From a virus, in IMG/VR virus record IMGVR_UViG_3300022752_000111, positions 1 to 48,511 of that record: a DNA stretch of 48,511 bases; one strand, written 5' to 3'. A model generated the notes under the pieces. The model saw only the letters and a list, made by a program, of their open reading frames with translations, was not told the DNA's origin and did no database searches. How positions within the stretch are numbered: position 1 is the first letter of the stretch; each line of letters opens with the position of its first letter. Positions 1 to 48,511 of this stretch are shown here, piece after piece. The translations under genes were made by a program, and so were the position numbers.

Positions 1-78
1 GGTTTGGAGTCCAAGAATTATATGCAGGGGCATCTAGTTAGACTCAAGACCGCAGGCATGGAAGACTACTCGGTGTGA
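1..78 (+). CDS. C-terminal end of an unknown phage protein (5' truncated by window)
   Basis: Frame 1 is open from the first base to a TGA at 76-78 and encodes the last 25 residues of a protein (ending MEDYSV). The stop overlaps the GTG start of the next gene (GTGTGA), a translational-coupling arrangement that recurs throughout this window. The fragment is too short to assign a family. Confidence 0.6.
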   Translation, partial: GLESKNYMQGHLVRLKTAGMEDYSV

Positions 79-338
79 CCGAAACACAGAATCGAGCACA
101 AAATCTATTAGAATTATGGGACGCACTGCGCTTGAGCCGTAGTTGTATCCATGTTGTTGATATACAAGAACACAAAGACAATTTACAAGGACTAGCTAAC
201 TGTATACGTTTAGGTCTGTACGCAGCAGTACCAAATCCCAGTCTAGAAGCGACCTGCAATGAATTTGAACTTGAGTATCTTAAAGTTAAAAACAAAATTC
301 ACAACGATCTGATCGATACCTTACGCCACCAAAAATAA
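75..338 (+). CDS. Small hypothetical protein, 87 aa
   Basis: This ORF starts with GTG at 75, overlapping the stop of the upstream gene. It encodes a soluble, probably helical protein with no membrane segment, signal peptide or recognisable motif. The only other in-window context is the 497-aa gene that follows 19 nt later. Function unknown; it is called as a gene from its tight coupling and codon continuity. Confidence 0.6.
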   Translation: MTETQNRAQNLLELWDALRLSRSCIHVVDIQEHKDNLQGLANCIRLGLYAAVPNPSLEATCNEFELEYLKVKNKIHNDLIDTLRHQK

Positions 339-341
339 ATA
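334..341 (+). promoter_or_regulatory. Candidate T4-type late promoter (AATAAATA)
   Basis: AATAAATA lies just after the stop of the 87-aa gene and 16 nt before the ATG at 358. T4 late promoters have the consensus TATAAATA with no -35. This copy has an A in the first position, in an A-rich stretch, so it is weak evidence on its own. Confidence 0.3.
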
Positions 342-357
342 ATAAAAAGGTATTGGC

Positions 358-1851
358 ATGAATCGCAAACAAATTACTGAGACAGCTTTAACTCCAAAAG
401 AACTAGCCAAACACAGTGGCAAATATCTGTCTATACTCATCCAATTCATCGGATCAAGACTACCGGTACCGGTAGATCCACCGTACCGTGCAACTTTTGG
501 TGATTCAATACAACTAGATCCAGCAATGGGTCCAGCTTTAGAAAAAGTATTTAACTCTGGCGACATTTTAGGTAACCTCCCGGCCAAAGCCACAGCAATT
601 ATTGATGGCGAGAAAAAATCAATACCGTGGGGGGTGCTATTTAAGGGGCGTGAATTTACATCGTTAACCGGACAAAAAAGTTATAATGCCGGTCATTTAG
701 CTGAGTTAATCATGGGCATCGGTATAGCAGCTAAGTTTGTTAATAAAGGGGCTGACATAACAAATGCCGATTTTCAAACTATGTTTACTAAATTGATCAA
801 AGGCCCTACAGCAAAAAATTATGAATTTACTTACGCAGGGACAATCACATGGCCCGAAGCTAGCAGTAAGAACGATCAAATGAGTTTTCGTGCAGTCATC
901 CCTACAAAAAGTGCCGAAGAATTTGTAAGACAGGCTACGTCCGGACAATATAGTAGTGACCTCGCAGCACTAATCAGTAGTGCTGTTAAATACGTGAACG
1001 AAAGCCAAGGAGTACAGAAGGCCTGTGATCGTGTTCGTTTAGATAAAAATAGTAATAGGATTGATGTTGTTAGTGATGGTAGTTCTGATGCTAAAGGTAC
1101 CAAAGCCGATCTCCAGCTTAGCGTAGATGGCACCAAAGTTAACCTATTAAGTTTAAAAACCTACAGCACAGAAACACTAGGACAAATTTCTGGCATCAAA
1201 TATGAAGCATTAAGTAAATGGTTTGATGTAGCATTTGGTATTGATATCAGTCGATTTGAGAAAATATTAGATCCTACACTAGGGGCAGAGAAAGTATATC
1301 AAAATTTACTTACTAAGGTCTATGATGATTATGTACACCCTAAAGTTAAAAAATTGATTGAAGATCAAACTCCAGGTAAAGAAGCTGAGATCGTTAAAAA
1401 GTTAGCGTCAGCTGCTCGGTATCATGCTAGAGGTGAAGGCATGGAATCAGTGGAAATTGTTAAGTTAGATGACAGTGTTGCCACCGGGAATTACAAAATA
1501 CTACAGTTTAGTGATGACCTAGAAGAAGCAATGACTCATTTAGATCTAGATGTTAGGTACATAGGTAAGGGACAAGGAAGAACAATTCAAATTTGGGTTA
1601 AGCCCGAACCTGATGAAAAAGTTGCAAGGGGTGCTAATAGACTGTGCCAATTTAGAACTCAAAAAATGGGAGATAGTTACCGTAACTATTACGAAATTGG
1701 TCCTATGATGGAAATGCTTGTACAAGTAGAACAACCCTTAACTGCAAGGACACCAAATGTAGTCACAGGCCGACCAGTTGATATTAGGCCACCGGGAACT
1801 CCAGAACGGGCTAGACAAAAACGGACAGATGTAGGTCGAGAACGACGTTAA
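358..1851 (+). CDS. Large phage protein with PD-(D/E)XK-like residue pattern, 497 aa
   Basis: The start is an ATG preceded by AAAGG. I do not recognise a named family with certainty. The sequence has an ordered set resembling a PD-(D/E)XK nuclease core: Glu116 in a helix (GHLAELIMG), Asp251 in a hydrophobic strand (ADLQLS), Ser265-Leu-Lys267 in the next strand (LLSLKT), and Gln276 in the following helix (GQISG). The second acidic residue of the canonical E-x-K is a Ser here, so this could be a variant nuclease or a structural protein that only looks similar. The last ~40 residues are Pro/Arg-rich and probably disordered and basic. It ends just before the promoter of the glycan operon. Confidence 0.6.
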   Translation: MNRKQITETALTPKELAKHSGKYLSILIQFIGSRLPVPVDPPYRATFGDSIQLDPAMGPALEKVFNSGDILGNLPAKATAIIDGEKKSIPWGVLFKGREFTSLTGQKSYNAGHLAELIMGIGIAAKFVNKGADITNADFQTMFTKLIKGPTAKNYEFTYAGTITWPEASSKNDQMSFRAVIPTKSAEEFVRQATSGQYSSDLAALISSAVKYVNESQGVQKACDRVRLDKNSNRIDVVSDGSSDAKGTKADLQLSVDGTKVNLLSLKTYSTETLGQISGIKYEALSKWFDVAFGIDISRFEKILDPTLGAEKVYQNLLTKVYDDYVHPKVKKLIEDQTPGKEAEIVKKLASAARYHARGEGMESVEIVKLDDSVATGNYKILQFSDDLEEAMTHLDLDVRYIGKGQGRTIQIWVKPEPDEKVARGANRLCQFRTQKMGDSYRNYYEIGPMMEMLVQVEQPLTARTPNVVTGRPVDIRPPGTPERARQKRTDVGRERR

Positions 1852-1864
1852 TATCTGCTATAAT
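1836..1864 (+). promoter_or_regulatory. Sigma70-like promoter with extended -10, start of glycan operon
   Basis: TGCTATAAT carries a perfect -10 (TATAAT, 1859-1864) with the extended TG. The -35 at the 17-bp distance is poor (TCGAGA), as tolerated by extended -10 promoters. The ATG of the first downstream gene is at 1894, with a purine-rich RBS (CTGAGGA). No other convincing promoter was seen before 11,669, so this may drive all of the glycan genes. Confidence 0.65.
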
Positions 1865-1893
1865 AGCAGTTCAATATAACCTGAGGATCAAAG

Positions 1894-2049
1894 ATGTTTG
1901 AATCAATCGAGATTAGGCGAGCAGCCAATGGTTTCATTCTTGTTGTTACTACTGAAGAGGAAACCCTTGAATACGTATACGACACTAGTCGTAAAGCAGT
2001 GCGTGTTATCCGTGATTACTTAGAAAACACAAAACAGTCAAAAGAATGA
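1894..2049 (+). CDS. Small conserved-type phage protein, 51 aa
   Basis: The ATG at 1894 follows a TGAGGA ribosome-binding site and the extended -10 promoter. The 51-residue product (begins MFESIEIRRAANG) has a beta-rich N-terminal half and a charged helical end. Its stop (TGA 2047-2049) overlaps the ATG of the glycosyltransferase at 2046 in an ATGA junction, so the two are translationally coupled. It is the leader gene of the sugar operon and could have a regulatory or accessory role, but no family is recognised. Confidence 0.65.
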   Translation: MFESIEIRRAANGFILVVTTEEETLEYVYDTSRKAVRVIRDYLENTKQSKE

Positions 2050-2750
2050 CTGCCACAGTTGTCATCCCTACTACCGGGGCAGAAACTTTACAACAAGCTG
2101 TAGAGAGTGTACTCAATCAGACGTTGCCTACAGACTGTTATGTAGTTGTCGATGGCCGAGACAATTATAGTCGAGCTAATAGAATATTAGACGACTTTGC
2201 TGATAGAATAAAAATTGCCTATCTGCCAGAAAATGTTGGAGCCAATGGGTTTTATGGGCACAGAGTTTACGCAGCATTTACACATTTAATAAACACTGAA
2301 TACCTCTGTTATTTGGATCAAGACAATTGGTTTGAGCCCGATCACGTAGATACTTGTATAGAAACAATTACCAGTAAACAGTTACAATGGTGTTATAGTT
2401 TACGCAATATTTACAATAGTGAACGGTTTGCCTGTAGGGATGATTGTGAAAGTTTAGGTAAGTATCCAAGCTATCATAATATCAATCATATTGATACAAA
2501 TAGCTATTTTCTAAAACGTGATTTGGTTCTTCAATTGGCCAGTGTATGGCATGGCGGTTGGGGGCAAGATCGAGTATTTTATTCTGTAATAAAAGATATG
2601 TTACCTAAATATGATTGTACTGGTAGTTATACTTTGAATTACAGAGTAGGCGGCAATGCTGGATCAGTCACTGAAGACTTTTTCCACAACGGTAATCAAA
2701 TACAAAATAAACGATATCAAGGCAAGTTTCCGTGGCAAAAAAGAACTTAA
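2046..2750 (+). CDS. GT2-like (GT-A fold) glycosyltransferase, 234 aa
   Basis: The protein opens with a typical GT2 nucleotide-sugar binding strand (TATVVIPTTG), followed by ESVLNQT and a VVVDG strand. The metal-binding DxD is D91-Q-D93 (YLDQDNW). GT2 enzymes transfer a sugar from a nucleotide sugar to an acceptor with inversion. The N-terminus carries all of the core, and the C-terminal part (WHGGWGQDR) is a plausible acceptor/catalytic region. There is no membrane segment, so it is probably cytoplasmic. It is coupled to both neighbours by overlaps (ATGA upstream; 19 bp downstream). Confidence 0.8.
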   Translation: MTATVVIPTTGAETLQQAVESVLNQTLPTDCYVVVDGRDNYSRANRILDDFADRIKIAYLPENVGANGFYGHRVYAAFTHLINTEYLCYLDQDNWFEPDHVDTCIETITSKQLQWCYSLRNIYNSERFACRDDCESLGKYPSYHNINHIDTNSYFLKRDLVLQLASVWHGGWGQDRVFYSVIKDMLPKYDCTGSYTLNYRVGGNAGSVTEDFFHNGNQIQNKRYQGKFPWQKRT

Positions 2751-3550
2751 TAATCAGCGCATTTACTGGCTATTCATTTAATCAAATTAAACCTTACGTA
2801 CACAGTATAAGAGATTTAAATCTAGACTGTGACCTAGTTATGGTGGTCGGGAACACAGACAGCAACACCCGTGTTCAACTTGAACAATTAGGATGGCGAT
2901 TAGAAGACTTGCCTAACACAAGAGAAATCCCAATTCATGTACTAAGGTTTTTACCTATGTACAATTATTTGTTTGAACACGGCGATTACGACTTTGTTGT
3001 AAGCACTGATGTCAAAGATGTAATCTTTCAACGAGATCCTTTTGCCTGGCTCGAAGAATACCTAGTCGATTATGAATTAGTGGCTGGTTCAGAAGCCTTG
3101 CGATATCGAGATGAACCTTGGGGCGATGATAACCTGCGTTCAACTTATGGTGGTTATGTTCATGAGCGTTTTAAAAATAACAAGATATACAATGTAGGTA
3201 CATTAGGCGGTCACGGTGAATATATGCGTGATCTTTTTTTTAACCTATTTTATAACAGCATTGGTCGTCCGATCCCCATTGTGGATCAGGCAGTGTTTAA
3301 TGTAATGATACAAACGCAGCCATATCGTGATCATGTGCTTTTTGCTGATCAAAGACTGGGCTGGGCTTGTCAAGCAGGCACTGTAGCTGATCCAGCTAAA
3401 ATGAATTACTTTAGGCTTAACTTGTTAGAGCCCGAACCCCAATGGGCAGATGGTCGGGTATTAACCAGCACTGGCGATGAGTTTGTGATTGTACATCAAT
3501 ACGACCGTGTACCTGAATGGAGAAATTTTTACGCAGGAAAATATAAATGA
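2732..3550 (+). CDS. GT-A-like putative glycosyltransferase, 272 aa
   Basis: It starts with GTG at 2732 inside the end of the previous gene. The layout resembles GT-A nucleotide-diphospho-sugar transferases: an N-terminal Rossmann-like strand (NLIISAFTG), a DxxD-type metal site D93-V-K-D96 in VVSTDVKDVIFQ, a NVGTLGG segment and a DQAVFN segment. The last two are arranged as in enzymes acting on sugar-nucleotide donors where a conserved Asp closes the active site. No membrane segment is present. The exact CAZy family is not assignable by eye. The product ends in an ATGA overlap with the methyltransferase. Confidence 0.65.
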   Translation: MAKKNLIISAFTGYSFNQIKPYVHSIRDLNLDCDLVMVVGNTDSNTRVQLEQLGWRLEDLPNTREIPIHVLRFLPMYNYLFEHGDYDFVVSTDVKDVIFQRDPFAWLEEYLVDYELVAGSEALRYRDEPWGDDNLRSTYGGYVHERFKNNKIYNVGTLGGHGEYMRDLFFNLFYNSIGRPIPIVDQAVFNVMIQTQPYRDHVLFADQRLGWACQAGTVADPAKMNYFRLNLLEPEPQWADGRVLTSTGDEFVIVHQYDRVPEWRNFYAGKYK

Positions 3551-4116
3551 AAACTCTAGTTGATATAATGATAGAACGAAACATTCGTAATGATACACAT
3601 TACGAATTTGGTACTGATAAAGAATTTAATCATAGGTATTGCTCGGCCTTCTATGACCGAGAATTCTTAAAGTACAAAGAAAAAGAAATTGCCTTATTTG
3701 AAATAGGTGTGCATCGTGGCGGCAGTCTAGCAGTACTTCATGAATATTTCCCAAACGCTGTTGTTATTGCCGGAGCAGACACTGTTAACTTTGGTGCAAG
3801 CGAAAACTGTAAACCATATCCTAAAGTAAAAGTCATTTACGCAGACGCTTATGATTCTAAATTTGTAGAACAATTACCAAACTTTGATATTATTATCGAC
3901 GACGGTCCTCATACGAAAGAGAGTCATATTAAAACTCTACAACTGTATACTAAACTATTAAATCCGGGCGGTGTCCTTATAATCGAAGACATAGCTGATA
4001 TTGCATGGTGCGAAGAATACAAAAAGTTTGTGCCAGATAATATGTCCACAGAAGTCGTTGATGTAAGACAAGAGTCTAATATGAAAGACAGTGTTCTTTT
4101 TGTGGTTAGAAATTAA
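3547..4116 (+). CDS. SAM-dependent methyltransferase, TylF/CmcI-like (Methyltransf_24 type), 189 aa
   Basis: SAM-binding motif I is visible as EIGVHRGGS at residues 52-60, and the motif DDGPH at 118-122 precedes a PGGVLIIED strand. This set is typical of the TylF/CmcI/rhamnosyl O-methyltransferase group, in which the acidic pair binds a metal and the enzyme methylates a sugar hydroxyl or a small metabolite. Its place between glycosyltransferases suggests O-methylation of a sugar or glycan. The start ATG overlaps the upstream stop, and the stop overlaps the next ATG (TAATG). Confidence 0.75.
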   Translation: MKTLVDIMIERNIRNDTHYEFGTDKEFNHRYCSAFYDREFLKYKEKEIALFEIGVHRGGSLAVLHEYFPNAVVIAGADTVNFGASENCKPYPKVKVIYADAYDSKFVEQLPNFDIIIDDGPHTKESHIKTLQLYTKLLNPGGVLIIEDIADIAWCEEYKKFVPDNMSTEVVDVRQESNMKDSVLFVVRN

Positions 4117-4865
4117 TGGCATCGATCTCTTTTGCACATTTCGCTAGTACTAGTAAACAACTGGCCACCGAACAAATTATAAAACAGGTACGTAGTTTAT
4201 ACCCAGATACTTACTATTTTGTTGCCAGTGATGCAGTTGATGACCATACACAGTTAGCTAAAGATTATAACTTAGATTTTCATTTATTCAATAAAAAATT
4301 AGGTTATCCTGTTCAGCCCTACGGTTATCGTGCTTGGCAAATTAGTGAGTGGCTAAGGCGTTTACATATTGCTTGCGCTAACACTAATACTAGTCACATA
4401 ATAATGATGGAAGATGATGTTTGGGTAAAACAACATATAACAGTAAAGGATCATTGGGAAATAGCAGCACACGAACTAAATCCCGATGGCAAAGGCAATG
4501 CCATTGATCCTGGGTTAATTGAAGTAATTGAACTATTTGCCAATCGGCGTCCACTTACACATCAATACGCTTCTGGTGGTGGAAGCATTTTTCGTGTACA
4601 AACTTTTTTAGATAATTTTGAGCGCATTAATGCATTTTTCTTAGAACATACCAACAATATACAAGAACACATTTATCCTACAATAGGTTGGATAGATTGC
4701 TTTATGACCGTGTATTATATGCTTGCTGGCAAAGACTATACAATAAATTCACATCTGGCTGACACACACAACCATCGTGATGGATTTGATTATGATGCAT
4801 TTTTATCTAAGCTGCCTGAGCATATTGAGATAATTAATAATTATAAGAAATGGTATTGGGTCTAA
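4116..4865 (+). CDS. Putative glycosyltransferase with EDD motif, 249 aa
   Basis: The protein has a GT-A-like order: an N-terminal strand (ISFAHFAST), then a hydrophobic strand ending in E99-D100-D101 (IIMMEDDVW), which matches the DxD metal site of several GT families, then a GGGSIFR segment and a conserved-looking TIGWIDCFMTVYY. No membrane segment is present. The overall family is not recognised, so this is a fold-level call from the DxD context and operon position. It is separated by 1 nt from the HtrL-like gene downstream. Confidence 0.55.
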   Translation: MASISFAHFASTSKQLATEQIIKQVRSLYPDTYYFVASDAVDDHTQLAKDYNLDFHLFNKKLGYPVQPYGYRAWQISEWLRRLHIACANTNTSHIIMMEDDVWVKQHITVKDHWEIAAHELNPDGKGNAIDPGLIEVIELFANRRPLTHQYASGGGSIFRVQTFLDNFERINAFFLEHTNNIQEHIYPTIGWIDCFMTVYYMLAGKDYTINSHLADTHNHRDGFDYDAFLSKLPEHIEIINNYKKWYWV

Positions 4866-4866
4866 A

Positions 4867-5667
4867 ATGAACAATGACATCACAATCGTAACTGCTTTTT
4901 TTGACATAGGACGTGGCGATTGGACACCTGATCGTGGGTTTCCAAGCTACTTGCACAGAACCACAGACACATACTTTGAAAGGTTTAGCCATTTGGCTCA
5001 ACTTGATAATGAGATGTTTATCTTCACCAGCAGTGATATGATAGACCGTGTTGCTAGTCTACGAAAAGATAAAGAAACAACTATATTTGAATTTGACTTA
5101 TCAAGCGAAGCCATAGATTTACGAGAGCGTATTGAAATAATATACGCTACACCTGAATATATGCGAATGATAAATCCCAAGGAAAGAACTAACCCTGAAT
5201 ACTGGAATGCAGATTATGTTATAATTAATTTGTTCAAGAGTACATTTGCTTGTATGGCCAGTATCCAGGCTCGTAATGATATGCTTGCATGGTTAGACTT
5301 TGGGTATTGTAGAGGCCAAGACTCACTACACGGAGTAAAACATTGGCGCTATCCTTTTGATCCTAGTCTAATTCATTTGTTCAAGTTAAAAGATTATGTA
5401 CCTGGTACCACTATTCATGACATGATTGCAAATAATGATGTACATATTACTGGTCCATGTATCGTAGCCAGCAAAGCTAACTGGCGTCAATTAGAAATGT
5501 TAGTCATGGAAGGTGTGCGTGAACTTATTGCTAAGTTCTTAATTGATGATGATCAATTGTTTTTATTACTAGCCTATCTTACACGTCCGGAATTGTTTAA
5601 ATTACATCAAGTAAGTGCCGATAATTGGTTCACTGTGTTTCGAGATTTTAATGAAAATATATCTTAA
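4867..5667 (+). CDS. HtrL/YibB-like protein (putative glycosyltransferase), 266 aa
   Basis: The N-terminus (ITIVTAFFDIGRGDW) followed by a repeated 'N-x-MFIFTS' strand is characteristic of the HtrL_YibB family, which sits in LPS/O-antigen loci and is thought to be a glycosyltransferase. WLDFGYCRG near residue 140 would be the acidic donor site. Length is in the family range. The protein is probably cytoplasmic. The next gene starts 17 nt before this stop. The biochemical role of the family is poorly defined, so the substrate is unknown. Confidence 0.7.
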   Translation: MNNDITIVTAFFDIGRGDWTPDRGFPSYLHRTTDTYFERFSHLAQLDNEMFIFTSSDMIDRVASLRKDKETTIFEFDLSSEAIDLRERIEIIYATPEYMRMINPKERTNPEYWNADYVIINLFKSTFACMASIQARNDMLAWLDFGYCRGQDSLHGVKHWRYPFDPSLIHLFKLKDYVPGTTIHDMIANNDVHITGPCIVASKANWRQLEMLVMEGVRELIAKFLIDDDQLFLLLAYLTRPELFKLHQVSADNWFTVFRDFNENIS

Positions 5668-6394
5668 TTGTACTGCAAACTTGGGAGATTTTGTTCAAAG
5701 TCTTCCGGTATTATCTGGGTTATATAAAGAATACGGTCCCATAGATTTTTATATTAGACACGAAATGCGTAAGTTCTGCGGTCTCAAAGAATTTTTAATG
5801 TACCAGGATATTTTCAACAAAGTAGAGTTTGATGACGAAGTTCGTGAAGCTGTTGATTCCGTATACATCCTGAGTTCTTGGACTAGAGAAGATAAAAATG
5901 ACCCCAATCGTCCTATTGAAACTTGTAGGTATGAAAATTGGTTAAAAGATAATTATAAATTTCGTTTCGACGTTAATGACAGTTTTGAAATTAAATTTCC
6001 CGATGTTGATATAGAATTAAAAGACAATTACTATGTAGGCGATCGTTGGTATACCCCAGATATTGACGCACGTAGAGAATGCCATGTGCTGGCACATCTC
6101 GATAAATTTGAATTCATTGACTATAAGAATACGTTATTAACAAATTGCTATATCATCAAAAAAAGTTCTTTGCCTTTTATAACAAATTTTACCGGTATTG
6201 GTATGATTGCTGATTTACTTAACAAAGAAACCTATGTGGTTTGGCGTGCCGAAGATTGGAAACCTGAATTTAGAAACGGTAATGATATTAGTTGGGATAA
6301 TGGAAAAAATATAAACAAGATATTTGAAAAACATTTCTATTTAAATCGCCGAGCTAGATTAGTTCACTCCAATGACCTAGAGGATTTGTTGTGA
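5651..6394 (+). CDS. Putative GT-B (heptosyltransferase-like) protein, 247 aa
   Basis: I chose the ATG at 5651 rather than the in-frame codon at 5615, because it gives a clean Rossmann start (MKIYLNCTANLGDFVQSLP) typical of GT9/heptosyltransferase-like enzymes (strand, then GD and a helix). A weakly conserved second half contains NFTGIGMIADLL, in the position where GT9 enzymes have the donor-binding segment. No membrane segment. It is followed by a second GT9-like gene, so the two may act as a pair. Distant similarity only. Confidence 0.5.
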   Translation: MKIYLNCTANLGDFVQSLPVLSGLYKEYGPIDFYIRHEMRKFCGLKEFLMYQDIFNKVEFDDEVREAVDSVYILSSWTREDKNDPNRPIETCRYENWLKDNYKFRFDVNDSFEIKFPDVDIELKDNYYVGDRWYTPDIDARRECHVLAHLDKFEFIDYKNTLLTNCYIIKKSSLPFITNFTGIGMIADLLNKETYVVWRAEDWKPEFRNGNDISWDNGKNINKIFEKHFYLNRRARLVHSNDLEDLL

Positions 6395-7089
6395 TTTTTA
6401 ATATAAAGTTAGGTACCTTTGGTGGACCCATGCGTATGGGTGATATTATTGCCTGTGCCAATGTAGTCGAGCACTTCAGACAAACTGAAAATAACACAGA
6501 CATAAAATTCCATTTAGACTCGACTAGCATACAAAGCTCAACTCATGTACAAGAATTTTGTAAATGGATGTTAGACAATACTGACTATTACTCTGCCACA
6601 CCTGGAGAAGTAACATTACCATGGTCAAAAGTTAATTTATGGGATTACAGAGATATTTCAGGTGACTTGGTGAAGATACCAAATGCCATGACTCGGAGCA
6701 AAAAGGTTGTAGTAGTGCCATTGTTAGACGCTGATTACAATACATACCGTAACTGGCCGAATTCCGTGTTAGAAAAAATTCTACAAGATGTTGAAGTCGA
6801 CTATTTGAATTACGATTTAGTGGTAGCCGGAGCTAATCCTCAGGATCGGCCGGGCTGGAGATCAAGTAAAAAATTAACATATACATTACAAGAAATTATG
6901 ACAGCCGAAGTCTACATCGGTGGCGACACTGGGCTAAGTCATTTTACTGGTGCCCTAGTTCAGGGACCCGACCCTATATATTATACCAGCAGTCGTGGAC
7001 TTTTACACACAACGCCACTTTATTGGTACACCCATAAAAAAGGACAAATGCGTACTTATTGGTTAGACTTTGAGAACACAAAATGGTAA
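6391..7089 (+). CDS. GT9-like (GT-B) putative glycosyltransferase, 232 aa
   Basis: It starts with GTG at 6391, overlapping the previous stop by 4 nt. The segment GPMRMGDIIACANVV resembles the N-terminal GD-loop of heptosyltransferases. YIGGDTGLSHF near residue 176 matches the donor-sugar signature of GT9 (D-[ST]-G-x-x-H). It is shorter than cellular heptosyltransferases (about 320-350 aa), so it may be a minimal version. Substrate unknown. Together with the gene upstream it suggests transfer of heptose-like or deoxy sugars. Confidence 0.6.
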   Translation: MIFNIKLGTFGGPMRMGDIIACANVVEHFRQTENNTDIKFHLDSTSIQSSTHVQEFCKWMLDNTDYYSATPGEVTLPWSKVNLWDYRDISGDLVKIPNAMTRSKKVVVVPLLDADYNTYRNWPNSVLEKILQDVEVDYLNYDLVVAGANPQDRPGWRSSKKLTYTLQEIMTAEVYIGGDTGLSHFTGALVQGPDPIYYTSSRGLLHTTPLYWYTHKKGQMRTYWLDFENTKW

Positions 7090-7760
7090 AAAATTCTGCT
7101 ATTTTAATAACTGCGTACTGCGGTGGTAACGATCCTGTTTACTATACTACTGGTAACGAAGAGCAAAATGCAAAAAAACGTCATATGGCAAAAACACTTG
7201 CACGCCATCTGGGAAATTCGGATTATCATGTATGTATGAGTAGTCATAGTGCTTTAGATATGGACACACAACGAGCCTGTTCTAGTTTTATATACGATTC
7301 TGACAACAGCTGGCAAATATGCGGACTTCCCTTACGACCAAATCATGGTGTAGCCGAAATGACCGCTATAGTTAACGGGCTTATGATGTTAAAGATAAAG
7401 GGTTTCGATTGGGTTCTAAAATTGAATTATGACCAAACCCCAACATTAGACTACGATAATGTTATTAAAACATGCAGTCAGTTAGATGCTGACTTGGCCA
7501 CTTACGAAAATGCCACTGATTACGGAATGATGGCATTCTGGGGCAACATTGATTTTATAATTGACTCATTGCCCTTAGATAGTTTGCAAACGTGTGAAGG
7601 TGCAGTAGAGACTTGTTGGTATAATAAAATCGCGGATTCTCTCATGAAACCACGTGTGCATGGCTTTGCTAGTTATGAGCAGATGTTTGCAGTCCCTGAC
7701 GGGACATTACTGCATCATAGTTATGTGGGCAGCGCATTACATGAGTATAATTATCAATGA
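7083..7760 (+). CDS. Putative glycosyltransferase (GT-A-like), 225 aa
   Basis: The N-terminus (AILITAYCGG) and the strand FDWVLKLNYDQTP are laid out like a GT-A enzyme, with the acidic donor site read here as N-x-D rather than DxD. A later segment (YEQMFAVPDG) could form the acceptor side. No signal peptide or membrane helix. The assignment rests mostly on operon context and the alpha/beta pattern. Overlaps the neighbours by 7 nt upstream and 4 nt downstream. Confidence 0.5.
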   Translation: MVKNSAILITAYCGGNDPVYYTTGNEEQNAKKRHMAKTLARHLGNSDYHVCMSSHSALDMDTQRACSSFIYDSDNSWQICGLPLRPNHGVAEMTAIVNGLMMLKIKGFDWVLKLNYDQTPTLDYDNVIKTCSQLDADLATYENATDYGMMAFWGNIDFIIDSLPLDSLQTCEGAVETCWYNKIADSLMKPRVHGFASYEQMFAVPDGTLLHHSYVGSALHEYNYQ

Positions 7761-8473
7761 AAACTATAGCAATAAGCTGTGTTGACACTGCATATTATGA
7801 TTGTACACAGCGAGCTTTGACTAAAACTTTAGAAACGATGCGTGATCAAAATTGTACCAAAGTTTACTGGTTTTCCGACATCGCTTGTCCTTATGAATTA
7901 GATGTTCCAGTACAATGGATACCCATACCTAAAATTTCAAACCAAAACATTGAGACTTCTTATCCAATGATATATGGTCTTGTAACATTAAAGCTAATGC
8001 CAATAATTATACAAGAAGATTTCAATTTAACCATTCATGACGACGGATTCGCTGTGAATAGTCAAGCATGGACCGATGAGTTTTTAGAATATGATTATAT
8101 TGGTGCCTGTTGGGGAGAAGATGTCGGTAATGGGGGCTTTACATTACGTAGTAAAAAATTATATAATGCCTTACACAATATTAATGTCGAATATGATTGG
8201 CGAAGACTACCCAAGCAGTTGTTTGCACCTGAATTTGAGGGAATGGTTTGGTTACAAACAGCTCATTGCCAGGATCCAATAATTCCCGAAGACAATATAA
8301 TATGCAGAGTGTATAAGCAGCAGTTAGTAAGTGATTATGCAATAAAATTTGCACCAGCAGCAATTGCAGATAGATTTAGTATAGAAAATAAGATGTACTC
8401 ACCTTGGTTAGGCCGTAGCTTAGGATTCCACGGACGCCACGGTGTTGCCAAATATTACAATATAGAGTTATAA
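7757..8473 (+). CDS. DUF5672-like putative glycosyltransferase, 238 aa
   Basis: The sequence shows the pattern I associate with DUF5672: an HDDGF site (H94-D95-D96) after a hydrophobic strand, a YDYIGACW segment, GNGGFTLRS, a PEDNIIC segment and a C-terminal SLGFHG. These proteins occur next to glycosyltransferases and are thought to be GT-A enzymes. The ATG at 7757 overlaps the upstream stop. The donor and acceptor cannot be told from the sequence. Confidence 0.65.
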   Translation: MKTIAISCVDTAYYDCTQRALTKTLETMRDQNCTKVYWFSDIACPYELDVPVQWIPIPKISNQNIETSYPMIYGLVTLKLMPIIIQEDFNLTIHDDGFAVNSQAWTDEFLEYDYIGACWGEDVGNGGFTLRSKKLYNALHNINVEYDWRRLPKQLFAPEFEGMVWLQTAHCQDPIIPEDNIICRVYKQQLVSDYAIKFAPAAIADRFSIENKMYSPWLGRSLGFHGRHGVAKYYNIEL

Positions 8474-8474
8474 T

Positions 8475-9719
8475 ATGAAACTACCACCGTTTATTAAAAG
8501 TTATGACAATTTCACACCCGGTAAAGACACTGTGCTATACTCTGGTCCCTATTGGGACCAAAAAGAGATTACAGCAGCTATTCGTTCGTTAACTGAAGGT
8601 GCTTGGATTACAAGCGGACAAGAAGTAGACGCTTTTCAGTCTGAATTCGCAAAGATGTTTAATACTTCGTTTGCTCATATGGTCAATTCTGGCAGCTCGG
8701 CTAACCTTGTAATGGTTACAGCTCTTAAGAAGTACTTACAATGGGCAGATGGTGATGAAGTTATTGTTAGCCCGGTGGGTTTTCCCACTACTATTGCACC
8801 TCTCGTACAAAACAACCTTAAGCCAGTATTTGTCGACATTGAAATGCAGACTTTAAATTTTGATGTGGGATTAATAGAATCGGTAATAAATGAGCGCACT
8901 CGTGCAATTTTTGTGAGTCCGGTACTAGGTAATCCGCCCGATATGGATGAATTGCAACATTTGGCCAATAAACATGGTTTATATTTAATTGGCGACAATT
9001 GTGACACACTCGGAACTTTGTGGAATTCACGTCCCATCACTGACTATTATTATAGTTGGAGTTGTAGTTTTTATCCTGCACATCATATAAGCACCGGTGA
9101 AGGTGGCATGGTCGCTAGCAACGATGAGGAACTAATTAAAATTGTAAGAAGCATGAGTTGGTGGGGAAGAGACTGTTATTGTGTTGGGGCAAATAACTTA
9201 CTTGCTTGCGGTACTTGCGGTAAAAGATTTGACCAATGGTTGGATAATTATGATGGTATAATTGATCACAAATATGTTTTTACCAACATAGGGTACAATC
9301 TTAAACCTCTAGATTTACAAGGTGCTATTGGTCGCGAGCAATTATTGAAAATGCCTGAGATTGACCATAAGCGCAGGGAAAACAAAAAGATTATTACTGA
9401 ACATTTAAAAGCTATTTCAGATGTAAGAGTGGCCGAGCAACTGTTCCAAGCAGATCCAAGTTGGTTTGGTGTTCCCATCATCTGCAACAGTCAAGAATTA
9501 AAAGAAATGTTAGTAGCGCATTTTGAAGATAACAAAGTTCAAACTCGTAGTTACTTTGCAGGTAATATTTTATTACATACAGGATACAGGCACTTAGGGA
9601 ATTACAAGGATTATCCAAATGCAAACTTGGCTCTTAGTCATGTATTTTTTATAGGCTGTACACCTTTATACACACCAGCAGTGCTAGACTATATTAAAGA
9701 GGTTATCAATAAATGGTAA
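8475..9719 (+). CDS. rfbH: RfbH-like CDP-4-dehydro-6-deoxyglucose 3-dehydrase (PMP and [2Fe-2S]), 414 aa
   Basis: A DegT/DnrJ/EryC1-fold protein in which the lysine that normally holds PLP is His203 (YPAHHISTGEGG). This is the hallmark of the E1/RfbH 3-dehydrases, which use PMP and a [2Fe-2S] cluster to remove the C3 hydroxyl of CDP-4-keto-6-deoxyglucose. The cluster cysteines are present: Cys176 (GDNCD), Cys234 exactly 57 residues later, Cys236, and a final Cys before GKRF (Cys248, with an extra Cys245). The family spacing between the last two is 7; here a 4-residue insertion makes it 11. It overlaps by 7 nt the SDR gene. The pathway product would be a 3,6-dideoxyhexose (abequose, paratose, tyvelose type). 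Confidence 0.85.
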   Translation: MKLPPFIKSYDNFTPGKDTVLYSGPYWDQKEITAAIRSLTEGAWITSGQEVDAFQSEFAKMFNTSFAHMVNSGSSANLVMVTALKKYLQWADGDEVIVSPVGFPTTIAPLVQNNLKPVFVDIEMQTLNFDVGLIESVINERTRAIFVSPVLGNPPDMDELQHLANKHGLYLIGDNCDTLGTLWNSRPITDYYYSWSCSFYPAHHISTGEGGMVASNDEELIKIVRSMSWWGRDCYCVGANNLLACGTCGKRFDQWLDNYDGIIDHKYVFTNIGYNLKPLDLQGAIGREQLLKMPEIDHKRRENKKIITEHLKAISDVRVAEQLFQADPSWFGVPIICNSQELKEMLVAHFEDNKVQTRSYFAGNILLHTGYRHLGNYKDYPNANLALSHVFFIGCTPLYTPAVLDYIKEVINKW

Positions 9720-10531
9720 ACTTATTTGGCCATGGATTTGTTGGTGGCGAATTTGCTAAACGATATCCTTGTGTTATTAATTCGCGTGACGATTACGTAC
9801 CTCAGAGCAATAATATTCTGTATTTTATAAGCACTATACACAATTATCATGTTTTCACAGATCCTCATTTAGATATTAACACTAATCTAAATTTACTAAT
9901 TACAGTGTTAGAAAACGCTAAAAATCGTTTTGGATGTGATTTTACTTTTAATTTTATTAGTTCTTGGTTTGTTTATGGTAACACCGAAATGCCCGCAAGA
10001 GAAAGCAATTATTGTGATCCAAGAGGTTTTTACTCGATAACAAAGAAGGCTGCTGAAGATTTGCTTATTTCCTACTGTACCACATTTAACATTAAGTATC
10101 GTATCTTGCGGTTAGCTAATGTGTTGGGTTCTAGTGACACCAAAGTAAGTGCTCAAAAAAATGCTTTGCAATATCTTATCAACCGGTTAAAAAGACACGA
10201 GCCTATTGAACTTTATGATGATGGTGATTTTTATAGAGACTACATTGATGTTGATGATGCTGTAACTGCTATAAACTTAGTGTTATCAAATGGTCAATTG
10301 AATTATACTTATAATATAAGTAATGGACAGCCCATAAAGTTTAAAAATTTAATTGATTATGTAGTTAGTAAGACTAATAGTAAGAGCCAAATAAGTGCTA
10401 TAGAGCAGCGAGATTTTCATAAAATAGTACAAGTCAAGACCATGTTCCTAGATAATGAAAGACTACTTTTGCTAGGCTATAGTCCGAACTACACTATAAA
10501 CCAAACTTTGGACAAACTCATTAATGAATAA
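9713..10531 (+). CDS. NAD(P)-dependent SDR epimerase/reductase, possible CDP-3,6-dideoxyhexose reductase, 272 aa
   Basis: An extended SDR with the nucleotide loop G6-x-G8-x-x-G11 ([11 protein letters not shown]), a Ser-containing strand FISSWFVYG and the catalytic Y107-x-x-x-K111 (YSITK). Its position directly after rfbH parallels O-antigen loci where RfbJ or RfbS reduces the RfbH product to CDP-abequose or CDP-paratose. It could equally be a general sugar epimerase/dehydratase. It overlaps both neighbours (7 and 8 nt). No separate E3-type reductase, needed by RfbH, is seen in the window, so the host would have to supply electrons. Confidence 0.75.
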
Positions 10532-11672
10532 ATTTAGATTCCATATATTAGGACTGCCGCACACAGTTACATCAAAAGAATATAATGCCTGCGCCTATAC
10601 TCAAAAGGTATGGAAATTCGGCAAGATGATGAAAGAGCGAGGGCATGAAATAATTCATTATGGACATGAGGATTCCGATCTTATCTGTGACGAACATGTT
10701 ACAGTTAGTACCAACCGTGATTTAGAAATTGCCTACGGTGATTATGACTGGCGCCGTAATTTTTATAAGTTTGATGTAAGTGATTATGCTTATACAACCT
10801 TTTATGCTAATGCTATCCGTGAAGTTGGACTACGCAAACAACCACTTGATTTTATTTTACCTTTCTGGGGCTCGGGTGTTCGTCCTATTTGTGATGCACA
10901 CCCAGAATTAATCACAGTAGAACCCGGCATCGGATACGCAGGTGGGCATTGGGCTCGTTGGAAAATATTTGAAAGCTATGCCATTTACCATGCTTTCTGC
11001 GGTATGCAAAATGTAGGCACATGCAGACAAGACTGGTACGAAACAGTTATCCCTAATTACTTTGATCCTGAAGATTTCACCTATGCTCCTGAGACTAAAG
11101 AAGATTATTTTCTTTATTTGGGCAGAGTTTATGAAGGCAAAGGTGTGCATATAGCTATTCAAGTTGCCGAAGCTACTGGAATTAGATTAAAGATAGCTGG
11201 ACAAGGAAGTTTAGAATCCATGGGCTATCCAAATACACCCAGTAACATTGAGTTTATCGGGTATGCTGATATTGAAACTCGTAGGCAGTTAATGAGTCGT
11301 GCTCGTGGTGCTTTTGTACCTAGTATGTATATCGAGCCTTTTGGCGGAGTACAAATTGAAATGCTAATGTCTGGCACACCTACTATAAGCACAGACTGGG
11401 GTAGTTTTGTAGAAAACAATGTACACGGTGTTACCGGATATCGTTGTCGTACATTTGATCAATTCTGTTGGGCAGCGGAAAATATAGATAAAATTGATCC
11501 AGCTGCATGCCGCTCTTGGGCAGTGGATAACTTTAGCTTAGATGTAGTAGCTCCACAATACGAGGAATTCTTCCAAAATGTCTTAGATGTTTACACAGGT
11601 AAAGGTTGGTATCAAAGACATCAGCGTAACAATCTTGATTTCAAAACTAAATTTTACCCAAAATCAAATTGA
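10524..11672 (+). CDS. GT4-family glycosyltransferase (GT-B), 382 aa
   Basis: The C-terminal donor domain is clear: [11 protein letters not shown], then IKLKIAGQG-like strand-loop (LKIAGQGS) and the E-x7-E motif E271-E279 (EPFGGVQIE) followed by MSGTPTIST. These are the classic retaining GT4 donor-binding elements. The N-terminal half is an acceptor domain of GT-B type. Length is typical for GT4. It is the last enzyme of the operon, and the next promoter starts at its stop codon. Confidence 0.85.
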
Positions 11673-11697
11673 CACACAAGGTAATTGCTGTTAAACT
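11669..11697 (+). promoter_or_regulatory. Sigma70-like promoter TTGACA-17-TAAACT
   Basis: A consensus -35 (TTGACA, 11669-11674) with a 17-bp spacer and a -10 of TAAACT (11692-11697). It overlaps the stop of the GT4 gene, so the glycan operon ends where this promoter begins. A purine-rich RBS (GGAG) follows before the ATG at 11727. Confidence 0.7.
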
Positions 11698-11726
11698 TAC
11701 GAAATAGTAACAAAACGGAGTGGAAG

Positions 11727-11900
11727 ATGAAGTATCCCGACTACATGACCCAAGACGACATTGAGTCCTTTGAGATGGACATGGCTAGATTTGACTTGGA
11801 CCCTAGCATGGAATTTGATGAGATCAACCGTGTTTTGCGTGAGCTAGCTCTAACTGAGCTAGCCGCAGAAGCTGAACGACTGCAATTTTACAACCTGTAA
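11727..11900 (+). CDS. Small acidic protein, 57 aa
   Basis: I prefer the ATG at 11727, which has an ACGGAGTGG ribosome-binding site. The in-frame TTG at 11685 lies inside the promoter. The product is strongly acidic (many Asp/Glu, few basic residues) and mostly helical, with no cysteine motif. It could be a small anti-host or DNA-mimic-like protein, but that is only a thought from composition. Confidence 0.6.
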   Translation: MKYPDYMTQDDIESFEMDMARFDLDPSMEFDEINRVLRELALTELAAEAERLQFYNL

Positions 11901-11904
11901 TACT

Positions 11905-12177
11905 TTGAAAACCACACACACTGACATCTTGGGCCAAGAGCTCAAAATTGACGATTTTGTAGCTTATCCTAGTAGCTCGGGACTAGGGCGCAATGCACTG
12001 AAAATTGGCAAAATAGTCGGACTCACTGCTAAGATGGTCAAGGTTGTACACTTAAAACAACGAGTCAGTGACTGGAATAAAGTAGAAGCCAAAGTGACTA
12101 CCCGCTATCCAGATGACTGTATTAGACTTGACGAACAGCTGATTACCATGTATATTCTTAAAAATGATAATCAGTAA
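11905..12177 (+). CDS. Small conserved-type phage protein, 90 aa
   Basis: The only plausible start is the TTG at 11905, followed by KTTHTDILGQ. The arrangement D-I-L-G-Q-x-x-K-x-x-D-F-V-A-Y resembles a beta-barrel-like (KOW/SH3-type) small phage protein. It is basic-to-neutral, has no membrane segment, and lies between the acidic protein and the SWIM zinc finger gene. Function unknown. Confidence 0.6.
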   Translation: MKTTHTDILGQELKIDDFVAYPSSSGLGRNALKIGKIVGLTAKMVKVVHLKQRVSDWNKVEAKVTTRYPDDCIRLDEQLITMYILKNDNQ

Positions 12178-12198
12178 AACACTCAAGTCGAGTTGCCA

Positions 12199-12528
12199 AT
12201 GAAAATTGTACTTGAACAGACCGAATGGTCAGATAGCACTGCTAACAATATGTATCTGGTCACTGATAACATGGAAAGTATCATTGCTTATGTGCCCGAG
12301 GGCTCAAAAGTAGCTCAACGTTTCAAAAATCCAATTCGTTGGGACCCCCGTGGACGCAAGTTCAAAATTCTCAAAGAGTTGCAGGAAAACAACACTGACG
12401 ACGTTCGTAGAGTTGCAGGATCTAAAGGTCAAGTGTATACTTTAACTCGTACCAATGGTCGTTGGCAGTGTACCTGCCCAGGCTATGCTTACAGAGGACA
12501 ATGCAGACATGCAGCAGGAGAAGTGTAA
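12199..12528 (+). CDS. SWIM-type zinc-finger protein, 109 aa
   Basis: I use the ATG at 12199, six nt after the upstream TTG. The C-terminus carries Cys91-x-Cys93-x8-Cys102-x-His104, the SWIM zinc finger (CxCx(n)CxH), often a DNA- or protein-binding module. The N-terminal 80 residues are basic and unassigned. It overlaps the next small zinc-binding ORF by 20 nt, suggesting co-translation. Confidence 0.7.
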   Translation: MKIVLEQTEWSDSTANNMYLVTDNMESIIAYVPEGSKVAQRFKNPIRWDPRGRKFKILKELQENNTDDVRRVAGSKGQVYTLTRTNGRWQCTCPGYAYRGQCRHAAGEV

Positions 12529-12661
12529 GACGTGTAGGCGTGAATATGACCCCAGCTGTGATTACAGACAGGGACGTTGTCCGCACCACCCTCCTTTGAT
12601 AGATGTTGCTGAAATACAACAAAAGATACGTGAATTTTGGCATAATCTGCGTAAAAAGTAG
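12509..12661 (+). CDS. Small Cys/His-rich zinc-binding protein, 50 aa
   Basis: The ATG at 12509 is better than the alternative 18 codons upstream, since the upstream frame runs through another gene. Residues C6, C9, C17, C24 and H26/H27 could form a zinc site (CxxC ... C ... CxHH). The C-terminal helix is basic. It overlaps the SWIM gene and is followed by a small membrane protein gene. Function unknown. Confidence 0.55.
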   Translation: MQQEKCKTCRREYDPSCDYRQGRCPHHPPLIDVAEIQQKIREFWHNLRKK

Positions 12662-12669
12662 ACACCAAA

Positions 12670-12810
12670 ATGTGGTATAAGTACAACATTCTGCGGCGTA
12701 TAAACAACATATACGCCAGTTGTAATTTTACAATAGTTGAGTTGGCAGTACTGGCAGTAATAACCCTTTACTTGCTCGGGCTATTGATTTCAGCTATAAT
12801 AATGAAATAG
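12670..12810 (+). CDS. Small single-pass membrane protein, 46 aa
   Basis: Read from the ATG at 12670 (preceded by ACACCAAA, no clear RBS) to TAG at 12808-12810. The product has a charged N-terminus (MWYKYNILRR) and one hydrophobic helix of about 24 residues (21-44) ending with MK. It could be an inner-membrane protein of the phage. The -10 box of the next promoter lies inside its last codons. Supported by the gap of about 170 bp otherwise lacking a gene. Confidence 0.5.
   Translation: MWYKYNILRRINNIYASCNFTIVELAVLAVITLYLLGLLISAIIMK
12772..12800 (+). promoter_or_regulatory. Sigma70-like promoter TTGCTC-17-TATAAT
   Basis: TTGCTC (12772-12777) and TATAAT (12795-12800) are separated by 17 bp. 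An ATG with an ACGGAGCGA RBS follows at 12833. It sits inside the end of the small membrane protein gene. Confidence 0.7.
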
Positions 12811-12832
12811 TAAACAACACGGAGCGACACAG

Positions 12833-13864
12833 ATGAGTCAAGCAAATATTCGCATTAAGCAAGGCAACTATCGTAACTTTGATTGTGCTGGGCGTGTTTT
12901 TGAGTTGGTCAAGCAGTATACGCCGGGTGTTAAAGGTGGCTTTGTTACAGTTCGGAATGGCGGTAACTTTCCTGGCTTTGCGGATACTATTCGTGTAAAT
13001 GTCAGCCACTTTGCTGACTACGAATTTGTAGGTGAAGGTGCTGCACCCGCAGTCAGCGAAGTAGTTGCACAAGCTCAAGCAATCACTCAAACTGACGAAG
13101 AACGCATGGCAGAGATTGCCGAGCGTTTTGACATACTTAACGACATGAGCAAGGCCTGTATTGCCGGTGACATTCGTGCAATGATTGTATCAGGTCCTCC
13201 GGGAGTAGGCAAGAGCTACACCGTTGAGCGTGAAGTTGAGAAAGCTCAATTGCTAGATCAGTTGGCTGGAACTAGGCTTCGCGCCGAAGTTGTTAAAGGC
13301 TCGGCTACGCCAATTGGCCTGTACCAGACCTTGTATAAGTACAGCGACAAGAACTGTGTGCTGGTGTTTGATGACTGTGACTCAATTTTGCTAGACGATG
13401 TTTCGCTTAACCTGCTGAAAGGTGCCTTGGACTCAGGCAAGAAGCGTAAGATTTCTTGGCTGTCAGAGTCAAGTGCTCTGCGTCGCGAAGGCATCCCCGA
13501 CAGCTTCAACTTCCATGGTAGTGTAATTTTTATTACTAACTTGAAGTTTGATGCTATGAAGTCACAGAAGTTGCGTGATCATTTGGATGCACTGCAAAGT
13601 CGCTGTCACTATCTTGACCTTACACTAGACACTATGCGTGACAAGTTGTTGCGTATTCGGCAGATTGCTGGTACTGGTGAGCTGTTTGGTGACTACGAGT
13701 TTGAGAATGGTGAGGACCAAGAGGTAATCGCTTTTATGGAGCGTCACCAGAATCGTTTGCGTGAAATGAGTCTGCGTATGGCAACTAAGATTGCCGACCT
13801 GCGTAAGACGTTTCCTACAAAGTGGCAGGCACTGGCTCAGTCCACTTGCATGAAAGCAGCCTAA
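12833..13864 (+). CDS. AAA+ ATPase, 343 aa
   Basis: Walker A GPPGVGKS is at about residues 121-128 and Walker B is VLVFDDCDSI, followed by a sensor-1-like FITN and an Arg-rich helix (QSRC) that could hold the arginine finger. The N-terminal ~90 residues form an extra domain. Such stand-alone AAA+ proteins are common in large marine phages, but the target is unknown. It is the first gene of its promoter unit and is followed by a UUCG hairpin. Confidence 0.8.
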   Translation: MSQANIRIKQGNYRNFDCAGRVFELVKQYTPGVKGGFVTVRNGGNFPGFADTIRVNVSHFADYEFVGEGAAPAVSEVVAQAQAITQTDEERMAEIAERFDILNDMSKACIAGDIRAMIVSGPPGVGKSYTVEREVEKAQLLDQLAGTRLRAEVVKGSATPIGLYQTLYKYSDKNCVLVFDDCDSILLDDVSLNLLKGALDSGKKRKISWLSESSALRREGIPDSFNFHGSVIFITNLKFDAMKSQKLRDHLDALQSRCHYLDLTLDTMRDKLLRIRQIAGTGELFGDYEFENGEDQEVIAFMERHQNRLREMSLRMATKIADLRKTFPTKWQALAQSTCMKAA

Positions 13865-13870
13865 GGGAGG

Positions 13871-13888
13871 TTGGGGCTTCGGCCCCAA
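13871..13888 (+). terminator. Perfect UUCG-tetraloop hairpin in 32-nt intergenic gap
   Basis: TTGGGGC-TTCG-GCCCCAA forms a 7-bp perfect stem capped by a stable UUCG tetraloop. No U-tract follows, so it may be a processing/stability element or a partial transcription barrier rather than a standard intrinsic terminator. It lies between the AAA+ gene and the next gene, whose ATG (13896) has no clear RBS. Confidence 0.5.
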
Positions 13889-13895
13889 GTGTGCA

Positions 13896-14111
13896 ATGAC
13901 ACCGAGATTAAGAGATTTAGCACAGCGAGCAGCACGAGACATTGACTTAACTTATCCAGGAGATGCTTATGGTCGTGCTCTAGCCGGTAGGATTGTCGAG
14001 GACTTCGTCCAAGAGCTAGGTAAGGTACGATGGATGGGCGAGGACGATGGGTGGGATCGAGCAATCAAGGCTGTACAAAAAGAACTTAACTCTAGGTATT
14101 TGGAAGGATGA
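13896..14111 (+). CDS. Small conserved-type phage protein, 71 aa
   Basis: ATG at 13896 with no clear Shine-Dalgarno; the upstream hairpin ends 7 nt before it. The product is helical and charged (RALAGRIVEDFVQELGKV) with a Trp-rich patch (WMGEDDGW). No motif points to a function. It precedes the homing endonuclease. Confidence 0.6.
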   Translation: MTPRLRDLAQRAARDIDLTYPGDAYGRALAGRIVEDFVQELGKVRWMGEDDGWDRAIKAVQKELNSRYLEG

Positions 14112-14135
14112 ATACCGTTAATTCATGTAGGTTAA

Positions 14136-14143
14136 GATAAATA
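14136..14143 (+). promoter_or_regulatory. Candidate T4-type late promoter (GATAAATA)
   Basis: GATAAATA followed by an AAAGGAATT RBS and ATG at 14163. The T4 late consensus is TATAAATA. T4 homing endonucleases are often expressed from late promoters, which fits the gene that follows. Confidence 0.4.
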
Positions 14144-14162
14144 CCATAATAAAGGAATTATT

Positions 14163-14915
14163 ATGGTACCATATACATATTTGATTGGATGGAAGAAATT
14201 TAGTAAATTCTATTACGGAGTTAGATATGCCTGGAATTCGCACCCCTCTGACTTAATGAAAACATATTTTAGTAGTAGCGAATCAGTTAGGGAAATGATT
14301 TCGGAAAATGGGATTCCCGATTTAATAGAAATAAGAAAAACATTTGATTCAGTGGATTCTGCTAGAGTATGGGAACATAAGGTCCTCCGTCGTATGAAAG
14401 TAACAGCTGATGAAAAATGGTTGAATAAAACAGATAACAAATCTATATCACCGATGCCCGGGGAATCTAATCCGATGTTTGGAAAAGTTGGTGAGCTTCA
14501 TCCTAGGTTTGGGTCTACTCATTCCGATGAAACTAAACAAGTAATCGGATTCAAAAGTAGTCTTAAAAAGGGAAATATGCCCGACGGTTTTAGTGAAAAA
14601 ATGCGACAAATAGTAACAGGTAGGATTCATAAAGATGAATCCAAATTAAAAATTAAAGTGAAATTAACAGGAAGAACTCTTTCTGATTCTCACATTGAAA
14701 ATATTATGAAAAATCATGCAGATTTTTCTGGAGAAAATAATCCTTTTTTTGGTAAATCTCACTCCGATGAATCAAGGTCGAAAATGCGTGAAAAAAGACA
14801 AGGTAAAAGATGGATTCATAATTTGTTACAAAATAAAAGAATGCTTGTAAAAGAATCTGAGATTAACGACTTTTTAAGCCAAGGCTGGTCAAAAGGAAAA
14901 GGAAAATGGGATTAG
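14163..14915 (+). CDS. GIY-YIG-like homing endonuclease with NUMOD3 repeats, 250 aa
   Basis: The N-terminal ~75 residues match a GIY-YIG nuclease layout: YLI at 6-8, YYG at 17-19, a conserved Arg at 21 and a WE pair in the following helix (RVWEHKVL). The C-terminal half has at least two NUMOD3 DNA-binding repeats of the type GENNPFFGKSHSDE. The gene is clearly AT-richer than its neighbours and starts with its own late-type promoter, both signs of a mobile free-standing endonuclease. It ends inside the next gene by 10 nt, so it may have inserted next to its target, and the target may be that gene or its neighbour. Confidence 0.8.
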   Translation: MVPYTYLIGWKKFSKFYYGVRYAWNSHPSDLMKTYFSSSESVREMISENGIPDLIEIRKTFDSVDSARVWEHKVLRRMKVTADEKWLNKTDNKSISPMPGESNPMFGKVGELHPRFGSTHSDETKQVIGFKSSLKKGNMPDGFSEKMRQIVTGRIHKDESKLKIKVKLTGRTLSDSHIENIMKNHADFSGENNPFFGKSHSDESRSKMREKRQGKRWIHNLLQNKRMLVKESEINDFLSQGWSKGKGKWD

Positions 14916-15349
14916 ATCAATACATGTACGCTGCTTCAAAATCCGGCCAATATGACGAATATTGGAGAGGTGCTAAGGCCACAAAAGAAAATGGTGAAAT
15001 TACCTATGAAAATGAGGCTGTTGCAAAAGTAATAGATTTAGGATATCGAAGGAAGCACCCGAATTTGCAGGGGTGGATGGAACAGCTCTGGCACGAGAAG
15101 TTGGAAGATCCCGACTACAAAGGCGACAACGACACCATTGACTTTAACGGCGTCGAGCTCGAACTTACCAGAGATGATATTGACAGGTTAGAGGATGATG
15201 TCTTAAACTCAAGACTACCTGCCACACAAGGTTTCTTTTTTGGTGGCAACAGTGACGATCATTATCGTGAGCAGGATTTAGAATTCTGTAGGCGTGCTAG
15301 AGCCGAGCTGTTTTTGGGATTGAAAGTTTTTTATAATTCATCATGGTGA
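14906..15349 (+). CDS. Conserved phage protein, 147 aa
   Basis: Begins MGLDQYMYAA and shows a Trp-rich motif (LQGWMEQLW), FNGVELELT, FFFGGNSDD and a C-terminal GLKVFYNSSW. I recognise this as a conserved phage family of unknown function. Its ATG overlaps the end of the homing endonuclease by 10 nt. Confidence 0.7.
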   Translation: MGLDQYMYAASKSGQYDEYWRGAKATKENGEITYENEAVAKVIDLGYRRKHPNLQGWMEQLWHEKLEDPDYKGDNDTIDFNGVELELTRDDIDRLEDDVLNSRLPATQGFFFGGNSDDHYREQDLEFCRRARAELFLGLKVFYNSSW

Positions 15350-15352
15350 CCT

Positions 15353-15697
15353 ATGAGTGGATATAACTTAGTAATGCGAATTCACAACCTAGAAGAACGA
15401 TGCCTAGATCTAGGTGTAGTGATGTGTCATAGCAGAATTGATCTTAACCAGCAGTTTGGAGATGTCGTGGCTGTAAAGCCTAGAGACGCCGATAGTCTGC
15501 CCTTATATAGCAGAGATGCCGAGTTGTTTATTGGTAGTCTAGACGCCTTGGAGAACTGGCTCACTGGTATAGAATGGGCTCGTAAGTATGATAGTATGTT
15601 GTTTGGTGGTAATCACGATCAACGTAGGAATCGTAAAGAGCAAGACTTCCGTAATGATCTAATGCTTAAACAAATTCGGACTGGGCGCGAGACTTAG
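15353..15697 (+). CDS. Conserved phage protein, first of a tandem paralogue pair, 114 aa
   Basis: The central segment SRDAELFIGSLDALENWL is shared with the next gene, so the two arose by duplication. The C-terminal end is basic (HDQRRNRKEQ). No catalytic motif is visible. It starts 3 nt after the previous stop with ATG, and its stop abuts the GTG of the paralogue. Confidence 0.6.
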   Translation: MSGYNLVMRIHNLEERCLDLGVVMCHSRIDLNQQFGDVVAVKPRDADSLPLYSRDAELFIGSLDALENWLTGIEWARKYDSMLFGGNHDQRRNRKEQDFRNDLMLKQIRTGRET

Positions 15698-16030
15698 GTG
15701 CCCACACTAGAAGATAAAATTACGGGTATCAAAAGCCAGTTAGTGGCACAAGGTATGTGTTTAAAAAGCACGTATATTGGGTCTGATAACAAGTACGCGG
15801 TATATCCCAATGAAGAAGGCGTTCCGTTTTATGCTAGAGACGCTGAACTTTTTGTTGGCTCCTTGGATGAAATCCAAATTTGGTTACTCGGCATTCAATG
15901 GGCTGTAAACTACTATAGAATACTCGGTATAGACGATGGTAGCAAACGAGTTAAAATAGAACATTCGGAAAGAGAAAGGCAATTGCTACATGCTTTACAG
16001 TCGGGTCGATTACCTGTATTGAGGAAGTAA
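15698..16030 (+). CDS. Conserved phage protein, second of tandem paralogue pair, 110 aa
   Basis: Starts with GTG at 15698, directly after the stop of the first copy. The central segment (ARDAELFVGSLDEIQIWL) aligns with that of the first copy, while the N- and C-termini differ. The stop TAA overlaps the ATG of the L7/L12-like gene. Function unknown. Confidence 0.6.
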   Translation: MPTLEDKITGIKSQLVAQGMCLKSTYIGSDNKYAVYPNEEGVPFYARDAELFVGSLDEIQIWLLGIQWAVNYYRILGIDDGSKRVKIEHSERERQLLHALQSGRLPVLRK

Positions 16031-16401
16031 TGGAAAGAACGGAACTGATTAACGCGGCCTTGGACTTCTTGGATGTTGCTCAACACTACTATGGTGTCGA
16101 GCCGGCTCAGCGAATGTTTGAGCATATGACTGCTGAAGATCCTGCGTTGGCACAAGAAATGTTCTTAAGGTTGTTGGCAGGCAGAGAATCCTCAAGTGTG
16201 GTTGTCGTTGACATCGACCAGCAGAAGTTTGACCGTGTGGCCTGTGTTCGTGCTATTCGTATGGTCACCGGATTGGCTTTGAAAGAAGCCATAGAAATTC
16301 TCAAAGCCATTGACTCGGGCCAGACGATTGTGTTAAAATCAAAGCCTGGTCTTAGAATTGATCGTAGTTTATTAACAGCAAATGGACTTATATTGGAGTA
16401 A
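16030..16401 (+). CDS. Protein with ribosomal L7/L12 C-terminal-like domain, 123 aa
   Basis: Residues about 57-118 match the L7/L12 C-terminal fold, with the diagnostic helix VACVRAIRMVTGLALKEA at 70-87 (cellular: VIKAVR-x-x-TGLGLKEA). In cellular L12 this domain recruits translation GTPases. The N-terminal 55 residues are helical and differ from the L12 dimerisation domain. Ribosomal-protein homologues including L12 have been reported in phages. Here it may act on host translation factors, but that is inference. Starts at the upstream stop (TAATG). Confidence 0.65.
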   Translation: MERTELINAALDFLDVAQHYYGVEPAQRMFEHMTAEDPALAQEMFLRLLAGRESSSVVVVDIDQQKFDRVACVRAIRMVTGLALKEAIEILKAIDSGQTIVLKSKPGLRIDRSLLTANGLILE

Positions 16402-16403
16402 TT

Positions 16404-16919
16404 ATGCAACTGTTTAATCGTTATTGTGAACTTGTTGACTATCGTTTGACAGAAGTAGATCGGTTTACCTGGACTTGTTTCGGCGACACCGCCTACTACT
16501 TCAGTAACTGGGATCAGGACAACGACACCTATAGCTTACAGGCCATTGTTGACCTGCGTGCATTTGATGTCAAGGTACTAGAAGTCTGTGACTACAGGAA
16601 TAATCGAGCCTATCGTTATTTTGCTCCGGGTTGCAGAGATCCTTATCGTGCCTGCGGTGAACCCGAGTATCGTGACCAAGCCTGGGACGATGTTGGCTTT
16701 ACTGACTTGGAAACTGAGGATGATTGGTTTGACAAAGCAGAGGCAATCTTTCAGGGTCGGGATTACGATACTCGTGTACTAGTGCCCTTGGACTTAGAGG
16801 AAGCAGAGATATTCCGTCTTATGCAACTAGCCCACGAACGTGACATCACCTTAAATAAACTTGTAGAACAAATCCTACAAGAGGTCATTGATCGCGAACG
16901 GGTCCGGACCGCAGCTTAA
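16404..16919 (+). CDS. Conserved phage protein, 171 aa
   Basis: ATG at 16404 with a TTGGAG RBS in the end of the L12-like gene. The product is acidic in the middle (GFTDLETEDDWF) and ends in a helical LDLEEAEIFRLMQLAHERD segment that resembles ribbon-helix-helix-type DNA-binding helices. No definite family. Followed by a strong intrinsic terminator. Confidence 0.6.
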   Translation: MQLFNRYCELVDYRLTEVDRFTWTCFGDTAYYFSNWDQDNDTYSLQAIVDLRAFDVKVLEVCDYRNNRAYRYFAPGCRDPYRACGEPEYRDQAWDDVGFTDLETEDDWFDKAEAIFQGRDYDTRVLVPLDLEEAEIFRLMQLAHERDITLNKLVEQILQEVIDRERVRTAA

Positions 16920-16937
16920 CCTCAAGTAGCTCCTTTG

Positions 16938-16963
16938 AGTGCCCGGCAACGGGCACTTTTTTT
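16938..16963 (+). terminator. Rho-independent terminator
   Basis: AGTGCCCG-GCAA-CGGGCACT forms an 8-bp GC-rich stem followed by seven T. It ends the unit of the preceding genes, and its T-tract overlaps the -35 of the next promoter. Confidence 0.9.
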
Positions 16964-16991
16964 GACTTTCTTATATATTATATGCTATAAT
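16962..16991 (+). promoter_or_regulatory. Sigma70-like promoter TTGACT-18-TATAAT, leaderless start
   Basis: TTGACT (16962-16967), 18-bp spacer, TATAAT (16986-16991). Only six nt (GATAGT) separate the -10 from the ATG at 16998, so transcription should begin at or next to the start codon and the mRNA should be leaderless. Confidence 0.8.
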
Positions 16992-16997
16992 GATAGT

Positions 16998-18098
16998 ATG
17001 AAAAAACTTCCTTACATAGAAGATTATATTGTTTTGTTAGGAGATGATCCTCTGTCATGGCCACCAAAACAACAAATTATCAAACTAGCTAGGTACGATG
17101 AGCCTATTGTAAATAGCATGGCCCAGCAAGTGACTAGTAAATTAGGTTTTACAGATAAACAAGCCGCACTTGCACAGAAAATTGTAACTAAATATCGTAA
17201 GCAATGGTCTGCTGCCGGATACGACGTAACCGATCATATCGAAACACCTAGGTACAAATTACCAATCAGAGTCATTGATCGAAGGCAGCGAATTGATTTA
17301 GTTGATTATAATATAGAAATTAGGTTCCCTTACGATCAAGATATTATCAGTAAATTACGAGCGTCGGCTAATGAGTCACCTGGTAGGTTATCTTGGGACC
17401 CAGACAAACATTGTTGGATAACGCCGGCACTGGAGCAAAGAGTAGTCTGGGCTAAAGAATTTGGTGTAGAATATAACTTTGAATTTAGTACCGAGTTTGA
17501 CCAAGCACTATCAACGCTGTTATCACAATCTGACTTCTCTATTTGTTTGCAGCGTGATGGTTCTAATTTTGCTATTACCAATGCAGAAATTTCGTTATTA
17601 GATTACATTAGTGAGAATATCGGATTTGATGACTTAACCAAATTAGTAGACTACAGTAGTATATTGGGATACGAGATAGATCCGGTTATAAAACATGAAC
17701 TTGATGTCAAACAATTGATTAAATCTGTTCTAATGTCAAGAACAGTCAATCTGACATACACTTCATATGTCAACGACTTTGATCAAATAGTTGAATATGC
17801 CAAATTAACTGATAGATTTCCTATCTTCGTCTACGAATCGGGGACTAAGACTTTGATGCGTGAAATTGAAAAATGTTTTCCTCCAGACCAAGTGCTCAGT
17901 CAAGGACATCATCTTATCTCCAAACATGAAGTCAACAAATACAAAGTTGTTTATTTTAATCATTGGAAAACCATACGGCAAAAAATGCCATTATTAGTTA
18001 CTATGCACACTTTGTTGATAGGTCATCGTAGGCAGCAGGTCGCAAACTTGGCTGATAAAATTGTATACTATACACAGGTAGTCGATAATAATGAATGA
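16998..18098 (+). CDS. Unknown protein with HARP-like segment, UvsW partner gene, 366 aa
   Basis: I use the ATG at 16998, six nt after the -10. The in-frame codon 63 nt upstream lies within the terminator/promoter. Residues ~104-140 (FPYDQDIISKL, GRLSWDPDKHCWI) resemble a HARP-type domain found beside DNA-annealing helicases. It overlaps the UvsW helicase gene by 8 nt, so both probably work on DNA. No ATPase motif is present. The domain call is weak. Confidence 0.6.
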   Translation: MKKLPYIEDYIVLLGDDPLSWPPKQQIIKLARYDEPIVNSMAQQVTSKLGFTDKQAALAQKIVTKYRKQWSAAGYDVTDHIETPRYKLPIRVIDRRQRIDLVDYNIEIRFPYDQDIISKLRASANESPGRLSWDPDKHCWITPALEQRVVWAKEFGVEYNFEFSTEFDQALSTLLSQSDFSICLQRDGSNFAITNAEISLLDYISENIGFDDLTKLVDYSSILGYEIDPVIKHELDVKQLIKSVLMSRTVNLTYTSYVNDFDQIVEYAKLTDRFPIFVYESGTKTLMREIEKCFPPDQVLSQGHHLISKHEVNKYKVVYFNHWKTIRQKMPLLVTMHTLLIGHRRQQVANLADKIVYYTQVVDNNE

Positions 18099-19548
18099 AT
18101 GTGTGTTATCAATTCGAGATGAAGTTAATGTTAAGTTGTCAGGACTTGACGTTGATACTCGACGTCACCTTACCAACAAATTCAAATATGAAATTCCCGG
18201 AGCCAGGTATTTGCCGGCCGTAAGGTTAGGGAGATGGGATGGTAAGGTCAGCTATTTTAGTTTGGCTGGCTCCACGTACATTAACTTGCTGCCCGAGATA
18301 ATTCCAATTTTAGAAGAACGTGGCTACGACATACAAGTTGAAGATGTGCGTGAATATACAACTAGCTTTGCCTTTGCACAGATCAATGAAGAAAGTTTTA
18401 CGCATGTAAATTGGCCCGAAGGACATCCTGAAGTTGGGAAACCAATAACATTGCGTGATTATCAGATTGAAATCATAAATCGTTTTCTCAGCAACCCACA
18501 GTGTATACAAGAAGTTGCCACTGGGGCCGGTAAGACAATTATGACTGCGGCGCTAAGTTCAAGCGTTGAAGAATATGGACGTAGCATTGTAATCGTACCT
18601 AATAAAAGTTTGGTTACACAAACCGAACGTGACTACCGTAACTTAGAATTAGACGTTGGGGTATACTTCGGCGATCGCAAAGAGCTCGGGCACAAGCATA
18701 CAATATGCACATGGCAAAGTCTTAATGTTTTGCTCAAAAACACTGCTAGTGGTGACACTGACATTACAATTGGTGAATTCATCGAAGGCATAGTCTGCCT
18801 TGTAGTTGACGAGGTACACATGGCCAAAGCCGACGCACTTAAAACACTGTTAACAGGTGTGTTTGCTCATGTGCCTATACGCTGGGGTTTGACTGGCACC
18901 GTGCCCAAAGAAGAATATAATCGACTAGCATTATTGTGTACTCTAGGTCCGGTCATAGGACAACTAAGTGCAAGCGAACTACAAGATCAAGGAGTCTTAG
19001 CTGAGTGTCACGTTAACATTGTGCAATTAGCTGACCATAAAGAGTTTAATAACTATCAAAGTGAACTTAAATACTTGTTAGAAAATTCAGAACGTTTAGA
19101 CTACATCAGCAGACTTATTGAAAAAATTAGAGAATCCGGTAACACCTTGGTCTTGATTGATCGTGTAGCAGCTGGCCAAGCATTAGTCAGTCGCATTAGA
19201 GATGCAGTGTTTGTATCAGGTGCAACCAAAGGCACAGAAAGGCAAGAAGAATATGACGAAGTGGCAACGGCAGCAGACAAAGTCATTGTCGCCACCTATG
19301 GTGTGGCAGCAGTTGGTATCAATATTCCTAGGATTTTTAATCTTGTTCTTATTGAGCCTGGTAAAAGTTTTGTACGAGTCATACAGAGTATTGGCCGAGG
19401 CATTCGCAAGGCTTCAGACAAAGACTTCGTCCAAATTTGGGACATAACCAGTAGTTGTAAGTTTGCCAAAAGGCATTTGACTCAACGTAAGAACTTTTAT
19501 CGAGAGGCAAAATACCCCTTTGACTTAGAGCGGGTAAATTATATATAA
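18091..19548 (+). CDS. uvsW: UvsW-type SF2 DNA helicase, 485 aa
   Basis: All SF2 motifs are visible: Walker A VATGAGKT at ~142-149, DEVH at ~240-243, WGLTGTVP, a late TYGVAAVGIN and motif VI SIGRGIRKA. An N-terminal region without helicase motifs precedes these, as in T4 UvsW, which unwinds branched DNA, promotes fork regression and shuts off origin replication. The length is close to the T4 protein. It overlaps the upstream gene. The -10 of the next promoter overlaps its stop. Confidence 0.9.
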   Translation: MNECVLSIRDEVNVKLSGLDVDTRRHLTNKFKYEIPGARYLPAVRLGRWDGKVSYFSLAGSTYINLLPEIIPILEERGYDIQVEDVREYTTSFAFAQINEESFTHVNWPEGHPEVGKPITLRDYQIEIINRFLSNPQCIQEVATGAGKTIMTAALSSSVEEYGRSIVIVPNKSLVTQTERDYRNLELDVGVYFGDRKELGHKHTICTWQSLNVLLKNTASGDTDITIGEFIEGIVCLVVDEVHMAKADALKTLLTGVFAHVPIRWGLTGTVPKEEYNRLALLCTLGPVIGQLSASELQDQGVLAECHVNIVQLADHKEFNNYQSELKYLLENSERLDYISRLIEKIRESGNTLVLIDRVAAGQALVSRIRDAVFVSGATKGTERQEEYDEVATAADKVIVATYGVAAVGINIPRIFNLVLIEPGKSFVRVIQSIGRGIRKASDKDFVQIWDITSSCKFAKRHLTQRKNFYREAKYPFDLERVNYI

Positions 19549-19549
19549 T
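19520..19549 (+). promoter_or_regulatory. Sigma70-like promoter TTGACT-18-TATAAT, leaderless start
   Basis: TTGACT (19520-19525) and TATAAT (19544-19549) with an 18-bp spacer. The -10 overlaps the UvsW stop. The ATG at 19556 is six nt after the -10 (AACACT), so the mRNA should be leaderless. Confidence 0.7.
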
Positions 19550-19555
19550 AACACT

Positions 19556-20065
19556 ATGAGCAGAATACTAAACCTTGAAACTAACCGAGCATATAACCTC
19601 AATGATGTACCCGACGAAATTGAAGACCTAAGATTTTGTGTATTAGATAACTCGGATCCTAAAACACCTGATTATTACTTTATTCCGCTAATTTTCTTAG
19701 AAAGTTTTAACAGTCCGGCCTTAGTATTGCGTATCGGAGAACATACTGTTAAAATGCCTGTGGACTGGCAACTTTTAATTGGTGAATACGATCTCGGTGA
19801 TTTAGAAGTAGTGCCACTTACTAGTATAAATGATCGTGGCTTTTCGGCGTTTTGCTTTAACCCAATAAAAAGCTATAGGCCTGAGTTTCATCCAGTCGAA
19901 ATCATTGATATCTATCAAGATGTTAAATGGTACTTTCCTAAACTTCGGGCAGGTCAAATGCTAGCAGTCCCAATAAATGACACCGATAACAATCCATTAT
20001 GCGCTTACTTTGTAAAAGATATAAGTCGTCTAAGTGAAGTTGTTGATATAAGTAGAGCATGGTAA
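19556..20065 (+). CDS. Conserved phage protein downstream of UvsW, 169 aa
   Basis: A beta-rich soluble protein with a conserved-looking core (KMPVDWQLLIGE, SINDRGF, KWYFPKLRAGQ, CAYFVKDISR). I recognise the pattern as a conserved gene of marine T4-like phages but know no function. It abuts the next gene without a gap (stop 20065, ATG 20066). Confidence 0.65.
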   Translation: MSRILNLETNRAYNLNDVPDEIEDLRFCVLDNSDPKTPDYYFIPLIFLESFNSPALVLRIGEHTVKMPVDWQLLIGEYDLGDLEVVPLTSINDRGFSAFCFNPIKSYRPEFHPVEIIDIYQDVKWYFPKLRAGQMLAVPINDTDNNPLCAYFVKDISRLSEVVDISRAW

Positions 20066-20539
20066 ATGGCTAAGAAAAAAGAGCGAGTATTATCTCTAGC
20101 ACGACAATTTCGTGCTATGGATACTAAACATCGTGATTTTGTAGAAACCTTAAACGAAGAGGAGCGCAAAGAGTTTAGCACGTTTATGTCCCTTAAATAC
20201 GTGGGCAATGTTGATGGGATTCCCGAGTTACAGAGTTGGTATCTTGCAGCCACTAATGAACGTGTAAACAAGCATTATTTTAGCTTGAGTCGACACCCAA
20301 AACTACAATGGCTATTGTGTACCACTGTTAGTCCCAATATGGGCGTACAAAATCATTACTGGATGCGACCCGCCAGCAACAAACGAAATCTCCGAGCTTA
20401 TCGATTTTTAGAAATGTTGCACCCTACAGCCAGTGAGGAAGAAATAGAATTACTTGTAAGTATTAATACCGAAGAGGACCTTAAGTCATACGCACGTGAC
20501 TTGGGATGGGATGAAAAAAGGATCAGAGATGAGCTATGA
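20066..20539 (+). CDS. Possible clamp-loader small subunit (gp62-like), 157 aa
   Basis: A helical protein with F-x-x-F-M, ATNERVNKHY and a C-terminal helical pair (EEEIELLVSI, KSYARDLGWDEKR). Its layout recalls the T4-type gp62 clamp-loader small subunit (an N-terminal 'F-x-x-N/M' block, an AN-x-x-N-like block, then a basic stretch), which with gp44 loads the gp45 clamp. Similarity is distant and no gp44 or gp45 is in the window, so the call is tentative. Confidence 0.4.
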   Translation: MAKKKERVLSLARQFRAMDTKHRDFVETLNEEERKEFSTFMSLKYVGNVDGIPELQSWYLAATNERVNKHYFSLSRHPKLQWLLCTTVSPNMGVQNHYWMRPASNKRNLRAYRFLEMLHPTASEEEIELLVSINTEEDLKSYARDLGWDEKRIRDEL

Positions 20540-21219
20540 CATATCAATGTCAGTACTGTAATCGTAGTTTTGTTAAAGAAAGTACATTAACCCATCATGC
20601 TTGCGAACGTAAAAGACGGTTTCAACAAGAACGTGAGATAGGTGTTCAATGGGGCTTGAGAGCATATATCATATTCTATACGACTACACAAAGCTCACAT
20701 CGTACAAAAAGCTATGCCGATTTTGTAGATAGTCCTTACTATACTGCATTTGTACGTTTTGGCCGTCATTGTCATAGTATTCATTGTGTTAATTTTGAAC
20801 ATTACACTCGTTGGTTGCTCAAGAATAACAAAAAGCTAGATTACTGGGTATCTGAATCCTTTTATAATGAATGGCTACAAGAATATCTACGCAATGAAAA
20901 CGTTCAAAATGCACTGGAACGTAGTATGCAGACTATTCTTGACTACATGCACGAACATCCAGAATACCGTAATGGTTACCGAGATTACTTTAGACTAGCT
21001 AATGAAAACCGTATATGCTATCATATAAGTACTGGGCGTGTGAGTGTTTGGATGGTTTACCATGCCGAGTCCGGGCAAGATTTCTTATCGAGACTTAATG
21101 ATGATCAAGTTGCTAGTATTATTAACTTTATTGATCCAACATTTTGGAATTCTAAGTTTCGTGACTGCCCTGATGATGTTGAATTTGTGCGTGGGGTTCT
21201 TAAAACAGCTGGATTATGA
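20536..21219 (+). CDS. C2H2-like zinc-finger phage protein, 227 aa
   Basis: The N-terminus is a classic zinc finger, C5-x2-C8 with H20/H21 and C23 (YQCQYCNRSF), followed by a basic KRRFQQER stretch, then a long helical/aromatic domain with no known motif. It overlaps both neighbours by four nt. The finger suggests nucleic-acid binding. Position among replication genes suggests a role in replication or transcription, unproven. Confidence 0.7.
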   Translation: MTYQCQYCNRSFVKESTLTHHACERKRRFQQEREIGVQWGLRAYIIFYTTTQSSHRTKSYADFVDSPYYTAFVRFGRHCHSIHCVNFEHYTRWLLKNNKKLDYWVSESFYNEWLQEYLRNENVQNALERSMQTILDYMHEHPEYRNGYRDYFRLANENRICYHISTGRVSVWMVYHAESGQDFLSRLNDDQVASIINFIDPTFWNSKFRDCPDDVEFVRGVLKTAGL

Positions 21220-21794
21220 AATTTCAAAGCGATATTGACATAGATTTTGCTGACCGCAGCCAAGTTCTTGCTCATATACGTCATCGTGCTGCCAGCATAG
21301 ATCATACGACGCCACACAATACAGGTATCTATGTCACCGAGATACCTTATGATCCTGTGACTAATCGTGCCACAATAGACTACCGAACAGCAGAAGAACG
21401 TGGCTACATTAAACTAGATTTACTCAATGTAAACATTTATAACCAAGTCAAGTCTGAACATGATCTTAAGCAGCTTATGTCTGAGCTTCCACCCTGGCAA
21501 CGATTGTTAGATAAATCATTCTGTGAGCAGTTAATTCACATTGGTAATCATTATAACACATTGTTACGTATGCCTGAGACAGTCAACACTATCTTAAGGT
21601 TGGCTATGTTTTTGGCTATTATACGCCCGGGTAAAAGACATTTAATCGGGCGGACTTGGGCCGAAGTCGCAGCGACTATATGGGAACGAACCGATGATCA
21701 ATATAGTTTCAAACGCAGTCATGCAGTGGCCTACGCACACCTAGTAGCGGTGCATATGAATCTATTAAATAGGTCTACGAACCAAGGTAATTGA
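21216..21794 (+). CDS. Short DnaE (Pol III alpha)-like protein, 192 aa
   Basis: The N-terminus SDIDIDF (D6, D8, D10) matches the Pol III alpha palm motif PDIDIDF that carries two catalytic Asp. GYIKLDLL (D68) matches the strand with the third catalytic Asp (VKFDFLG in cellular DnaE), and FKRSHAVAYA at about 164-173 matches DnaE's FNKSHAAAYA. The PHP domain, most of the palm/fingers between these motifs and the C-terminal domains are absent. It is probably a derived or accessory version; activity is uncertain. Overlaps the upstream gene (ATGA) and is overlapped at its 3' end by the antisense gene. Confidence 0.75.
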   Translation: MKFQSDIDIDFADRSQVLAHIRHRAASIDHTTPHNTGIYVTEIPYDPVTNRATIDYRTAEERGYIKLDLLNVNIYNQVKSEHDLKQLMSELPPWQRLLDKSFCEQLIHIGNHYNTLLRMPETVNTILRLAMFLAIIRPGKRHLIGRTWAEVAATIWERTDDQYSFKRSHAVAYAHLVAVHMNLLNRSTNQGN

Positions 21795-22136
21795 GCGCCG
21801 TTTGCTGCGTTTAGCAGCGATTTCTTTGAGACTAATGTTAGGGCCAACTAGTATAGTCACGTCCTTACTATTCATTGTCTTAATACTGAACTTAAATTCT
21901 GCCCAATCTGATTTTAGAAAAACGTTGATCGGTATCATTCTATTACTTTCCCACCACCATTGCTCGCCTAAGCTCAAGTACTTTAATTTTTGTTCTTGAG
22001 TACGTAAACTACCAAAATCGTATATTGTAGTGATTTGTTCATCGGAATTTTGAATTATTCCTATGTATTCGTCGCCGCCGTATTTAAGGTAGGTAATAAA
22101 AGGGTACTGGATTAAGAGCTGTTTAATTTCTTCCAC
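21765..22136 (-). CDS. Lone minus-strand conserved phage protein, 123 aa
   Basis: This ORF fills the only large gap in + strand genes. The product shows composition unlike a shadow: YGGDEYIGIIQN, an EQWWWESNR motif, IPINVFL and a basic end with RSKRRS. I use the GTG at 22136; an in-frame TTG at 22172 would give 135 aa. A TATAAATA sits just upstream on the minus strand. Its 3' end overlaps the + strand gene by 30 nt. The family is a conserved phage protein of unknown function. Confidence 0.75.
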   Translation of the reverse strand: MEEIKQLLIQYPFITYLKYGGDEYIGIIQNSDEQITTIYDFGSLRTQEQKLKYLSLGEQWWWESNRMIPINVFLKSDWAEFKFSIKTMNSKDVTILVGPNISLKEIAAKRSKRRSITLVRRPI

Positions 22137-22141
22137 TTTTC

Positions 22142-22149
22142 GGTAAATA
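22142..22149 (+). promoter_or_regulatory. Candidate late promoter (GGTAAATA) for the + strand tail genes
   Basis: GGTAAATA lies 8 nt before the ATG at 22158, which has no visible RBS. It resembles the other (G/A/T)TAAATA elements ahead of structural genes in this window. Confidence 0.35.
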
Positions 22150-22157
22150 GTAAAATA

Positions 22158-22661
22158 ATGATTACAATCCAAACTTATTTATATCCAGTTATAATAGTAG
22201 CCGAATTTTGGGACCCTACGATCTTTACTACAAGGAATACGCAAGTGTATGCAACCCCAGTGACCATATATCAAGGAATTGATAACCCAATTCAGATAAG
22301 AGTACGAAACCAAGACCAAAAGTCTGTGGATATGACCGGAAGAGTTATTCAAGTAGATATTCAAAATCCCGATAATCAGCTTACAGAATACAGCTTTGGT
22401 ATTAGTTTTAATAACAGGATAAAAGGATACGGTAATTTTACTATTCCAAAAAACGTTGTTGATAATTTAAAGCAACGACAGTACAAATTAACTTTTAGAG
22501 CCATCAATGAGGCAACTAATCAAGAACAGCCAATGTTTGTTGATGATAATTTTGGCGTACCACTGGATCTAATTGTTAAACCAGCATATTATTCTGACAT
22601 GCCCGTACAAGAAAATGAAATGTCAGACTTTCTTACTATTGACGGCGGAACCACACCATGA
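22158..22661 (+). CDS. Putative virion structural protein (tail/baseplate type), 167 aa
   Basis: A beta-rich protein starting MITIQTYLY and ending in an Asp/Gly-rich tail. The segment IYQGIDNPIQIRVRNQD recalls baseplate upper/adhesin N-terminal domains of phage structural proteins. Stop overlaps the ATG of the tail fibre by 4 nt, so it is probably expressed with it. Function is inferred from context. Confidence 0.6.
   Translation: MITIQTYLYPVIIVAEFWDPTIFTTRNTQVYATPVTIYQGIDNPIQIRVRNQDQKSVDMTGRVIQVDIQNPDNQLTEYSFGISFNNRIKGYGNFTIPKNVVDNLKQRQYKLTFRAINEATNQEQPMFVDDNFGVPLDLIVKPAYYSDMPVQENEMSDFLTIDGGTTP
22176..22183 (-). promoter_or_regulatory. Perfect T4-type late promoter on the minus strand (TATAAATA)
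   Basis: Read on the minus strand the sequence is TATAAATA, the exact T4 late consensus. It lies 40 nt upstream of the GTG at 22136, in the right orientation and position to drive the lone antisense gene. Confidence 0.55.
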
Positions 22662-24916
22662 CTTTAGACTCACAATCACTAAACTTAAACGCAAGACAAA
22701 TCTTAATTAAAAGATTAAGCACAGTACAAGCCCTAGCTTATACTGGGCCACTTGGCGAACTGATAATTGATACTACATTAAAACAAGTTAGAGTTCAAGA
22801 TGGATCAACGCCAGGTGGCGTTCTAATGGTAACGTCTAATAACCTAAGTAATATACAGAGTCAAATAGATAGTCTTAGGAACAATCTTGATCCTGCGTTA
22901 ATTGACAGTTTTACAGAAATAGTTGCTAATGTAAACGCCTTATTAGCAAATAATACCGAATCGAGTTTGGTTAATTCTGGGTTTTATGCTAACTTAACTC
23001 CCACAGGTAATTTAGTTGTTGACGGTGCTATTTTACCCAAGACACATCTAGCACAAGATCTTGGATCTAGTACAATGGCGTGGCGTAGTCTATACTTAAG
23101 CAATGCCACTGCATATTTTGGCAATTCAGCTCTTACTGTCGGTGCAAATGGTTTGACTGTGACCTCGGGCGGCAATATTCTACCAATGGTTGGTAATGTT
23201 AGATTCCCAGATGGAACTGTTCAAAGCACTGCGGTCAATCAAGCCACAGTGGCCAATATATACACTTTGCTGACTGCCAATGTTGCAGCAAATTTAAATG
23301 CGATTCATGGTGATGTAACCAACGCAATCAGCTATTTTGGTGGCATTGTAAGCAATGCAGTTACACCAGTACAAAGCAATGTATCTACATTATTGGCAAC
23401 AAAGGATAGAATAACAAATGGAAGTGCAAATCTAGTTGTCATTGGTGGAGCTAATCCACTTGTAATCTTTCCTGCCATTGCAAGTGGAGCAAATATTCTA
23501 GTACAAGGCAGTAATATATCAGGTTCGGTGGGCAACCTTGCAATTACCTCGGCCAATCATACTGTAATTAACACCGGGGCATTGGGCACCTTACGCACCT
23601 ATACTTTTGGCGATGATGGTAATCTAACATTTCCTGATGGATCCAAACAATCCACAGCATTTGTGGCCTACGTTGATTCTAACGTGGCTGCATATCTACC
23701 AACCTTTAATGGCAATATCAAAGTATCTAATGTAAGATACAGTGATGGATCTTACCTAACATCAAACAAAATCTATACTAAAAATAATCGATTTGATATA
23801 GCATTTGAGTTTATGGCTAGCCCGGCAGTAATGGGCGAAACCATTTCGTTTGACCTTAACGGAATGCGTGTGTCGGGCAATACCGCCGTATTTTCTTACA
23901 AAAATAATGAATATTATGTTTTTGAAGCCGAGTCGTCAAATCAAAGAATTTCATTCTCAAATTCCACTGGATATATAAAATTTGGATCTAGTACAAAGGA
24001 TGGTACAGGAACACAAAACGATATAGAATTGTGGGCCTACGGTGGTAATGACAGCCACGGCAATGTTTACATTAGTGCTGGTAGTAGTCCCACTAACCGA
24101 CGCTGGACGTTCAACAGTTTTGGAAAACTTATATTTCCGGATGGTACCATTCAAAGCTCTGCCTATGGCGGTACTACCTGGCAACAGGTTGATCTTACAG
24201 TATCAAGTCCTGTCAGTGCTCTTTATTTAACTGCTGCATCAACAGAATATATCTATGTTACTACCAGCAATGAATCTAGGAATATTAGATTACCTGACGC
24301 AACAACATTGACTGTTGGTCGTAGGTTTGTTGTTAGAAATAGTGGTAATGCTGGACTACCTGTACAAAACAGTGCTGGCACTGCCTTTAATTTCAGCATA
24401 TACCAAAACCAAACTGTGATAGCTACAGTAGCAAATGTGTCTGTAAATTCAACTTCAAGTTGGATGTTAGATGTCACAGGCTCAGCTTTGACTGGGTCCG
24501 GTGCTCATGTAATGGCATTTGCACCAACTCTAACCAGTCCCGTGCTATCTGGTATCAGCAAGATCGGTGGCGTGCATGAAACATTTTCAAGTTTGATTAA
24601 CGCCACAGGTACAGTCAATCATGATTGCTCTAACACATCTACATTCCGTCATGTCACTCCGGCAGCTAATTGGACAGCAAATTTTACCAATCTGTATATG
24701 CAGGGTGGTTATAATACTACTCTCAGCATAGTAATTGAGCAAGGTAGCACAGCCTACTATCCAGATTCACTACAAATACAAGGTGTTGGTCAAACAATTA
24801 ATTGGCAGGGTAATATAGCTCCTACTCCTACACCAAATAGAATAGATGTTGTGAATTTTACTGTATTATACAATTCTGGAACTTATACGGTGTTAGGGCG
24901 ACTGACAGGATTTTAA
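22658..24916 (+). CDS. Tail-fibre protein with FPDGTxQST repeats, 752 aa
   Basis: The N-terminal 60 residues are the fibre-attachment type (GELIIDTTLKQVRVQDGST). Repeats of the form FPDGTVQSTA occur at least four times (also FPDGSKQSTA, FPDGTIQSSA), a motif common in long phage tail fibres. The C-terminal part is a large beta-rich domain likely to bind receptors. The protein is Gly/Asn/Thr-rich and lacks signal peptide or membrane helix. It is the distal part of the tail apparatus, expressed late. Confidence 0.8.
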   Translation: MTLDSQSLNLNARQILIKRLSTVQALAYTGPLGELIIDTTLKQVRVQDGSTPGGVLMVTSNNLSNIQSQIDSLRNNLDPALIDSFTEIVANVNALLANNTESSLVNSGFYANLTPTGNLVVDGAILPKTHLAQDLGSSTMAWRSLYLSNATAYFGNSALTVGANGLTVTSGGNILPMVGNVRFPDGTVQSTAVNQATVANIYTLLTANVAANLNAIHGDVTNAISYFGGIVSNAVTPVQSNVSTLLATKDRITNGSANLVVIGGANPLVIFPAIASGANILVQGSNISGSVGNLAITSANHTVINTGALGTLRTYTFGDDGNLTFPDGSKQSTAFVAYVDSNVAAYLPTFNGNIKVSNVRYSDGSYLTSNKIYTKNNRFDIAFEFMASPAVMGETISFDLNGMRVSGNTAVFSYKNNEYYVFEAESSNQRISFSNSTGYIKFGSSTKDGTGTQNDIELWAYGGNDSHGNVYISAGSSPTNRRWTFNSFGKLIFPDGTIQSSAYGGTTWQQVDLTVSSPVSALYLTAASTEYIYVTTSNESRNIRLPDATTLTVGRRFVVRNSGNAGLPVQNSAGTAFNFSIYQNQTVIATVANVSVNSTSSWMLDVTGSALTGSGAHVMAFAPTLTSPVLSGISKIGGVHETFSSLINATGTVNHDCSNTSTFRHVTPAANWTANFTNLYMQGGYNTTLSIVIEQGSTAYYPDSLQIQGVGQTINWQGNIAPTPTPNRIDVVNFTVLYNSGTYTVLGRLTGF

Positions 24917-25018
24917 TATAAACGTAAGATTTCTAGATAATTAGGGAGAAGGAGCAATAGTTCCCGTAGTAATTACATATCTATAAAGTCAAAATATTTA
25001 TTTTGATGGTTTAAAGCA
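24917..25018 (+). other. Intergenic region with inverted repeat before the primase
   Basis: No ORF is seen. It holds an 18-nt palindrome TCAAAATA-TT-TATTTTGA (24989-25006), which could be an operator or a weak terminator after the tail-fibre gene, and a purine-rich GGGAGAAGGAG. Confidence 0.4.
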
Positions 25019-25047
25019 TTGATTTTCGCTTAAATAACATCTATAAT
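25019..25047 (+). promoter_or_regulatory. Sigma70-like promoter TTGATT-17-TATAAT
   Basis: TTGATT (25019-25024), 17-bp spacer, TATAAT (25042-25047). The ATG at 25055 is seven nt after the -10 with only AATAAAG between, so the transcript is probably leaderless or nearly so. Confidence 0.7.
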
Positions 25048-25054
25048 AATAAAG

Positions 25055-26029
25055 ATGTTGACTGTTGTTCAAGACACTGTATTACAATACCTGCCTGGTC
25101 GTCGTCGTACCAGTCCTGGTGGGTGGACGAGTTTCAACGCACCATGTTGTCAACATCGTGGACACAAATCTGATACTCGTGGTCGTGGAGGCATAATTAC
25201 TAATCCAGATGGCACAGTTATCTATCATTGCTTTAACTGCGGATTCAAAACTGGATACAGACCCGGCAGTCATTTAGGATACAAATTTCGAAAACTGTTA
25301 TCTTGGCTAGGTGCCGATGAAAACACCATACGACGTTTGGTCATTGAAGCAGTTAGAGTTAAGGAGTTAGTTGGTGTTGCCGACACTGAGCCCGAAGTTG
25401 AAGTTCAATACACCCCAAGAGTGTTGCCCAATGATGTTAGATTAATTGACGAAGATCCACAGGCCATGGCCTATTGTCAAGCAAGGAAAATTGACTTAGA
25501 TCAATATCCTTTGCTAGTGAGCAGGCGAACCGAACACAATCTCAATCGTCGTATTATTATACCGTTTACTTGGCAGAACGAGTTAATCGGTTACACTGCT
25601 CGCACTTGGGACCCACTAATTAAACCAAAGTATTATAGTCAATATGATGCTAATTATGTTTATAACATTGATCGCCAACAACCAGATTCAAAGTTTGTGA
25701 TTGTAGTAGAAGGACCCGTTGATGCCATGAGTATAGACGGTGTGGCAGTGCTTGGTAACGAATGTTCCGAAGTGCAAGCTGACATTATAGATAGCCTTGT
25801 AAGAGAGGTTATCGTAGTCCCTGACGGTGACCGTTCTGGCACGAAGTTGATTGACAATGCCATAGAATATGGCTGGACTGTTAGTTTTCCAGTATGGCAT
25901 GAAACTTCGAAAGATGTTAATGAAGCAGTTATAAAGTATGGCAAATTATTTGTGCTTAAATCTATACTAGATGCACGAGAAACCGGAAGATTAAAAATAG
26001 AACTCAAACGAAAGCGACTATATAGTTAA
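25055..26029 (+). CDS. DNA primase (gp61-type), 324 aa
   Basis: The N-terminus has the primase zinc-binding set: C31/C32 with a His at 34 or 37, then C59-x2-C62 (YHCFNCGF). The Toprim domain follows with E219-G-P-V-D223 and VPDGD (D257, D259), the two-metal site of primases. T4 gp61 makes pentaribonucleotide primers and couples to the gp41 helicase, whose gene is 1 nt downstream. Shorter than bacterial DnaG, as expected for phage. Confidence 0.9.
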   Translation: MLTVVQDTVLQYLPGRRRTSPGGWTSFNAPCCQHRGHKSDTRGRGGIITNPDGTVIYHCFNCGFKTGYRPGSHLGYKFRKLLSWLGADENTIRRLVIEAVRVKELVGVADTEPEVEVQYTPRVLPNDVRLIDEDPQAMAYCQARKIDLDQYPLLVSRRTEHNLNRRIIIPFTWQNELIGYTARTWDPLIKPKYYSQYDANYVYNIDRQQPDSKFVIVVEGPVDAMSIDGVAVLGNECSEVQADIIDSLVREVIVVPDGDRSGTKLIDNAIEYGWTVSFPVWHETSKDVNEAVIKYGKLFVLKSILDARETGRLKIELKRKRLYS

Positions 26030-26030
26030 C

Positions 26031-27440
26031 ATGAAAGATTACTCGGTAGATTTACAAAAACTATTTTTGGAGATCATGCTCACTGACGCACAGAGTTTCG
26101 TGCGAGTGCAGAACATCTATAACAGTGATAACTTTGATCGCAGTTTACGTGAAGCCGCAAAGTTTATCTACGAACACGCAGACCGTCACAAAATTTTGCC
26201 CACACAAGAACAAGTTGTTGCTGTTAGTGGCGTGGAGGTACGTGCAGTACCGAATTTAGATGAAGGGCATTTGTCGTGGTTTCTAGAGGAGTTTGAAAGT
26301 TTTACTAAGAAACAAGAATTAGAACGTGCTATCCTTAAAGCCGCAGACTTGATCGAAAAGGGTGAATTTAATCCAGTTGAGAAATTAATCAAAGACGCAG
26401 TGCAGATCAGTTTACAGCGTGACTTAGGCACAGACTACTTTGAGAATCCCAGAGAACGATTGCTTGAACTTAAATCTAATAACGGACAACTTAGCACAGG
26501 TTGGCCTAATTTGGATAGGATCTTGTACGGCGGGTTTAATCGTGGTGAACTACAGATCTTCGCTGGTGGGTCAGGCTCGGGCAAGAGCTTGGTCATGCAG
26601 AATTTATCTGTGAATTGGATGTTAGCTGGCCTAAATGGTCTTTATATCACACTAGAACTCAGTGAAGGCTTGTGTAGTATGCGTATCGATAGTATGGTTA
26701 CAGATACTAGCAGCAAAGAAATATTCAAAGACATTGACAATGTTGACATGAAACTACGTATTGTGGGTAAAAAAGCCGGACATTTCCAAGTCAAGTACAT
26801 GCCGGCACAGAGCAATGTCAACGACATACGTAGTTATGTCAAAGAGTTACAGATCCAGACTGGGCGCCGGATTGATTTCTTGTGCATTGATTACTTAGAC
26901 TTGATCATGCCAGTATCGGCCAAAGTATCCCCCAATGACTTGTTTGTTAAAGACAAGTATGTCAGTGAAGAACTACGTAATTTGGCCAAAGAACTCAACG
27001 TACTATTTGTTACAGCATCGCAGTTGAATAGATCTGCTGTAGAAGAAGTAGAGTTTGATCATAGTCATATTGCCGGTGGTATTAGTAAGATTAACACAGC
27101 GGATAATGTGTTTGGTATCTTTACTTCAAGAGCCATGCGTGAACGTGGCAAGTATCAGATACAGGCAATGAAAACACGTTCGAGCTCGGGTGTAGGACAA
27201 AAGGTTGAGTTAGAGTTTGATATTGAAACTCTAAGGATTAGAGACTTGGCCGAAAATAATGACGATTACGGTAAATTTAAAAAACAATCCACTACTATCT
27301 ATGATCAAATTAAGGCCAAGAGCGAGGTTAATACTAATTCTTCGGCTCCGGCAGATTCGCCTGGTAAGGTCACAGCCAGCGTAGATTCATCTAAACTAAA
27401 AGAAATGTTAGCCGGGCTTAAATCAACTAAGTCAGTATAA
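26031..27440 (+). CDS. Replicative DNA helicase (gp41/DnaB-type), 469 aa
   Basis: Walker A GGSGSGKS is at about residues 179-186. Walker B is LCIDYLDLI, followed by VTASQLNRSA and a helicase arginine-rich region (RSSSGVGQKVELEF). These mark the DnaB-like RecA fold. N-terminal ~150 residues form the helical domain that binds primase. With the primase upstream it would form the phage primosome. The C-terminal ~60 residues are low complexity and basic/acidic, probably flexible. Confidence 0.92.
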   Translation: MKDYSVDLQKLFLEIMLTDAQSFVRVQNIYNSDNFDRSLREAAKFIYEHADRHKILPTQEQVVAVSGVEVRAVPNLDEGHLSWFLEEFESFTKKQELERAILKAADLIEKGEFNPVEKLIKDAVQISLQRDLGTDYFENPRERLLELKSNNGQLSTGWPNLDRILYGGFNRGELQIFAGGSGSGKSLVMQNLSVNWMLAGLNGLYITLELSEGLCSMRIDSMVTDTSSKEIFKDIDNVDMKLRIVGKKAGHFQVKYMPAQSNVNDIRSYVKELQIQTGRRIDFLCIDYLDLIMPVSAKVSPNDLFVKDKYVSEELRNLAKELNVLFVTASQLNRSAVEEVEFDHSHIAGGISKINTADNVFGIFTSRAMRERGKYQIQAMKTRSSSGVGQKVELEFDIETLRIRDLAENNDDYGKFKKQSTTIYDQIKAKSEVNTNSSAPADSPGKVTASVDSSKLKEMLAGLKSTKSV

Positions 27441-27452
27441 TACCTTAATCCC

Positions 27453-27460
27453 AATAAATA
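27453..27460 (+). promoter_or_regulatory. Candidate late-type promoter element (AATAAATA)
   Basis: AATAAATA follows the helicase stop and precedes a GGGGGA RBS and TTG start at 27480. It is a weak match to the T4 late consensus in an A/T-rich context. Confidence 0.25.
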
Positions 27461-27479
27461 AATTTATCCGGGGGATATT

Positions 27480-27722
27480 TTGCAAAAGCGTACTCGTAGT
27501 TTATTAGCTGAACTTGATTCGATTCGTCTACAACGTGATCGTGAAAGTTTTGTGGAAAGTCGTGCCACCAATGTCATACAAGGTGCCATTAATCTTCTTC
27601 ATTATATTCGTGAGAACTATGATCCCGAAACCGCTAATGAATTAGAGCGTAGATTAGTAAATAGTATTAGAAGCGGCGATACCAGTAAATTCGCCCGCGG
27701 AATAAGGAAGATAAAGGAATAA
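27480..27722 (+). CDS. Small helical phage protein, 80 aa
   Basis: TTG start at 27480 with a strong RBS (CCGGGGGATATTTTG). The product is fully helical and basic at both ends with no cysteine or membrane segment. The next gene starts 2 nt after its stop. It might be a small nucleic-acid-binding or assembly protein. Function unknown. Confidence 0.65.
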   Translation: MQKRTRSLLAELDSIRLQRDRESFVESRATNVIQGAINLLHYIRENYDPETANELERRLVNSIRSGDTSKFARGIRKIKE

Positions 27723-27724
27723 TT

Positions 27725-28018
27725 ATGAGCGGCCAGTTGTTGAGAAAGTACATGGATATTATAAACGAACAAGCAATTGCACCACAACCAGGCGAATCTG
27801 AGCCCGCTGCACCAGTAACAGTTAACCGACAGGCCGGTACGCTTGAATATCAAGGTCGAGAGTACACGATAGCAAGAATCACTCCCAATGGCCCTCAGCC
27901 AAGAATACCTCCAGGTGGTGTTAGGACAAAGGTAGCCTGTGCTGACATGGGTTTTAGATGCTTAGGTACATTTAATGTTGTGATATTTGGTGATACTGCT
28001 TATGTCTACACCCGGTAA
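27725..28018 (+). CDS. Small virion-type protein, 97 aa
   Basis: The product begins with a helical stretch MSGQLLRKYMDII, then an Ala/Pro/Glu-rich linker, then a beta-rich domain (TLEYQGREYTIAR, GTFNVVIFGDTAYVY). The helical N-terminal peptide and linker are reminiscent of phage internal or prohead proteins with cleavable leader peptides, but I cannot show cleavage. It is followed by a late promoter. Confidence 0.55.
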   Translation: MSGQLLRKYMDIINEQAIAPQPGESEPAAPVTVNRQAGTLEYQGREYTIARITPNGPQPRIPPGGVRTKVACADMGFRCLGTFNVVIFGDTAYVYTR

Positions 28019-28031
28019 ATTAGCCAACTTG

Positions 28032-28039
28032 TATAAATA
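28032..28039 (+). promoter_or_regulatory. T4-type late promoter (TATAAATA)
   Basis: A perfect TATAAATA followed by a 5' leader with a GNRA hairpin (ACGC-GAAA-GCGT, 28047-28058) and an AGAGGAAAA RBS. It is well placed to drive the abundant-looking structural gene at 28082. Confidence 0.65.
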
Positions 28040-28081
28040 AAAATATACGCGAAAGCGTTTATAATTTAAGAGGAAAATAAA

Positions 28082-28450
28082 ATGGCCGTATTTGAAAGAA
28101 ATCCAAATGCACCAGCTGGTAAAAGCGGTGTACAAGCAGGCGAATTCGTAGGTCGTGATCTACAAATGGTTACATTTGTAGGTAGTGGTGCTCTTGGTAG
28201 CACCGGCTATGATAGCCATTTAGAGCGCATCGTTCGCTCAGCACAAATGTATGGTACAGTTACCATCGTTGGTGTTGTTAACAGTGCAACAGTTACACTA
28301 GTTATGGAAGGCCTAAGCAACATTGCTACAACTGCTGCTCTCAGCACAGCAGCTAATGCTGCTCTAGCAGGTCATGGAACTGCACGTACAATCAGCAGTG
28401 TTACAATTGCTGAAAGCGTGAATGGCAATGCTTTTGGCGCTGCTGTTTAA
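28082..28450 (+). CDS. Putative virion structural protein, first of a paralogue pair, 122 aa
   Basis: Ala/Gly/Val-rich, beta-type protein starting MAVFERNP. The internal segment AGEFVGRDLQMVTFVGSGA and the end LSNIATTAALSTAANAAL are shared in type with the gene at 28514, so the two are paralogues. It has its own late promoter and a strong terminator, suggesting high monocistronic expression of a virion or decoration protein. No catalytic residues. Confidence 0.7.
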   Translation: MAVFERNPNAPAGKSGVQAGEFVGRDLQMVTFVGSGALGSTGYDSHLERIVRSAQMYGTVTIVGVVNSATVTLVMEGLSNIATTAALSTAANAALAGHGTARTISSVTIAESVNGNAFGAAV

Positions 28451-28470
28451 TTAGTCAACAACTAATTACA

Positions 28471-28493
28471 AGCCCGCTTAACGCGGGCTTTTT
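28471..28493 (+). terminator. Rho-independent terminator between paralogues
   Basis: AGCCCGC-TTAAC-GCGGGCT followed by five T. It isolates the first paralogue from the second. Confidence 0.9.
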
Positions 28494-28513
28494 AATATAT
28501 AAAGGAATACAAA

Positions 28514-28891
28514 ATGGCTGTAGTAGCAAGAACAAGAGGGAACGAATCCGGAATCAGCGGGGAGTTCTTTGGGCGTGACATTCAGTTTCTTAAAGTTACT
28601 GTGTCTGGTGCAGGCAAAGCAGCATTCGCTACAGTAACTGGTCCGAACTGTGCTCTAGCCGCGATTGTGAATGGCGTTCAAAATTATGGCACAGTTAGTA
28701 TCGTAGGATCTCCCAGTGGGGATGATGCTGTAATCGCTGTAGAAGGCCTTAGTAGTTTAGGTACAGCCTCTAATTTATCATTGGCTGCTAACGCTGCACT
28801 AGTGTCAGCGGGATTTACTTCTGGTACAGCAATAACTGCTACATTTGTTGTATACGATAAGATTAGTGGTACAACTTTTGCAGCAAGTTAA
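28514..28891 (+). CDS. Putative virion structural protein, second of the paralogue pair, 125 aa
   Basis: Starts MAVVARTRGNES and contains SGEFFGRDIQFLKVTV, matching the AGEFVGRDLQMVTF segment of the preceding protein, and the same SLAANAAL-type helical end. It sits between two terminators. The likely role is a head or tail surface protein, as inferred for its paralogue. Confidence 0.7.
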   Translation: MAVVARTRGNESGISGEFFGRDIQFLKVTVSGAGKAAFATVTGPNCALAAIVNGVQNYGTVSIVGSPSGDDAVIAVEGLSSLGTASNLSLAANAALVSAGFTSGTAITATFVVYDKISGTTFAAS

Positions 28892-28902
28892 AAGTAATGC
28901 TT

Positions 28903-28927
28903 AAAAGCCCGCTTAGGCGGGCTTTTT
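28903..28927 (+). terminator. Rho-independent terminator
   Basis: AAAAGCCCGC-TTAG-GCGGGCTTTT gives a 10-bp stem followed by a U-run. It closes the second paralogue gene. Confidence 0.9.
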
Positions 28928-28950
28928 CATTTATAAATTTATATGATAGG

Positions 28951-28958
28951 ATTAAATA
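28951..28958 (+). promoter_or_regulatory. Candidate late promoter (ATTAAATA), leaderless start
   Basis: ATTAAATA is followed by six nt and then the ATG at 28965, giving a transcript start at or next to the initiation codon. No RBS is present. It follows the terminator directly. Confidence 0.35.
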
Positions 28959-28964
28959 TACTTA

Positions 28965-29270
28965 ATGGCCGACGTTAGTCTAGGCCTATCTCTTACTGGA
29001 GTATTAAATACTATGACATCGTCCGACATTGAAAAAGAAAATTTGGAGGCTCATGTGGAACTTTGTGCAGAGCGATATAAGCAATTAAATCTCAAGTTAG
29101 ATACTATGAACATAAAAGTATCTTCAATGGAATCGATGATAACAGACATACGTTCATCTTTAGCAGAGGCTAATGATAAACATAATAGACAACTAATCAC
29201 AATAGGATCCGGTTTAATACTGACTTTAATAGGTGCAATTGTAACGTTATTGGTAGCAATAAAGCACTAA
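28965..29270 (+). CDS. Coiled-coil membrane protein (XhlA/holin-like topology), 101 aa
   Basis: Residues ~15-70 are charged heptad-like helices (KENLEAHVELCAERYKQ, DTMNIKVSSMESMI) and residues ~78-98 form one C-terminal transmembrane helix (TIGSGLILTLIGAIVTLLVA). This layout resembles XhlA-type or spanin-accessory proteins. It may be a lysis accessory or an inner-membrane protein; the function is inferred from topology. Confidence 0.6.
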   Translation: MADVSLGLSLTGVLNTMTSSDIEKENLEAHVELCAERYKQLNLKLDTMNIKVSSMESMITDIRSSLAEANDKHNRQLITIGSGLILTLIGAIVTLLVAIKH

Positions 29271-29274
29271 TATC

Positions 29275-29487
29275 ATGCGAATAGTTGAAATTCTTAATGG
29301 TATTAAATTACCGATAACTAATGAAGAAGCCGATTTATTGGACAAGTATGATAAATTCGGCGTATTACTCAAAGCTAGTTTAAATGAACGTGAGCAAGTC
29401 ATAGCCAATCAATTAGTCAATAAGAGTGTATTTTATAGAAGACATCAAGATGGAAGAATCGAGTACCGACGTCAAGCAAGCGGTTGA
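29275..29487 (+). CDS. Small phage protein, 70 aa
   Basis: Starts at ATG 29275 just after the coiled-coil membrane gene. It is helical with a basic end (FYRRHQDGRIEYRRQ). It overlaps the next gene by about 38 nt. No motif. Confidence 0.55.
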   Translation: MRIVEILNGIKLPITNEEADLLDKYDKFGVLLKASLNEREQVIANQLVNKSVFYRRHQDGRIEYRRQASG

Positions 29488-29962
29488 TGCTGCAATCAAA
29501 GAAGCTGTAAGTCAAGTACGCAAATTTACTAAAACACAATTAAAAAATTTAATCAGAGCACCAGACAATAAAAAGCCCTTAATAATACCAATAGGGCAAG
29601 ATGGATACGTGATAGGAAACTATGCTATAAAAATCTACAAGAACTATTGGTATGTTAAGTATTTTTACGATGATCGTGAAATAGTATTTGCCAATAGGCA
29701 AGCAGCATTATTTTATGCACTCAGCCAAAACAAAAGACGATACGCACTAGCCGACAGTATCTTGCAATATGACCAAGATATCGAAAGATTAGAAATCGAA
29801 AGTAATTTGTTCCAGTTACTACTTTCAAAAGCTAAAAAAAACAAAAACCAATCATCGGCAGCTATCTATTCCAGTAGGCTTGTCGAAGTTAAACATTTGT
29901 TAAATATAAAAAGAAATCTATTAGCAAAAAGTTTAAAAACGGCTAAATATTATTATCTTTAG
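29450..29962 (+). CDS. Helical phage protein, 170 aa
   Basis: I use the ATG at 29450; the GTG at 29426 is an alternative. The N-terminus is a charged helix (MEESSTDVKQAVDAAIKEAV), followed by a beta-type IIPIGQDGYVIGNYAIKIY domain and a basic helical C-terminus. It lies in the structural cluster before the prohead-core-like gene. Function unknown. Confidence 0.55.
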   Translation: MEESSTDVKQAVDAAIKEAVSQVRKFTKTQLKNLIRAPDNKKPLIIPIGQDGYVIGNYAIKIYKNYWYVKYFYDDREIVFANRQAALFYALSQNKRRYALADSILQYDQDIERLEIESNLFQLLLSKAKKNKNQSSAAIYSSRLVEVKHLLNIKRNLLAKSLKTAKYYYL

Positions 29963-29973
29963 GAACTCTTAAA

Positions 29974-30678
29974 ATGAACCTTAACCAAATTGCACCTGGT
30001 CCGACCAGTAGTAGAATGAATAACTTATTACAAAGTCGCTTTGGGTTTAAACTTGATTATAGTCGTATGACATATGGCAAAGCTCAGGCTCTTAACCAAT
30101 TAGTAAGCGAAAACATTGCACGTATTCGTCGTAGCTATGGCGTACACACTGCTGAAAAGAATCCCAAGTATATGGAACTTCTCATGGTGCGTGAAAGTCT
30201 AGGACGCTGGATGAGCGAACACCAGCACCTAATGGAAGGTGAAATTGGTAAGAGTGAAGCTATTCTCGCTGCTAAAGATATGGTCGATAGCATACAAGAT
30301 ATGGTTGAGCGTGTTAGCAAAATGCAAGTTGAACAGTTACCTGCTTTGATTGACACAATCCGTGATCAGATTGGTATGAGCGAAGCTGATGCGTTCAAAC
30401 AAAGCATGGGCGACCTATTAACTAATATCAGTCAAGCTCTAGGTGAGGCTCGTGAAACAGCTGATACCAGTGCTCGTGCTCTTGCTGGTGAAGAAGGCGC
30501 TAGTATGATTCCAACAGGTATGCCTGGTGCCGAGCCTATGGCTGCTGAACCAATGCCTGGTGCACCTGCTGCTGGTGAACCCAGCGACATGGACATGGAT
30601 CTAGCTGGTGGTGATGAATTTGGTGCAACTGATGCCGCTGCTGGTGGTGATGAAGAAGTAGGTAGAGCCAAACGTTAA
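29974..30678 (+). CDS. Prohead core/scaffold-like protein, 234 aa
   Basis: Long helices (SIQDMVERVSKMQVEQLPAL, AIL-A-KDMVD) precede a C-terminal, Pro/Ala/Gly/Met-rich low-complexity tail with Asp-rich runs (PSDMDMDLAGGDEFG). The pattern matches cyanophage-type structural or prohead-core proteins near head genes. It ends with its stop overlapping the next ATG (TAATG). Assignment to a particular core protein is tentative. Confidence 0.6.
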   Translation: MNLNQIAPGPTSSRMNNLLQSRFGFKLDYSRMTYGKAQALNQLVSENIARIRRSYGVHTAEKNPKYMELLMVRESLGRWMSEHQHLMEGEIGKSEAILAAKDMVDSIQDMVERVSKMQVEQLPALIDTIRDQIGMSEADAFKQSMGDLLTNISQALGEARETADTSARALAGEEGASMIPTGMPGAEPMAAEPMPGAPAAGEPSDMDMDLAGGDEFGATDAAAGGDEEVGRAKR

Positions 30679-31067
30679 TGCGAGCACGTGAGTTCATGGT
30701 TGAGGGCGACAACAGCAGTCCCTCAACCAATAATCTTGTTACTACCTTAAATAATCTTCGTAGTAAAACTGACCAAGTTCGTTTAGACAGCTTAGTCAAT
30801 ATGGTTCGTCGTCAACCGGGTTCAGAAATGTTTAACATAGATATATTGATGACCTCCATGAAAGAAGATCCAATAGTCCAAAATCTAGTTCAAGAGATCA
30901 AGCCTGATGACACTGGTGTAAAATATGTTTATCTTAAGCAACTGACCAGTGATGATGACACCGACAATCTAGTCACTACCCCGCCTGACACAGCCACTGG
31001 TGGCAGACCTAATCCAGAAAAAACTGTGGCTACTATGGCAAAAAGAGCAGCTTTAAGCAGAACTTAA
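30678..31067 (+). CDS. Small structural-cluster protein, 129 aa
   Basis: Starts MRAREFMVEGDNS, an Arg/Met-rich N-terminal peptide common in proteins of T4-like virion cores. The rest is Asp/Thr-rich and flexible. It abuts the prohead-core-like gene. No catalytic motif. Confidence 0.55.
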   Translation: MRAREFMVEGDNSSPSTNNLVTTLNNLRSKTDQVRLDSLVNMVRRQPGSEMFNIDILMTSMKEDPIVQNLVQEIKPDDTGVKYVYLKQLTSDDDTDNLVTTPPDTATGGRPNPEKTVATMAKRAALSRT

Positions 31068-31096
31068 TTGCTTTTTCGCTGCTAGGCCTGTATAAT
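31068..31096 (+). promoter_or_regulatory. Sigma70-like promoter TTGCTT-17-TATAAT, leaderless start
   Basis: TTGCTT (31068-31073) directly follows the stop of the preceding gene. TATAAT (31091-31096) comes after a 17-bp spacer, with a TG two nt before. ATG at 31103 is six nt after the -10 (CCTAGT). Confidence 0.75.
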
Positions 31097-31102
31097 CCTA
31101 GT

Positions 31103-31798
31103 ATGCTAAACCCTAAATATAACTACAAAGAAATACAACGCGAAAGCCTGAATGGTAGTCGCTATTATGTTACTCCTACTGGCGAACGAGTTCCTAGTGT
31201 AACAACCATCCTTGATCGTACCAAGCCTGAAGAATCTCGACAGGCACTACAAGAATGGCGCCGAAGAGTTGGCGAACAGCGAGCGCAACAGATTACCACC
31301 GAAGCTGCCGGACGTGGCACTCGTATGCATAAATGGCTCGAAAACTATATACAATCGGGTGACGCCGGTACTCCGGGAACACATCCAGAAAGTCAACGCA
31401 GTCATCGTATGGCTATGAAGATAATTGAGCAAGGTTTTGGTAACGTTACAGAAGTCTGGGGTAATGAAGTGCCCTTATACTTTCCTGAACTCTATGCCGG
31501 TACCACAGACTGCGTAGGTGTTCATGCCGGAGAGGAAGCTATTCTAGACTTTAAACAAAGTAATAAGCCCAAACGCAGAGAATGGATTGACGATTACTTT
31601 CTACAATTAACTGCCTATGCCCTAGCACACAATGAAGTACATGGGACAAATATACGCAAGGGGGTGGTCATGATGTCGGTAAAACCCGAAGACGGGGCCG
31701 AGCCGGTCTACCAAGAATTTGTTTTAGAACCCAGTGACTTTGACATGTGGACTGACCGTTGGTGTGATCGCGTAAGCGAGTATTATCGTATCCGGTAA
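31103..31798 (+). CDS. PD-(D/E)XK exonuclease, RecB-like, 231 aa
   Basis: A complete RecB/Cas4-type core is visible: His76 (GTRMHKWLE), Glu122, Asp136 (AGTTDCVG), D149-F-K151 (LDFKQS), Gln168 and Tyr172 (QLTAYALA). These residues bind metals and position DNA in RecB-family nucleases. It may process DNA ends in recombination or replication. Its early-type promoter inside a structural cluster fits a DNA metabolism role. Confidence 0.85.
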   Translation: MLNPKYNYKEIQRESLNGSRYYVTPTGERVPSVTTILDRTKPEESRQALQEWRRRVGEQRAQQITTEAAGRGTRMHKWLENYIQSGDAGTPGTHPESQRSHRMAMKIIEQGFGNVTEVWGNEVPLYFPELYAGTTDCVGVHAGEEAILDFKQSNKPKRREWIDDYFLQLTAYALAHNEVHGTNIRKGVVMMSVKPEDGAEPVYQEFVLEPSDFDMWTDRWCDRVSEYYRIR

Positions 31799-31801
31799 AT
31801 A
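31794..31801 (+). promoter_or_regulatory. Candidate late promoter (GGTAAATA)
   Basis: GGTAAATA overlaps the stop of the nuclease gene and precedes a GAGGAA RBS and the ATG at 31820 of the tail-spike gene. It is one of the recurring xTAAATA elements ahead of structural genes. Confidence 0.45.
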
Positions 31802-31819
31802 CTAGATACGAGGAACACA

Positions 31820-34009
31820 ATGGCAGTTGAACAAGTCAGCCAGATTCAGATCCGTAGCGGACTGTTACAAGATTTAGGTAGGTTAGCCAAAGGCGAATTT
31901 GGTTGGGCCATTGATGAGTTACGCCTATACATAGGCAACGGAACTATTTTAGAAGGTGCTCCCGAAGAAGGCAACACTGAGATTATTACTCGTCCCACTT
32001 TACTTAAAATATTAGGTGGGGGAGATGACAGTGGTATGTTGCCTAACTTCTTGTATCGTTTTAAAGGCCTAGAAGGTGGTTATGAAGTTCAAACCGGCCC
32101 AGATTCCATTACGCCTATAAGACGCAGAATACAAGAAAAGTTAGACGACAACGTAAATGTAAAAGACTTTGGCGCGAAAGGGGATGGCACTGCCGATGAC
32201 TTAGATGCCATACAACGTGCCATAGATCAAATTTATGATAGATTTAGTTTGTATACCTCGGAAGAAACTAGACGAATAATTAATTTTCATCCAGGAATAT
32301 ATAATATCTATGGTGAGTTGCGTATCCCACCTTACTGCACATTACGTGGAGCCGGGTTAGATAGCGTAATTATTCGGCAAATGAGTTTTGCTGCGCCAGG
32401 AATATTTAAAACTACTAATAGCCGCGGCGCTTATGATTCTACTATGCTTGAGGGCGGGCTAGCACCAGGCCCAATTGAATTTCAAAATATAACTTTTGAA
32501 ATGAAAAGCTCGGCTAACAAATATGTTGGTCTTATTGATTCTGCCAGCAACGTTAACTTTTATAAGTGTAGGTTTATTGGTCCATATGTAAAACCATTGT
32601 ATCAAGATTATGGTGCCTGTCTAAAGATTACTTCACGGTACTATGACGCTAAGAATTACTATTTCAGTGATTGTGACTTTGTTGGTATGGCCAATGGAAT
32701 AGTTATTGAAGGCACTAACCGTATACAAGATTTTGTCATCGATGGATGTTTGTTTAAAGACCTATTCCAAGGTATCGCAGTAAGTAATCCTGCCACAGTT
32801 AGTCACATGGGCTTGAGAATCAGCAGTAATTACTTCGATGATATTAAAGAACGTGGGGTATGGATCAAGAACAATATTGAAGGTGTTACTACTACCACTA
32901 ATACCTTTATGAATGTTGGTTATAATTATGAAGCTAATATTTTAGTTGAACGTAGTAATATTGCCCCAGTTACAAGTTATATTACTTTTACAGGAAACAG
33001 CAGTTATAGCTTTGGAGACATGTTCCTTACTCGCTATGACACAGATTTTGATATTCCTGCTGTACAGCATAATGCCATTGATGTAATTAGTTTTGATGTT
33101 GCCAATTCTATGCGACTTGGTGCTACTTACCAGACTATTGGACGAAGCGTAATAATCTTTAAACTAAGTGAGAATTATATCCCATTGCCCGGGCGTTATA
33201 TGGGCGGTGTTATTGATTATAATATTGAAAGACCCAATGCTTATAGATCGGGACGTATACAGTTTGTAGTGGATCCAGTAACACACGATGTTCATTTTAG
33301 AGACAATTATATTCAAAACAGTCCTATGAATATAACTATAAGTATGGTCCACACTATGTTCACGCCATATTACAATGGCTATAAACCAGTAATAGTTATT
33401 AAATCAGATATTGATGATGGGCTAGCGGCTATCTTTACATACGATGTTAAGAGTCAAGACTTTAAGAACTTTCTTGATCCCGCCGTGGTCTTACCAAGAT
33501 TCGGTGGTAATGTTACTACAACTACTACCAGCACCAGTACAACAACAAGCACCACGAGCACTAGCACATCAACCACTAGTACTAGCACATCAACCACATC
33601 AACTAGTACCACTACTTCTACGTCGACTACATCCACTACATCAACTAGCACCAGTACCACCACGCTATCATGGACATTTGGGCGTACTTGGGCAGTAACA
33701 AGGTATCAAAGTACTAACTACCTGCTGAACGGCAGTAGCAATTTAGATTTATATTTAATCAAACGTTATAAGTACGACTTTAATGTTGACGCTATTGGAT
33801 TTCCCTTTGCAATAAAAACTGCGTTAACATCAGGCAATGTCGACTTATTTTCTGAAGGAGTCAAAAATAATGTTATCGATTACGGAACGCTTGAATTTAT
33901 TGTGCCACCCTCAGCACCACCAGTGCTATATTATGTGTGTATAAATGACCCTGATATGTATGGCAACATTTACATATTAGAGGGAACAACCACTACAACA
34001 TTGCCTTAA
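31820..34009 (+). CDS. Tail-spike/fibre with pectate-lyase-type beta-helix and Thr/Ser tract, 729 aa
   Basis: The N-terminal ~60 residues are fibre-attachment-like. From ~110 there is a pectate-lyase-3-type start (NVNVKDFGAKGDGTADDLDA) followed by repeated beta-helix rungs to ~545, typical of tail spikes that bind or cut surface glycans. Residues 566-615 are 50 consecutive Thr/Ser. The C-terminal ~115 residues form another domain ending in a second Thr-run. The acidic residues of a cutting site cannot be placed with certainty. Expressed late. Confidence 0.8.
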   Translation: MAVEQVSQIQIRSGLLQDLGRLAKGEFGWAIDELRLYIGNGTILEGAPEEGNTEIITRPTLLKILGGGDDSGMLPNFLYRFKGLEGGYEVQTGPDSITPIRRRIQEKLDDNVNVKDFGAKGDGTADDLDAIQRAIDQIYDRFSLYTSEETRRIINFHPGIYNIYGELRIPPYCTLRGAGLDSVIIRQMSFAAPGIFKTTNSRGAYDSTMLEGGLAPGPIEFQNITFEMKSSANKYVGLIDSASNVNFYKCRFIGPYVKPLYQDYGACLKITSRYYDAKNYYFSDCDFVGMANGIVIEGTNRIQDFVIDGCLFKDLFQGIAVSNPATVSHMGLRISSNYFDDIKERGVWIKNNIEGVTTTTNTFMNVGYNYEANILVERSNIAPVTSYITFTGNSSYSFGDMFLTRYDTDFDIPAVQHNAIDVISFDVANSMRLGATYQTIGRSVIIFKLSENYIPLPGRYMGGVIDYNIERPNAYRSGRIQFVVDPVTHDVHFRDNYIQNSPMNITISMVHTMFTPYYNGYKPVIVIKSDIDDGLAAIFTYDVKSQDFKNFLDPAVVLPRFGGNVTTTTTSTSTTTSTTSTSTSTTSTSTSTTSTSTTTSTSTTSTTSTSTSTTTLSWTFGRTWAVTRYQSTNYLLNGSSNLDLYLIKRYKYDFNVDAIGFPFAIKTALTSGNVDLFSEGVKNNVIDYGTLEFIVPPSAPPVLYYVCINDPDMYGNIYILEGTTTTTLP
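33515..33664 (+). repeat. Thr/Ser-coding tract in the tail-spike gene
   Basis: 150 nt encode exactly 50 residues, all Thr or Ser, using varied codons (ACA, ACT, ACC, AGC, AGT, TCA). The DNA shows short imperfect repeats such as AGCACATCAACC. Confidence 0.85.
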
Positions 34010-34019
34010 GTAGCATTTT

Positions 34020-34469
34020 ATGTGGAATTTAACCCCTGACGAAAGGCTTCGTCATTGGCGTCAATTTCGCCAAGAAATCGGCACCAAAGACCTAGAAGTA
34101 GCTTTAAAAATGACATCTAATTTATGGAGTTACGCTCCATATGTAACTCATTATTTGCACCCGGATGATGTAGCAGATTGGCCAGATCCATGGACTCTGG
34201 TACACGAAAATTACTACTGCAACCTTGCAAAATGCCTAGGAATGCTGTATACTCTATGCTTATCCAACCATTATAAAACTAGCATAGATCGATTAGAAAT
34301 AAGAGTATATAAAAGTAGTTCGGACGTTCACAATGTACTTTGGGTAAACAACGGAAAATATATACTTAATTTGGAATTTAATACGATAGTAAATAAAAGT
34401 TCTATTACAGAAGATTATCGTATTATTCACCGAATTCCCGTGTCCGAATTAAAAAGCGATTTACAATAA
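34020..34469 (+). CDS. Conserved-type phage protein, 149 aa
   Basis: ATG at 34020 shortly after the spike gene. The product is Trp- and Tyr-rich (ERLRHWRQFRQEIG, HPDDVADWPDPW) and probably alpha/beta, with no membrane segment. It precedes nrdA by 17 nt, so it may belong to the nrd operon. Function unknown. Confidence 0.6.
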   Translation: MWNLTPDERLRHWRQFRQEIGTKDLEVALKMTSNLWSYAPYVTHYLHPDDVADWPDPWTLVHENYYCNLAKCLGMLYTLCLSNHYKTSIDRLEIRVYKSSSDVHNVLWVNNGKYILNLEFNTIVNKSSITEDYRIIHRIPVSELKSDLQ

Positions 34470-34486
34470 GAAGGATTCAAAACGCA

Positions 34487-36820
34487 ATGACCCAACAAAT
34501 ACATGTGATTAAACGCAATGGAAAACGTGTACCACTAGATATAAGCAAGATTCAGAGACAAGTAAGTTTAGCCTGTAGGGGCATAGATGGAGTAAGCCCT
34601 AGCATGGTCGAAATTAAAGCTCAGTTGGAATTTCATGATGGAATGGCAACTAGCACTATTGATGCACTATTGTTACAGGCCATGGTTGGCCTAATTGATG
34701 AAACCGAAAACGAAGAAATCAACAACGTTAATTATCAATATGTAGCAGGACGACAACGTCTTAGTATGCTACGCAAAGAAGTTTATGGCGAATACGATCC
34801 TCCTCGACTTTACACGATAGTAAAGAAGAACGTAGATGCCGGAATGTATACCCCGGAATTGCTAGAGTGGTATACCCAAGATGAATGGAATATTATTGAT
34901 CTGTTTATTGATCATCACAAAGATGAAAACTATACATACGCAGCTATTGCACAGCTCTGCGAAAAATACCTAGTACAAAATCGTGCCACAGGGCAAGTAT
35001 ACGAAACTCCACAGGTTCGATATGCTGTGGCTGCTGCCACAGCCTTTCACAATGAACCCAAGGATCGAAGGCTTAAATTAGTAAAGGAATATTATGAGTG
35101 CGCTTCAGATGGTCATTTCACTCTTGCCACTCCTGTGCTCGCTGGTTTGGGGACTACAACTAAACAATTCAGTAGTTGCGTTCTTATCAGTAGTGATGAT
35201 ACTCTTGATAGTATATTTGCAGCTGGCGAAATGATGGCCAAATATGCCAGTAAACGAGCCGGAATTGGCTTGGAAATTGGCCGTATTCGACCCTTAGGTG
35301 CACCAATTCGCAATGGTGAGATCAAACACACGGGTCTAGTACCATTTATGAAAAAATGGTTCAGTGATCTACGCAGTTGTAGCCAAGGTGGTATTCGTAA
35401 TGCCAGTTGTACAGTAACATTCCCTATCTGGCACGCACAGTTTGAAGACCTTATTGTACTAAAGAATAACCAAGGCACAGAAGAAACCCGTGTGCGTCAG
35501 ATGGACTATAGCGTAGTGATCAATGCCATGTTCTGGCGCAGGTTTAAACGCGGCGAAAATATTACCTTGTTTGATCCACACGAAGTACCCGACCTATACG
35601 AAGCATTCTATAGGGACACAGCAGAGTTTGAACGACTATACGTAAAGTATGAACAAGATCCGACAAAAAAGACCAAGGTGCTACCAGCAGATGAAATATT
35701 CAAAAACGGAATTCTCAAAGAGCGAACCGACACCGGTCGCATATATCTGGTCAACATAGACAATGTCATTGCTCAAGGGCCATTTGACACGCAGCTGGAT
35801 CCCATATATCAATCAAATCTCTGTCAGGAAATCTTACTGCCTTCGCGACCCTTTCAGAGACTAGATGATTCAGATGGTAGAGTGGCCCTGTGTACTTTGG
35901 GAAGTATAAATTGGGGCAGTTTTCGTACGCCACAAGACATGCGTAAGTGCTGTAGAATCCTGGTACGCAGTCTCAGTAACTTACTTAACTATCAAGACTT
36001 CCTAAGTGTACAAAGCGAATTGGCTAACAAGGACTTTGAACCACTTGGGGTTGGCATCACTAATCTTGCCTACTGGCATGCTCGTAAGAGTCTCAAGTAT
36101 GGCGAACCAACAGCTTTGGCGGAAGTCAAGCGTTGGATGGAACATCAAGCCTATTACCTAACCGAGATGAGTGTAGAATTGGCTGAGCAGCGCGGTGCTT
36201 GCAGTAAGTCGGCGCAGACCTACTACGGTAGGGGAGTTTTCCCCTGGGAGCGTCGAGCCGTAGGAGTTAATGAGCTAACGGATTTCACCCCAAGTCTTGA
36301 CTGGGAACCTTTACGTGCTAGATTGCTAAAATCTGGCATCCGGAATGCCACACTAATGGCCGTAGCACCTGTTGAGTCTAGTTCGGTGGTATTAAATTCA
36401 ACTAATGGAATTGAAATGCCCATGGAGTTGATTTCAGTTAAAGAATCAAAAGCGGGTTCTTTCGTTCAAGTTGTTCCTGAATATCGCCGCCTAAAACAGC
36501 GTTACCAACTAATGTGGGATCAACGTGATTGCCAAGATTATCTTAAAACTGCCGCAGTGTTAGCGGCCTATGTAGATCAAAGTTTGAGTACAAACACTTT
36601 TTATAACCCTGCTTATTATCCTGATAACAAGGTGCCAGGCACAGTCATAGCCGGTAACCTTATGCGAGCACACCGTTGGGGCTTGAAAACAATTTATTAT
36701 AGTTTAATTAACAAGGTCGGAGCAAAAGCAATGTTAGCAAATACACCCGCACAGACAACAACTGTAAGTAGTCAAGAAGACTTTGAAGATCAAGAAAATT
36801 GTGAGTCCTGTGTACTATGA
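34487..36820 (+). CDS. nrdA: Ribonucleoside-diphosphate reductase alpha subunit, class I, 777 aa
   Basis: The N-terminal ATP-cone (IHVIKRNGKRVPLDISKI) is followed by the catalytic barrel. Active-site residues are present: FSSCVL (first redox Cys), NLCQE (thiyl Cys between Asn and Glu), ALCTLGSIN (second redox Cys), TIYYS (radical-transfer Tyr pair) and a C-terminal CESC (shuttle Cys pair). It reduces ribonucleotides to deoxyribonucleotides for phage DNA synthesis and works with NrdB, whose ATG overlaps its stop by 4 nt. Confidence 0.96.
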   Translation: MTQQIHVIKRNGKRVPLDISKIQRQVSLACRGIDGVSPSMVEIKAQLEFHDGMATSTIDALLLQAMVGLIDETENEEINNVNYQYVAGRQRLSMLRKEVYGEYDPPRLYTIVKKNVDAGMYTPELLEWYTQDEWNIIDLFIDHHKDENYTYAAIAQLCEKYLVQNRATGQVYETPQVRYAVAAATAFHNEPKDRRLKLVKEYYECASDGHFTLATPVLAGLGTTTKQFSSCVLISSDDTLDSIFAAGEMMAKYASKRAGIGLEIGRIRPLGAPIRNGEIKHTGLVPFMKKWFSDLRSCSQGGIRNASCTVTFPIWHAQFEDLIVLKNNQGTEETRVRQMDYSVVINAMFWRRFKRGENITLFDPHEVPDLYEAFYRDTAEFERLYVKYEQDPTKKTKVLPADEIFKNGILKERTDTGRIYLVNIDNVIAQGPFDTQLDPIYQSNLCQEILLPSRPFQRLDDSDGRVALCTLGSINWGSFRTPQDMRKCCRILVRSLSNLLNYQDFLSVQSELANKDFEPLGVGITNLAYWHARKSLKYGEPTALAEVKRWMEHQAYYLTEMSVELAEQRGACSKSAQTYYGRGVFPWERRAVGVNELTDFTPSLDWEPLRARLLKSGIRNATLMAVAPVESSSVVLNSTNGIEMPMELISVKESKAGSFVQVVPEYRRLKQRYQLMWDQRDCQDYLKTAAVLAAYVDQSLSTNTFYNPAYYPDNKVPGTVIAGNLMRAHRWGLKTIYYSLINKVGAKAMLANTPAQTTTVSSQEDFEDQENCESCVL

Positions 36821-37920
36821 GCCACGCACAATACAATCTAGGGCACCAGACCAATTACCTAAACAGGGCTATGTTTTTAGATCCTGAGGGTCCAGTAACA
36901 GTACAACGCTTTGAAGAAGTCAAGTACCCTAAACTTCAAAAATTCGAAGAGACTGCTCGAGGATTCTTTTGGGTACCAGAAGAAATTACACTGACCAAAG
37001 ACAAGATTGATTTCAAGGAAGCATCAGAAGCAGTTAGGCACATCTTTACTAGCAACTTGCTTAGGCAAACTGCCTTAGACAGTATTCAGGGTCGTGCGCC
37101 AGCACAGATCTTTAATCCTGTTGCCAGTGTGCCGGAGTTAGAATCCTTGGTTAATAACTGGAGTTTCTTTGAAACTAATATTCATAGTAAGAGCTACAGT
37201 CATATCATACGCAATATCTATGGTGTACCCAAGGATGTGTTTAATACAATCCACAACACTCAAGAAATTGTAGACATGGCCGCCAGTGTTGGCCGATACT
37301 ATGACAGACTACACGAAATTAATTGTTTAAAAGAATTAGGCAAACCCGACGTCAGTGAGGAAATGCACATTAGGGCAATATGGATGGCCTTAAATGCAAG
37401 TTATGCGTTAGAAGCATTACGCTTTATGGTATCTTTTGCCACTAGCCTTGCTATGGTAGAGAATCGTATCTTCATTGGCAACGGTAATATCATCAGCCTT
37501 ATCCTACAAGACGAATTGTTACATGCTGAGTGGACTGCGTATATTATCAATCAGGTAGTAAAAGATGATCCTCGTTTCGCTCAGGCAGCTATGGAAACTA
37601 AGTCCGAAGTATATCAAATGTACATGGATGTTATAGCTGAAGAAAAGGCCTGGGCTGACTACTTGTTTAAGAAAGGTGTAGTCATTGGCCTAAACAGCCA
37701 GATATTACAAGATTTTGTCGACTACACAGCTTTTGTAAGACTCAAAGAAATTGGTATTAAATATACAGAAGAGCACCCAAAGTCGACTCCGATTCCCTGG
37801 TTCAACAAGCATGTAAACATTAACAAAAAACAAACTGCACTACAGGAATCAGAATCGACTAACTATGTAATTGGTGCAATGAGTGATGTAGTTCTTAAAG
37901 AGGAACTACCAGATCTATGA
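36817..37920 (+). CDS. nrdB: Ribonucleoside-diphosphate reductase beta subunit, class I, 367 aa
   Basis: Carboxylate ligands of the diiron cluster are recognisable: Asp in ALDSIQG, Glu in ALEALRF, and Glu/His in DELLH, with a conserved Tyr in HSKSYSHI. The Glu/His pair of the second helix reads E-T-N-I-H, one residue longer than the E-x-x-H of E. coli. The C-terminal tail that docks to NrdA is present. The stop is followed by a small gene and glutaredoxin. Confidence 0.93.
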   Translation: MSHAQYNLGHQTNYLNRAMFLDPEGPVTVQRFEEVKYPKLQKFEETARGFFWVPEEITLTKDKIDFKEASEAVRHIFTSNLLRQTALDSIQGRAPAQIFNPVASVPELESLVNNWSFFETNIHSKSYSHIIRNIYGVPKDVFNTIHNTQEIVDMAASVGRYYDRLHEINCLKELGKPDVSEEMHIRAIWMALNASYALEALRFMVSFATSLAMVENRIFIGNGNIISLILQDELLHAEWTAYIINQVVKDDPRFAQAAMETKSEVYQMYMDVIAEEKAWADYLFKKGVVIGLNSQILQDFVDYTAFVRLKEIGIKYTEEHPKSTPIPWFNKHVNINKKQTALQESESTNYVIGAMSDVVLKEELPDL

Positions 37921-37929
37921 GGAATAGCA

Positions 37930-38097
37930 ATGGCAAGAATTGAAGAAACAATATTTGTAGTTAAATTAAGTCAGTTAGTAAAAGACCGAGGCGACACAAC
38001 ATCTAAATCTACGTATGATGATTTACCGGCAACGATTGAACAGGTTGTTCAAGAACTAGTTGCCGGTGACATTGTAGTTGAAGTGGAGCGAGCCTAA
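37930..38097 (+). CDS. Small phage protein between nrdB and glutaredoxin, 55 aa
   Basis: ATG at 37930 with a GAGGAA RBS; stop TAA at 38095-38097 overlaps the next ATG (TAATG). The product is acidic and beta/helix-like (begins MARIEETIFVVKLSQLVKD). No motif. Context suggests translational coupling between nrd genes. Confidence 0.65.
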   Translation: MARIEETIFVVKLSQLVKDRGDTTSKSTYDDLPATIEQVVQELVAGDIVVEVERA

Positions 38098-38357
38098 TGT
38101 TAACTATATACAGCAAGGACCATTGTCCATTTTGTGATCGTGCTAAGAATTTATTAGCCTTGAAAGGCATAGAATTTACCGAAGTACGTATTGATTTAGA
38201 CTCGGAAGCAAAACAATTTATTGTCAGTGAGGGTCATCGTACAGTGCCGCAAGTTTATAAAGATGGTAAATTATTTGTGTCGGGTGGTTATAATGGACTA
38301 GCTCGATTAGATGAATCAGTTTTCAAACAGTTAAAGGAAAATCAAAATGTTAATTGA
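38097..38357 (+). CDS. Glutaredoxin, 86 aa
   Basis: The thiol pair C10-P-F-C13 (DHCPFCDRA) and the downstream RTVPQVYKDGK (cis-Pro loop) with GGYN are the full glutaredoxin signature. It would reduce NrdA (and other proteins) in the phage-infected cell. The gene follows nrdB directly, as is common. Confidence 0.92.
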   Translation: MLTIYSKDHCPFCDRAKNLLALKGIEFTEVRIDLDSEAKQFIVSEGHRTVPQVYKDGKLFVSGGYNGLARLDESVFKQLKENQNVN

Positions 38358-38679
38358 ACGTTCACGTTTTACAGTAGATGATATTATTAGTCTAAAACTT
38401 ATTAATGGAGATGAGATCGTAGGTCGCTTAGTTAAAGAAGAAAATGGCGTTTACGAAATTAATAAACCCTGTATTGTGCTGACCACACCCGAAGGAATTG
38501 GCGTGCTACAGGCCATGTTTGGTTTAGACCCAGACAGGGATAATCTTAACTATCGTGAGCAACACATTATTACTAGTTGCCTAACCCACGATAAATTGCG
38601 AGACCATTATGTACGTGTATTAATTGACGGTGAAGATTCTGAGAGTTTGATTACAACAACTAGTATCACATCAAACTAA
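38347..38679 (+). CDS. Conserved phage protein, possible Sm-like fold, 110 aa
   Basis: Starts MLIERSRFTVDDI and contains a strand pattern (ISLKLINGDEIVGRLVKE) like an Sm/Hfq-type beta-barrel start, with a NKPCIVLTTPEG segment. The assignment is weak. It overlaps the glutaredoxin stop by 11 nt and abuts the PAAR gene (TAATG). Confidence 0.6.
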   Translation: MLIERSRFTVDDIISLKLINGDEIVGRLVKEENGVYEINKPCIVLTTPEGIGVLQAMFGLDPDRDNLNYREQHIITSCLTHDKLRDHYVRVLIDGEDSESLITTTSITSN

Positions 38680-38969
38680 TGCCAGGCGCAGCTAGACAAG
38701 CACAAGATATGGCCGGACTGGGAGGGGTGATTACCCTTCCAGTGGCTTGTTCAGTGTTAGTCAATGGCAAGCCAGCAGCCCATCAGGGGTCAATCTGTGT
38801 ACCCCATGCACCATTTGGTAAAAAGCCAAATGTTCATAACATTCCACATCCAATTATTAAAGGCTCGTGTTCGGTTACTGTAGAAGGTAAACCTATGGCA
38901 CGTGCTGGTGATATGGCCACATGTGGTTGTACAATTAAAATAGGTAGTTGCGACGTAATGGTGGGCTGA
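38679..38969 (+). CDS. PAAR-type baseplate spike tip protein, 96 aa
   Basis: Pro/Ala/Ala/Arg-type beta repeats and conserved His/Cys (VPHAPFGKKP, HNIPHP, MATCGC) match the PAAR family, which caps the central spike of contractile tails and holds a metal. In T4 the equivalent is gp5.4. Its stop lies in the following terminator. Confidence 0.85.
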   Translation: MPGAARQAQDMAGLGGVITLPVACSVLVNGKPAAHQGSICVPHAPFGKKPNVHNIPHPIIKGSCSVTVEGKPMARAGDMATCGCTIKIGSCDVMVG

Positions 38970-38985
38970 TAACCCACCTTTTTTT
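38960..38985 (+). terminator. Rho-independent terminator overlapping the PAAR stop codon
   Basis: GGTGGG-CTGATAA-CCCACC followed by seven T. The TGA stop is in the loop. Confidence 0.85.
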
Positions 38986-38987
38986 AC

Positions 38988-38995
38988 GATAAATA
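38988..38995 (+). promoter_or_regulatory. Candidate late promoter (GATAAATA), leaderless start
   Basis: GATAAATA ends six nt (TCTATT) before the ATG at 39002, placing the transcript start next to the initiation codon. No RBS is seen. It directly follows a terminator. Confidence 0.55.
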
Positions 38996-39001
38996 TCTAT
39001 T

Positions 39002-41653
39002 ATGTCTTGTAGTGTCCTAAGCGTAGTTAGCAGTATTGCCAGCGCCGGCCTTTTAGGTGGGGGTGGTCTTGTTCCTGGATTAGATGGTTTTGATCTAGGA
39101 GGATTCGATGTAGGGTCATTAGGCGAATTAGGTATTAACACAGACCTACTTGATAATCTATCCGAATTTGATTTAGGATCCATGGATGATGTGCTAGGTG
39201 GCCTAGGAGATACTTTTGGTGACCTATCTATCGAAGCATTTGATATGTGTGGTGATCTAGTAGGTGATGTTTTAGGAGATTTACCTGATGGATTATCTGG
39301 TTTAATAGACACAGACATATTCAGTGACTTTGCATTAGAGGGTCTTGATTTCGCTGAATCTGGTAGTTTGTTTGATAGTATAAGTGGCCAAGTATCAGGT
39401 CTGCTAGAAAATGGCGTGCCAGGATTCACTGAAATAATTAATGGTGCTAAAGCATTTGCTGAACAAAGTGCCAGCGCATTAGCTAGCATACAGAATGCTG
39501 CTAATTTTCAAATTGGCGGTCAAAATTTTAATGCTATAAGCATATTCGACCAAGTCACCGGTGGTGCTTTGTCACGGACTTTTGATCCAATAAGAAACAT
39601 AACAAATTTAGCTTCAGGTGCGGTTGGCGCAGCCAGTGACCTTTTAGGAACAGTGCAGTCGAGTATTAATGGACTTCAGTCACAATTTACCTCCTTTACT
39701 GATGACATTGCACAATGGGGTACTATGTATAATGTAACTCAATTAGATAAAGCATTTGAAGTACCTACATTCGTACAAAATCTAGTTGACCAAGGGGTTC
39801 CGGGCCTTAGTAAAATACTGGAACAGTCAGGAATTAGTGCCTATAATGTTCTGAGCCAAAGCCCTGAAACATTGTTAAATGCAATATCTTCAGTGCCTAA
39901 AAATATTGTAGCAAGTATAGCAGATAAGGTAGGGTTTACTCGGCCTTTAGAAAACTTAGCCGATGCACTTATTCCGGCAACAGTATTAAGTGCCGGTGCA
40001 ATAGCATTAGTAAAAGATTTTAAAGGTGTATCTAATCGACTAACCAGTGTAGGATCAACCAATGTCCAATCATTTACTCAACTTGGTAATGAGCTAGGTA
40101 AAATTAAATTTCCAGAGAGTAGCGTATTATTAGGCATAGAACGTAACACCACTGGATTGAAAGACGTACTGTCAGCTAACATAGCAGGTAGACAAACTAT
40201 AACTGGCACAGGCGTAGGTACATTCAATAATCCCACTATGGACGATATGCTGGGAGCCTTCACTGGATCTTACTATACACCTAGACTTATCGGTATGTTA
40301 TCGGCCCAGAAGCGATTGATAGACACACCAGAAGGGCAAGCACTCAAATCAGCTATTCAAACAGCAGTAAATAATGCTCGAGCTAATCTTAACACTGATG
40401 CCGCTGACGCTGCGGCAATAAGATCGGCATTAAATGCTTTATTAGCAAGATCAGACAGTCAAACCAGTGAAGATTTTGCATTATTAGAGCGTTTTCAAAA
40501 TGATTTAGTTACTAAATTAGCAACAGAAAAACGTAATCTTAAAGCAGCGAGAATTGAATCAAATGTTGTGGGCTCACTGTCATCTGTCATGGGTTTTGTT
40601 AGTAGTCTTGAAAATGCATACGATGATGATTTTAATATTGGATATGCAGAGTGGGTCGATCAAGCAGCAGGCAATGATCAATTCGGTGATGCTATTAGAT
40701 TAGCAATGGTGGAAGGAAGCAACAAAAGAACGTTACAAAATATTGGTGCAACTTTTAGAACTACTAGTGTATTTGATTATGCCGATCAAGTTGCTGCTAA
40801 GAGAGCAGCAGAGCTAGCTAAATGCTGCCCACCTTATAGTGAACTCGGTGTCTATCCCGAGGCAGGATCTTTGTTGTCAACTTACTGTGAAAACTTTAAT
40901 TTGTATGGTATTTATGCTGATGGCAATGGTATGAGCTATTATACGGTTATAGAAAACAATAGCCTTGTCTGCGGTTTTACAACTACAACCACCAGCACTA
41001 CAACTACTAGTACGAGTACCACTAGCACTACATCTACTACCACTAGCACTTCGTCTACAACTAGCAGCACTACGTCAACCTCAACTAGCACAACATCTAC
41101 AACCACGTTGCCACCTTCCACTTCAACTACTACATTGTCTGGTTCTACAACATCTACATCGACCACAACAGAAGGACCAACAACCACTACTACATTAGCA
41201 CCAGGACAAACAACTACAACATCGACATCTACAACATCTACATCGACATCTACAACCTCTACATCTACAACCTCTACATCTACAACATCTACAACCTCGA
41301 CGTCTACAACCTCTACAACTACTACCACAGGGGCACCAACAACTACAACTACTACAACCACGACAGCGGCACCTCCGGCGCCCACCATTGATACATTCAA
41401 CTATGAAATCACAAATGTAAATGCGAATACGTTTCATGTAAAATTAACTTGGACCACAACAGGTGCAGATCAAGTATCAATTGAAATATATGAAAATGGT
41501 AGTTTATACGACAGTTATACTGGGCTATCGGCAGATAACCCAACAACAGGGTTGACTATACCGAGTTTAAGTGCGGCAAACACGTATGAAGCTAAATTAA
41601 TAGCAATTAGAAATAGTCCGTACGCAGAAACTACCTCAAGTGTTTACTTCTAA
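39002..41653 (+). CDS. Large virion protein with mucin-like Thr/Ser region and Ig/FN3-like end, 883 aa
   Basis: The N-terminus is Gly/Asp/Leu-rich (GLDGFDLGGFDVGSLG) followed by several long helical and beta regions. Residues ~660-788 are nearly pure Thr/Ser with Pro/Gly/Glu interruptions (LPPS, EGP, LAPGQ, GAP). The last ~90 residues form a single beta-sandwich (FHVKLTWTTTGADQVSIEI), like an Ig/FN3 domain. The layout (body, linker, adhesin) suggests a tail or baseplate adhesin. Its neighbour is the PAAR tip and it has a late-type promoter. Exact family not recognised. Confidence 0.7.
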   Translation: MSCSVLSVVSSIASAGLLGGGGLVPGLDGFDLGGFDVGSLGELGINTDLLDNLSEFDLGSMDDVLGGLGDTFGDLSIEAFDMCGDLVGDVLGDLPDGLSGLIDTDIFSDFALEGLDFAESGSLFDSISGQVSGLLENGVPGFTEIINGAKAFAEQSASALASIQNAANFQIGGQNFNAISIFDQVTGGALSRTFDPIRNITNLASGAVGAASDLLGTVQSSINGLQSQFTSFTDDIAQWGTMYNVTQLDKAFEVPTFVQNLVDQGVPGLSKILEQSGISAYNVLSQSPETLLNAISSVPKNIVASIADKVGFTRPLENLADALIPATVLSAGAIALVKDFKGVSNRLTSVGSTNVQSFTQLGNELGKIKFPESSVLLGIERNTTGLKDVLSANIAGRQTITGTGVGTFNNPTMDDMLGAFTGSYYTPRLIGMLSAQKRLIDTPEGQALKSAIQTAVNNARANLNTDAADAAAIRSALNALLARSDSQTSEDFALLERFQNDLVTKLATEKRNLKAARIESNVVGSLSSVMGFVSSLENAYDDDFNIGYAEWVDQAAGNDQFGDAIRLAMVEGSNKRTLQNIGATFRTTSVFDYADQVAAKRAAELAKCCPPYSELGVYPEAGSLLSTYCENFNLYGIYADGNGMSYYTVIENNSLVCGFTTTTTSTTTTSTSTTSTTSTTTSTSSTTSSTTSTSTSTTSTTTLPPSTSTTTLSGSTTSTSTTTEGPTTTTTLAPGQTTTTSTSTTSTSTSTTSTSTTSTSTTSTTSTSTTSTTTTTGAPTTTTTTTTTAAPPAPTIDTFNYEITNVNANTFHVKLTWTTTGADQVSIEIYENGSLYDSYTGLSADNPTTGLTIPSLSAANTYEAKLIAIRNSPYAETTSSVYF
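40979..41365 (+). repeat. Thr/Ser-coding repeat region in the large virion protein
   Basis: 387 nt (129 residues) of Thr/Ser with short interruptions. Between 41221 and 41330 the DNA has near-perfect repeats built on ACATCTACA-type units. It could expand or contract by slippage. Confidence 0.85.
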
Positions 41654-41701
41654 TCTACTAGTCTGCTGATAGACTCAAAATACTAGATTTTCAATCAAAT
41701 A

Positions 41702-41730
41702 TATAATATAATAAGGGACTTATTGTCCTT
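41702..41730 (+). promoter_or_regulatory. Possible promoter and leader hairpin before the lysin gene
   Basis: Two overlapping TATAAT boxes (41702-41712) precede a small stem-loop, AGGGAC-TTATT-GTCCTT, and an AAAAGGAGG RBS. No good -35 is seen. Upstream, a short hairpin (AGTCT-GCTGAT-AGACT) occupies the region after the adhesin gene. Confidence 0.4.
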
Positions 41731-41745
41731 AGAAAAGGAGGCATT

Positions 41746-42321
41746 ATGGAAAATGAATATGTGGAGAGGTCAACTTCTCTCAGTATCCAAAAATACATAA
41801 TCCAATTTATTGGAATTATTTTCATGATTATCGGAGCTTATGCTAGTTATGGTCTTCTCAAATGGGTTGTTGAATCTAAATTTGAACGTACTGAATCTGT
41901 GCAGGGTAGCGCCATCACTGCCGAACATCGTGAACGTCAACTTGCTTGTCTTGCACGTAATATCTATTTTGAAGCTGGTAACGAGCCTTTTGAAGGTAAA
42001 GTTGCGGTAGCACAAGTCACAATTAATCGTGCCCAGACTCAAGGCTTTCCTGACGACATTTGTCGTATAGTATATCAAAAAAATATAATCTATCAACGAG
42101 TAATATGTCAATTTAGCTGGTACTGCGACAGAGAAAGTGCCAGTCGAATTATCCATAAATCTGTTTACAACGAAAGCATGGACGTGGCTAAAAAAGTTTT
42201 ACTAGAAGGGTTCAGATTGCCCAGCTTGACAGAAGCTCTTTACTTTCATGCAGACTATGTAAACCCAGGTTGGAAGCGTGAGCGAGTAGCAAAAATTGGT
42301 CGTCATATTTTTTATAAGTGA
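41746..42321 (+). CDS. SleB/CwlJ-type cell-wall hydrolase with N-terminal membrane anchor, 191 aa
   Basis: Residues 17-42 form a transmembrane helix (signal-anchor). The Hydrolase_2 (SleB-like) domain follows: RNIYFEAGNE with the catalytic-type Glu76, VAVAQVTINRA, and CQFSWYCDR. This enzyme would cut peptidoglycan for lysis; the N-terminal helix may act as a SAR signal or as a periplasmic anchor. A multi-TM protein follows, as in a lysis cassette. Confidence 0.85.
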   Translation: MENEYVERSTSLSIQKYIIQFIGIIFMIIGAYASYGLLKWVVESKFERTESVQGSAITAEHRERQLACLARNIYFEAGNEPFEGKVAVAQVTINRAQTQGFPDDICRIVYQKNIIYQRVICQFSWYCDRESASRIIHKSVYNESMDVAKKVLLEGFRLPSLTEALYFHADYVNPGWKRERVAKIGRHIFYK

Positions 42322-42329
42322 GATAAACG

Positions 42330-42671
42330 ATGAATGGAAATGAACGGTTGGGTCGTGTGGTTGATTATGTAGCACATATTCCTGCGGCAATTTGGCATTT
42401 TATTACCGAGCACTTAGGTAATGTCAGTGCTCATACTCTAGGATGGCTAATGATAATTATGCTACACTTAAGCAGTGTACCTACTTTATTAGCAGTTTTG
42501 ACCAACCAAAGTGATCGGATGCCTCCAGTAGATATAATGTTGTTTATCTGGGGAGCTCTAATTGCAGTGTTTTTTAAAAGCCTATTTGAGAAGAATTTTC
42601 TCTACATAGCAACTATCTGTCTAGGATTTTGTGGTCAAACTGTGTTAATGAGTTTAATCCTTTTTAAGTAA
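42330..42671 (+). CDS. Multi-TM protein, holin candidate, 113 aa
   Basis: Three hydrophobic helices are visible: ~36-58, ~66-88 and ~90-112, with a soluble N-terminus (MNGNERLGRVVDYVAHIP). Size, number of helices and position right after the lysin fit a holin. No sequence family is certain. Confidence 0.6.
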   Translation: MNGNERLGRVVDYVAHIPAAIWHFITEHLGNVSAHTLGWLMIIMLHLSSVPTLLAVLTNQSDRMPPVDIMLFIWGALIAVFFKSLFEKNFLYIATICLGFCGQTVLMSLILFK

Positions 42672-42674
42672 ATA
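42667..42674 (+). promoter_or_regulatory. Candidate late promoter (AGTAAATA)
   Basis: AGTAAATA overlaps the stop of the holin candidate. A strong AAAGGAG RBS precedes the ATG at 42698. Confidence 0.4.
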
Positions 42675-42697
42675 CTAAGTGAACAAAGGAGTTCCAA

Positions 42698-42934
42698 ATG
42701 TCAAAACGTACAAACGTAGTAGAAGAACCCGATGCAAACGTAGTAGAACTTGAAGAGACTGATGATCTAGATATTGATAGCACAGACATTGGTTTCTTAC
42801 TAGATAAAGACGGTAATCTAAAAACAGTATTTGGTCCAGAAAGTGGGTTTACAGAGCCCAACGAAGTGGTGGCAGCAATTTTAGAAATACTGGGCGTTGA
42901 CGAACTTACAGCACCAAATCGTACTCTACACTAA
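42698..42934 (+). CDS. Small acidic phage protein, 78 aa
   Basis: ATG at 42698 with a canonical RBS. The product is highly acidic (VVELEETDDLDIDSTD) with a Gly-rich central segment and an Ala/Glu/Leu helix. It may be a virion or DNA-mimic-type protein by composition only. The stop is followed by the hairpin array. Confidence 0.6.
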   Translation: MSKRTNVVEEPDANVVELEETDDLDIDSTDIGFLLDKDGNLKTVFGPESGFTEPNEVVAAILEILGVDELTAPNRTLH

Positions 42935-43011
42935 GTTGTTGAAAAACAACACCTTGTGGTGTTAAAAGAACACTCGTTTGTCTGAAAAACAGGCATTTGA
43001 GTGTTGTTTTT
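42935..43011 (+). other. Triple-hairpin intergenic element ending in a terminator
   Basis: Three stem-loops: GTTGTT-GAAA-AACAAC (42935-42950), AACACC-TTGT-GGTGTT (42948-42963), and AACACTC-...-GAGTGTT (42969-43005) with an inner TGTCTG/CAGGCA stem, followed by T-rich GTTTTT. The first two share bases 42948-42950, so they cannot both form fully. It precedes the next promoter by 11 nt. Confidence 0.6.
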
Positions 43012-43021
43012 CTGCCACAAT

Positions 43022-43050
43022 TTGACAGCGGTTGCCCATTTTGCTATACT
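43022..43050 (+). promoter_or_regulatory. Consensus sigma70 promoter TTGACA-17-TATACT, leaderless start
   Basis: TTGACA (43022-43027), 17-bp spacer, TATACT (43045-43050) with a TGC upstream. ATG at 43057 is six nt later (ACGAGT). Confidence 0.85.
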
Positions 43051-43056
43051 ACGAGT

Positions 43057-43377
43057 ATGGAAAATGCAAAACGCAAAAGACGCCAAGACACTAAACACGC
43101 TGTCTATATGCTTGTTAATTGTGTGACCAACGAGCATTATGTAGGCATTACCGTGTGCGGTAACCAAGTTAATCGTGCTCTCAAAATACGCTGGCAAAAG
43201 CATGTTCGCAGAGCACTAACTGAGAACAAATCGTGGGCTTTATGCCGCAGTATTAGGTTGCATGGTCCCGAGGTTTTTGCAATACTATTAGTTGATGTTG
43301 TTAGAGGGCGTAAGCCCGCTCATGCTGTGGAGCGTAGCATTGTGAACACAGATCGCCCAGCATTAAACAGTCATTAA
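43057..43377 (+). CDS. Small GIY-YIG-like nuclease, 106 aa
   Basis: I use the ATG at 43057 placed by the promoter; the in-frame upstream codon at 42997 lies in the terminator hairpin. The sequence shows VYM (16-18), YVG (28-30) and a basic RWQKHVRR helix with a Glu in the following region, a minimal GIY-YIG fold. Such small proteins may be DNA repair or self-propagating nucleases, and here the coupling to a leaderless promoter suggests early expression. Confidence 0.75.
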   Translation: MENAKRKRRQDTKHAVYMLVNCVTNEHYVGITVCGNQVNRALKIRWQKHVRRALTENKSWALCRSIRLHGPEVFAILLVDVVRGRKPAHAVERSIVNTDRPALNSH

Positions 43378-43388
43378 TAACCCAGAAC

Positions 43389-43417
43389 TTGACAGGGTTA
43401 TTGATATTTGCTATACT
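43389..43417 (+). promoter_or_regulatory. Consensus sigma70 promoter TTGACA-17-TATACT
   Basis: TTGACA (43389-43394), 17-bp spacer, TATACT (43412-43417). A leader of ~25-30 nt with an AACGGAG RBS leads to the ATG at 43447. Confidence 0.85.
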
Positions 43418-43446
43418 AACGGTACACTGACACAACGGAGATAGAT

Positions 43447-44082
43447 ATGGCTTACACGAAATTTGCTCCTCGTTTTGTTACACTAGACGCTGCCCAAAAG
43501 CCCCAACTTGAGGCACTAGAAGCAGTTATTGGTCAACTCAGTGTTCGCGATCGCGACTTTGCTGGTGACCTTATTGCTAACTTTCGTAGGTGGGGGCGGC
43601 TCAGCGAAAAGCAATTGGCCTGGGTCACCACTCTTACTGTTCGTGCTACCGCCCCTGCCCCGGCTCCAGTGGCATCTGTCAATGTTGCCAACATCCAGGC
43701 AATGTTTGATCGTGCTGGCAGGACCCTCAAGCGTATCAAAGTCAAACTACAGACCGCAGAAGGTCGTCCCGTGGCATTTAGTCGGGCCACTGTTCACAGC
43801 AAGTACGCTGGCCAGATTCTTGTCACCGACGGCGGCCCCTACGGTAACAACAGTTACTATGGTCGCATTGACATGGATGGTAACTATCATGCTACCAATC
43901 GTGCCGGTGCCGATGTACTGGCTCTAGTCAAAGAGTTTGCTGACGAGCCTGAGACAACTGCTGGCAAGTACGGACGCTTGACTGGTAGTTGCTGCTTTTG
44001 CAATCATAGTCTGAAGGACAGCCGCAGTACCGAGCTCGGCTATGGTCCGGTATGTGCTCAGCGTTTTGGTCTTGTACACTAA
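43447..44082 (+). CDS. Phage protein with C-terminal zinc-binding module, 211 aa
   Basis: The N-terminal region is helical (RDFAGDLIANFRRWGRLSEK), followed by a Pro-rich linker. The C-terminal ~35 residues have a zinc-type CCFC-...-GYGPVCAQRFG module (DUF6011-like). This type of domain is common in phage DNA metabolism proteins, but the function is unproven. Strong promoter and RBS indicate high early expression. Confidence 0.7.
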   Translation: MAYTKFAPRFVTLDAAQKPQLEALEAVIGQLSVRDRDFAGDLIANFRRWGRLSEKQLAWVTTLTVRATAPAPAPVASVNVANIQAMFDRAGRTLKRIKVKLQTAEGRPVAFSRATVHSKYAGQILVTDGGPYGNNSYYGRIDMDGNYHATNRAGADVLALVKEFADEPETTAGKYGRLTGSCCFCNHSLKDSRSTELGYGPVCAQRFGLVH

Positions 44083-44094
44083 TTGGAGACTGTA

Positions 44095-44562
44095 ATGGAT
44101 GATATTTTGACAAAGACTATCTACGGTGAACAACTCAATCAGACTATGACTCTCTCTGAGGCGATAAATTTATTACGGAATGATGATTTACTAAACATAG
44201 GGGAATTGGCTGAATTAGCCATTAGTATAAAAAGCGGAGTAGCACTTTGCTCTAAAAACACAGAAGCTATCGATCTAGTAACCTGTAAACAAATTAAACA
44301 TGCTTTAGTGACGAAGCCACCGTCTAGTAAATATTATTTTGCTTTTTTAACTATTAAAAAAACTTATTTCCCATTACTTTATGTCATAACTAATACTATC
44401 TTGAAAGAACAATATTTTCTTCATATTCCTTATGAAGCACATAAACATTTGAGTGGTAGCTGCACGTCTATATCCTTCGGCAGAGATGGCTACCCAAAAC
44501 CCAGTCAATGGTGGAACTATGAAGTTAATTCATTTGAAGAATTATGTGAGCTAGCAAAATAA
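44095..44562 (+). CDS. Hypothetical protein, 155 aa, AT-rich gene
   Basis: I use the ATG at 44095 with a TTGGAG RBS. The product is helical with an internal Cys, and its gene is AT-richer than most neighbours. No family is recognised. It is followed after 1 nt by a small helix-turn-helix-like gene. Confidence 0.55.
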   Translation: MDDILTKTIYGEQLNQTMTLSEAINLLRNDDLLNIGELAELAISIKSGVALCSKNTEAIDLVTCKQIKHALVTKPPSSKYYFAFLTIKKTYFPLLYVITNTILKEQYFLHIPYEAHKHLSGSCTSISFGRDGYPKPSQWWNYEVNSFEELCELAK

Positions 44563-44563
44563 A

Positions 44564-44767
44564 ATGGACTACTTTACCCAACAAGTCATTGGCATGTGGA
44601 CTATAGGATTTGGAGCAGCCGAAATCGCAGATCATCTTGACTGCTCCATTGAAGAAGTGTACAATATCACAGATGGGTTAGGCTTTGCAGACTTAGTCGA
44701 AGTTCCCGACCTTGAAGAAGAATCTACTATGCCGCTCAACTACGGAGACACAGATGACCAAGACTGA
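44564..44767 (+). CDS. Small helix-turn-helix-like protein, 67 aa
   Basis: Residues ~15-38 (FGAAEIADHLDCSIEEVYN) look like a helix-turn-helix with the recognition helix SIEEVYNI. The rest is acidic. It overlaps the ligase gene by 14 nt. It might regulate the ligase operon, an inference from position only. Confidence 0.55.
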   Translation: MDYFTQQVIGMWTIGFGAAEIADHLDCSIEEVYNITDGLGFADLVEVPDLEEESTMPLNYGDTDDQD

Positions 44768-46085
44768 TCCCTGGCGTGTTATCAATCAACTTGAACTGCA
44801 CGACAGCCGTCTTAACAAAGAAGCTATCCTTAGGGCCGAAGCCGAAGCCGGCAATACAGAATTGTTTCAGGGTCTTAGATTAGCCATGGATCCTATGATC
44901 ACCTTTGGCATACGGCAAGTGCCCGAGAAAAAGGACACTGATCAACTGACTAGTGCAGACGGTCTTAGCTACGACACCTTTGCACTGTCTGTGACAGGCT
45001 TTGTGACTCGTAATATCACCGGCAATATGGCTCGTGACTTCATACACCATCTCATGCTGGCCAGTACACAAGATCAGTGGAACCTGTGGTATCGGCGTAT
45101 CCTTATCAAGGACATGCGATGCGGTGTCAGCGAGAAAACTGTAAACAAGGCAGTAGAGCGGGATTTTCCTGAATTCGCTATCCCTGTGTTTGGTTGTCAG
45201 CTTGCTCACGATAGTACTAATCACGAATCAAAGTTGTCGGGGCAGAAACTAGTCGAAGTCAAACTAGATGGTGTTCGTGTTATTACAATTGTTCATCCCG
45301 ACGGGCGTGTTGATCAGTTTAGCCGTAACGGTAAAGAGTTAGTTAACTTCAGTCATATCAAAGCACAGTTTCATGCCGTTGCCGAACATCTGCCCGAAGC
45401 TATGGTGTTTGATGGCGAAGTTATGAGTTCGAGTTTCCAAGACTTGATGCGTCAGGTGCATCGCAAGAGTGATGTTGCTGCTCAAGATGCTGTTCTACAT
45501 TTATTTGATGCCCTGCCCTTATCAGCATTTGAACAAGGTCGGTATGCGAGCCCGCAGTATGAGCGTAGTGCCTTTCTCAAAGTGTTTTATGAGAGGCACC
45601 AACGAGAACTCGCCGGTGTGCGTGTATTAGGTCAAGAGCTGGTAGACCTAGATACCGACAAGGGTCAGGCTCGATTCCGTGAGATCAATCGTAAAGCCAT
45701 TGTTGAAGGCTACGAAGGTATTATGATAAAAGACATTGACGCCGTCTACGAATGCAAGCGTACAGCAAGTTGGCTCAAACTCAAGCCCTTTATTGAAGTT
45801 AGCTTGACTGTCACAGACATTGAAGCTGGCACTGGTAAAAACTTAGGTCGTTTAGGAGCATTGGTCTGTGAGGGTGTAGATGATGGGCGACGAATCCGTG
45901 TTAATGTTGGTAGTGGGTATAGTGACGGTCTACGCGACAGTATTTGGGCTAATCTTGACACCGTACGGGGCCAGGTTGTTGAAGTACGTGCGGACGCAGT
46001 CACTCAAAATCAGGATGGCAGCTATTCGTTACGGTTTCCCAGGTTTCTCAAATTTAGAGGTTTTGAAATTGGCGAAAAACTGTGA
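44754..46085 (+). CDS. ATP-dependent DNA ligase (gp30-type), 443 aa
   Basis: I use the ATG at 44754, with a CGGAG RBS; the upstream start at 44712 lies in the HTH gene. Motif I is K170-L-D-G (VKLDGVRV), followed by FDGEVM, EGYEGIMIKD and WLKLKP. The OB-fold domain follows, with a typical phage ligase length. It seals nicks in replication and recombination. Confidence 0.93.
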   Translation: MTKTDPWRVINQLELHDSRLNKEAILRAEAEAGNTELFQGLRLAMDPMITFGIRQVPEKKDTDQLTSADGLSYDTFALSVTGFVTRNITGNMARDFIHHLMLASTQDQWNLWYRRILIKDMRCGVSEKTVNKAVERDFPEFAIPVFGCQLAHDSTNHESKLSGQKLVEVKLDGVRVITIVHPDGRVDQFSRNGKELVNFSHIKAQFHAVAEHLPEAMVFDGEVMSSSFQDLMRQVHRKSDVAAQDAVLHLFDALPLSAFEQGRYASPQYERSAFLKVFYERHQRELAGVRVLGQELVDLDTDKGQARFREINRKAIVEGYEGIMIKDIDAVYECKRTASWLKLKPFIEVSLTVTDIEAGTGKNLGRLGALVCEGVDDGRRIRVNVGSGYSDGLRDSIWANLDTVRGQVVEVRADAVTQNQDGSYSLRFPRFLKFRGFEIGEKL

Positions 46086-46091
46086 TATCTC

Positions 46092-46117
46092 AAAGGAGAT
46101 GATTAAGAGTCTCCTTT
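46092..46117 (+). promoter_or_regulatory. Hairpin enclosing a ribosome-binding site
   Basis: AAAGGAGA (46092-46099) pairs with TCTCCTTT (46110-46117), a perfect 8-bp stem with a 10-nt loop. The AGGAG and the first base of the ATG at 46099 lie in the stem, so initiation there could be occluded, or the hairpin may be a weak terminator after the ligase. Confidence 0.5.
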
Positions 46118-46329
46118 ATGGTACAATTGTCGAAATGCAAGATAATCGCGACTATTATAGGCGTAGCCTTGTTGGTCCCGAATATAGTTCGTGGACCGAA
46201 GAAGGGCAGCGACAGTTGGCCAACTTAATGGCCATAATGTCCCAGCAGGTTGAGGCCTATGAACTAGAGCAGTTAAAATTACGTAGTCAAGAGTATATGT
46301 TAGAAGAACTTAAGAAGGAACATAAGTAA
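46099..46329 (+). CDS. Small phage protein, 76 aa
   Basis: The frame is open from within the ligase gene, but the upstream part is shared with the ligase coding region, so I take the ATG at 46099 (the one at 46135 is an alternative). It has a Trp-rich, charged helical sequence with a basic C-terminus (EYMLEELKKEHK). No family. Stop abuts the next ATG. Confidence 0.55.
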   Translation: MIKSLLYGTIVEMQDNRDYYRRSLVGPEYSSWTEEGQRQLANLMAIMSQQVEAYELEQLKLRSQEYMLEELKKEHK

Positions 46330-46551
46330 ATGAGAAAGTATTTACAATTTACTAACATTCCTGAACTATTAGAACTCTTCCCATTAGACCCGTGGTCCCG
46401 TAAAGGACTCATTGAAGTGCTTAGACGAGCCAACATTGGCTATGTTTACACACCTACCACTATGGGTTCGATGAGTTTTAGACTACACTCTAGAGAAGAT
46501 TTTGATCGTGCATTTAAATTAGCCAAGGCATATTATGAAGAAGACAATTGA
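46330..46551 (+). CDS. Small phage protein, 73 aa
   Basis: Starts immediately after the previous stop. Helical, basic N-terminus (RKYLQF) and a conserved-looking FRLHSREDFDRAFKLAKAYY C-terminus. It overlaps the next gene by 17 nt. Function unknown. Confidence 0.6.
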   Translation: MRKYLQFTNIPELLELFPLDPWSRKGLIEVLRRANIGYVYTPTTMGSMSFRLHSREDFDRAFKLAKAYYEEDN

Positions 46552-46777
46552 CCCATCAACATTCGAACCTGTATTTGAACGACGGTCAGCCACACATTGG
46601 ATTATCCAATTAGAAGAAGATCCCGAAACCGGTGATGTCATCATGCCTTTACCTGAGGAAATGTTACGGAGTCAAGGTTGGCAAATCGGTGACGAACTAA
46701 CTTGGAACATTGAAGAAGATGGAACAGCAACCCTTACCCGACAATCCGCCGACTCTGAGCTCAAGCCCGGATCGTAA
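46535..46777 (+). CDS. Small protein with AbrB-like fold pattern, 80 aa
   Basis: EDPETGDVIMPLPEEML followed by GWQIGDELTWNIEEDG is typical of AbrB-like phage proteins (swapped-hairpin beta fold), several of which bind DNA. A charged C-terminus follows. It overlaps the neighbours by 17 and ~59 nt. Confidence 0.65.
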   Translation: MKKTIDPSTFEPVFERRSATHWIIQLEEDPETGDVIMPLPEEMLRSQGWQIGDELTWNIEEDGTATLTRQSADSELKPGS

Positions 46778-47285
46778 TACTTTTCAACACCAACATTATT
46801 TGGCCAGACAGGCTGGTAAAGGACTCACCGTCGAAAATGATGACACCACTCGAATTATGGATGAATTCTTCCTCAGCGAAGCCGAACAGCGTAGACAGCG
46901 TGAAGCCGAACCCCGGTGGGCAGAAAACAATATGGAGTACGACCTCCGTACCTGCGAGTGGATGTTGGCTAAGGTCAGGGCCAGCCGAGACTATGCTCAA
47001 AACCTCTATGCCGCAATGTGCAACAACGACTTCCAAAAATTGGAAGTAATGCCTATCTTGGAAAATCGTCGGTGGTCGTGTAGTTGGCGTTATGCTGGAG
47101 GTATTGTTGCAGATATGCGAGCCTCAGGCGACTACATAGATTGGTACTGTTCGGGCATTCGGAGTGACGATGAAATTTCCCGCAATGTCTATGTGGGAGA
47201 AGGCGTCATCACACAAGAAATCCACCAAGACCTCGAGCGGTTAGGTTGGGTGGCCGCTCCGGGCGGCGACTGGGAATCGATGTAA
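46719..47285 (+). CDS. Conserved phage protein, 188 aa
   Basis: I use the ATG at 46719 (a TTG at 46710 is an alternative). The core RRWSCSWRYAGGIVADMR, DYIDWYCSGI and a final ERLGWVAAPGGDW recall a conserved phage family of unknown function. It overlaps the AbrB-like gene. Next gene has its own promoter. Confidence 0.65.
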   Translation: MEQQPLPDNPPTLSSSPDRNTFQHQHYLARQAGKGLTVENDDTTRIMDEFFLSEAEQRRQREAEPRWAENNMEYDLRTCEWMLAKVRASRDYAQNLYAAMCNNDFQKLEVMPILENRRWSCSWRYAGGIVADMRASGDYIDWYCSGIRSDDEISRNVYVGEGVITQEIHQDLERLGWVAAPGGDWESM

Positions 47286-47294
47286 CCAAAAGCG

Positions 47295-47323
47295 TTGACA
47301 TCGCCAGCAGTCAAGTATATAAT
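47295..47323 (+). promoter_or_regulatory. Consensus sigma70 promoter TTGACA-17-TATAAT
   Basis: Both boxes are perfect (TTGACA 47295-47300, TATAAT 47318-47323) with 17 bp between them. The ATG at 47351 follows with an AAAGGAA RBS. Confidence 0.9.
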
Positions 47324-47350
47324 TTAAGTTCTTAATAGAAAGGAATCAAA

Positions 47351-47596
47351 ATGGCATTTACTCGAATCACAACTTCACAAAACACATTTCTTGAGCAGTA
47401 TCTTCGTGGCACTGGTCGTACATTAACTGAACGGCAAGCCGCTGCCACCTATGGCATCAAGAACCTTCGTGCTCGCATGACAGAGTTTCGTCATGCTGGA
47501 TTGAAAGTTAACACCACTACCAACACCGAAGGTCGTGCTGCCTACAGCGTTAGTGCTCGTGATGTAACCGGTAGTCGTGCTACACGTTTTGCTTAA
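47351..47596 (+). CDS. Small helix-turn-helix-type DNA-binding protein, 81 aa
   Basis: The pattern of a helix-turn-helix (TLTERQAAATYGIKNLRARM, with AATYGI then NLRARM) suggests DNA binding. It is basic and has the strongest promoter in the window, which is typical of an early regulator. Target unknown. Confidence 0.7.
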   Translation: MAFTRITTSQNTFLEQYLRGTGRTLTERQAAATYGIKNLRARMTEFRHAGLKVNTTTNTEGRAAYSVSARDVTGSRATRFA

Positions 47597-47611
47597 TTAG
47601 CGGGGGCGGGC

Positions 47612-47974
47612 GTGACTTTAAATGATCGCAGTCGTTTGTTTTTGTTTAGTTGGGATCAACTAGGTATTGAATCAATCATTGATCTTACTGCGTATGCTAA
47701 CTGGGATCAAGAGCAGTTGTTAAACATTCTAGGTGATCGCCCGGCCCAACGCAATCCAGTTTGGTCAATGGTTCAGGCTATTATCTTACGAGCTAGGTAC
47801 AATGGGCATAGGCACTATGAAGTTTACATGGTTACCTGCGACGCTGCCATGGACGAAAACTATTGGCGTGAACAGTGGGCTTTGTTTCCGCAAAATACTG
47901 CGGATGTGGTTAGAGTTCGCGGTCACCAACTTTGGTCAGATCGTGTCGAAGAAGATAGGGTAGTGATTAGATGA
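47612..47974 (+). CDS. Conserved phage protein, 120 aa
   Basis: GTG start at 47612 with a GGGGGCGGG RBS. It has a Trp-rich N-terminal part (FSWDQLGIESIIDL) and a C-terminal Arg/Val-rich strand pair. Its stop overlaps the metallophosphoesterase ATG by 4 nt, so the two are coupled. Function unknown. Confidence 0.6.
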   Translation: MTLNDRSRLFLFSWDQLGIESIIDLTAYANWDQEQLLNILGDRPAQRNPVWSMVQAIILRARYNGHRHYEVYMVTCDAAMDENYWREQWALFPQNTADVVRVRGHQLWSDRVEEDRVVIR

Positions 47975-48511
47975 AAATTAGTTACATGAGTGATCTCCAC
48001 CTTGAGTTTGGTGACCTAGAGTTACCTGGCGGGGACATTCTCATTCTAGCCGGTGACATTGCCGAGGCACGCACGCTTGAGCAGGAATACGATCCTGCCT
48101 TTGTGCACCTTGGCAGCAGTATTACCCGCTATGGTCGACCAGATCGTGCTCGTCGTTTCCTTGTTGAGGAGATGCCTAAGTATAATAAGGTTTTGTATGT
48201 AATGGGTAATCACGAACACTACCACAGTGAGTTTACGTCAACTGCTGATCGAATTCGAGCAGTGTTGCCCAGCAATGTCTTGCTCATGGAGAATGATGAG
48301 ATAGTAATTGATGGTGTGCGTTTTCTAGGATGCAGTTTATGGACTGACTTAAACCGTGATGATCCACTTACTGCACAGGCACTCAGTGGTATGATGAATG
48401 ACTATCGTGTGGTAAAATACCGGAATCCTTCTAATGGTGCCTGGCATCGGTTAACACCTAGTATAACCAGAGAAACGCATCGTCAAAGCCGCTATTGGTT
48501 AGAGGATGAAT
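47971..48511 (+). CDS. Metallophosphoesterase (calcineurin-like), 3' truncated by window
   Basis: The metal-binding set is visible: D8 and H10 (MSDLHLEF), D29 (LAGDI), and N80-H81-E82 (GNHEHY). The fold is that of calcineurin-type phosphoesterases, such as phage phosphatases acting on nucleotides, RNA or protein. The reading frame is open to the end of the window, and about 180 residues are seen; the remaining part lies outside. Confidence 0.85.
   Translation, partial: MKISYMSDLHLEFGDLELPGGDILILAGDIAEARTLEQEYDPAFVHLGSSITRYGRPDRARRFLVEEMPKYNKVLYVMGNHEHYHSEFTSTADRIRAVLPSNVLLMENDEIVIDGVRFLGCSLWTDLNRDDPLTAQALSGMMNDYRVVKYRNPSNGAWHRLTPSITRETHRQSRYWLEDE

Follow-up and report, generated by a model that had tools for sequence, protein, structure and literature searches.

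A compact glycosyltransferase operon in an uncultured T4-type phage, a possible exchangeable cassette for glycan assembly

Layout and gene content of the operon

The window analysed here, a stretch of 48,511 nucleotides, is a 48.5-kb fragment of the genome of a large uncultured tailed phage. Between replication genes it carries an operon in which twelve ORFs of 189-414 aa (g1 to g12) span positions 2046-11672, joined by overlaps of 1-19 nt or by 1-nt gaps; these and all features given below lie on the plus strand. A 51-aa leader ORF to which no function is assigned, s0 (1894..2049), overlaps g1 at an ATGA, and with it the operon occupies 1894-11672 on one strand. A preliminary description of this DNA had already recognized the compact array, which stands, but its gene list had omitted the leader. 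It had also proposed a single promoter, and here conservation bears it out: a sigma70-type promoter (1836..1864; TCGAGA-17-TATAAT, with an extended -10, TGC) has its -10 at 1859-1864 within the pattern TGnTATAAT, and both the extended -10/TTGAC..TATAAT layout and an AGGA-type ribosome site 5' of the leader are kept in roughly 25 relatives with differing downstream genes. It is this conservation that supports the promoter, since the counts of a pattern scan are not above chance (46 found versus 41.3 +/- 6.6 expected). The T4 late-promoter motif TATAAATA shows no enrichment (2 copies versus 5.5 expected) and is thus of no use for timing the operon, which is probably expressed early. No transmembrane segment was found in any operon protein. 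The median dN/dS of 0.06-0.20 in each of the eleven families g1-g11 indicates purifying selection, which argues against a random array of ORFs. On the 5' side lies u0 (358..1851; phrog_3560, 2e-17), a gene without assigned function that is hypervariable among relatives (77% identity in L246, 19-25% in the others), and beyond the operon an AAA ATPase (12833..13864; phrog_1250, 9e-83), 86-92% identical in the nearest relatives, serves as a conserved flank marker.

Four genes can be firmly assigned as glycosyltransferases (GTs). The product of g1 (2046..2750) is a GT2 enzyme (Pfam Glycos_transf_2, 1.1e-10, over cut-off), and that of g12 (10524..11672), the 3' end of a hypervariable island in the window lineage, a GT4 enzyme (Pfam Glycos_transf_1, 2e-14; phrog_3408, 1e-193, 644 bits). 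Fold prediction by AlphaFold2 covered g4 and g6. The g4 model (4116..4865; pLDDT 95.2), which has an invariant EDD motif, resembles numerous GT-A enzymes (Foldseek E down to 8e-9, for BoGT6a; VIA Z up to 15.4), and the g6 model (5651..6394, the ATG at 5651 being a likelier start than the GTG at 5615; pLDDT 91.4) has the GT-B fold of the WaaC kind, as in GT9 heptosyltransferases (Foldseek E 4e-6 to WaaC and other GT9 enzymes; VIA Z 13.8, 3.2 Å over 204 residues, to 3tov, and 13.3 to WaaC). Heptose transfer is a candidate activity of g6. A further four are probable GTs. Among them, g5 (4867..5667) matches PF09612 at 1.1e-54, with 186 bits versus a gathering score of 24.1; it misses the TIGR02192 equivalog cut-off (206 versus 264.9 bits) and is therefore a member of the HtrL/YibB family, not YibB itself. 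The DUF5672 protein g9 (7757..8473) matches PF18922 at 3.4e-11, over cut-off, and g2 (2732..3550) the glycosyltransferase family phrog_1579 at 6.5e-5, with a TTDVKD-type motif invariant in the 23 members of its family. The GT9-like g7 (6391..7089) has a heptosyltransferase I C-terminal match (3.6e-4); in its family 4 of the 23 members match PF01075 (Glyco_transf_9), and a motif of the GGDTG..H type is invariant. By its conserved acidic motifs (D72xD74 and others, invariant) g8 (7083..7760) is a candidate GT, without a match in Pfam, PHROG, NCBIfam or PDB. The family profiles of g2, g4, g6, g7 and g8 found no match among PDB sequences, and profile comparison detected no kinship between g6 and g7 or between g8 and g4.

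At least eight GT-like genes had been proposed: four are now firm and four probable, while g8 stays without assignment. The HtrL/YibB and DUF5672 genes of that proposal are confirmed as g5 and g9, and its two GT9-like genes probably correspond to g6, by predicted fold, and g7, through family matches. The weakness of several of these assignments, and the lack of one for g8, tell against the operon as an assembly line.

Sugar-modifying genes and the sugar donor

The accessory gene g3 (3547..4116) encodes a SAM-dependent methyltransferase (Methyltransf_24, 1.5e-6, over cut-off; phrog_21658 methyltransferase, 6e-19). It had been described as of TylF/CmcI type; the methyltransferase holds, whereas the CmcI match is weak (E 0.11). 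The product of g10 (8475..9719; PRK15407 RfbH, 375 bits) is an NDP-4-keto-6-deoxyhexose 3-dehydratase. In its alignment with 3bcx (E 6e-78) the segment SFYPAHHI places a His where the PLP-binding Lys would stand, and H203-H204, of which H204 is the catalytic His, as well as the four [2Fe-2S] cysteines (C176-X57-C234-X1-C236-X11-C248), are invariant in 15 sequences, the cysteine loop exceeding that of E1 by four residues. Since g10 scores below the NCBIfam RfbH equivalog cut-off (374.6 versus 423 bits), we name it E1/RfbH-type rather than RfbH. As had been proposed, g11 (9713..10531) is an SDR (Pfam Epimerase, 4e-25; GxGxxG and YxxxK invariant), probably the 4-ketoreductase acting after g10; in the majority of 19 bacterial loci its orthologue adjoins that of g10. 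The preliminary reading is thus upheld in that a single co-directional glycan operon combines some eight GTs with a methyltransferase, an SDR and an RfbH-type enzyme.

In 12 of 79 related loci a dTDP-glucose 4,6-dehydratase gene stands immediately 5' of the RfbH homologue. On the strength of this gene context, dTDP is a likelier carrier than CDP for the g10-g11 sugar. The CDP-sugar reading (the RfbF-RfbG-RfbH pathway) was dropped: neither RfbF nor a true RfbG scores over curated cut-offs in 40 related records, both are absent from the window operon, and the dTDP-glucose 4,6-dehydratase is found instead. The sugar probably depends on the host dTDP-sugar pool. In the operon, Pfam and profile searches found no nucleotidyltransferase and no other sugar-activating gene, nor a 4,6-dehydratase, and flippase, polymerase and ligase genes were likewise absent; the earlier suggestion of a complete set is not supported. 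The operon also does not fit a Wzx/Wzy-dependent O-antigen or capsule cluster: it has neither transmembrane segments nor Pfam matches to an initiating transferase, flippase, polymerase or ligase, and the families PF02397, PF01943 and PF04932 are absent from ten related records.

A conserved core and an exchanged island

Genes g1, g2, g5, g6 and g7 form a conserved core, and g3, g4, g8, g9 and g10-g11 are accessory decoration genes. The order of the core is identical in all 70 loci that hold the five genes; these represent 50 populations including the window, and most come from a second, Kyanoviridae-like lineage (lineage B), in which the core is present without g12 and distant from virion genes. 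Profile comparison detected no kinship between s0 and the 92-93-aa ORF that precedes g1 in lineage B, nor between the two lineages' genes on the operon's 5' side. Although phage glycan clusters as such are already known, the recurrence of this five-gene core is new; for the core genes tested (g2, g5 and g6), matches in cultured phages do not exceed 39% identity. A search of 84,980 cellular genomes with the g6 profile gave no relative, so the core could not be tied to any host LPS locus.

The nearest relatives of the window (AAA ATPase 88-92%) carry other sugar cassettes at the same site, with methyltransferases, GT9, DUF5672 and 2OG oxygenases. The island thus consists of a constant promoter and leader, an exchanged middle and a constant terminal GT4: homologues of s0 (60-87% identity) open each cassette, and g12 is kept at 73-88% in relatives with different contents. 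Decay of the operon in relatives with the same replication genes had been named as the outcome that would speak against it, and neither prediction describes what is found, as these relatives retain promoter, leader ORF and terminal GT4 but hold other intact sugar cassettes, and a different phage lineage has the core of the operon in intact form. Because the core recurs elsewhere and close relatives hold other sugar genes at the site, the operon looks like an exchangeable coat-pattern cassette. Because its ends are fixed and its contents change, the island offers a way to ask which of its genes belongs with the acceptor.

The closest known systems are the LPS-type clusters of large cyanophages (P-SSM2, S-SSM7, S-SM2) and, in jumbo phages, the systems for capsular polysaccharide modification; in these clusters of T4-type phages many GT and nucleotide-sugar genes lie together (PMC3037559, PMC7824862). 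The window operon likewise groups several GTs with nucleotide-sugar enzymes in a T4-type phage genome, and its site, like those clusters, is polymorphic between related phages. In contrast to them, its contents are exchanged between an unchanging promoter and leader ORF at one end and an unchanging GT4 at the other, and the core g1-g2-g5-g6-g7 is not known from them. In Synechococcus phages S-H68 and RN05-S, a sugar cluster of about 20 genes contains an RfbH homologue 53% identical to g10 beside GTs, together with a dTDP-glucose 4,6-dehydratase-type gene and a methyltransferase; it is richer in nucleotide-sugar enzymes and lacks close homologues of g2, g5 and g6. The hypervariable host-recognition region of pelagimyophages has GTs near tail fibres and has been proposed to alter the host O-chain (PMC7029224), whereas the core operon of the window lies in the replication region with conserved gene order. 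The outer-core (OC) locus of Acinetobacter LOS resembles the island in its variable soluble GTs between constant flanks, and also in its concept of sequential assembly with an HtrL/YibB member and no flippase or polymerase (PMC4172580); it is, however, located on a bacterial chromosome, outside any phage, and uses other GT families.

Candidate acceptors of the glycan

No gene of the operon fixes the acceptor. We tentatively propose that the operon encodes an exchangeable, phage-borne oligosaccharide assembly line whose likeliest acceptor would be host LPS/LOS, provided that the host carries it. The outer core is the candidate site and is only slightly favoured, tail-fibre glycosylation being a close rival. 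This proposal is based on the LPS-like contents, namely the HtrL/YibB gene, the g6 fold nearest to WaaC and the RfbH-type 3-dehydratase; the early-type promoter and the site among replication genes fit an action on the host cell. HtrL/YibB is found in the LOS loci of several bacteria (PMC4172580), and the LPS clusters of cyanophages and pelagimyophages have likewise been read as host-surface modifiers (PMC3037559, PMC7029224, PMC7824862). Transcription from the sigma70-type promoter would be followed by the use of host nucleotide sugars, with host RmlA/RmlB, or else a gene beyond the fragment, supplying the dTDP-4-keto-6-deoxyglucose pool. From it g10 and g11 would form a 3,6-dideoxyhexose, the GTs would attach sugars sequentially in the cytosol, g3 would O-methylate one of them, and the outer core of host LPS/LOS would act as acceptor at the inner face of the membrane. 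The modified LPS/LOS would give the infected cell an altered surface and keep rival phages out, and each kind of cassette would stand for its own surface type. If this is true, phages swap surface-glycan cassettes as bacteria swap O-antigen loci.

In other phages the GT4 family of g12 goes together with collagen-like tail fibres, an observation that weighs against an LPS/LOS acceptor. The same assembly line might instead work in the cytosol on a structural protein of the virion that is yet to be assembled, a (collagen-like) tail fibre being the likeliest target. The constant GT4 would then belong with the protein acceptor, and the outer chain would be built by the variable genes; we consider this a serious possibility, if short of an expectation. 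Serine-rich-repeat adhesins are glycosylated in a comparable way, by a constant pair plus strain-variable GTs. Of 18 non-redundant loci outside the window lineage, 7 have a g12-family GT4 at most five ORFs from a long ORF of Gly-X-Y repeats, versus 0 of 70 control loci (Fisher p 5e-6), and these repeat ORFs belong to tail-fibre/collagen-like families, which favours a virion acceptor. In L299, L300 and L304 a g4-family GT is also found near the Gly-X-Y ORF, and in S-CAM7 the neighbours of the GT4 are a tail protein and a 2OG-Fe(II) oxygenase. In L002, the closest relative, a collagen-like tail fibre homologous to window positions 22658-24916 is encoded about 9 kb downstream of g12, and the absence of lipid-linked assembly parts from the operon and from ten related records points the same way. 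However, the window itself contains no Gly-X-Y run, no virion gene adjoins the operon, the core of lineage B lies apart from virion genes and lacks g12, and g5 and g6 are similar to LPS enzymes. Phage GTs acting on virion proteins are described for mycobacteriophages (Freeman et al. 2023, as cited in PMC12619734); judged from that citation, the gene sets differ, and this would be a possible mode of action here. The more specific reading of a conserved, horizontally exchanged glycan module of uncultured T4-type phages, giving collagen-like tail fibres a swappable, serotype-like sugar coat through the constant GT4, and so matching in phages the O-antigen locus of bacteria but with the virus particle itself as its target, appears to us rather unlikely.

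It is improbable that the GTs place an oligosaccharide on a modified DNA base for protection against restriction, even though the operon is soluble, probably early and located between replication genes, and there is precedent in viral GTs that attach a variety of glycans to DNA (Pyle et al. 2024, as cited in PMC12619734). PF00303, the thymidylate-synthase/hydroxymethylase family looked for as a sign of T4-type DNA glucosylation, is absent from 10 of 12 large related records, among them four of 161-164 kb with the core (the window genome being incomplete); Tet/JBP matches were absent from eight records in a search whose controls were equally silent, and the constant GT4 family tracks tail fibres. 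Whether large phage glycan clusters are functional or stuffer, and which target they modify, was left open for cyanophages (PMC3037559). That the operon is non-functional passenger DNA filling a headful, a possibility raised there for LPS clusters and in keeping with the high turnover of the locus between relatives, is hardly credible in view of its low dN/dS, its invariant catalytic residues and a core order that does not vary among the 70 loci. The invariant core order, together with strong purifying selection over 50 populations, argues that such clusters work.

Layout and exchange of the glycan island

The window, a linear viral record of 48,511 bases, is, to judge from its UvsW, DnaB-type helicase, primase and class Ia ribonucleotide reductase genes, a fragment of a T4-type phage. 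A leader ORF of 51 aa (1894-2049) and twelve ORFs, g1-g12 (2046-11672), lie on the + strand between a flanking gene, u0 (358-1851), and the small genes preceding an AAA ATPase (12833..13864); neighbouring ORFs overlap by 1-19 nt or are a single nucleotide apart. This bears out the compact, co-directional operon of the preliminary description, to which the leader is added; a later start is also likely for g6. The single promoter claimed at the same time, a TATAAT with extended -10 (1859-1864), belongs to a class of patterns no commoner across the region than in shuffles; a layout of a TTGAC- or extended -10 type promoter, purine-rich ribosome site and ATGTTTGAATC of the leader is nevertheless kept in about 25 relatives despite differing downstream genes, which supports one predicted promoter for the whole island.

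Four close relatives (AAA ATPase 88-92% identical) retain the terminal GT4 gene, g12, at 77-88%, and the three of sufficient length also retain the leader. Between these ends, L246 carries this core in diverged form, accompanied by different accessory genes, L253/L002 three unrelated genes, and L247/L003 six genes whose sole likeness is a 31% relative of g9, while the truncated L245 has a 71% g11 before GT4. Methyltransferases, DUF5672, GT9 and 2OG oxygenases were recognised when 43 proteins encoded in the cassettes of ten relatives were pooled and scanned with Pfam. Decayed copies, raised beforehand as a possible finding in relatives, are thus not what the close relatives hold: other sugar-type genes stand between the kept leader and GT4, so that the contents are exchanged rather than decayed. 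The upstream u0 is likewise hypervariable (77% in one close relative, about 20% in others), with a C-terminal tail, NVVTGKPVxIRPPG...VGREKR, conserved in the alignment consensus.

Several small observations concern the surroundings. The nearest AAA ATPases are those of Arenbergviridae (41-48%), for example Pseudomonas phage PA5oct, where the gene is preceded by small ORFs only. Just 3' of the island, 12193-12528 encodes a conserved small protein whose C-terminal CxC...CxH motif resembles a SWIM-type zinc finger. Directly 3' of the ATPase lies a homing endonuclease (14163-14915; NUMOD3 repeats, weak GIY-YIG match), which has no homologue at that place in L002 and other relatives. The ribonucleotide reductase large subunit (34487-36820) is nearest to that of Xanthomonas phage X1 (60%; other phages ≤55%), possibly a clue to host or exchange.

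A conserved core in two phage lineages

Scans with the AAA ATPase and the RfbH, YibB and GT4 homologues recruited several hundred viral contigs. The genes g1, g2, g5, g6 and g7 occur together in 70 loci, not counting the window and L082, which is nearly identical to it, and in all 70 their relative order is identical, with g3, g4, g8, g9 and g10-g11 variably inserted; when the window is included, these loci fall into 50 populations at 97%. The majority come from a second lineage, B. Its gp41 helicase shares about 63% identity with that of Kyanoviridae phages (S-SM2 and Melnitz, for example), and its operon is set between an ORF of 92-93 aa and a DUF6267 gene. Against 50,697 phage records, tblastn gave one 25% hit for g2, two 38% hits for g5 and none for g6; the g5 hits are Campylobacter phages A11a (MG065691) and A18a (MG065686), and no other phage record gave a YibB-family match to this protein.

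A tree of the core joins the window, with full support, to L162, the only other phage of its lineage with this core, and the pair is nested among lineage-B clades. The window g6 is closer to lineage B (73% identical) than to L162 (47%), a sign of gene-by-gene exchange. Median dN/dS is 0.06-0.20 for families g1-g11, figures that are descriptive since the pairs, mainly from lineage B, share ancestry. It was already known that phages carry glycan clusters and that these are polymorphic, and a role against superinfection had been suggested (PMC3037559, PMC7824862, PMC7029224). The open-access literature searched describes neither the conserved core and its occurrence in both phage lineages nor an exchange island with constant ends.

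Enzymes and the predicted sugar

The identities of g1 (GT2), g12 (GT4), g3 (methyltransferase), g10 (DegT, E1/RfbH type) and g11 (SDR) are firm. For g4 and g6, without sequence match, AlphaFold2 models from family alignments (pLDDT 95 and 91) confidently predict folds of GT-A and of GT9/WaaC-type GT-B enzymes, respectively. The eight or more glycosyltransferase-like genes proposed initially are accordingly upheld for g1 and g12 by sequence and for g4 and g6 by models, less strongly for g5 (HtrL/YibB), g7 (GT9-like), g9 (DUF5672) and g2 (a weak match to a phage GT family), and not for g8, for which no assignment was reached. No operon protein has a transmembrane segment.

In g10, as in E1 (3bcx), a histidine stands at the position of the PLP lysine; the four iron-sulphur cysteines do not vary among 15 relatives. 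RfbF is absent from 40 related records and RfbG never passed the cut-off in them; the gene directly preceding g10 is a candidate dTDP-glucose 4,6-dehydratase in 12 of 79 related loci (all three tested pass the cut-off), and several bacteria have RmlB-like genes close to their g10-g11 pair. We therefore infer that the product would be a dTDP-3,6-dideoxyhexose, drawn from the pool that the host normally spends on rhamnose. E1-type enzymes require an electron donor, and none is encoded within the operon.

Acceptor of the glycan

We slightly favor host LPS/LOS as the acceptor. HtrL/YibB, which occurs in LOS loci (PMC4172580), the GT9 fold of g6, the RfbH-type step of g10 and the early-type promoter were counted for it, as were earlier interpretations of phage glycan clusters (PMC3037559, PMC7029224, PMC7824862). 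Families of initiating transferases, flippases and Wzy/ligase enzymes are all absent from ten relatives, so a lipid-linked route, if there is one, would have to be supplied by the host.

Glycosylation of the virion is nearly as likely. Outside the window lineage, 7 of 18 non-redundant loci have a g12-family GT4 no more than five ORFs away from an ORF with collagen-like repeats, versus 0 of 70 controls, a gap part of which could reflect genome position because the control loci were centred on other genes. These repeat ORFs are tail fibres, and g4-family genes also stand beside collagen-like tail fibres in three loci (L299, L300, L304). DNA as the acceptor is disfavored, since a hymethylase-type gene is absent from 10 of 12 relatives.

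Other arrangements were seen around GT4. At L265:11201-19769, a g12-type GT4 is followed by two collagen-like tail-fibre genes, each of more than 1,400 codons, an order common to several such phages; in S-CAM7 a 2OG-Fe(II) oxygenase additionally adjoins GT4; and at L286:9995-12292 the g12 homologue is part of an ORF of 765 aa, in what looks like a fusion with another domain. In the window itself, the product of 31820-34009 resembles a tail spike; it has a pectate-lyase domain, its start is weakly Mtd_N-like, and it is a candidate for receptor binding or polysaccharide degradation.

Follow-up and report, generated by a model that had tools for sequence, protein, structure and literature searches.

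A predicted E1/RfbH-type sugar 3-dehydrase of a mostly viral, long-loop subfamily and its reductase-like partner in a phage glycan island

Known 3-dehydratase substrates are a CDP sugar (E1), a GDP sugar (ColD) and a dTDP-2,6-dideoxy sugar (SpnQ), and we know of no dTDP-linked 3,6-dideoxyhexose class among them. The best match in sequence and structure to the phage dehydrase described here was E1/RfbH (AscC, DdhC), the CDP-4-keto-6-deoxyglucose 3-dehydrase of Yersinia pseudotuberculosis (3bcx, 3bb8). The two share the DegT fold, a His in place of the PLP lysine, the C-X57-C-X-C-...-C pattern and the FYPAHH motif, whereas they are only 35–38% identical and differ in the last cluster loop (X11 in the phage enzyme, X7 in E1). 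They also differ in their genomic company, which is RfbF/RfbG for E1/RfbH and RmlB/RmlA plus a specific SDR for the long-loop enzymes, called type II below. GDP-4-keto-6-deoxymannose 3-dehydrase (ColD) resembles the phage enzyme in its fold, the His for Lys replacement and PMP chemistry, but it is 28–30% identical, acts on a GDP sugar, contains no iron–sulfur cluster and uses hydrolysis (PMC8987622). E1 takes electrons from the [2Fe-2S] flavoprotein E3, and SpnQ, the dTDP-4-keto-2,6-dideoxyglucose 3-dehydrase of the spinosyn pathway, accepts ferredoxin or flavodoxin with their reductases as donors (PMC8987622). SpnQ is similar to the phage dehydrase in the dTDP substrate and the [2Fe-2S] cluster, both predicted for the latter, and in the use of general carriers instead of E3, but differs in its 2,6-dideoxy substrate and its place in an actinomycete antibiotic pathway. 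The SDR encoded next to the phage dehydrase has the extended NDP-sugar SDR fold and the Ser/Tyr/Lys triad of the GDP-4-keto-6-deoxy-D-mannose reductase RMD (6x3b, 2pk3), with 21–26% identity. LPS-type clusters have long been known in cyanophages, their function being unproven (PMC3037559), rfbH is one entry in a bulk list of metabolic genes of viruses (PMC10653327), and the copy of cyanophage S-H68 is already annotated as CDP-4-dehydro-6-deoxy-D-glucose 3-dehydratase. No description of the long-loop subfamily, its fixed SDR partner or its dTDP neighbourhood was found in the open-access literature.

The window, i.e., the whole stretch of 48,511 nucleotides analysed here, is the viral record IMGVR_UViG_3300022752_000111 (48.5 kb), which has a T4-like phage gene content (gp41-type helicase, primase, UvsW-type helicase, class I ribonucleotide reductase, DNA ligase and a baseplate/tail-fibre connector). 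Glycan genes, all on one strand (+), span approximately 2–11.7 kb, with the dehydrase and SDR genes amid them. This island starts with genes for a GT2 glycosyltransferase (2046–2750), a glycosyltransferase-like protein (2732–3550; weak match to phrog_1579) and a methyltransferase (3547–4116; Methyltransf_24), followed by an HtrL/YibB family gene (4867–5667), a gene for a possible heptosyltransferase-like glycosyltransferase (6391–7089; weak match) and, directly upstream of the dehydrase gene, one for a DUF5672 protein (7757–8473). The dehydrase gene (8475–9719, +; 414 aa) overlaps by 7 nt the gene of the partner SDR (9713–10531, +; 272 aa), which in turn overlaps by 8 nt the gene of a GT1-type glycosyltransferase (10524–11672, +; phrog_3408). 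Both the dehydrase and the SDR reading frames are intact. The HtrL/YibB homologue was a clear match inside the phage glycan island (PF09612, 186 bits; NCBIfam YibB, 243 bits, under its cut-off), and a probable homing endonuclease (phrog_314) is encoded at 14163–14915 (+). Base composition is uneven across the cassette: the G+C content is 32% for the SDR gene and 38% for the dehydrase gene, compared with 40% for the window. At the nucleotide level, the cassette matched no named phage.

The PLP lysine of ordinary DegT aminotransferases is missing in the dehydrase and its position is occupied by H203 (codon 9081–9083, +), which aligns with residue 220 of E1 in the PDB alignment, the position at which the H220K mutant 3bb8 carries a Lys. 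Cysteines in the motif region are found at 176, 234, 236, 245 and 248, with a gap of exactly 57 residues between the first two, giving the motif C176-X57-C234-X-C236-X11-C248, with H203-H204 located within FYPAHHIS. Residues read from the 3bcx sequence of Yersinia E1 equate C176 (codon 9000–9002, +) with C193, C234 and C236 (C234-Y235-C236, codons 9174–9182, +) with C251 and C253, C248 (codon 9216–9218, +) with C261, and H203 with H220. C176, C234, C236, C248, H203 and H204 were identical in all 85 aligned sequences, down to 53% identity. The C236–C248 loop (9183–9215, +) has 11 residues, four more than in classic RfbH/E1, and this length was kept in all 85 aligned type II sequences. C245 lies inside the four-residue insertion; it is Cys in 83 of the 85 viral sequences and C, N, E, V or K in bacteria. 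As its position is not conserved, C245 was rejected as a cluster ligand, which leaves C248 as the residue that probably completes the predicted ligand set. Each of the 85 viral type II sequences also has a fifth invariant cysteine, C337, and Yersinia E1 has no Cys in that region.

The dehydrase matched Pfam DegT (PF01041) at 1.9e-72 and the RfbH model at 5.8e-112, but missed the equivalog cut-off of classic RfbH (NCBIfam PRK15407; 374.6 vs 423 bits). Its best PDB sequence matches were Yersinia E1 (3bcx, 6e-78), the H220K mutant 3bb8 and then ColD. Judged by sequence, the E1 signature match is far beyond chance. An AlphaFold2 model built from 52 relatives (mean pLDDT 92.6, pTM 0.90) had E1 3bcx as the top PDB match in Foldseek (3.8e-39), and VIA likewise placed E1 first (Z 51.4, 2.0 Å over 390 residues), ahead of ColD (Z 48) and Lys-type aminotransferases (Z 47 or less). 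The cluster loop (residues 231–260) was the less certain part of this model, with a pLDDT of 71–81 by block. The original prediction had recognised an enzyme of the E1/RfbH type in which His203 replaces the PLP lysine and the cluster cysteines keep the 57-residue gap, and had named structure prediction and a tree as checks; the His, the four predicted cluster Cys and the best sequence and fold matches, both to Yersinia E1, all supported this class assignment. It had also reported a four-residue insertion in the last Cys–Cys loop, which is real but not particular to this enzyme, as it marks type II as a whole, including its bacterial members.

The presence of such an enzyme in a phage, thought to be unusual, proved to be common: a scan of viral contigs with the window dehydrase gave 519 matching stretches, the best 80 of which were 64–100% identical to it, and a second scan with the S-H68 copy as the query gave 196 matches. 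The dehydrase is carried by the isolated cyanophages S-H68, S-B05, S-B43, RN05-S and RB11-B and by one 642-kb huge phage (LR756502.1, about 9923–11221). The huge-phage copy, 59% identical to that of the window, was the closest to it among named phage records, and the standard SDR was not directly adjacent there. In bacterial genomes, the long-loop group comprised 28 loci at 48–63% identity and a Pirellula locus at 40% that is also long-looped, while classic RfbH with the short loop was 37–42% identical to the window dehydrase. Among 386 cyanobacterial genomes sampled, the long-loop type was found in one and classic matches in 71; in 369 Bdellovibrionota genomes, six of 85 matches were of the long type. 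The only bacterial match at 63% identity is a 3.7-kb MAG contig, which may itself be viral. Many ACG-2014f and S-CAM7 cyanophages encode a different DegT enzyme, about 25% identical, adjoining GDP-mannose 4,6-dehydratase (e.g., KJ019141.1, locus L166, 2899–4092); a pattern scan gave no match in it to the cluster-cysteine or FYPAHH-type motif, and it is perhaps a GDP-sugar aminotransferase or a ColD-like enzyme.

In a tree built by a quick method without bootstrap, with SH-aLRT as support, the window dehydrase grouped with the His-type E1 enzymes and not with Lys-type DegT proteins. Classic RfbH formed a single clade (SH-aLRT 97) and the long-loop type another (SH-aLRT 98), except for the Pirellula sequence, which lay at the unresolved base. 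The window dehydrase was nested in a phage clade with 50–74% identity among relatives, whereas the copies of S-H68 and of the AG-345-D19 virus branched in another part of the tree, with sequences from Prochlorococcus and other bacteria. This implies that phages and bacteria exchanged the type II gene more than once. The closest bacterial homologue had been expected to date a transfer; however, the bacterial sequences closest to it belong to type II itself, where they occur sporadically, and the window dehydrase lies inside a diverse phage clade, and a recent transfer of bacterial RfbH into this phage was rejected. As judged from these alignments and the tree, type II is a subfamily separate from classic RfbH: most of its members are viral, bacterial ones are sporadic, and the four extra loop residues are a fixed feature.

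The SDR possesses the GxGxxG nucleotide-binding motif and the triad S84/Y107/K111. At the site of the Asp-Glu pair that follows the active-site Ser/Thr in 4,6-dehydratases (TDE in RmlB), it has W85-F86, conserved in 92 and 96 of 98 family members, respectively, and this lack of Asp-Glu argues that the protein is not a 4,6-dehydratase. The SDR gene was near or next to the dehydrase gene in 178 of 193 type II loci (82/84 and 74/80 viral, 22/29 bacterial) and in none of the 51 classic RfbH loci (Fisher p 2e-39, a value that overstates the association as the loci are related and not independent). The order dehydrase–SDR was found in 80 loci of the phage group of the window and the reversed order in most bacteria and in 47 cyanophage-like loci; opposite orders in different clades indicate that the pairing survived rearrangement. 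Overlap of the two reading frames was also seen. The evolutionary distances of the two proteins were correlated (Mantel r 0.89 over 96 pairs, 0/999; 0.88 for phages only). An apparent dehydrase–SDR fusion at one locus (L089, a 740-aa ORF) was rejected, its upstream part being another frame over a separate SDR. The two-gene cassette is widespread in aquatic viruses.

The neighbourhoods of the 193 type II loci (84 + 80 viral, 29 bacterial) and the 51 classic loci pointed to different nucleotides: RfbG was found near 0/193 type II and 21/51 classic loci and RfbF near 1/193 and 34/51, the reference sequences for these counts, as for those of the SDR and of upstream RmlB, having come from the same loci. 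Counts with curated NCBIfam models, in phage records and among bacterial neighbours, served as the independent check. Among 57 candidate neighbours of classic bacterial loci, these models identified 17 CDP-glucose 4,6-dehydratases, 12 RfbF, one RmlB and one RmlA, and among 25 candidate neighbours of bacterial type II loci six RmlB, three RmlA and no CDP enzymes. RmlB exceeded its cut-off in 9 of 37 phage records, and RfbF in none of 35, nor in the window record. In 11 phage loci, RmlB with the catalytic TDE and YxxxK intact is encoded immediately upstream of the dehydrase, and in Bacteriovoracaceae an RmlA–RmlB pair is divergent from SDR–dehydrase. In S-H68, RmlB is preceded by a gene for a 166-aa CTP_transf_like nucleotidyltransferase (locus L082, 5528–6028), also present in 39 cyanophage-like loci. 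RmlB is common for dTDP-rhamnose synthesis, and a glycan island may contain it incidentally. The window has no RmlB, the dTDP step resting on the loci of relatives, and in most type II loci examined no 4,6-dehydratase was within reach. As RmlB also serves rhamnose and the window lacks it, the neighbourhood favours dTDP-4-keto-6-deoxyglucose without proving it; we infer that this, rather than the CDP sugar of classic RfbH, is most likely the natural substrate.

The original prediction had placed both genes in the CDP-3,6-dideoxyhexose pathway, with the SDR in an RfbJ/RfbS role. Under this explanation, the dehydrase would act on CDP-4-keto-6-deoxyglucose, the SDR would be an RfbJ/RfbS-like synthase and the host would provide CDP-glucose and its dehydratase. 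RfbH/E1 is indeed the nearest characterised family of the dehydrase, and some of the cyanophage-like loci carry the CTP_transf_like gene. Nevertheless, the score below the RfbH equivalog cut-off, the near absence of RfbF and RfbG around type II genes, with RmlB/RmlA there instead, and the lack of the partner SDR in classic loci speak against the CDP route, which appears unlikely. What stands of the earlier proposal is that the SDR adjoins the dehydrase and resembles a nucleotide-sugar reductase or epimerase.

Two further alternatives, both rather improbable, concern the chemistry of either protein. The dehydrase could bring about no net reduction and act by hydrolysis, as ColD does, or by aminotransfer, as in SpnQ, the SDR then acting on a different intermediate. 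SpnQ can transaminate when the reductase is absent (PMC8987622). Searches of 17 large phage records gave no E3-type reductase, NAD_binding_1 or flavodoxin domain, and Fer2 domains were absent from 33 of the 35 phage records searched for them, with the ferredoxins of cyanophages S-H68 and RN05-S as the exceptions; a phage-encoded E3 was not found in the phage records, most of which are fragments. The four cluster cysteines are kept without exception, however, and the hydrolytic ColD has no cluster. Their invariance suggests that the cluster is used and makes host carriers the likely electron source, host ferredoxin or flavodoxin probably being the donor of the dehydrase. The SDR, in turn, might be an epimerase, in which case the final sugar would differ or a host reductase would finish the pathway. 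Its model (pLDDT 95.7) scored almost equally against GDP-4-keto-6-deoxymannose reductases (Z 30.6) and UDP-sugar 4-epimerases (Z 30.4), and the best PDB sequences in a profile search were epimerases, but Foldseek and the single-sequence search with phmmer both ranked the reductase 6x3b (RMD) first. Moreover, the dehydrase product would carry a 4-keto group that has to be reduced, and the SDR is the only constant companion of the dehydrase. A function of the SDR as an NDP-4-ketosugar reductase is considered probable.

The favoured reading, held with reasonable though not high confidence, is that the cassette encodes a dTDP-4-keto-6-deoxyglucose 3-dehydrase and a 4-ketoreductase which, fed with electrons by the host, would provide a 3,6-dideoxyhexose for the phage glycan island. 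RmlB of the host or the phage would form dTDP-4-keto-6-deoxyglucose, the substrate of a PMP- and [2Fe-2S]-dependent NDP-4-keto-6-deoxyhexose 3-dehydrase of the E1/SpnQ type. H203 would take a proton from the PMP–sugar Schiff base with the departure of the C3 hydroxyl, and electrons passing through the C176/C234/C236/C248 cluster would reduce the glucoseen to the 4-keto-3,6-dideoxy sugar. The SDR would then reduce C4, and the resulting NDP-3,6-dideoxyhexose would serve the glycosyltransferases of the island around the cassette. What the analysis showed directly is the signature in the sequence, the match in fold, the conservation of both, and the statistics of gene pairing and neighbourhood. 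The 3-dehydrase chemistry is well supported, whereas catalysis itself, nucleotide specificity, electron donor, product stereochemistry and the acceptor are predicted.

What looked like one odd gene thus belongs to a subfamily that can be recognised, is mostly viral, and has a defined partner and a substrate open to testing. More tentatively, this largely viral family may make dTDP-3,6-dideoxyhexoses, with the longer cluster loop tuned to general host carriers and the sugar decorating phage particles or the host surface. If the proposed reading is right, dTDP-3,6-dideoxyhexoses can be made by a phage-borne route, and the label CDP-4-dehydro-6-deoxyglucose 3-dehydratase in phage records names the wrong nucleotide. 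The cultured cyanophages (S-H68, RN05-S and relatives) would then allow the targets decorated by phage sugar islands to be studied directly.

Follow-up and report, generated by a model that had tools for sequence, protein, structure and literature searches.

A 192-aa open reading frame with an ATG start at positions 21216-21794 (plus strand) of an IMG/VR virus record (IMGVR_UViG_3300022752_000111, analysed over its full 48,511 nucleotides and hereafter called the window) carries three stretches that resemble the polymerase III alpha subunit (DnaE): SDIDIDF (residues 5-11), KLDLL (residues 66-70) and FKRSHAVAYA (residues 165-174). A preliminary description of this DNA noted these motifs and proposed that the protein might be a repurposed polymerase fragment, a regulator of host DnaE, or a very small nucleotidyl transferase. 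We therefore asked what so small a DnaE-like protein is, and whether it is complete in itself.

The frame and its motifs were found as described, and the encoded protein matched PHROG_11778 ('DNA polymerase') from residue 2 to residue 186, nearly its whole length (E=1.6e-54). A Pfam search with the same protein gave no match, and PHROG_11778 matched none of 14 control cellular genomes. By tblastn, relatives were identified in 63 phage records; those listed are either partial records or jumbo phages with genomes of roughly 280-490 kb, and include RaK2, K64-1, GAP32, CBB, 121Q, PBECO4, Munch, Paride, PA5oct, Atu_ph07, Phosso and SCTP-2, among others. Among the IMG/VR stretches scanned there were 221 relatives, and because a 374-kb contig has a copy 59% identical to that of the window, the window is evidently a piece of such a jumbo phage. 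In GenBank records KU574722, MT939487, MT708547 and others the gene is labelled 'putative membrane protein', which is likely a misannotation that apparently stems from a predicted transmembrane helix.

The candidate active-site residues of this protein, which we refer to as the C-half for reasons given below, are the metal-binding aspartates D6, D8 and D68, together with K66, an RPxK motif (residues 137-140) and an FKxSH..Y motif (residues 165-173). Across 102 non-redundant C-halves, D6, D8, D10, K66, D68, R137, P138, K140, K166 and H169 showed zero variation, so that all three aspartates singled out in the preliminary description are invariant in homologues. The median dN/dS over 77 close C-half pairs was ~0.09, and the gene is therefore under strong purifying selection. 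A chance open reading frame or decaying pseudogene, for which the sole point is that most of DnaE is missing, was rejected on this conservation and dN/dS; with hundreds of relatives and a conserved gene order also speaking against it, we assign it a negligible probability.

C-half residues were mapped onto E. coli alpha by motif order. D10 and K66 presumably correspond to D405 and K553, and we take the R137-K140 region to be the RPG motif and the K166/H169 region to be FNKSH760. By the same order, D6, D8 and D68 correspond to the catalytic triad D401, D403 and D555 (PMC8485763), and H169 aligns with H760, which has been proposed as a steric gate against ribonucleotides and is reported never to vary across the Pol III alpha proteins (PMC8485763). 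At the level of sequence, the strict conservation of H169 favors dNTPs as the substrate of the C-half system.

A structure model of the C-half, built from an alignment of 59 sequences, had a mean pLDDT of 92 and placed D8 and D10 on a first strand (residues 7-11), D6 immediately ahead of that strand, and D68 on another (residues 67-71). Residues 1-190 of the model aligned with residues 968-1296 of PolC (3f2c) with a Z-score of 9.7 over 184 residues; the corresponding values were ~9 for Taq alpha and 7.7 for residues 398-781 of E. coli alpha. All top-ranking solved structures were DnaE or PolC, while the best unrelated family reached a Z-score of 3.5. The comparison with the DnaE palm that had been suggested as a check thus yielded an end-to-end alignment with the aspartates at or on the two strands. 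Foldseek alone again returned the DnaE/PolC families with weak E-values, and a sequence-only profile search against solved structures stayed below threshold (best E=0.13) with four collinear motif blocks; in the profile alignment to solved Pol III sequences, the collinear blocks agree with the fold comparison, on which the assignment rests. Large jumps in the aligned chain numbering show that the C-half has lost the thumb and most of the fingers, and the PHP domain is likewise missing; the 192-aa C-half thus does not have the full-length DnaE/PolC architecture, in which PHP, thumb, fingers and beta-binding regions lie in one chain. The absence of the PHP domain and of intermediate sequence had been recognized previously, but the N-terminal half of the palm, with its GRGS block, is also missing and is encoded elsewhere.

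The missing half was found by searching GAP32, RaK2, Paride and Phosso for the Pfam Pol III alpha domain PF07733, which in all four phages identified a separate short open reading frame distinct from the C-half. This N-half is ~170 aa long, matches PHROG_11127 ('DNA polymerase'), and in its C-terminal part reads W-G-x-G-R-G-S-S ... E-F-L-(K/N), followed by a stop. The GAP32 version is GAP32_323 (172 aa), located four genes ahead of that for the gp44 clamp loader; the Paride version, Paride_0087, lies three genes ahead of gp44. The nucleotide-binding WGxGRGS block is invariant in 32 N-halves, W133, G134, G136, R137, G138 and S139 being among the unvarying residues. The N-half model had a pLDDT of 85, with the lowest confidence around the GRGS loop (block mean 66), as would be expected for a half modelled in isolation. 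Its residues 60-168 aligned with residues 270-393 of E. coli alpha (Z-score 8.5-9.7), the match to the 5lew DNA polymerase gave a Z-score of 10.6, and only DNA polymerase III or PolC chains reached a Z-score of at least 2. True N-half matches had E-values of 1e-16 or better. Other phage matches to the N-half query (Streptomyces phages, gut phages and others) had E-values of 1e-6 or worse, and because of these weaker values, and because those with an annotation carry the name DNA polymerase or Pol III alpha, we take them to be ordinary phage Pol III alpha genes. A small conserved open reading frame that by eye resembles a GroES/gp31-type co-chaperonin lies near the N-half gene (L088:2115-2483 and L089:1959-2483, from GAP32 and RaK2, and L101:2377-2766).

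The two halves are complementary. In E. coli numbering, the N-half match ends at alpha residue 393 and the C-half match begins at residue 398; the matches do not overlap and leave a four-residue gap (394-397), and the two proteins therefore tile the palm. The complete set of palm catalytic motifs is present only when the N-half and C-half are taken together. Of 32 N-halves, 26 terminate two residues after EF, while in 99 of 102 C-halves trimmed to the region of homology five residues precede the first catalytic aspartate, and the nearest start codon lies five residues before that aspartate in 78 of 101; judged from these termini, the split point between the halves is fixed. Neither the 144 C-half loci nor the 44 N-half loci included a fused gene, and none of them holds both halves. 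Cyanobacterial DnaE, a known case in which a split intein joins two halves into one chain after translation, provides a precedent for covalent joining here. Intein fragments were sought at the C-terminus of the N-half and the N-terminus of the C-half and none were found; with N-halves ending two residues past EF and C-halves starting only a few residues ahead of the first aspartate, neither side could accommodate an intein fragment, and we rejected this reading as highly improbable.

The halves also occur together. Of 60 listed phage records with a C-half, 59 also hold an N-half, the exception being a 109-kb record. The distance between the two genes is ~30-44 kb in GAP32, RaK2, 121Q, Paride and a Vibrio phage; in SCTP-2, Atu_ph07 and Phosso it is 116-224 kb. 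Among the closer relatives of the window, both halves are present on the 374-kb contig, a 125-kb contig and several others. An N-half was sought and not found within the 48.5-kb fragment that is the window; as contigs are fragments, the lack of an N-half on the shorter ones means little. These observations bear on whether the C-half could act alone, either as a very small nucleotidyl transferase or as a regulator or decoy of host DnaE or of the beta clamp. The C-half folds confidently by itself and has all three aspartates, as such a protein would require, but it lacks the GRGS block, nearly every carrier phage keeps a separate N-half that ends where the C-half begins, and conservation tracks the catalytic positions; we consider a solitary role quite unlikely. 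Of the three readings offered in the preliminary description, the stand-alone nucleotidyl transferase fails because the GRGS nucleotide-binding block is supplied by a partner gene, and a regulator of host DnaE is disfavored by the retention of catalytic residues in both halves. A repurposed polymerase fragment comes closest, although a split polymerase, of which this protein would be one subunit, is the better description.

We also examined the genomic setting of the C-half gene. In the window, a conserved neighborhood on the plus strand opens with a UvsW-type helicase gene (18091-19548; PHROG_16, E=2.5e-76; ResIII), followed by conserved genes of PHROG_11279 (19556-20065; E=1.8e-49), PHROG_11758 (20066-20539; E=7.3e-17) and PHROG_11058 (20536-21219), the last lying directly upstream of the C-half and overlapping its start by 4 nt. 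A convergent small gene on the minus strand (21765-22172; PHROG_11637) shares 30 nt with the 3' end of the C-half and is separated by two unassigned or fiber-like genes from the plus-strand genes for a DnaG-type primase (25055-26029; PHROG_47, E=3e-42) and a DnaB-like replicative helicase of the gp41 type (26031-27440; PHROG_19, E=3.9e-68). The order is similar in GAP32, RaK2, Paride and Phosso: uvsW (at the equivalent position in GAP32, RaK2 and Paride), small genes, C-half and convergent small gene (at the equivalent place in all four), then one or two genes of virion or unassigned type, followed by primase and DnaB/gp41 helicase. The C-half gene is thus part of a replication region and not of the tail genes beside which it had been placed; the uvsW neighborhood noted at the outset holds, while the zinc-finger label given to the adjacent gene is weak, as the N-terminal C2H2 finger of the PHROG_11058 protein falls below the curated Pfam cut-off (E=0.0014). 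Elsewhere in the window, an 883-aa open reading frame (39002-41653, plus strand) had no PHROG match at 0.001, and its start is overlapped by a 184-aa frame on the opposite strand (38935-39489). A sugar-metabolism cluster (8475-11672, plus strand) comprises an aminotransferase, a nucleotide-sugar epimerase and a glycosyltransferase (PHROG_3408, E=1e-193).

A family-B polymerase is present in all four named phages and in eight of nine long viral contigs related to the window, and can perform bulk replication. In two cases the family-B match extends over two reading frames (OR805295.1, 88906-92683, 825 and 379 aa; the contig of L159 (G014), 197657-200284, 546 and 245 aa), which suggests an intron, an insertion or a second split replicase gene. 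The presence of this replicase, the missing thumb and fingers, and the position of both half-genes among replication genes (the C-half by primase and helicase, the N-half by the clamp loader) are all points for a non-catalytic replisome subunit, in which a palm-like scaffold would bind DNA or nucleotides as a sensor or as a clamp-loader or primase adaptor and would not polymerize. We regard this as unlikely, since the metal ligands, the lysine by D68, the RPxK motif, the steric-gate histidine and the GRGS block are invariant, which would be unexpected had catalysis been lost.

A DnaQ (epsilon-like) exonuclease was considered as a universal third subunit and rejected, its distribution across phages being patchy. 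GAP32 and RaK2 have such a gene close to the C-half and Paride has one at another location, while a PF00929 search found no epsilon-like exonuclease in Phosso, the 374-kb contig or other contigs; the exonuclease encoded in the window (31103-31798) is of the PD-(D/E)XK type. In RaK2-like phages a DnaQ-like exonuclease gene sits just upstream of uvsW (L084:2735-3580 and L085:2733-3554), possibly encoding a proofreading partner in that lineage only.

We conclude that the gene probably encodes the C-terminal subunit of a two-protein mini C-family nucleotidyl transferase, a thumb-less palm that would add dNTPs and probably serve as an accessory polymerase. The N-half, encoded near the gp44 clamp loader gene, would supply helices together with the GRGSS loop for binding the triphosphate of the dNTP, and the C-half would supply the three aspartates that bind two Mg2+ ions, K66, and the helix bearing the sugar-gate residue H169. 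We infer that the halves associate without covalent splicing into a heterodimeric thumb-less palm, which would then add dNTPs to a primer end. As the thumb is absent, the enzyme is expected to be distributive, so that it more likely assists at the fork or in repair than carries out bulk replication; the pair may act as a short-patch, low-processivity polymerase for primer extension, gap filling or repair beside the family-B replicase. How DNA would be gripped without a thumb and most of the fingers is uncertain. It is possible, if somewhat short of probable, that the pair is the smallest C-family polymerase known, a natural heterodimer whose thumb-less palm works at the fork with the family-B replicase, for example by extending primers before hand-over to it. 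One replisome would then use two unrelated polymerase families. An active pair would set the lower limit of what a C-family polymerase requires, and would mean that the core of the bacterial replicase can work as two chains without thumb or PHP.

A split minimal DNA polymerase III alpha was described in group 2.2 jumbo phages in 2021, as two proteins from distant genes, an N-terminal NTP-binding part and a C-terminal metal- and template-binding part, that keep the core catalytic domain only and occur alongside a family-B polymerase (Iyer et al., 2021; PMC7824862). The window contains the stand-alone C-terminal metal-binding half and its relatives contain the distant N-half; we see no difference in kind, and the window is a new member of this known system, to which it adds an environmental clade sharing roughly 35-46% identity with the named phages. 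New here are the family-wide conservation of residues, including the sugar gate, the tiling of the fold, the fixed split point, the co-occurrence counts and the dN/dS. In the library searched, looking for experimental follow-up of the split enzyme turned up no paper other than Iyer et al., 2021. The N-half by itself had been recorded in the CBB paper as a truncated Pol III alpha of 172 aa (PMC5259590), and Pol III alpha and epsilon subunits were reported for Atu_ph07 (PMC6102473); the names of PHROG_11778 and PHROG_11127 give no hint that the halves belong together.

The C-half fold is also found inside compact single-chain phage C-family polymerases, such as those of Staphylococcus phage 6ec and Siphoviridae sp. 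ctHip2, which at about 790-830 aa are more than twice the combined size of the split pair. With bacterial DnaE and PolC (C family, Pol beta-like palm), the phage pair shares the palm fold and the order of motifs, namely GRGS, D-x-D with a distant D, K-x-D, RPG and FNKSH-A-x-Y. Unlike these enzymes, the pair has no PHP, thumb, beta-binding, OB or tau-binding regions, its fingers are nearly gone, and it is made as two polypeptides that total ~365 aa, compared to ~1160 aa for the bacterial enzymes.

Follow-up and report, generated by a model that had tools for sequence, protein, structure and literature searches.

Thr/Ser tracts in an uncultured T4-like phage as probable linkers between tail proteins and exchangeable C-terminal domains

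Low-complexity linkers join the domains of modular secreted enzymes and adhesins, as in the PT/TS linkers of bacterial cellulases, and serine-rich repeat glycoproteins of the GspB/Fap1 type have dedicated glycosyltransferase (GT) loci. We found no description of threonine-rich phage linkers in the open-licence literature. Several targets of phage glycosyltransferases have been described, DNA and host serotype among them (PMC12619734), and glycans have been observed on the C-termini of capsid and tail-tube proteins in mycobacteriophages such as Che8, by the account of Freeman 2023 given in PMC12619734 and PMC11256854.

Here we analysed a 48.5 kb virus record at its full length of 48,511 nucleotides (the window), from an uncultured phage that is T4-like by gene content (NrdA/NrdB, primase, DnaB-like helicase, ligase and PAAR). 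Two of its genes encode long Thr/Ser tracts, and we think it probable that these are intrinsically disordered linkers that tether add-on, exchangeable C-terminal domains to otherwise complete tail proteins. Like the cellulase-type linkers, the tracts are Thr/Ser-rich, predicted to be disordered and variable in length, and they connect a distal domain to a core that is catalytic or serves for anchoring; unlike them, they sit in phage tail proteins, the tract of the spike is Pro-free, and the domains beyond the tract are gained or lost. The presence of a long hydroxyl-residue tract and sugar genes in one genome recalls the GspB/Fap1 type, whereas the window tracts are Thr-dominated and have a phage virion context, and among the window proteins scanned we found no cell-wall anchor at either C-terminus and no accessory Sec/Asp genes. 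With Che8, as that phage is portrayed in the citing papers, the window shares the possession of its own glycosyltransferases and of candidate acceptor segments in virion proteins; it differs in that its tracts are internal, its sugar cluster is distant from the tract genes, and it is known from sequence alone.

The first tract lies in a tail spike gene with the following parts.

31820..34009, + strand: tail spike gene, 729 aa, holding tract 1 (PHROG tail spike families and phrog_677; Pfam PF12708, E=1e-15; Foldseek matches to phage tailspikes)
31844..31945, + strand: N-terminal Major tropism determinant N-like segment, a possible virion anchor (PF18454, E=0.0015, below the curated cut-off)
32153..32827, + strand: right-handed beta-helix, pectate-lyase-like core of the spike (PF12708 at residues 112-336; AlphaFold2 pLDDT mostly 70-86)
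33515..33664, + strand: tract 1, probable disordered linker of 50 consecutive Thr/Ser (sequence; pLDDT 22-29; absent in orthologues L021/L022)
33665..33982, + strand: add-on C-terminal domain of ~105 residues, possibly cupredoxin-like (tblastn to cyanophages, E down to 3e-12; alignment; profile match, E=0.07)
33983..34006, + strand: C-terminal GTTTTTLP end of the spike (aligns with the position where a second linker begins in L020 and L018)

The right-handed beta-helix core that characterizes pectate-lyase-like tail spikes was recovered by PF12708, by the structural model and by Foldseek. Tract 1 corresponds to spike residues 566-615 and consists of 33 T and 17 S. Outside the tracts, the Thr/Ser frequency is 0.13 in the spike and 0.17 in the second tract-bearing protein, so a pure run of 50 residues is far beyond chance. 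All four ACN codons are used, together with AGY and TCN, and this mixture shows that the protein rather than the DNA is what is kept. Tandem repeats in the tracts are weak and local only, showing that short duplications contribute to them. None of the 17 serines in the 50 residues of tract 1 is adjacent to another (p=2e-4), a pattern that a plain linker does not require and that short duplications could yield.

The second tract is encoded by the neighbour of the PAAR gene.

38679..38969, + strand: PAAR protein gene (PF05488, E=1.3e-14), adjacent to the 883-aa gene, with synteny in L003-L007
39002..41653, + strand: 883-aa protein gene, holding tract 2 (open reading frame; orthologues in L003-L007 by phmmer)
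39002..40972, + strand: conserved N-terminal body of the 883-aa protein (orthologue L006 stops at the end of this body)
40979..41368, + strand: tract 2, about 130 residues, about 84% Thr/Ser (sequence; pLDDT 25-30)
41384..41650, + strand: C-terminal FN3-like beta-sandwich of the 883-aa protein (Pfam fn3, E=0.0055, below the cut-off; model pLDDT about 80; Foldseek FN3 matches)

Direct homology searches among annotated phages matched the 883-aa protein to nothing in PHROGs, Pfam or the phage collection. The order PAAR gene, 883-aa gene, wall hydrolase gene is kept in relatives, the hydrolase being present where the contig extends far enough, and this conserved synteny with the PAAR gene suggests that the 883-aa protein is a virion protein, probably at the tail tip. 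Within tract 2, pure Thr/Ser runs of 43 residues (40979-41107) and 40 residues are separated by breaks of L, P, G, E, A and Q. The sequence-only reading that preceded this analysis had reported 50 consecutive Thr/Ser residues in the spike, which is exact, and a Thr/Ser region of ~129 residues with Pro/Gly/Glu breaks in the other protein, which agrees with the extent of tract 2. It had also taken both products for virion proteins; this is well founded for the spike, from its PHROG and Pfam matches, beta-helix model and Foldseek matches, and for the 883-aa protein it is drawn from PAAR synteny.

We compared both proteins with their orthologues in related contigs, which are IMG/VR records (L-numbered). 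Two spike orthologues with 44% identity (L021/L022) stop exactly where the window tract starts. Others continue through tract and domain and then differ: L003 has nothing further, the window spike adds TTTTTLP, L020 ends in an added Thr/Ser tail of ~27 residues, and L018 carries a second linker plus one more domain. A similar picture was seen for the 883-aa protein, as the L006 orthologue terminates just before the tract, and the C-terminal sequences that follow it in the window (FN3-like), L003 and L005 (an orthologue cut by the contig end) are mutually different. The tract is absent together with the distal domain in L021/L022 and L006, and it lies between separable domains. That orthologues end at the tract boundary, and that the domains downstream are exchangeable, suggests that the tracts are joints between a conserved body and add-on ends, which bears out the spacer role that had been offered as one possibility from the sequence. 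Consistent with this, AlphaFold2 predicted no fold for either tract (pLDDT 22-30, from shallow alignments). Thr/Ser stretches of this kind are common in environmental phages, with at least 120 stretches matching our DNA pattern, and the tract was internal to the protein in 82/90 loci of pattern-matched viral contigs with closed-ended frames, with a median of 224 residues after it. At the very C-terminus, where the tract lies in L138 and a few other contigs, nothing is left to tether, which counts against a linker.

In our proposed model, the linkers would tether distal domains to the beta-helix spike and to the PAAR-adjacent protein, probably at the tail tip. The orthologue comparisons show that tract and domain are gained or lost at a sharp boundary, that the domains beyond it vary among relatives, and that more linker-domain units can be added. 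Such a tether may give the distal domain the range to contact or scan the host surface, and may leave the folded core undisturbed when domains are gained or swapped. Sugars on the tract hydroxyls would be compatible with this model, though the evidence does not need them. The tracts would then mark sites at which tail proteins acquire or exchange their distal domains, and phages could alter host recognition by this route.

Repeated architectures of this type were also seen elsewhere. The open reading frame at 3-1610 of L020, upstream of a primase gene, has a beads-on-a-string arrangement in which poly-Thr and Thr/Ser linkers connect domains that resemble each other. L104 (3-4511) has an open frame of 1503 residues with several Thr/Ser tracts of up to 358 residues and repeated domains between them, and six GT domains are encoded in that contig.

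The comparison of the window spike with that of L018 separates the fate of the tract DNA from that of its residues. The two proteins are 79% identical overall, and both tracts are 50 residues long and contain only Thr and Ser. Upstream of the tract, DNA identity between the two genes is about 71%, and the identity of orthologous tract DNA by best alignment, 0.58-0.63, equals that of a null of randomly recoded Thr/Ser. Two Thr/Ser-only tracts of 50 residues whose DNA similarity has been erased indicate that the chemistry is kept. In an alignment that is not unique within the tracts, 41 codons differ, of which 32 are synonymous, 9 exchange T and S, and none changes to another residue; random single changes would give 55% other residues, and the probability of 0/41 is (0.447)^41, or ~5e-15. 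The tract DNA turns over, but selection restricts the residues to Thr or Ser. These observations bear on whether the tracts are functionless junk, expanded by slippage of repeats. The weak local tandem repeats and the fast turnover of tract DNA fit such an origin, but the absence of any loss of Thr/Ser among the 41 differing codons, the shared length of 50 residues in the window and L018, and the position of the tracts at domain boundaries in both proteins speak against it, and we regard it as highly improbable. The codon-class test between the window and L018 rejected a neutral-repeat origin.

Another explanation is that the tract DNA itself serves as a shared recombination patch through which C-terminal domains are exchanged between genes and between phages. 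The downstream domains do vary among the orthologues of the 883-aa protein, and the tract DNAs of the spike and 883-aa genes are weakly alike (65%). However, the identity of 0.58-0.63, close to the recoded null, is too low for efficient homologous exchange, and we consider this explanation unlikely. A recombination-patch role for the DNA was unsupported when tract identity was tested against that null.

If the linker were neutral and flexible, Ala, Asn, Gly or Pro would be allowed in it. These residues are absent from the spike tracts of both the window and L018, which counts against a plain tether and means that Thr/Ser have some property of importance in themselves; this could be solubility, extended conformation, protease resistance or the acceptor hydroxyls.

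The domain beyond tract 1 is homologous to a C-terminal domain of about 100 residues in the tail-fibre proteins of cyanophages (Kyanoviridae) (tblastn, best E 3e-12). In those proteins we found no Thr/Ser tract within the fetched loci, and whole-record pattern counts were too low for a tract of window length except in P-SSM2, whose listed pattern matches fall in collagen-like repeats. The alignment of the spike domain with its cyanophage relatives (L008-L017) shows an HPF ... YYQCxxHxxMxG pattern resembling the ligands of type I copper sites. Its profile matches are weak (copper nitrite reductase, E=0.07; Pfam Copper-bind, E=0.13). The H..C..H..M residues are kept in most of the cyanophage relatives, whereas the window copy and its near relatives lack both ligand-like histidines in the alignment, the window having a non-His residue at each position (FPF; VCINDPDM). 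By sequence comparison, the domain is possibly cupredoxin-like with two of the four ligand-like residues lost; AlphaFold2 gave no model of it (pLDDT about 30 or below), so this assignment is drawn from alignment only.

We then considered whether the tracts accept O-glycans in the manner of mucins, with the phage's own sugar genes modifying them for shielding or receptor mimicry, as the sequence-only reading had proposed, or to stiffen the stalk. The acceptor and linker roles are not mutually exclusive. The density of Thr/Ser is mucin-like in both proteins, reaching 100% over 50 residues in the spike and about 84% over a 134-residue region in the other, and the window encodes both a GT2 and a GT1 in the following cluster.

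2046..11672, + strand: sugar gene cluster (GT2, methyltransferase, HtrL_YibB, DUF5672, DegT aminotransferase, epimerase, GT1 and unassigned genes)

What had been described as a dense glycosyltransferase operon is indeed a cluster, of about 13 sugar-related or unassigned genes, but only two are confident GTs, and it lies 20 kb from the spike with replication genes in between. Among the window proteins that were scanned, none was recognisable as a polypeptide O-glycosyltransferase or an oligosaccharyltransferase. The nearest relatives of the window GT1, 69-72% identical, are single genes in the tail operons of cyanophages without tracts. Both this and the distance of the cluster weigh against modification of the tracts. 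That these relatives sit alone in cyanophage tail operons also fits a cluster that is unrelated to the tracts and modifies host surface glycans or phage DNA; against this stands the weak but repeated association of long Thr/Ser tracts with GT clusters described below, and we give such an unrelated role an even chance.

To see how far tracts and sugar genes occur together, as the sequence-only reading had suggested checking, we sampled contigs from among the pattern matches listed and searched them for the Pfam families GT2 and GT1, noting that contigs can be fragments. GT2 or GT1 was present in 23/50 tract contigs and 10/44 random contigs (p=0.03; length-adjusted z=1.97), but also in 18/50 contigs with collagen-like tracts (p=0.42 against tract contigs), so the GT excess is not specific to Thr/Ser tracts. 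Neither family was found in the other 27/50 tract contigs, of which some are 114-118 kb long and one bears seven tracts. In 15 of the 19 cases with a GT2, gene and tract were no more than 5 kb apart (p=3e-4 against a rotation null); the corresponding figure for collagen-like tracts was 6/11 (11 of the 13 collagen contigs with GT2 compared), suggesting that part of this proximity is a tail-gene neighbourhood effect. These random and collagen-like controls indicate that sugar genes near such tracts are weak evidence on their own. Other features of the sample favour modification. Longer tracts tend, weakly, to come with more GTs (Spearman 0.34, p=0.018); at least three GT domains were found in 6/49 tract contigs and 0/50 collagen contigs (p=0.012); and, in a post hoc comparison, GTs accompanied C-terminal tracts in 5/5 contigs against 18/44 for the others (p=0.018). 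Because of the length correlation the glycosylation idea is not refuted, and phage-encoded glycosylation has a precedent in the mycobacteriophage capsid and tail-tube C-termini (Freeman 2023, as cited in PMC12619734 and PMC11256854). Glycosylation of these tracts in the virion is possible, but that they serve as acceptors for the phage's own cluster seems to us doubtful.

The clearest candidates for such a system lie outside the window. In the 5260-9545 region of L138, a gene next to that of the major head protein (phrog_371, E=1e-27) encodes a protein with a C-terminal Thr/Ser tail of 93 residues, and a GT cluster follows directly. A linker role is impossible for this tract, since it is C-terminal; by analogy with the C-terminal glycans of mycobacteriophages, as outlined in PMC12619734, it is plausible that the tail is a glycan acceptor or brush, a candidate for capsid glycosylation. 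A minority of tract contigs, L138 among them, are good candidates for real virion glycosylation, and we tentatively suggest, while holding it to be rather unlikely, that environmental tailed phages glycosylate pure Thr/Ser tracts with their own sugar clusters and so produce bristle-coated spikes or capsids. As a simple DNA pattern finds the tracts, it yields a list of contigs in which phage-encoded protein glycosylation can be tested outside the mycobacteriophages. We also observed a single GT2-like gene within 5 kb of collagen-like Gly-Pro repeats in several phage contigs (G106-G149), a possible parallel system.
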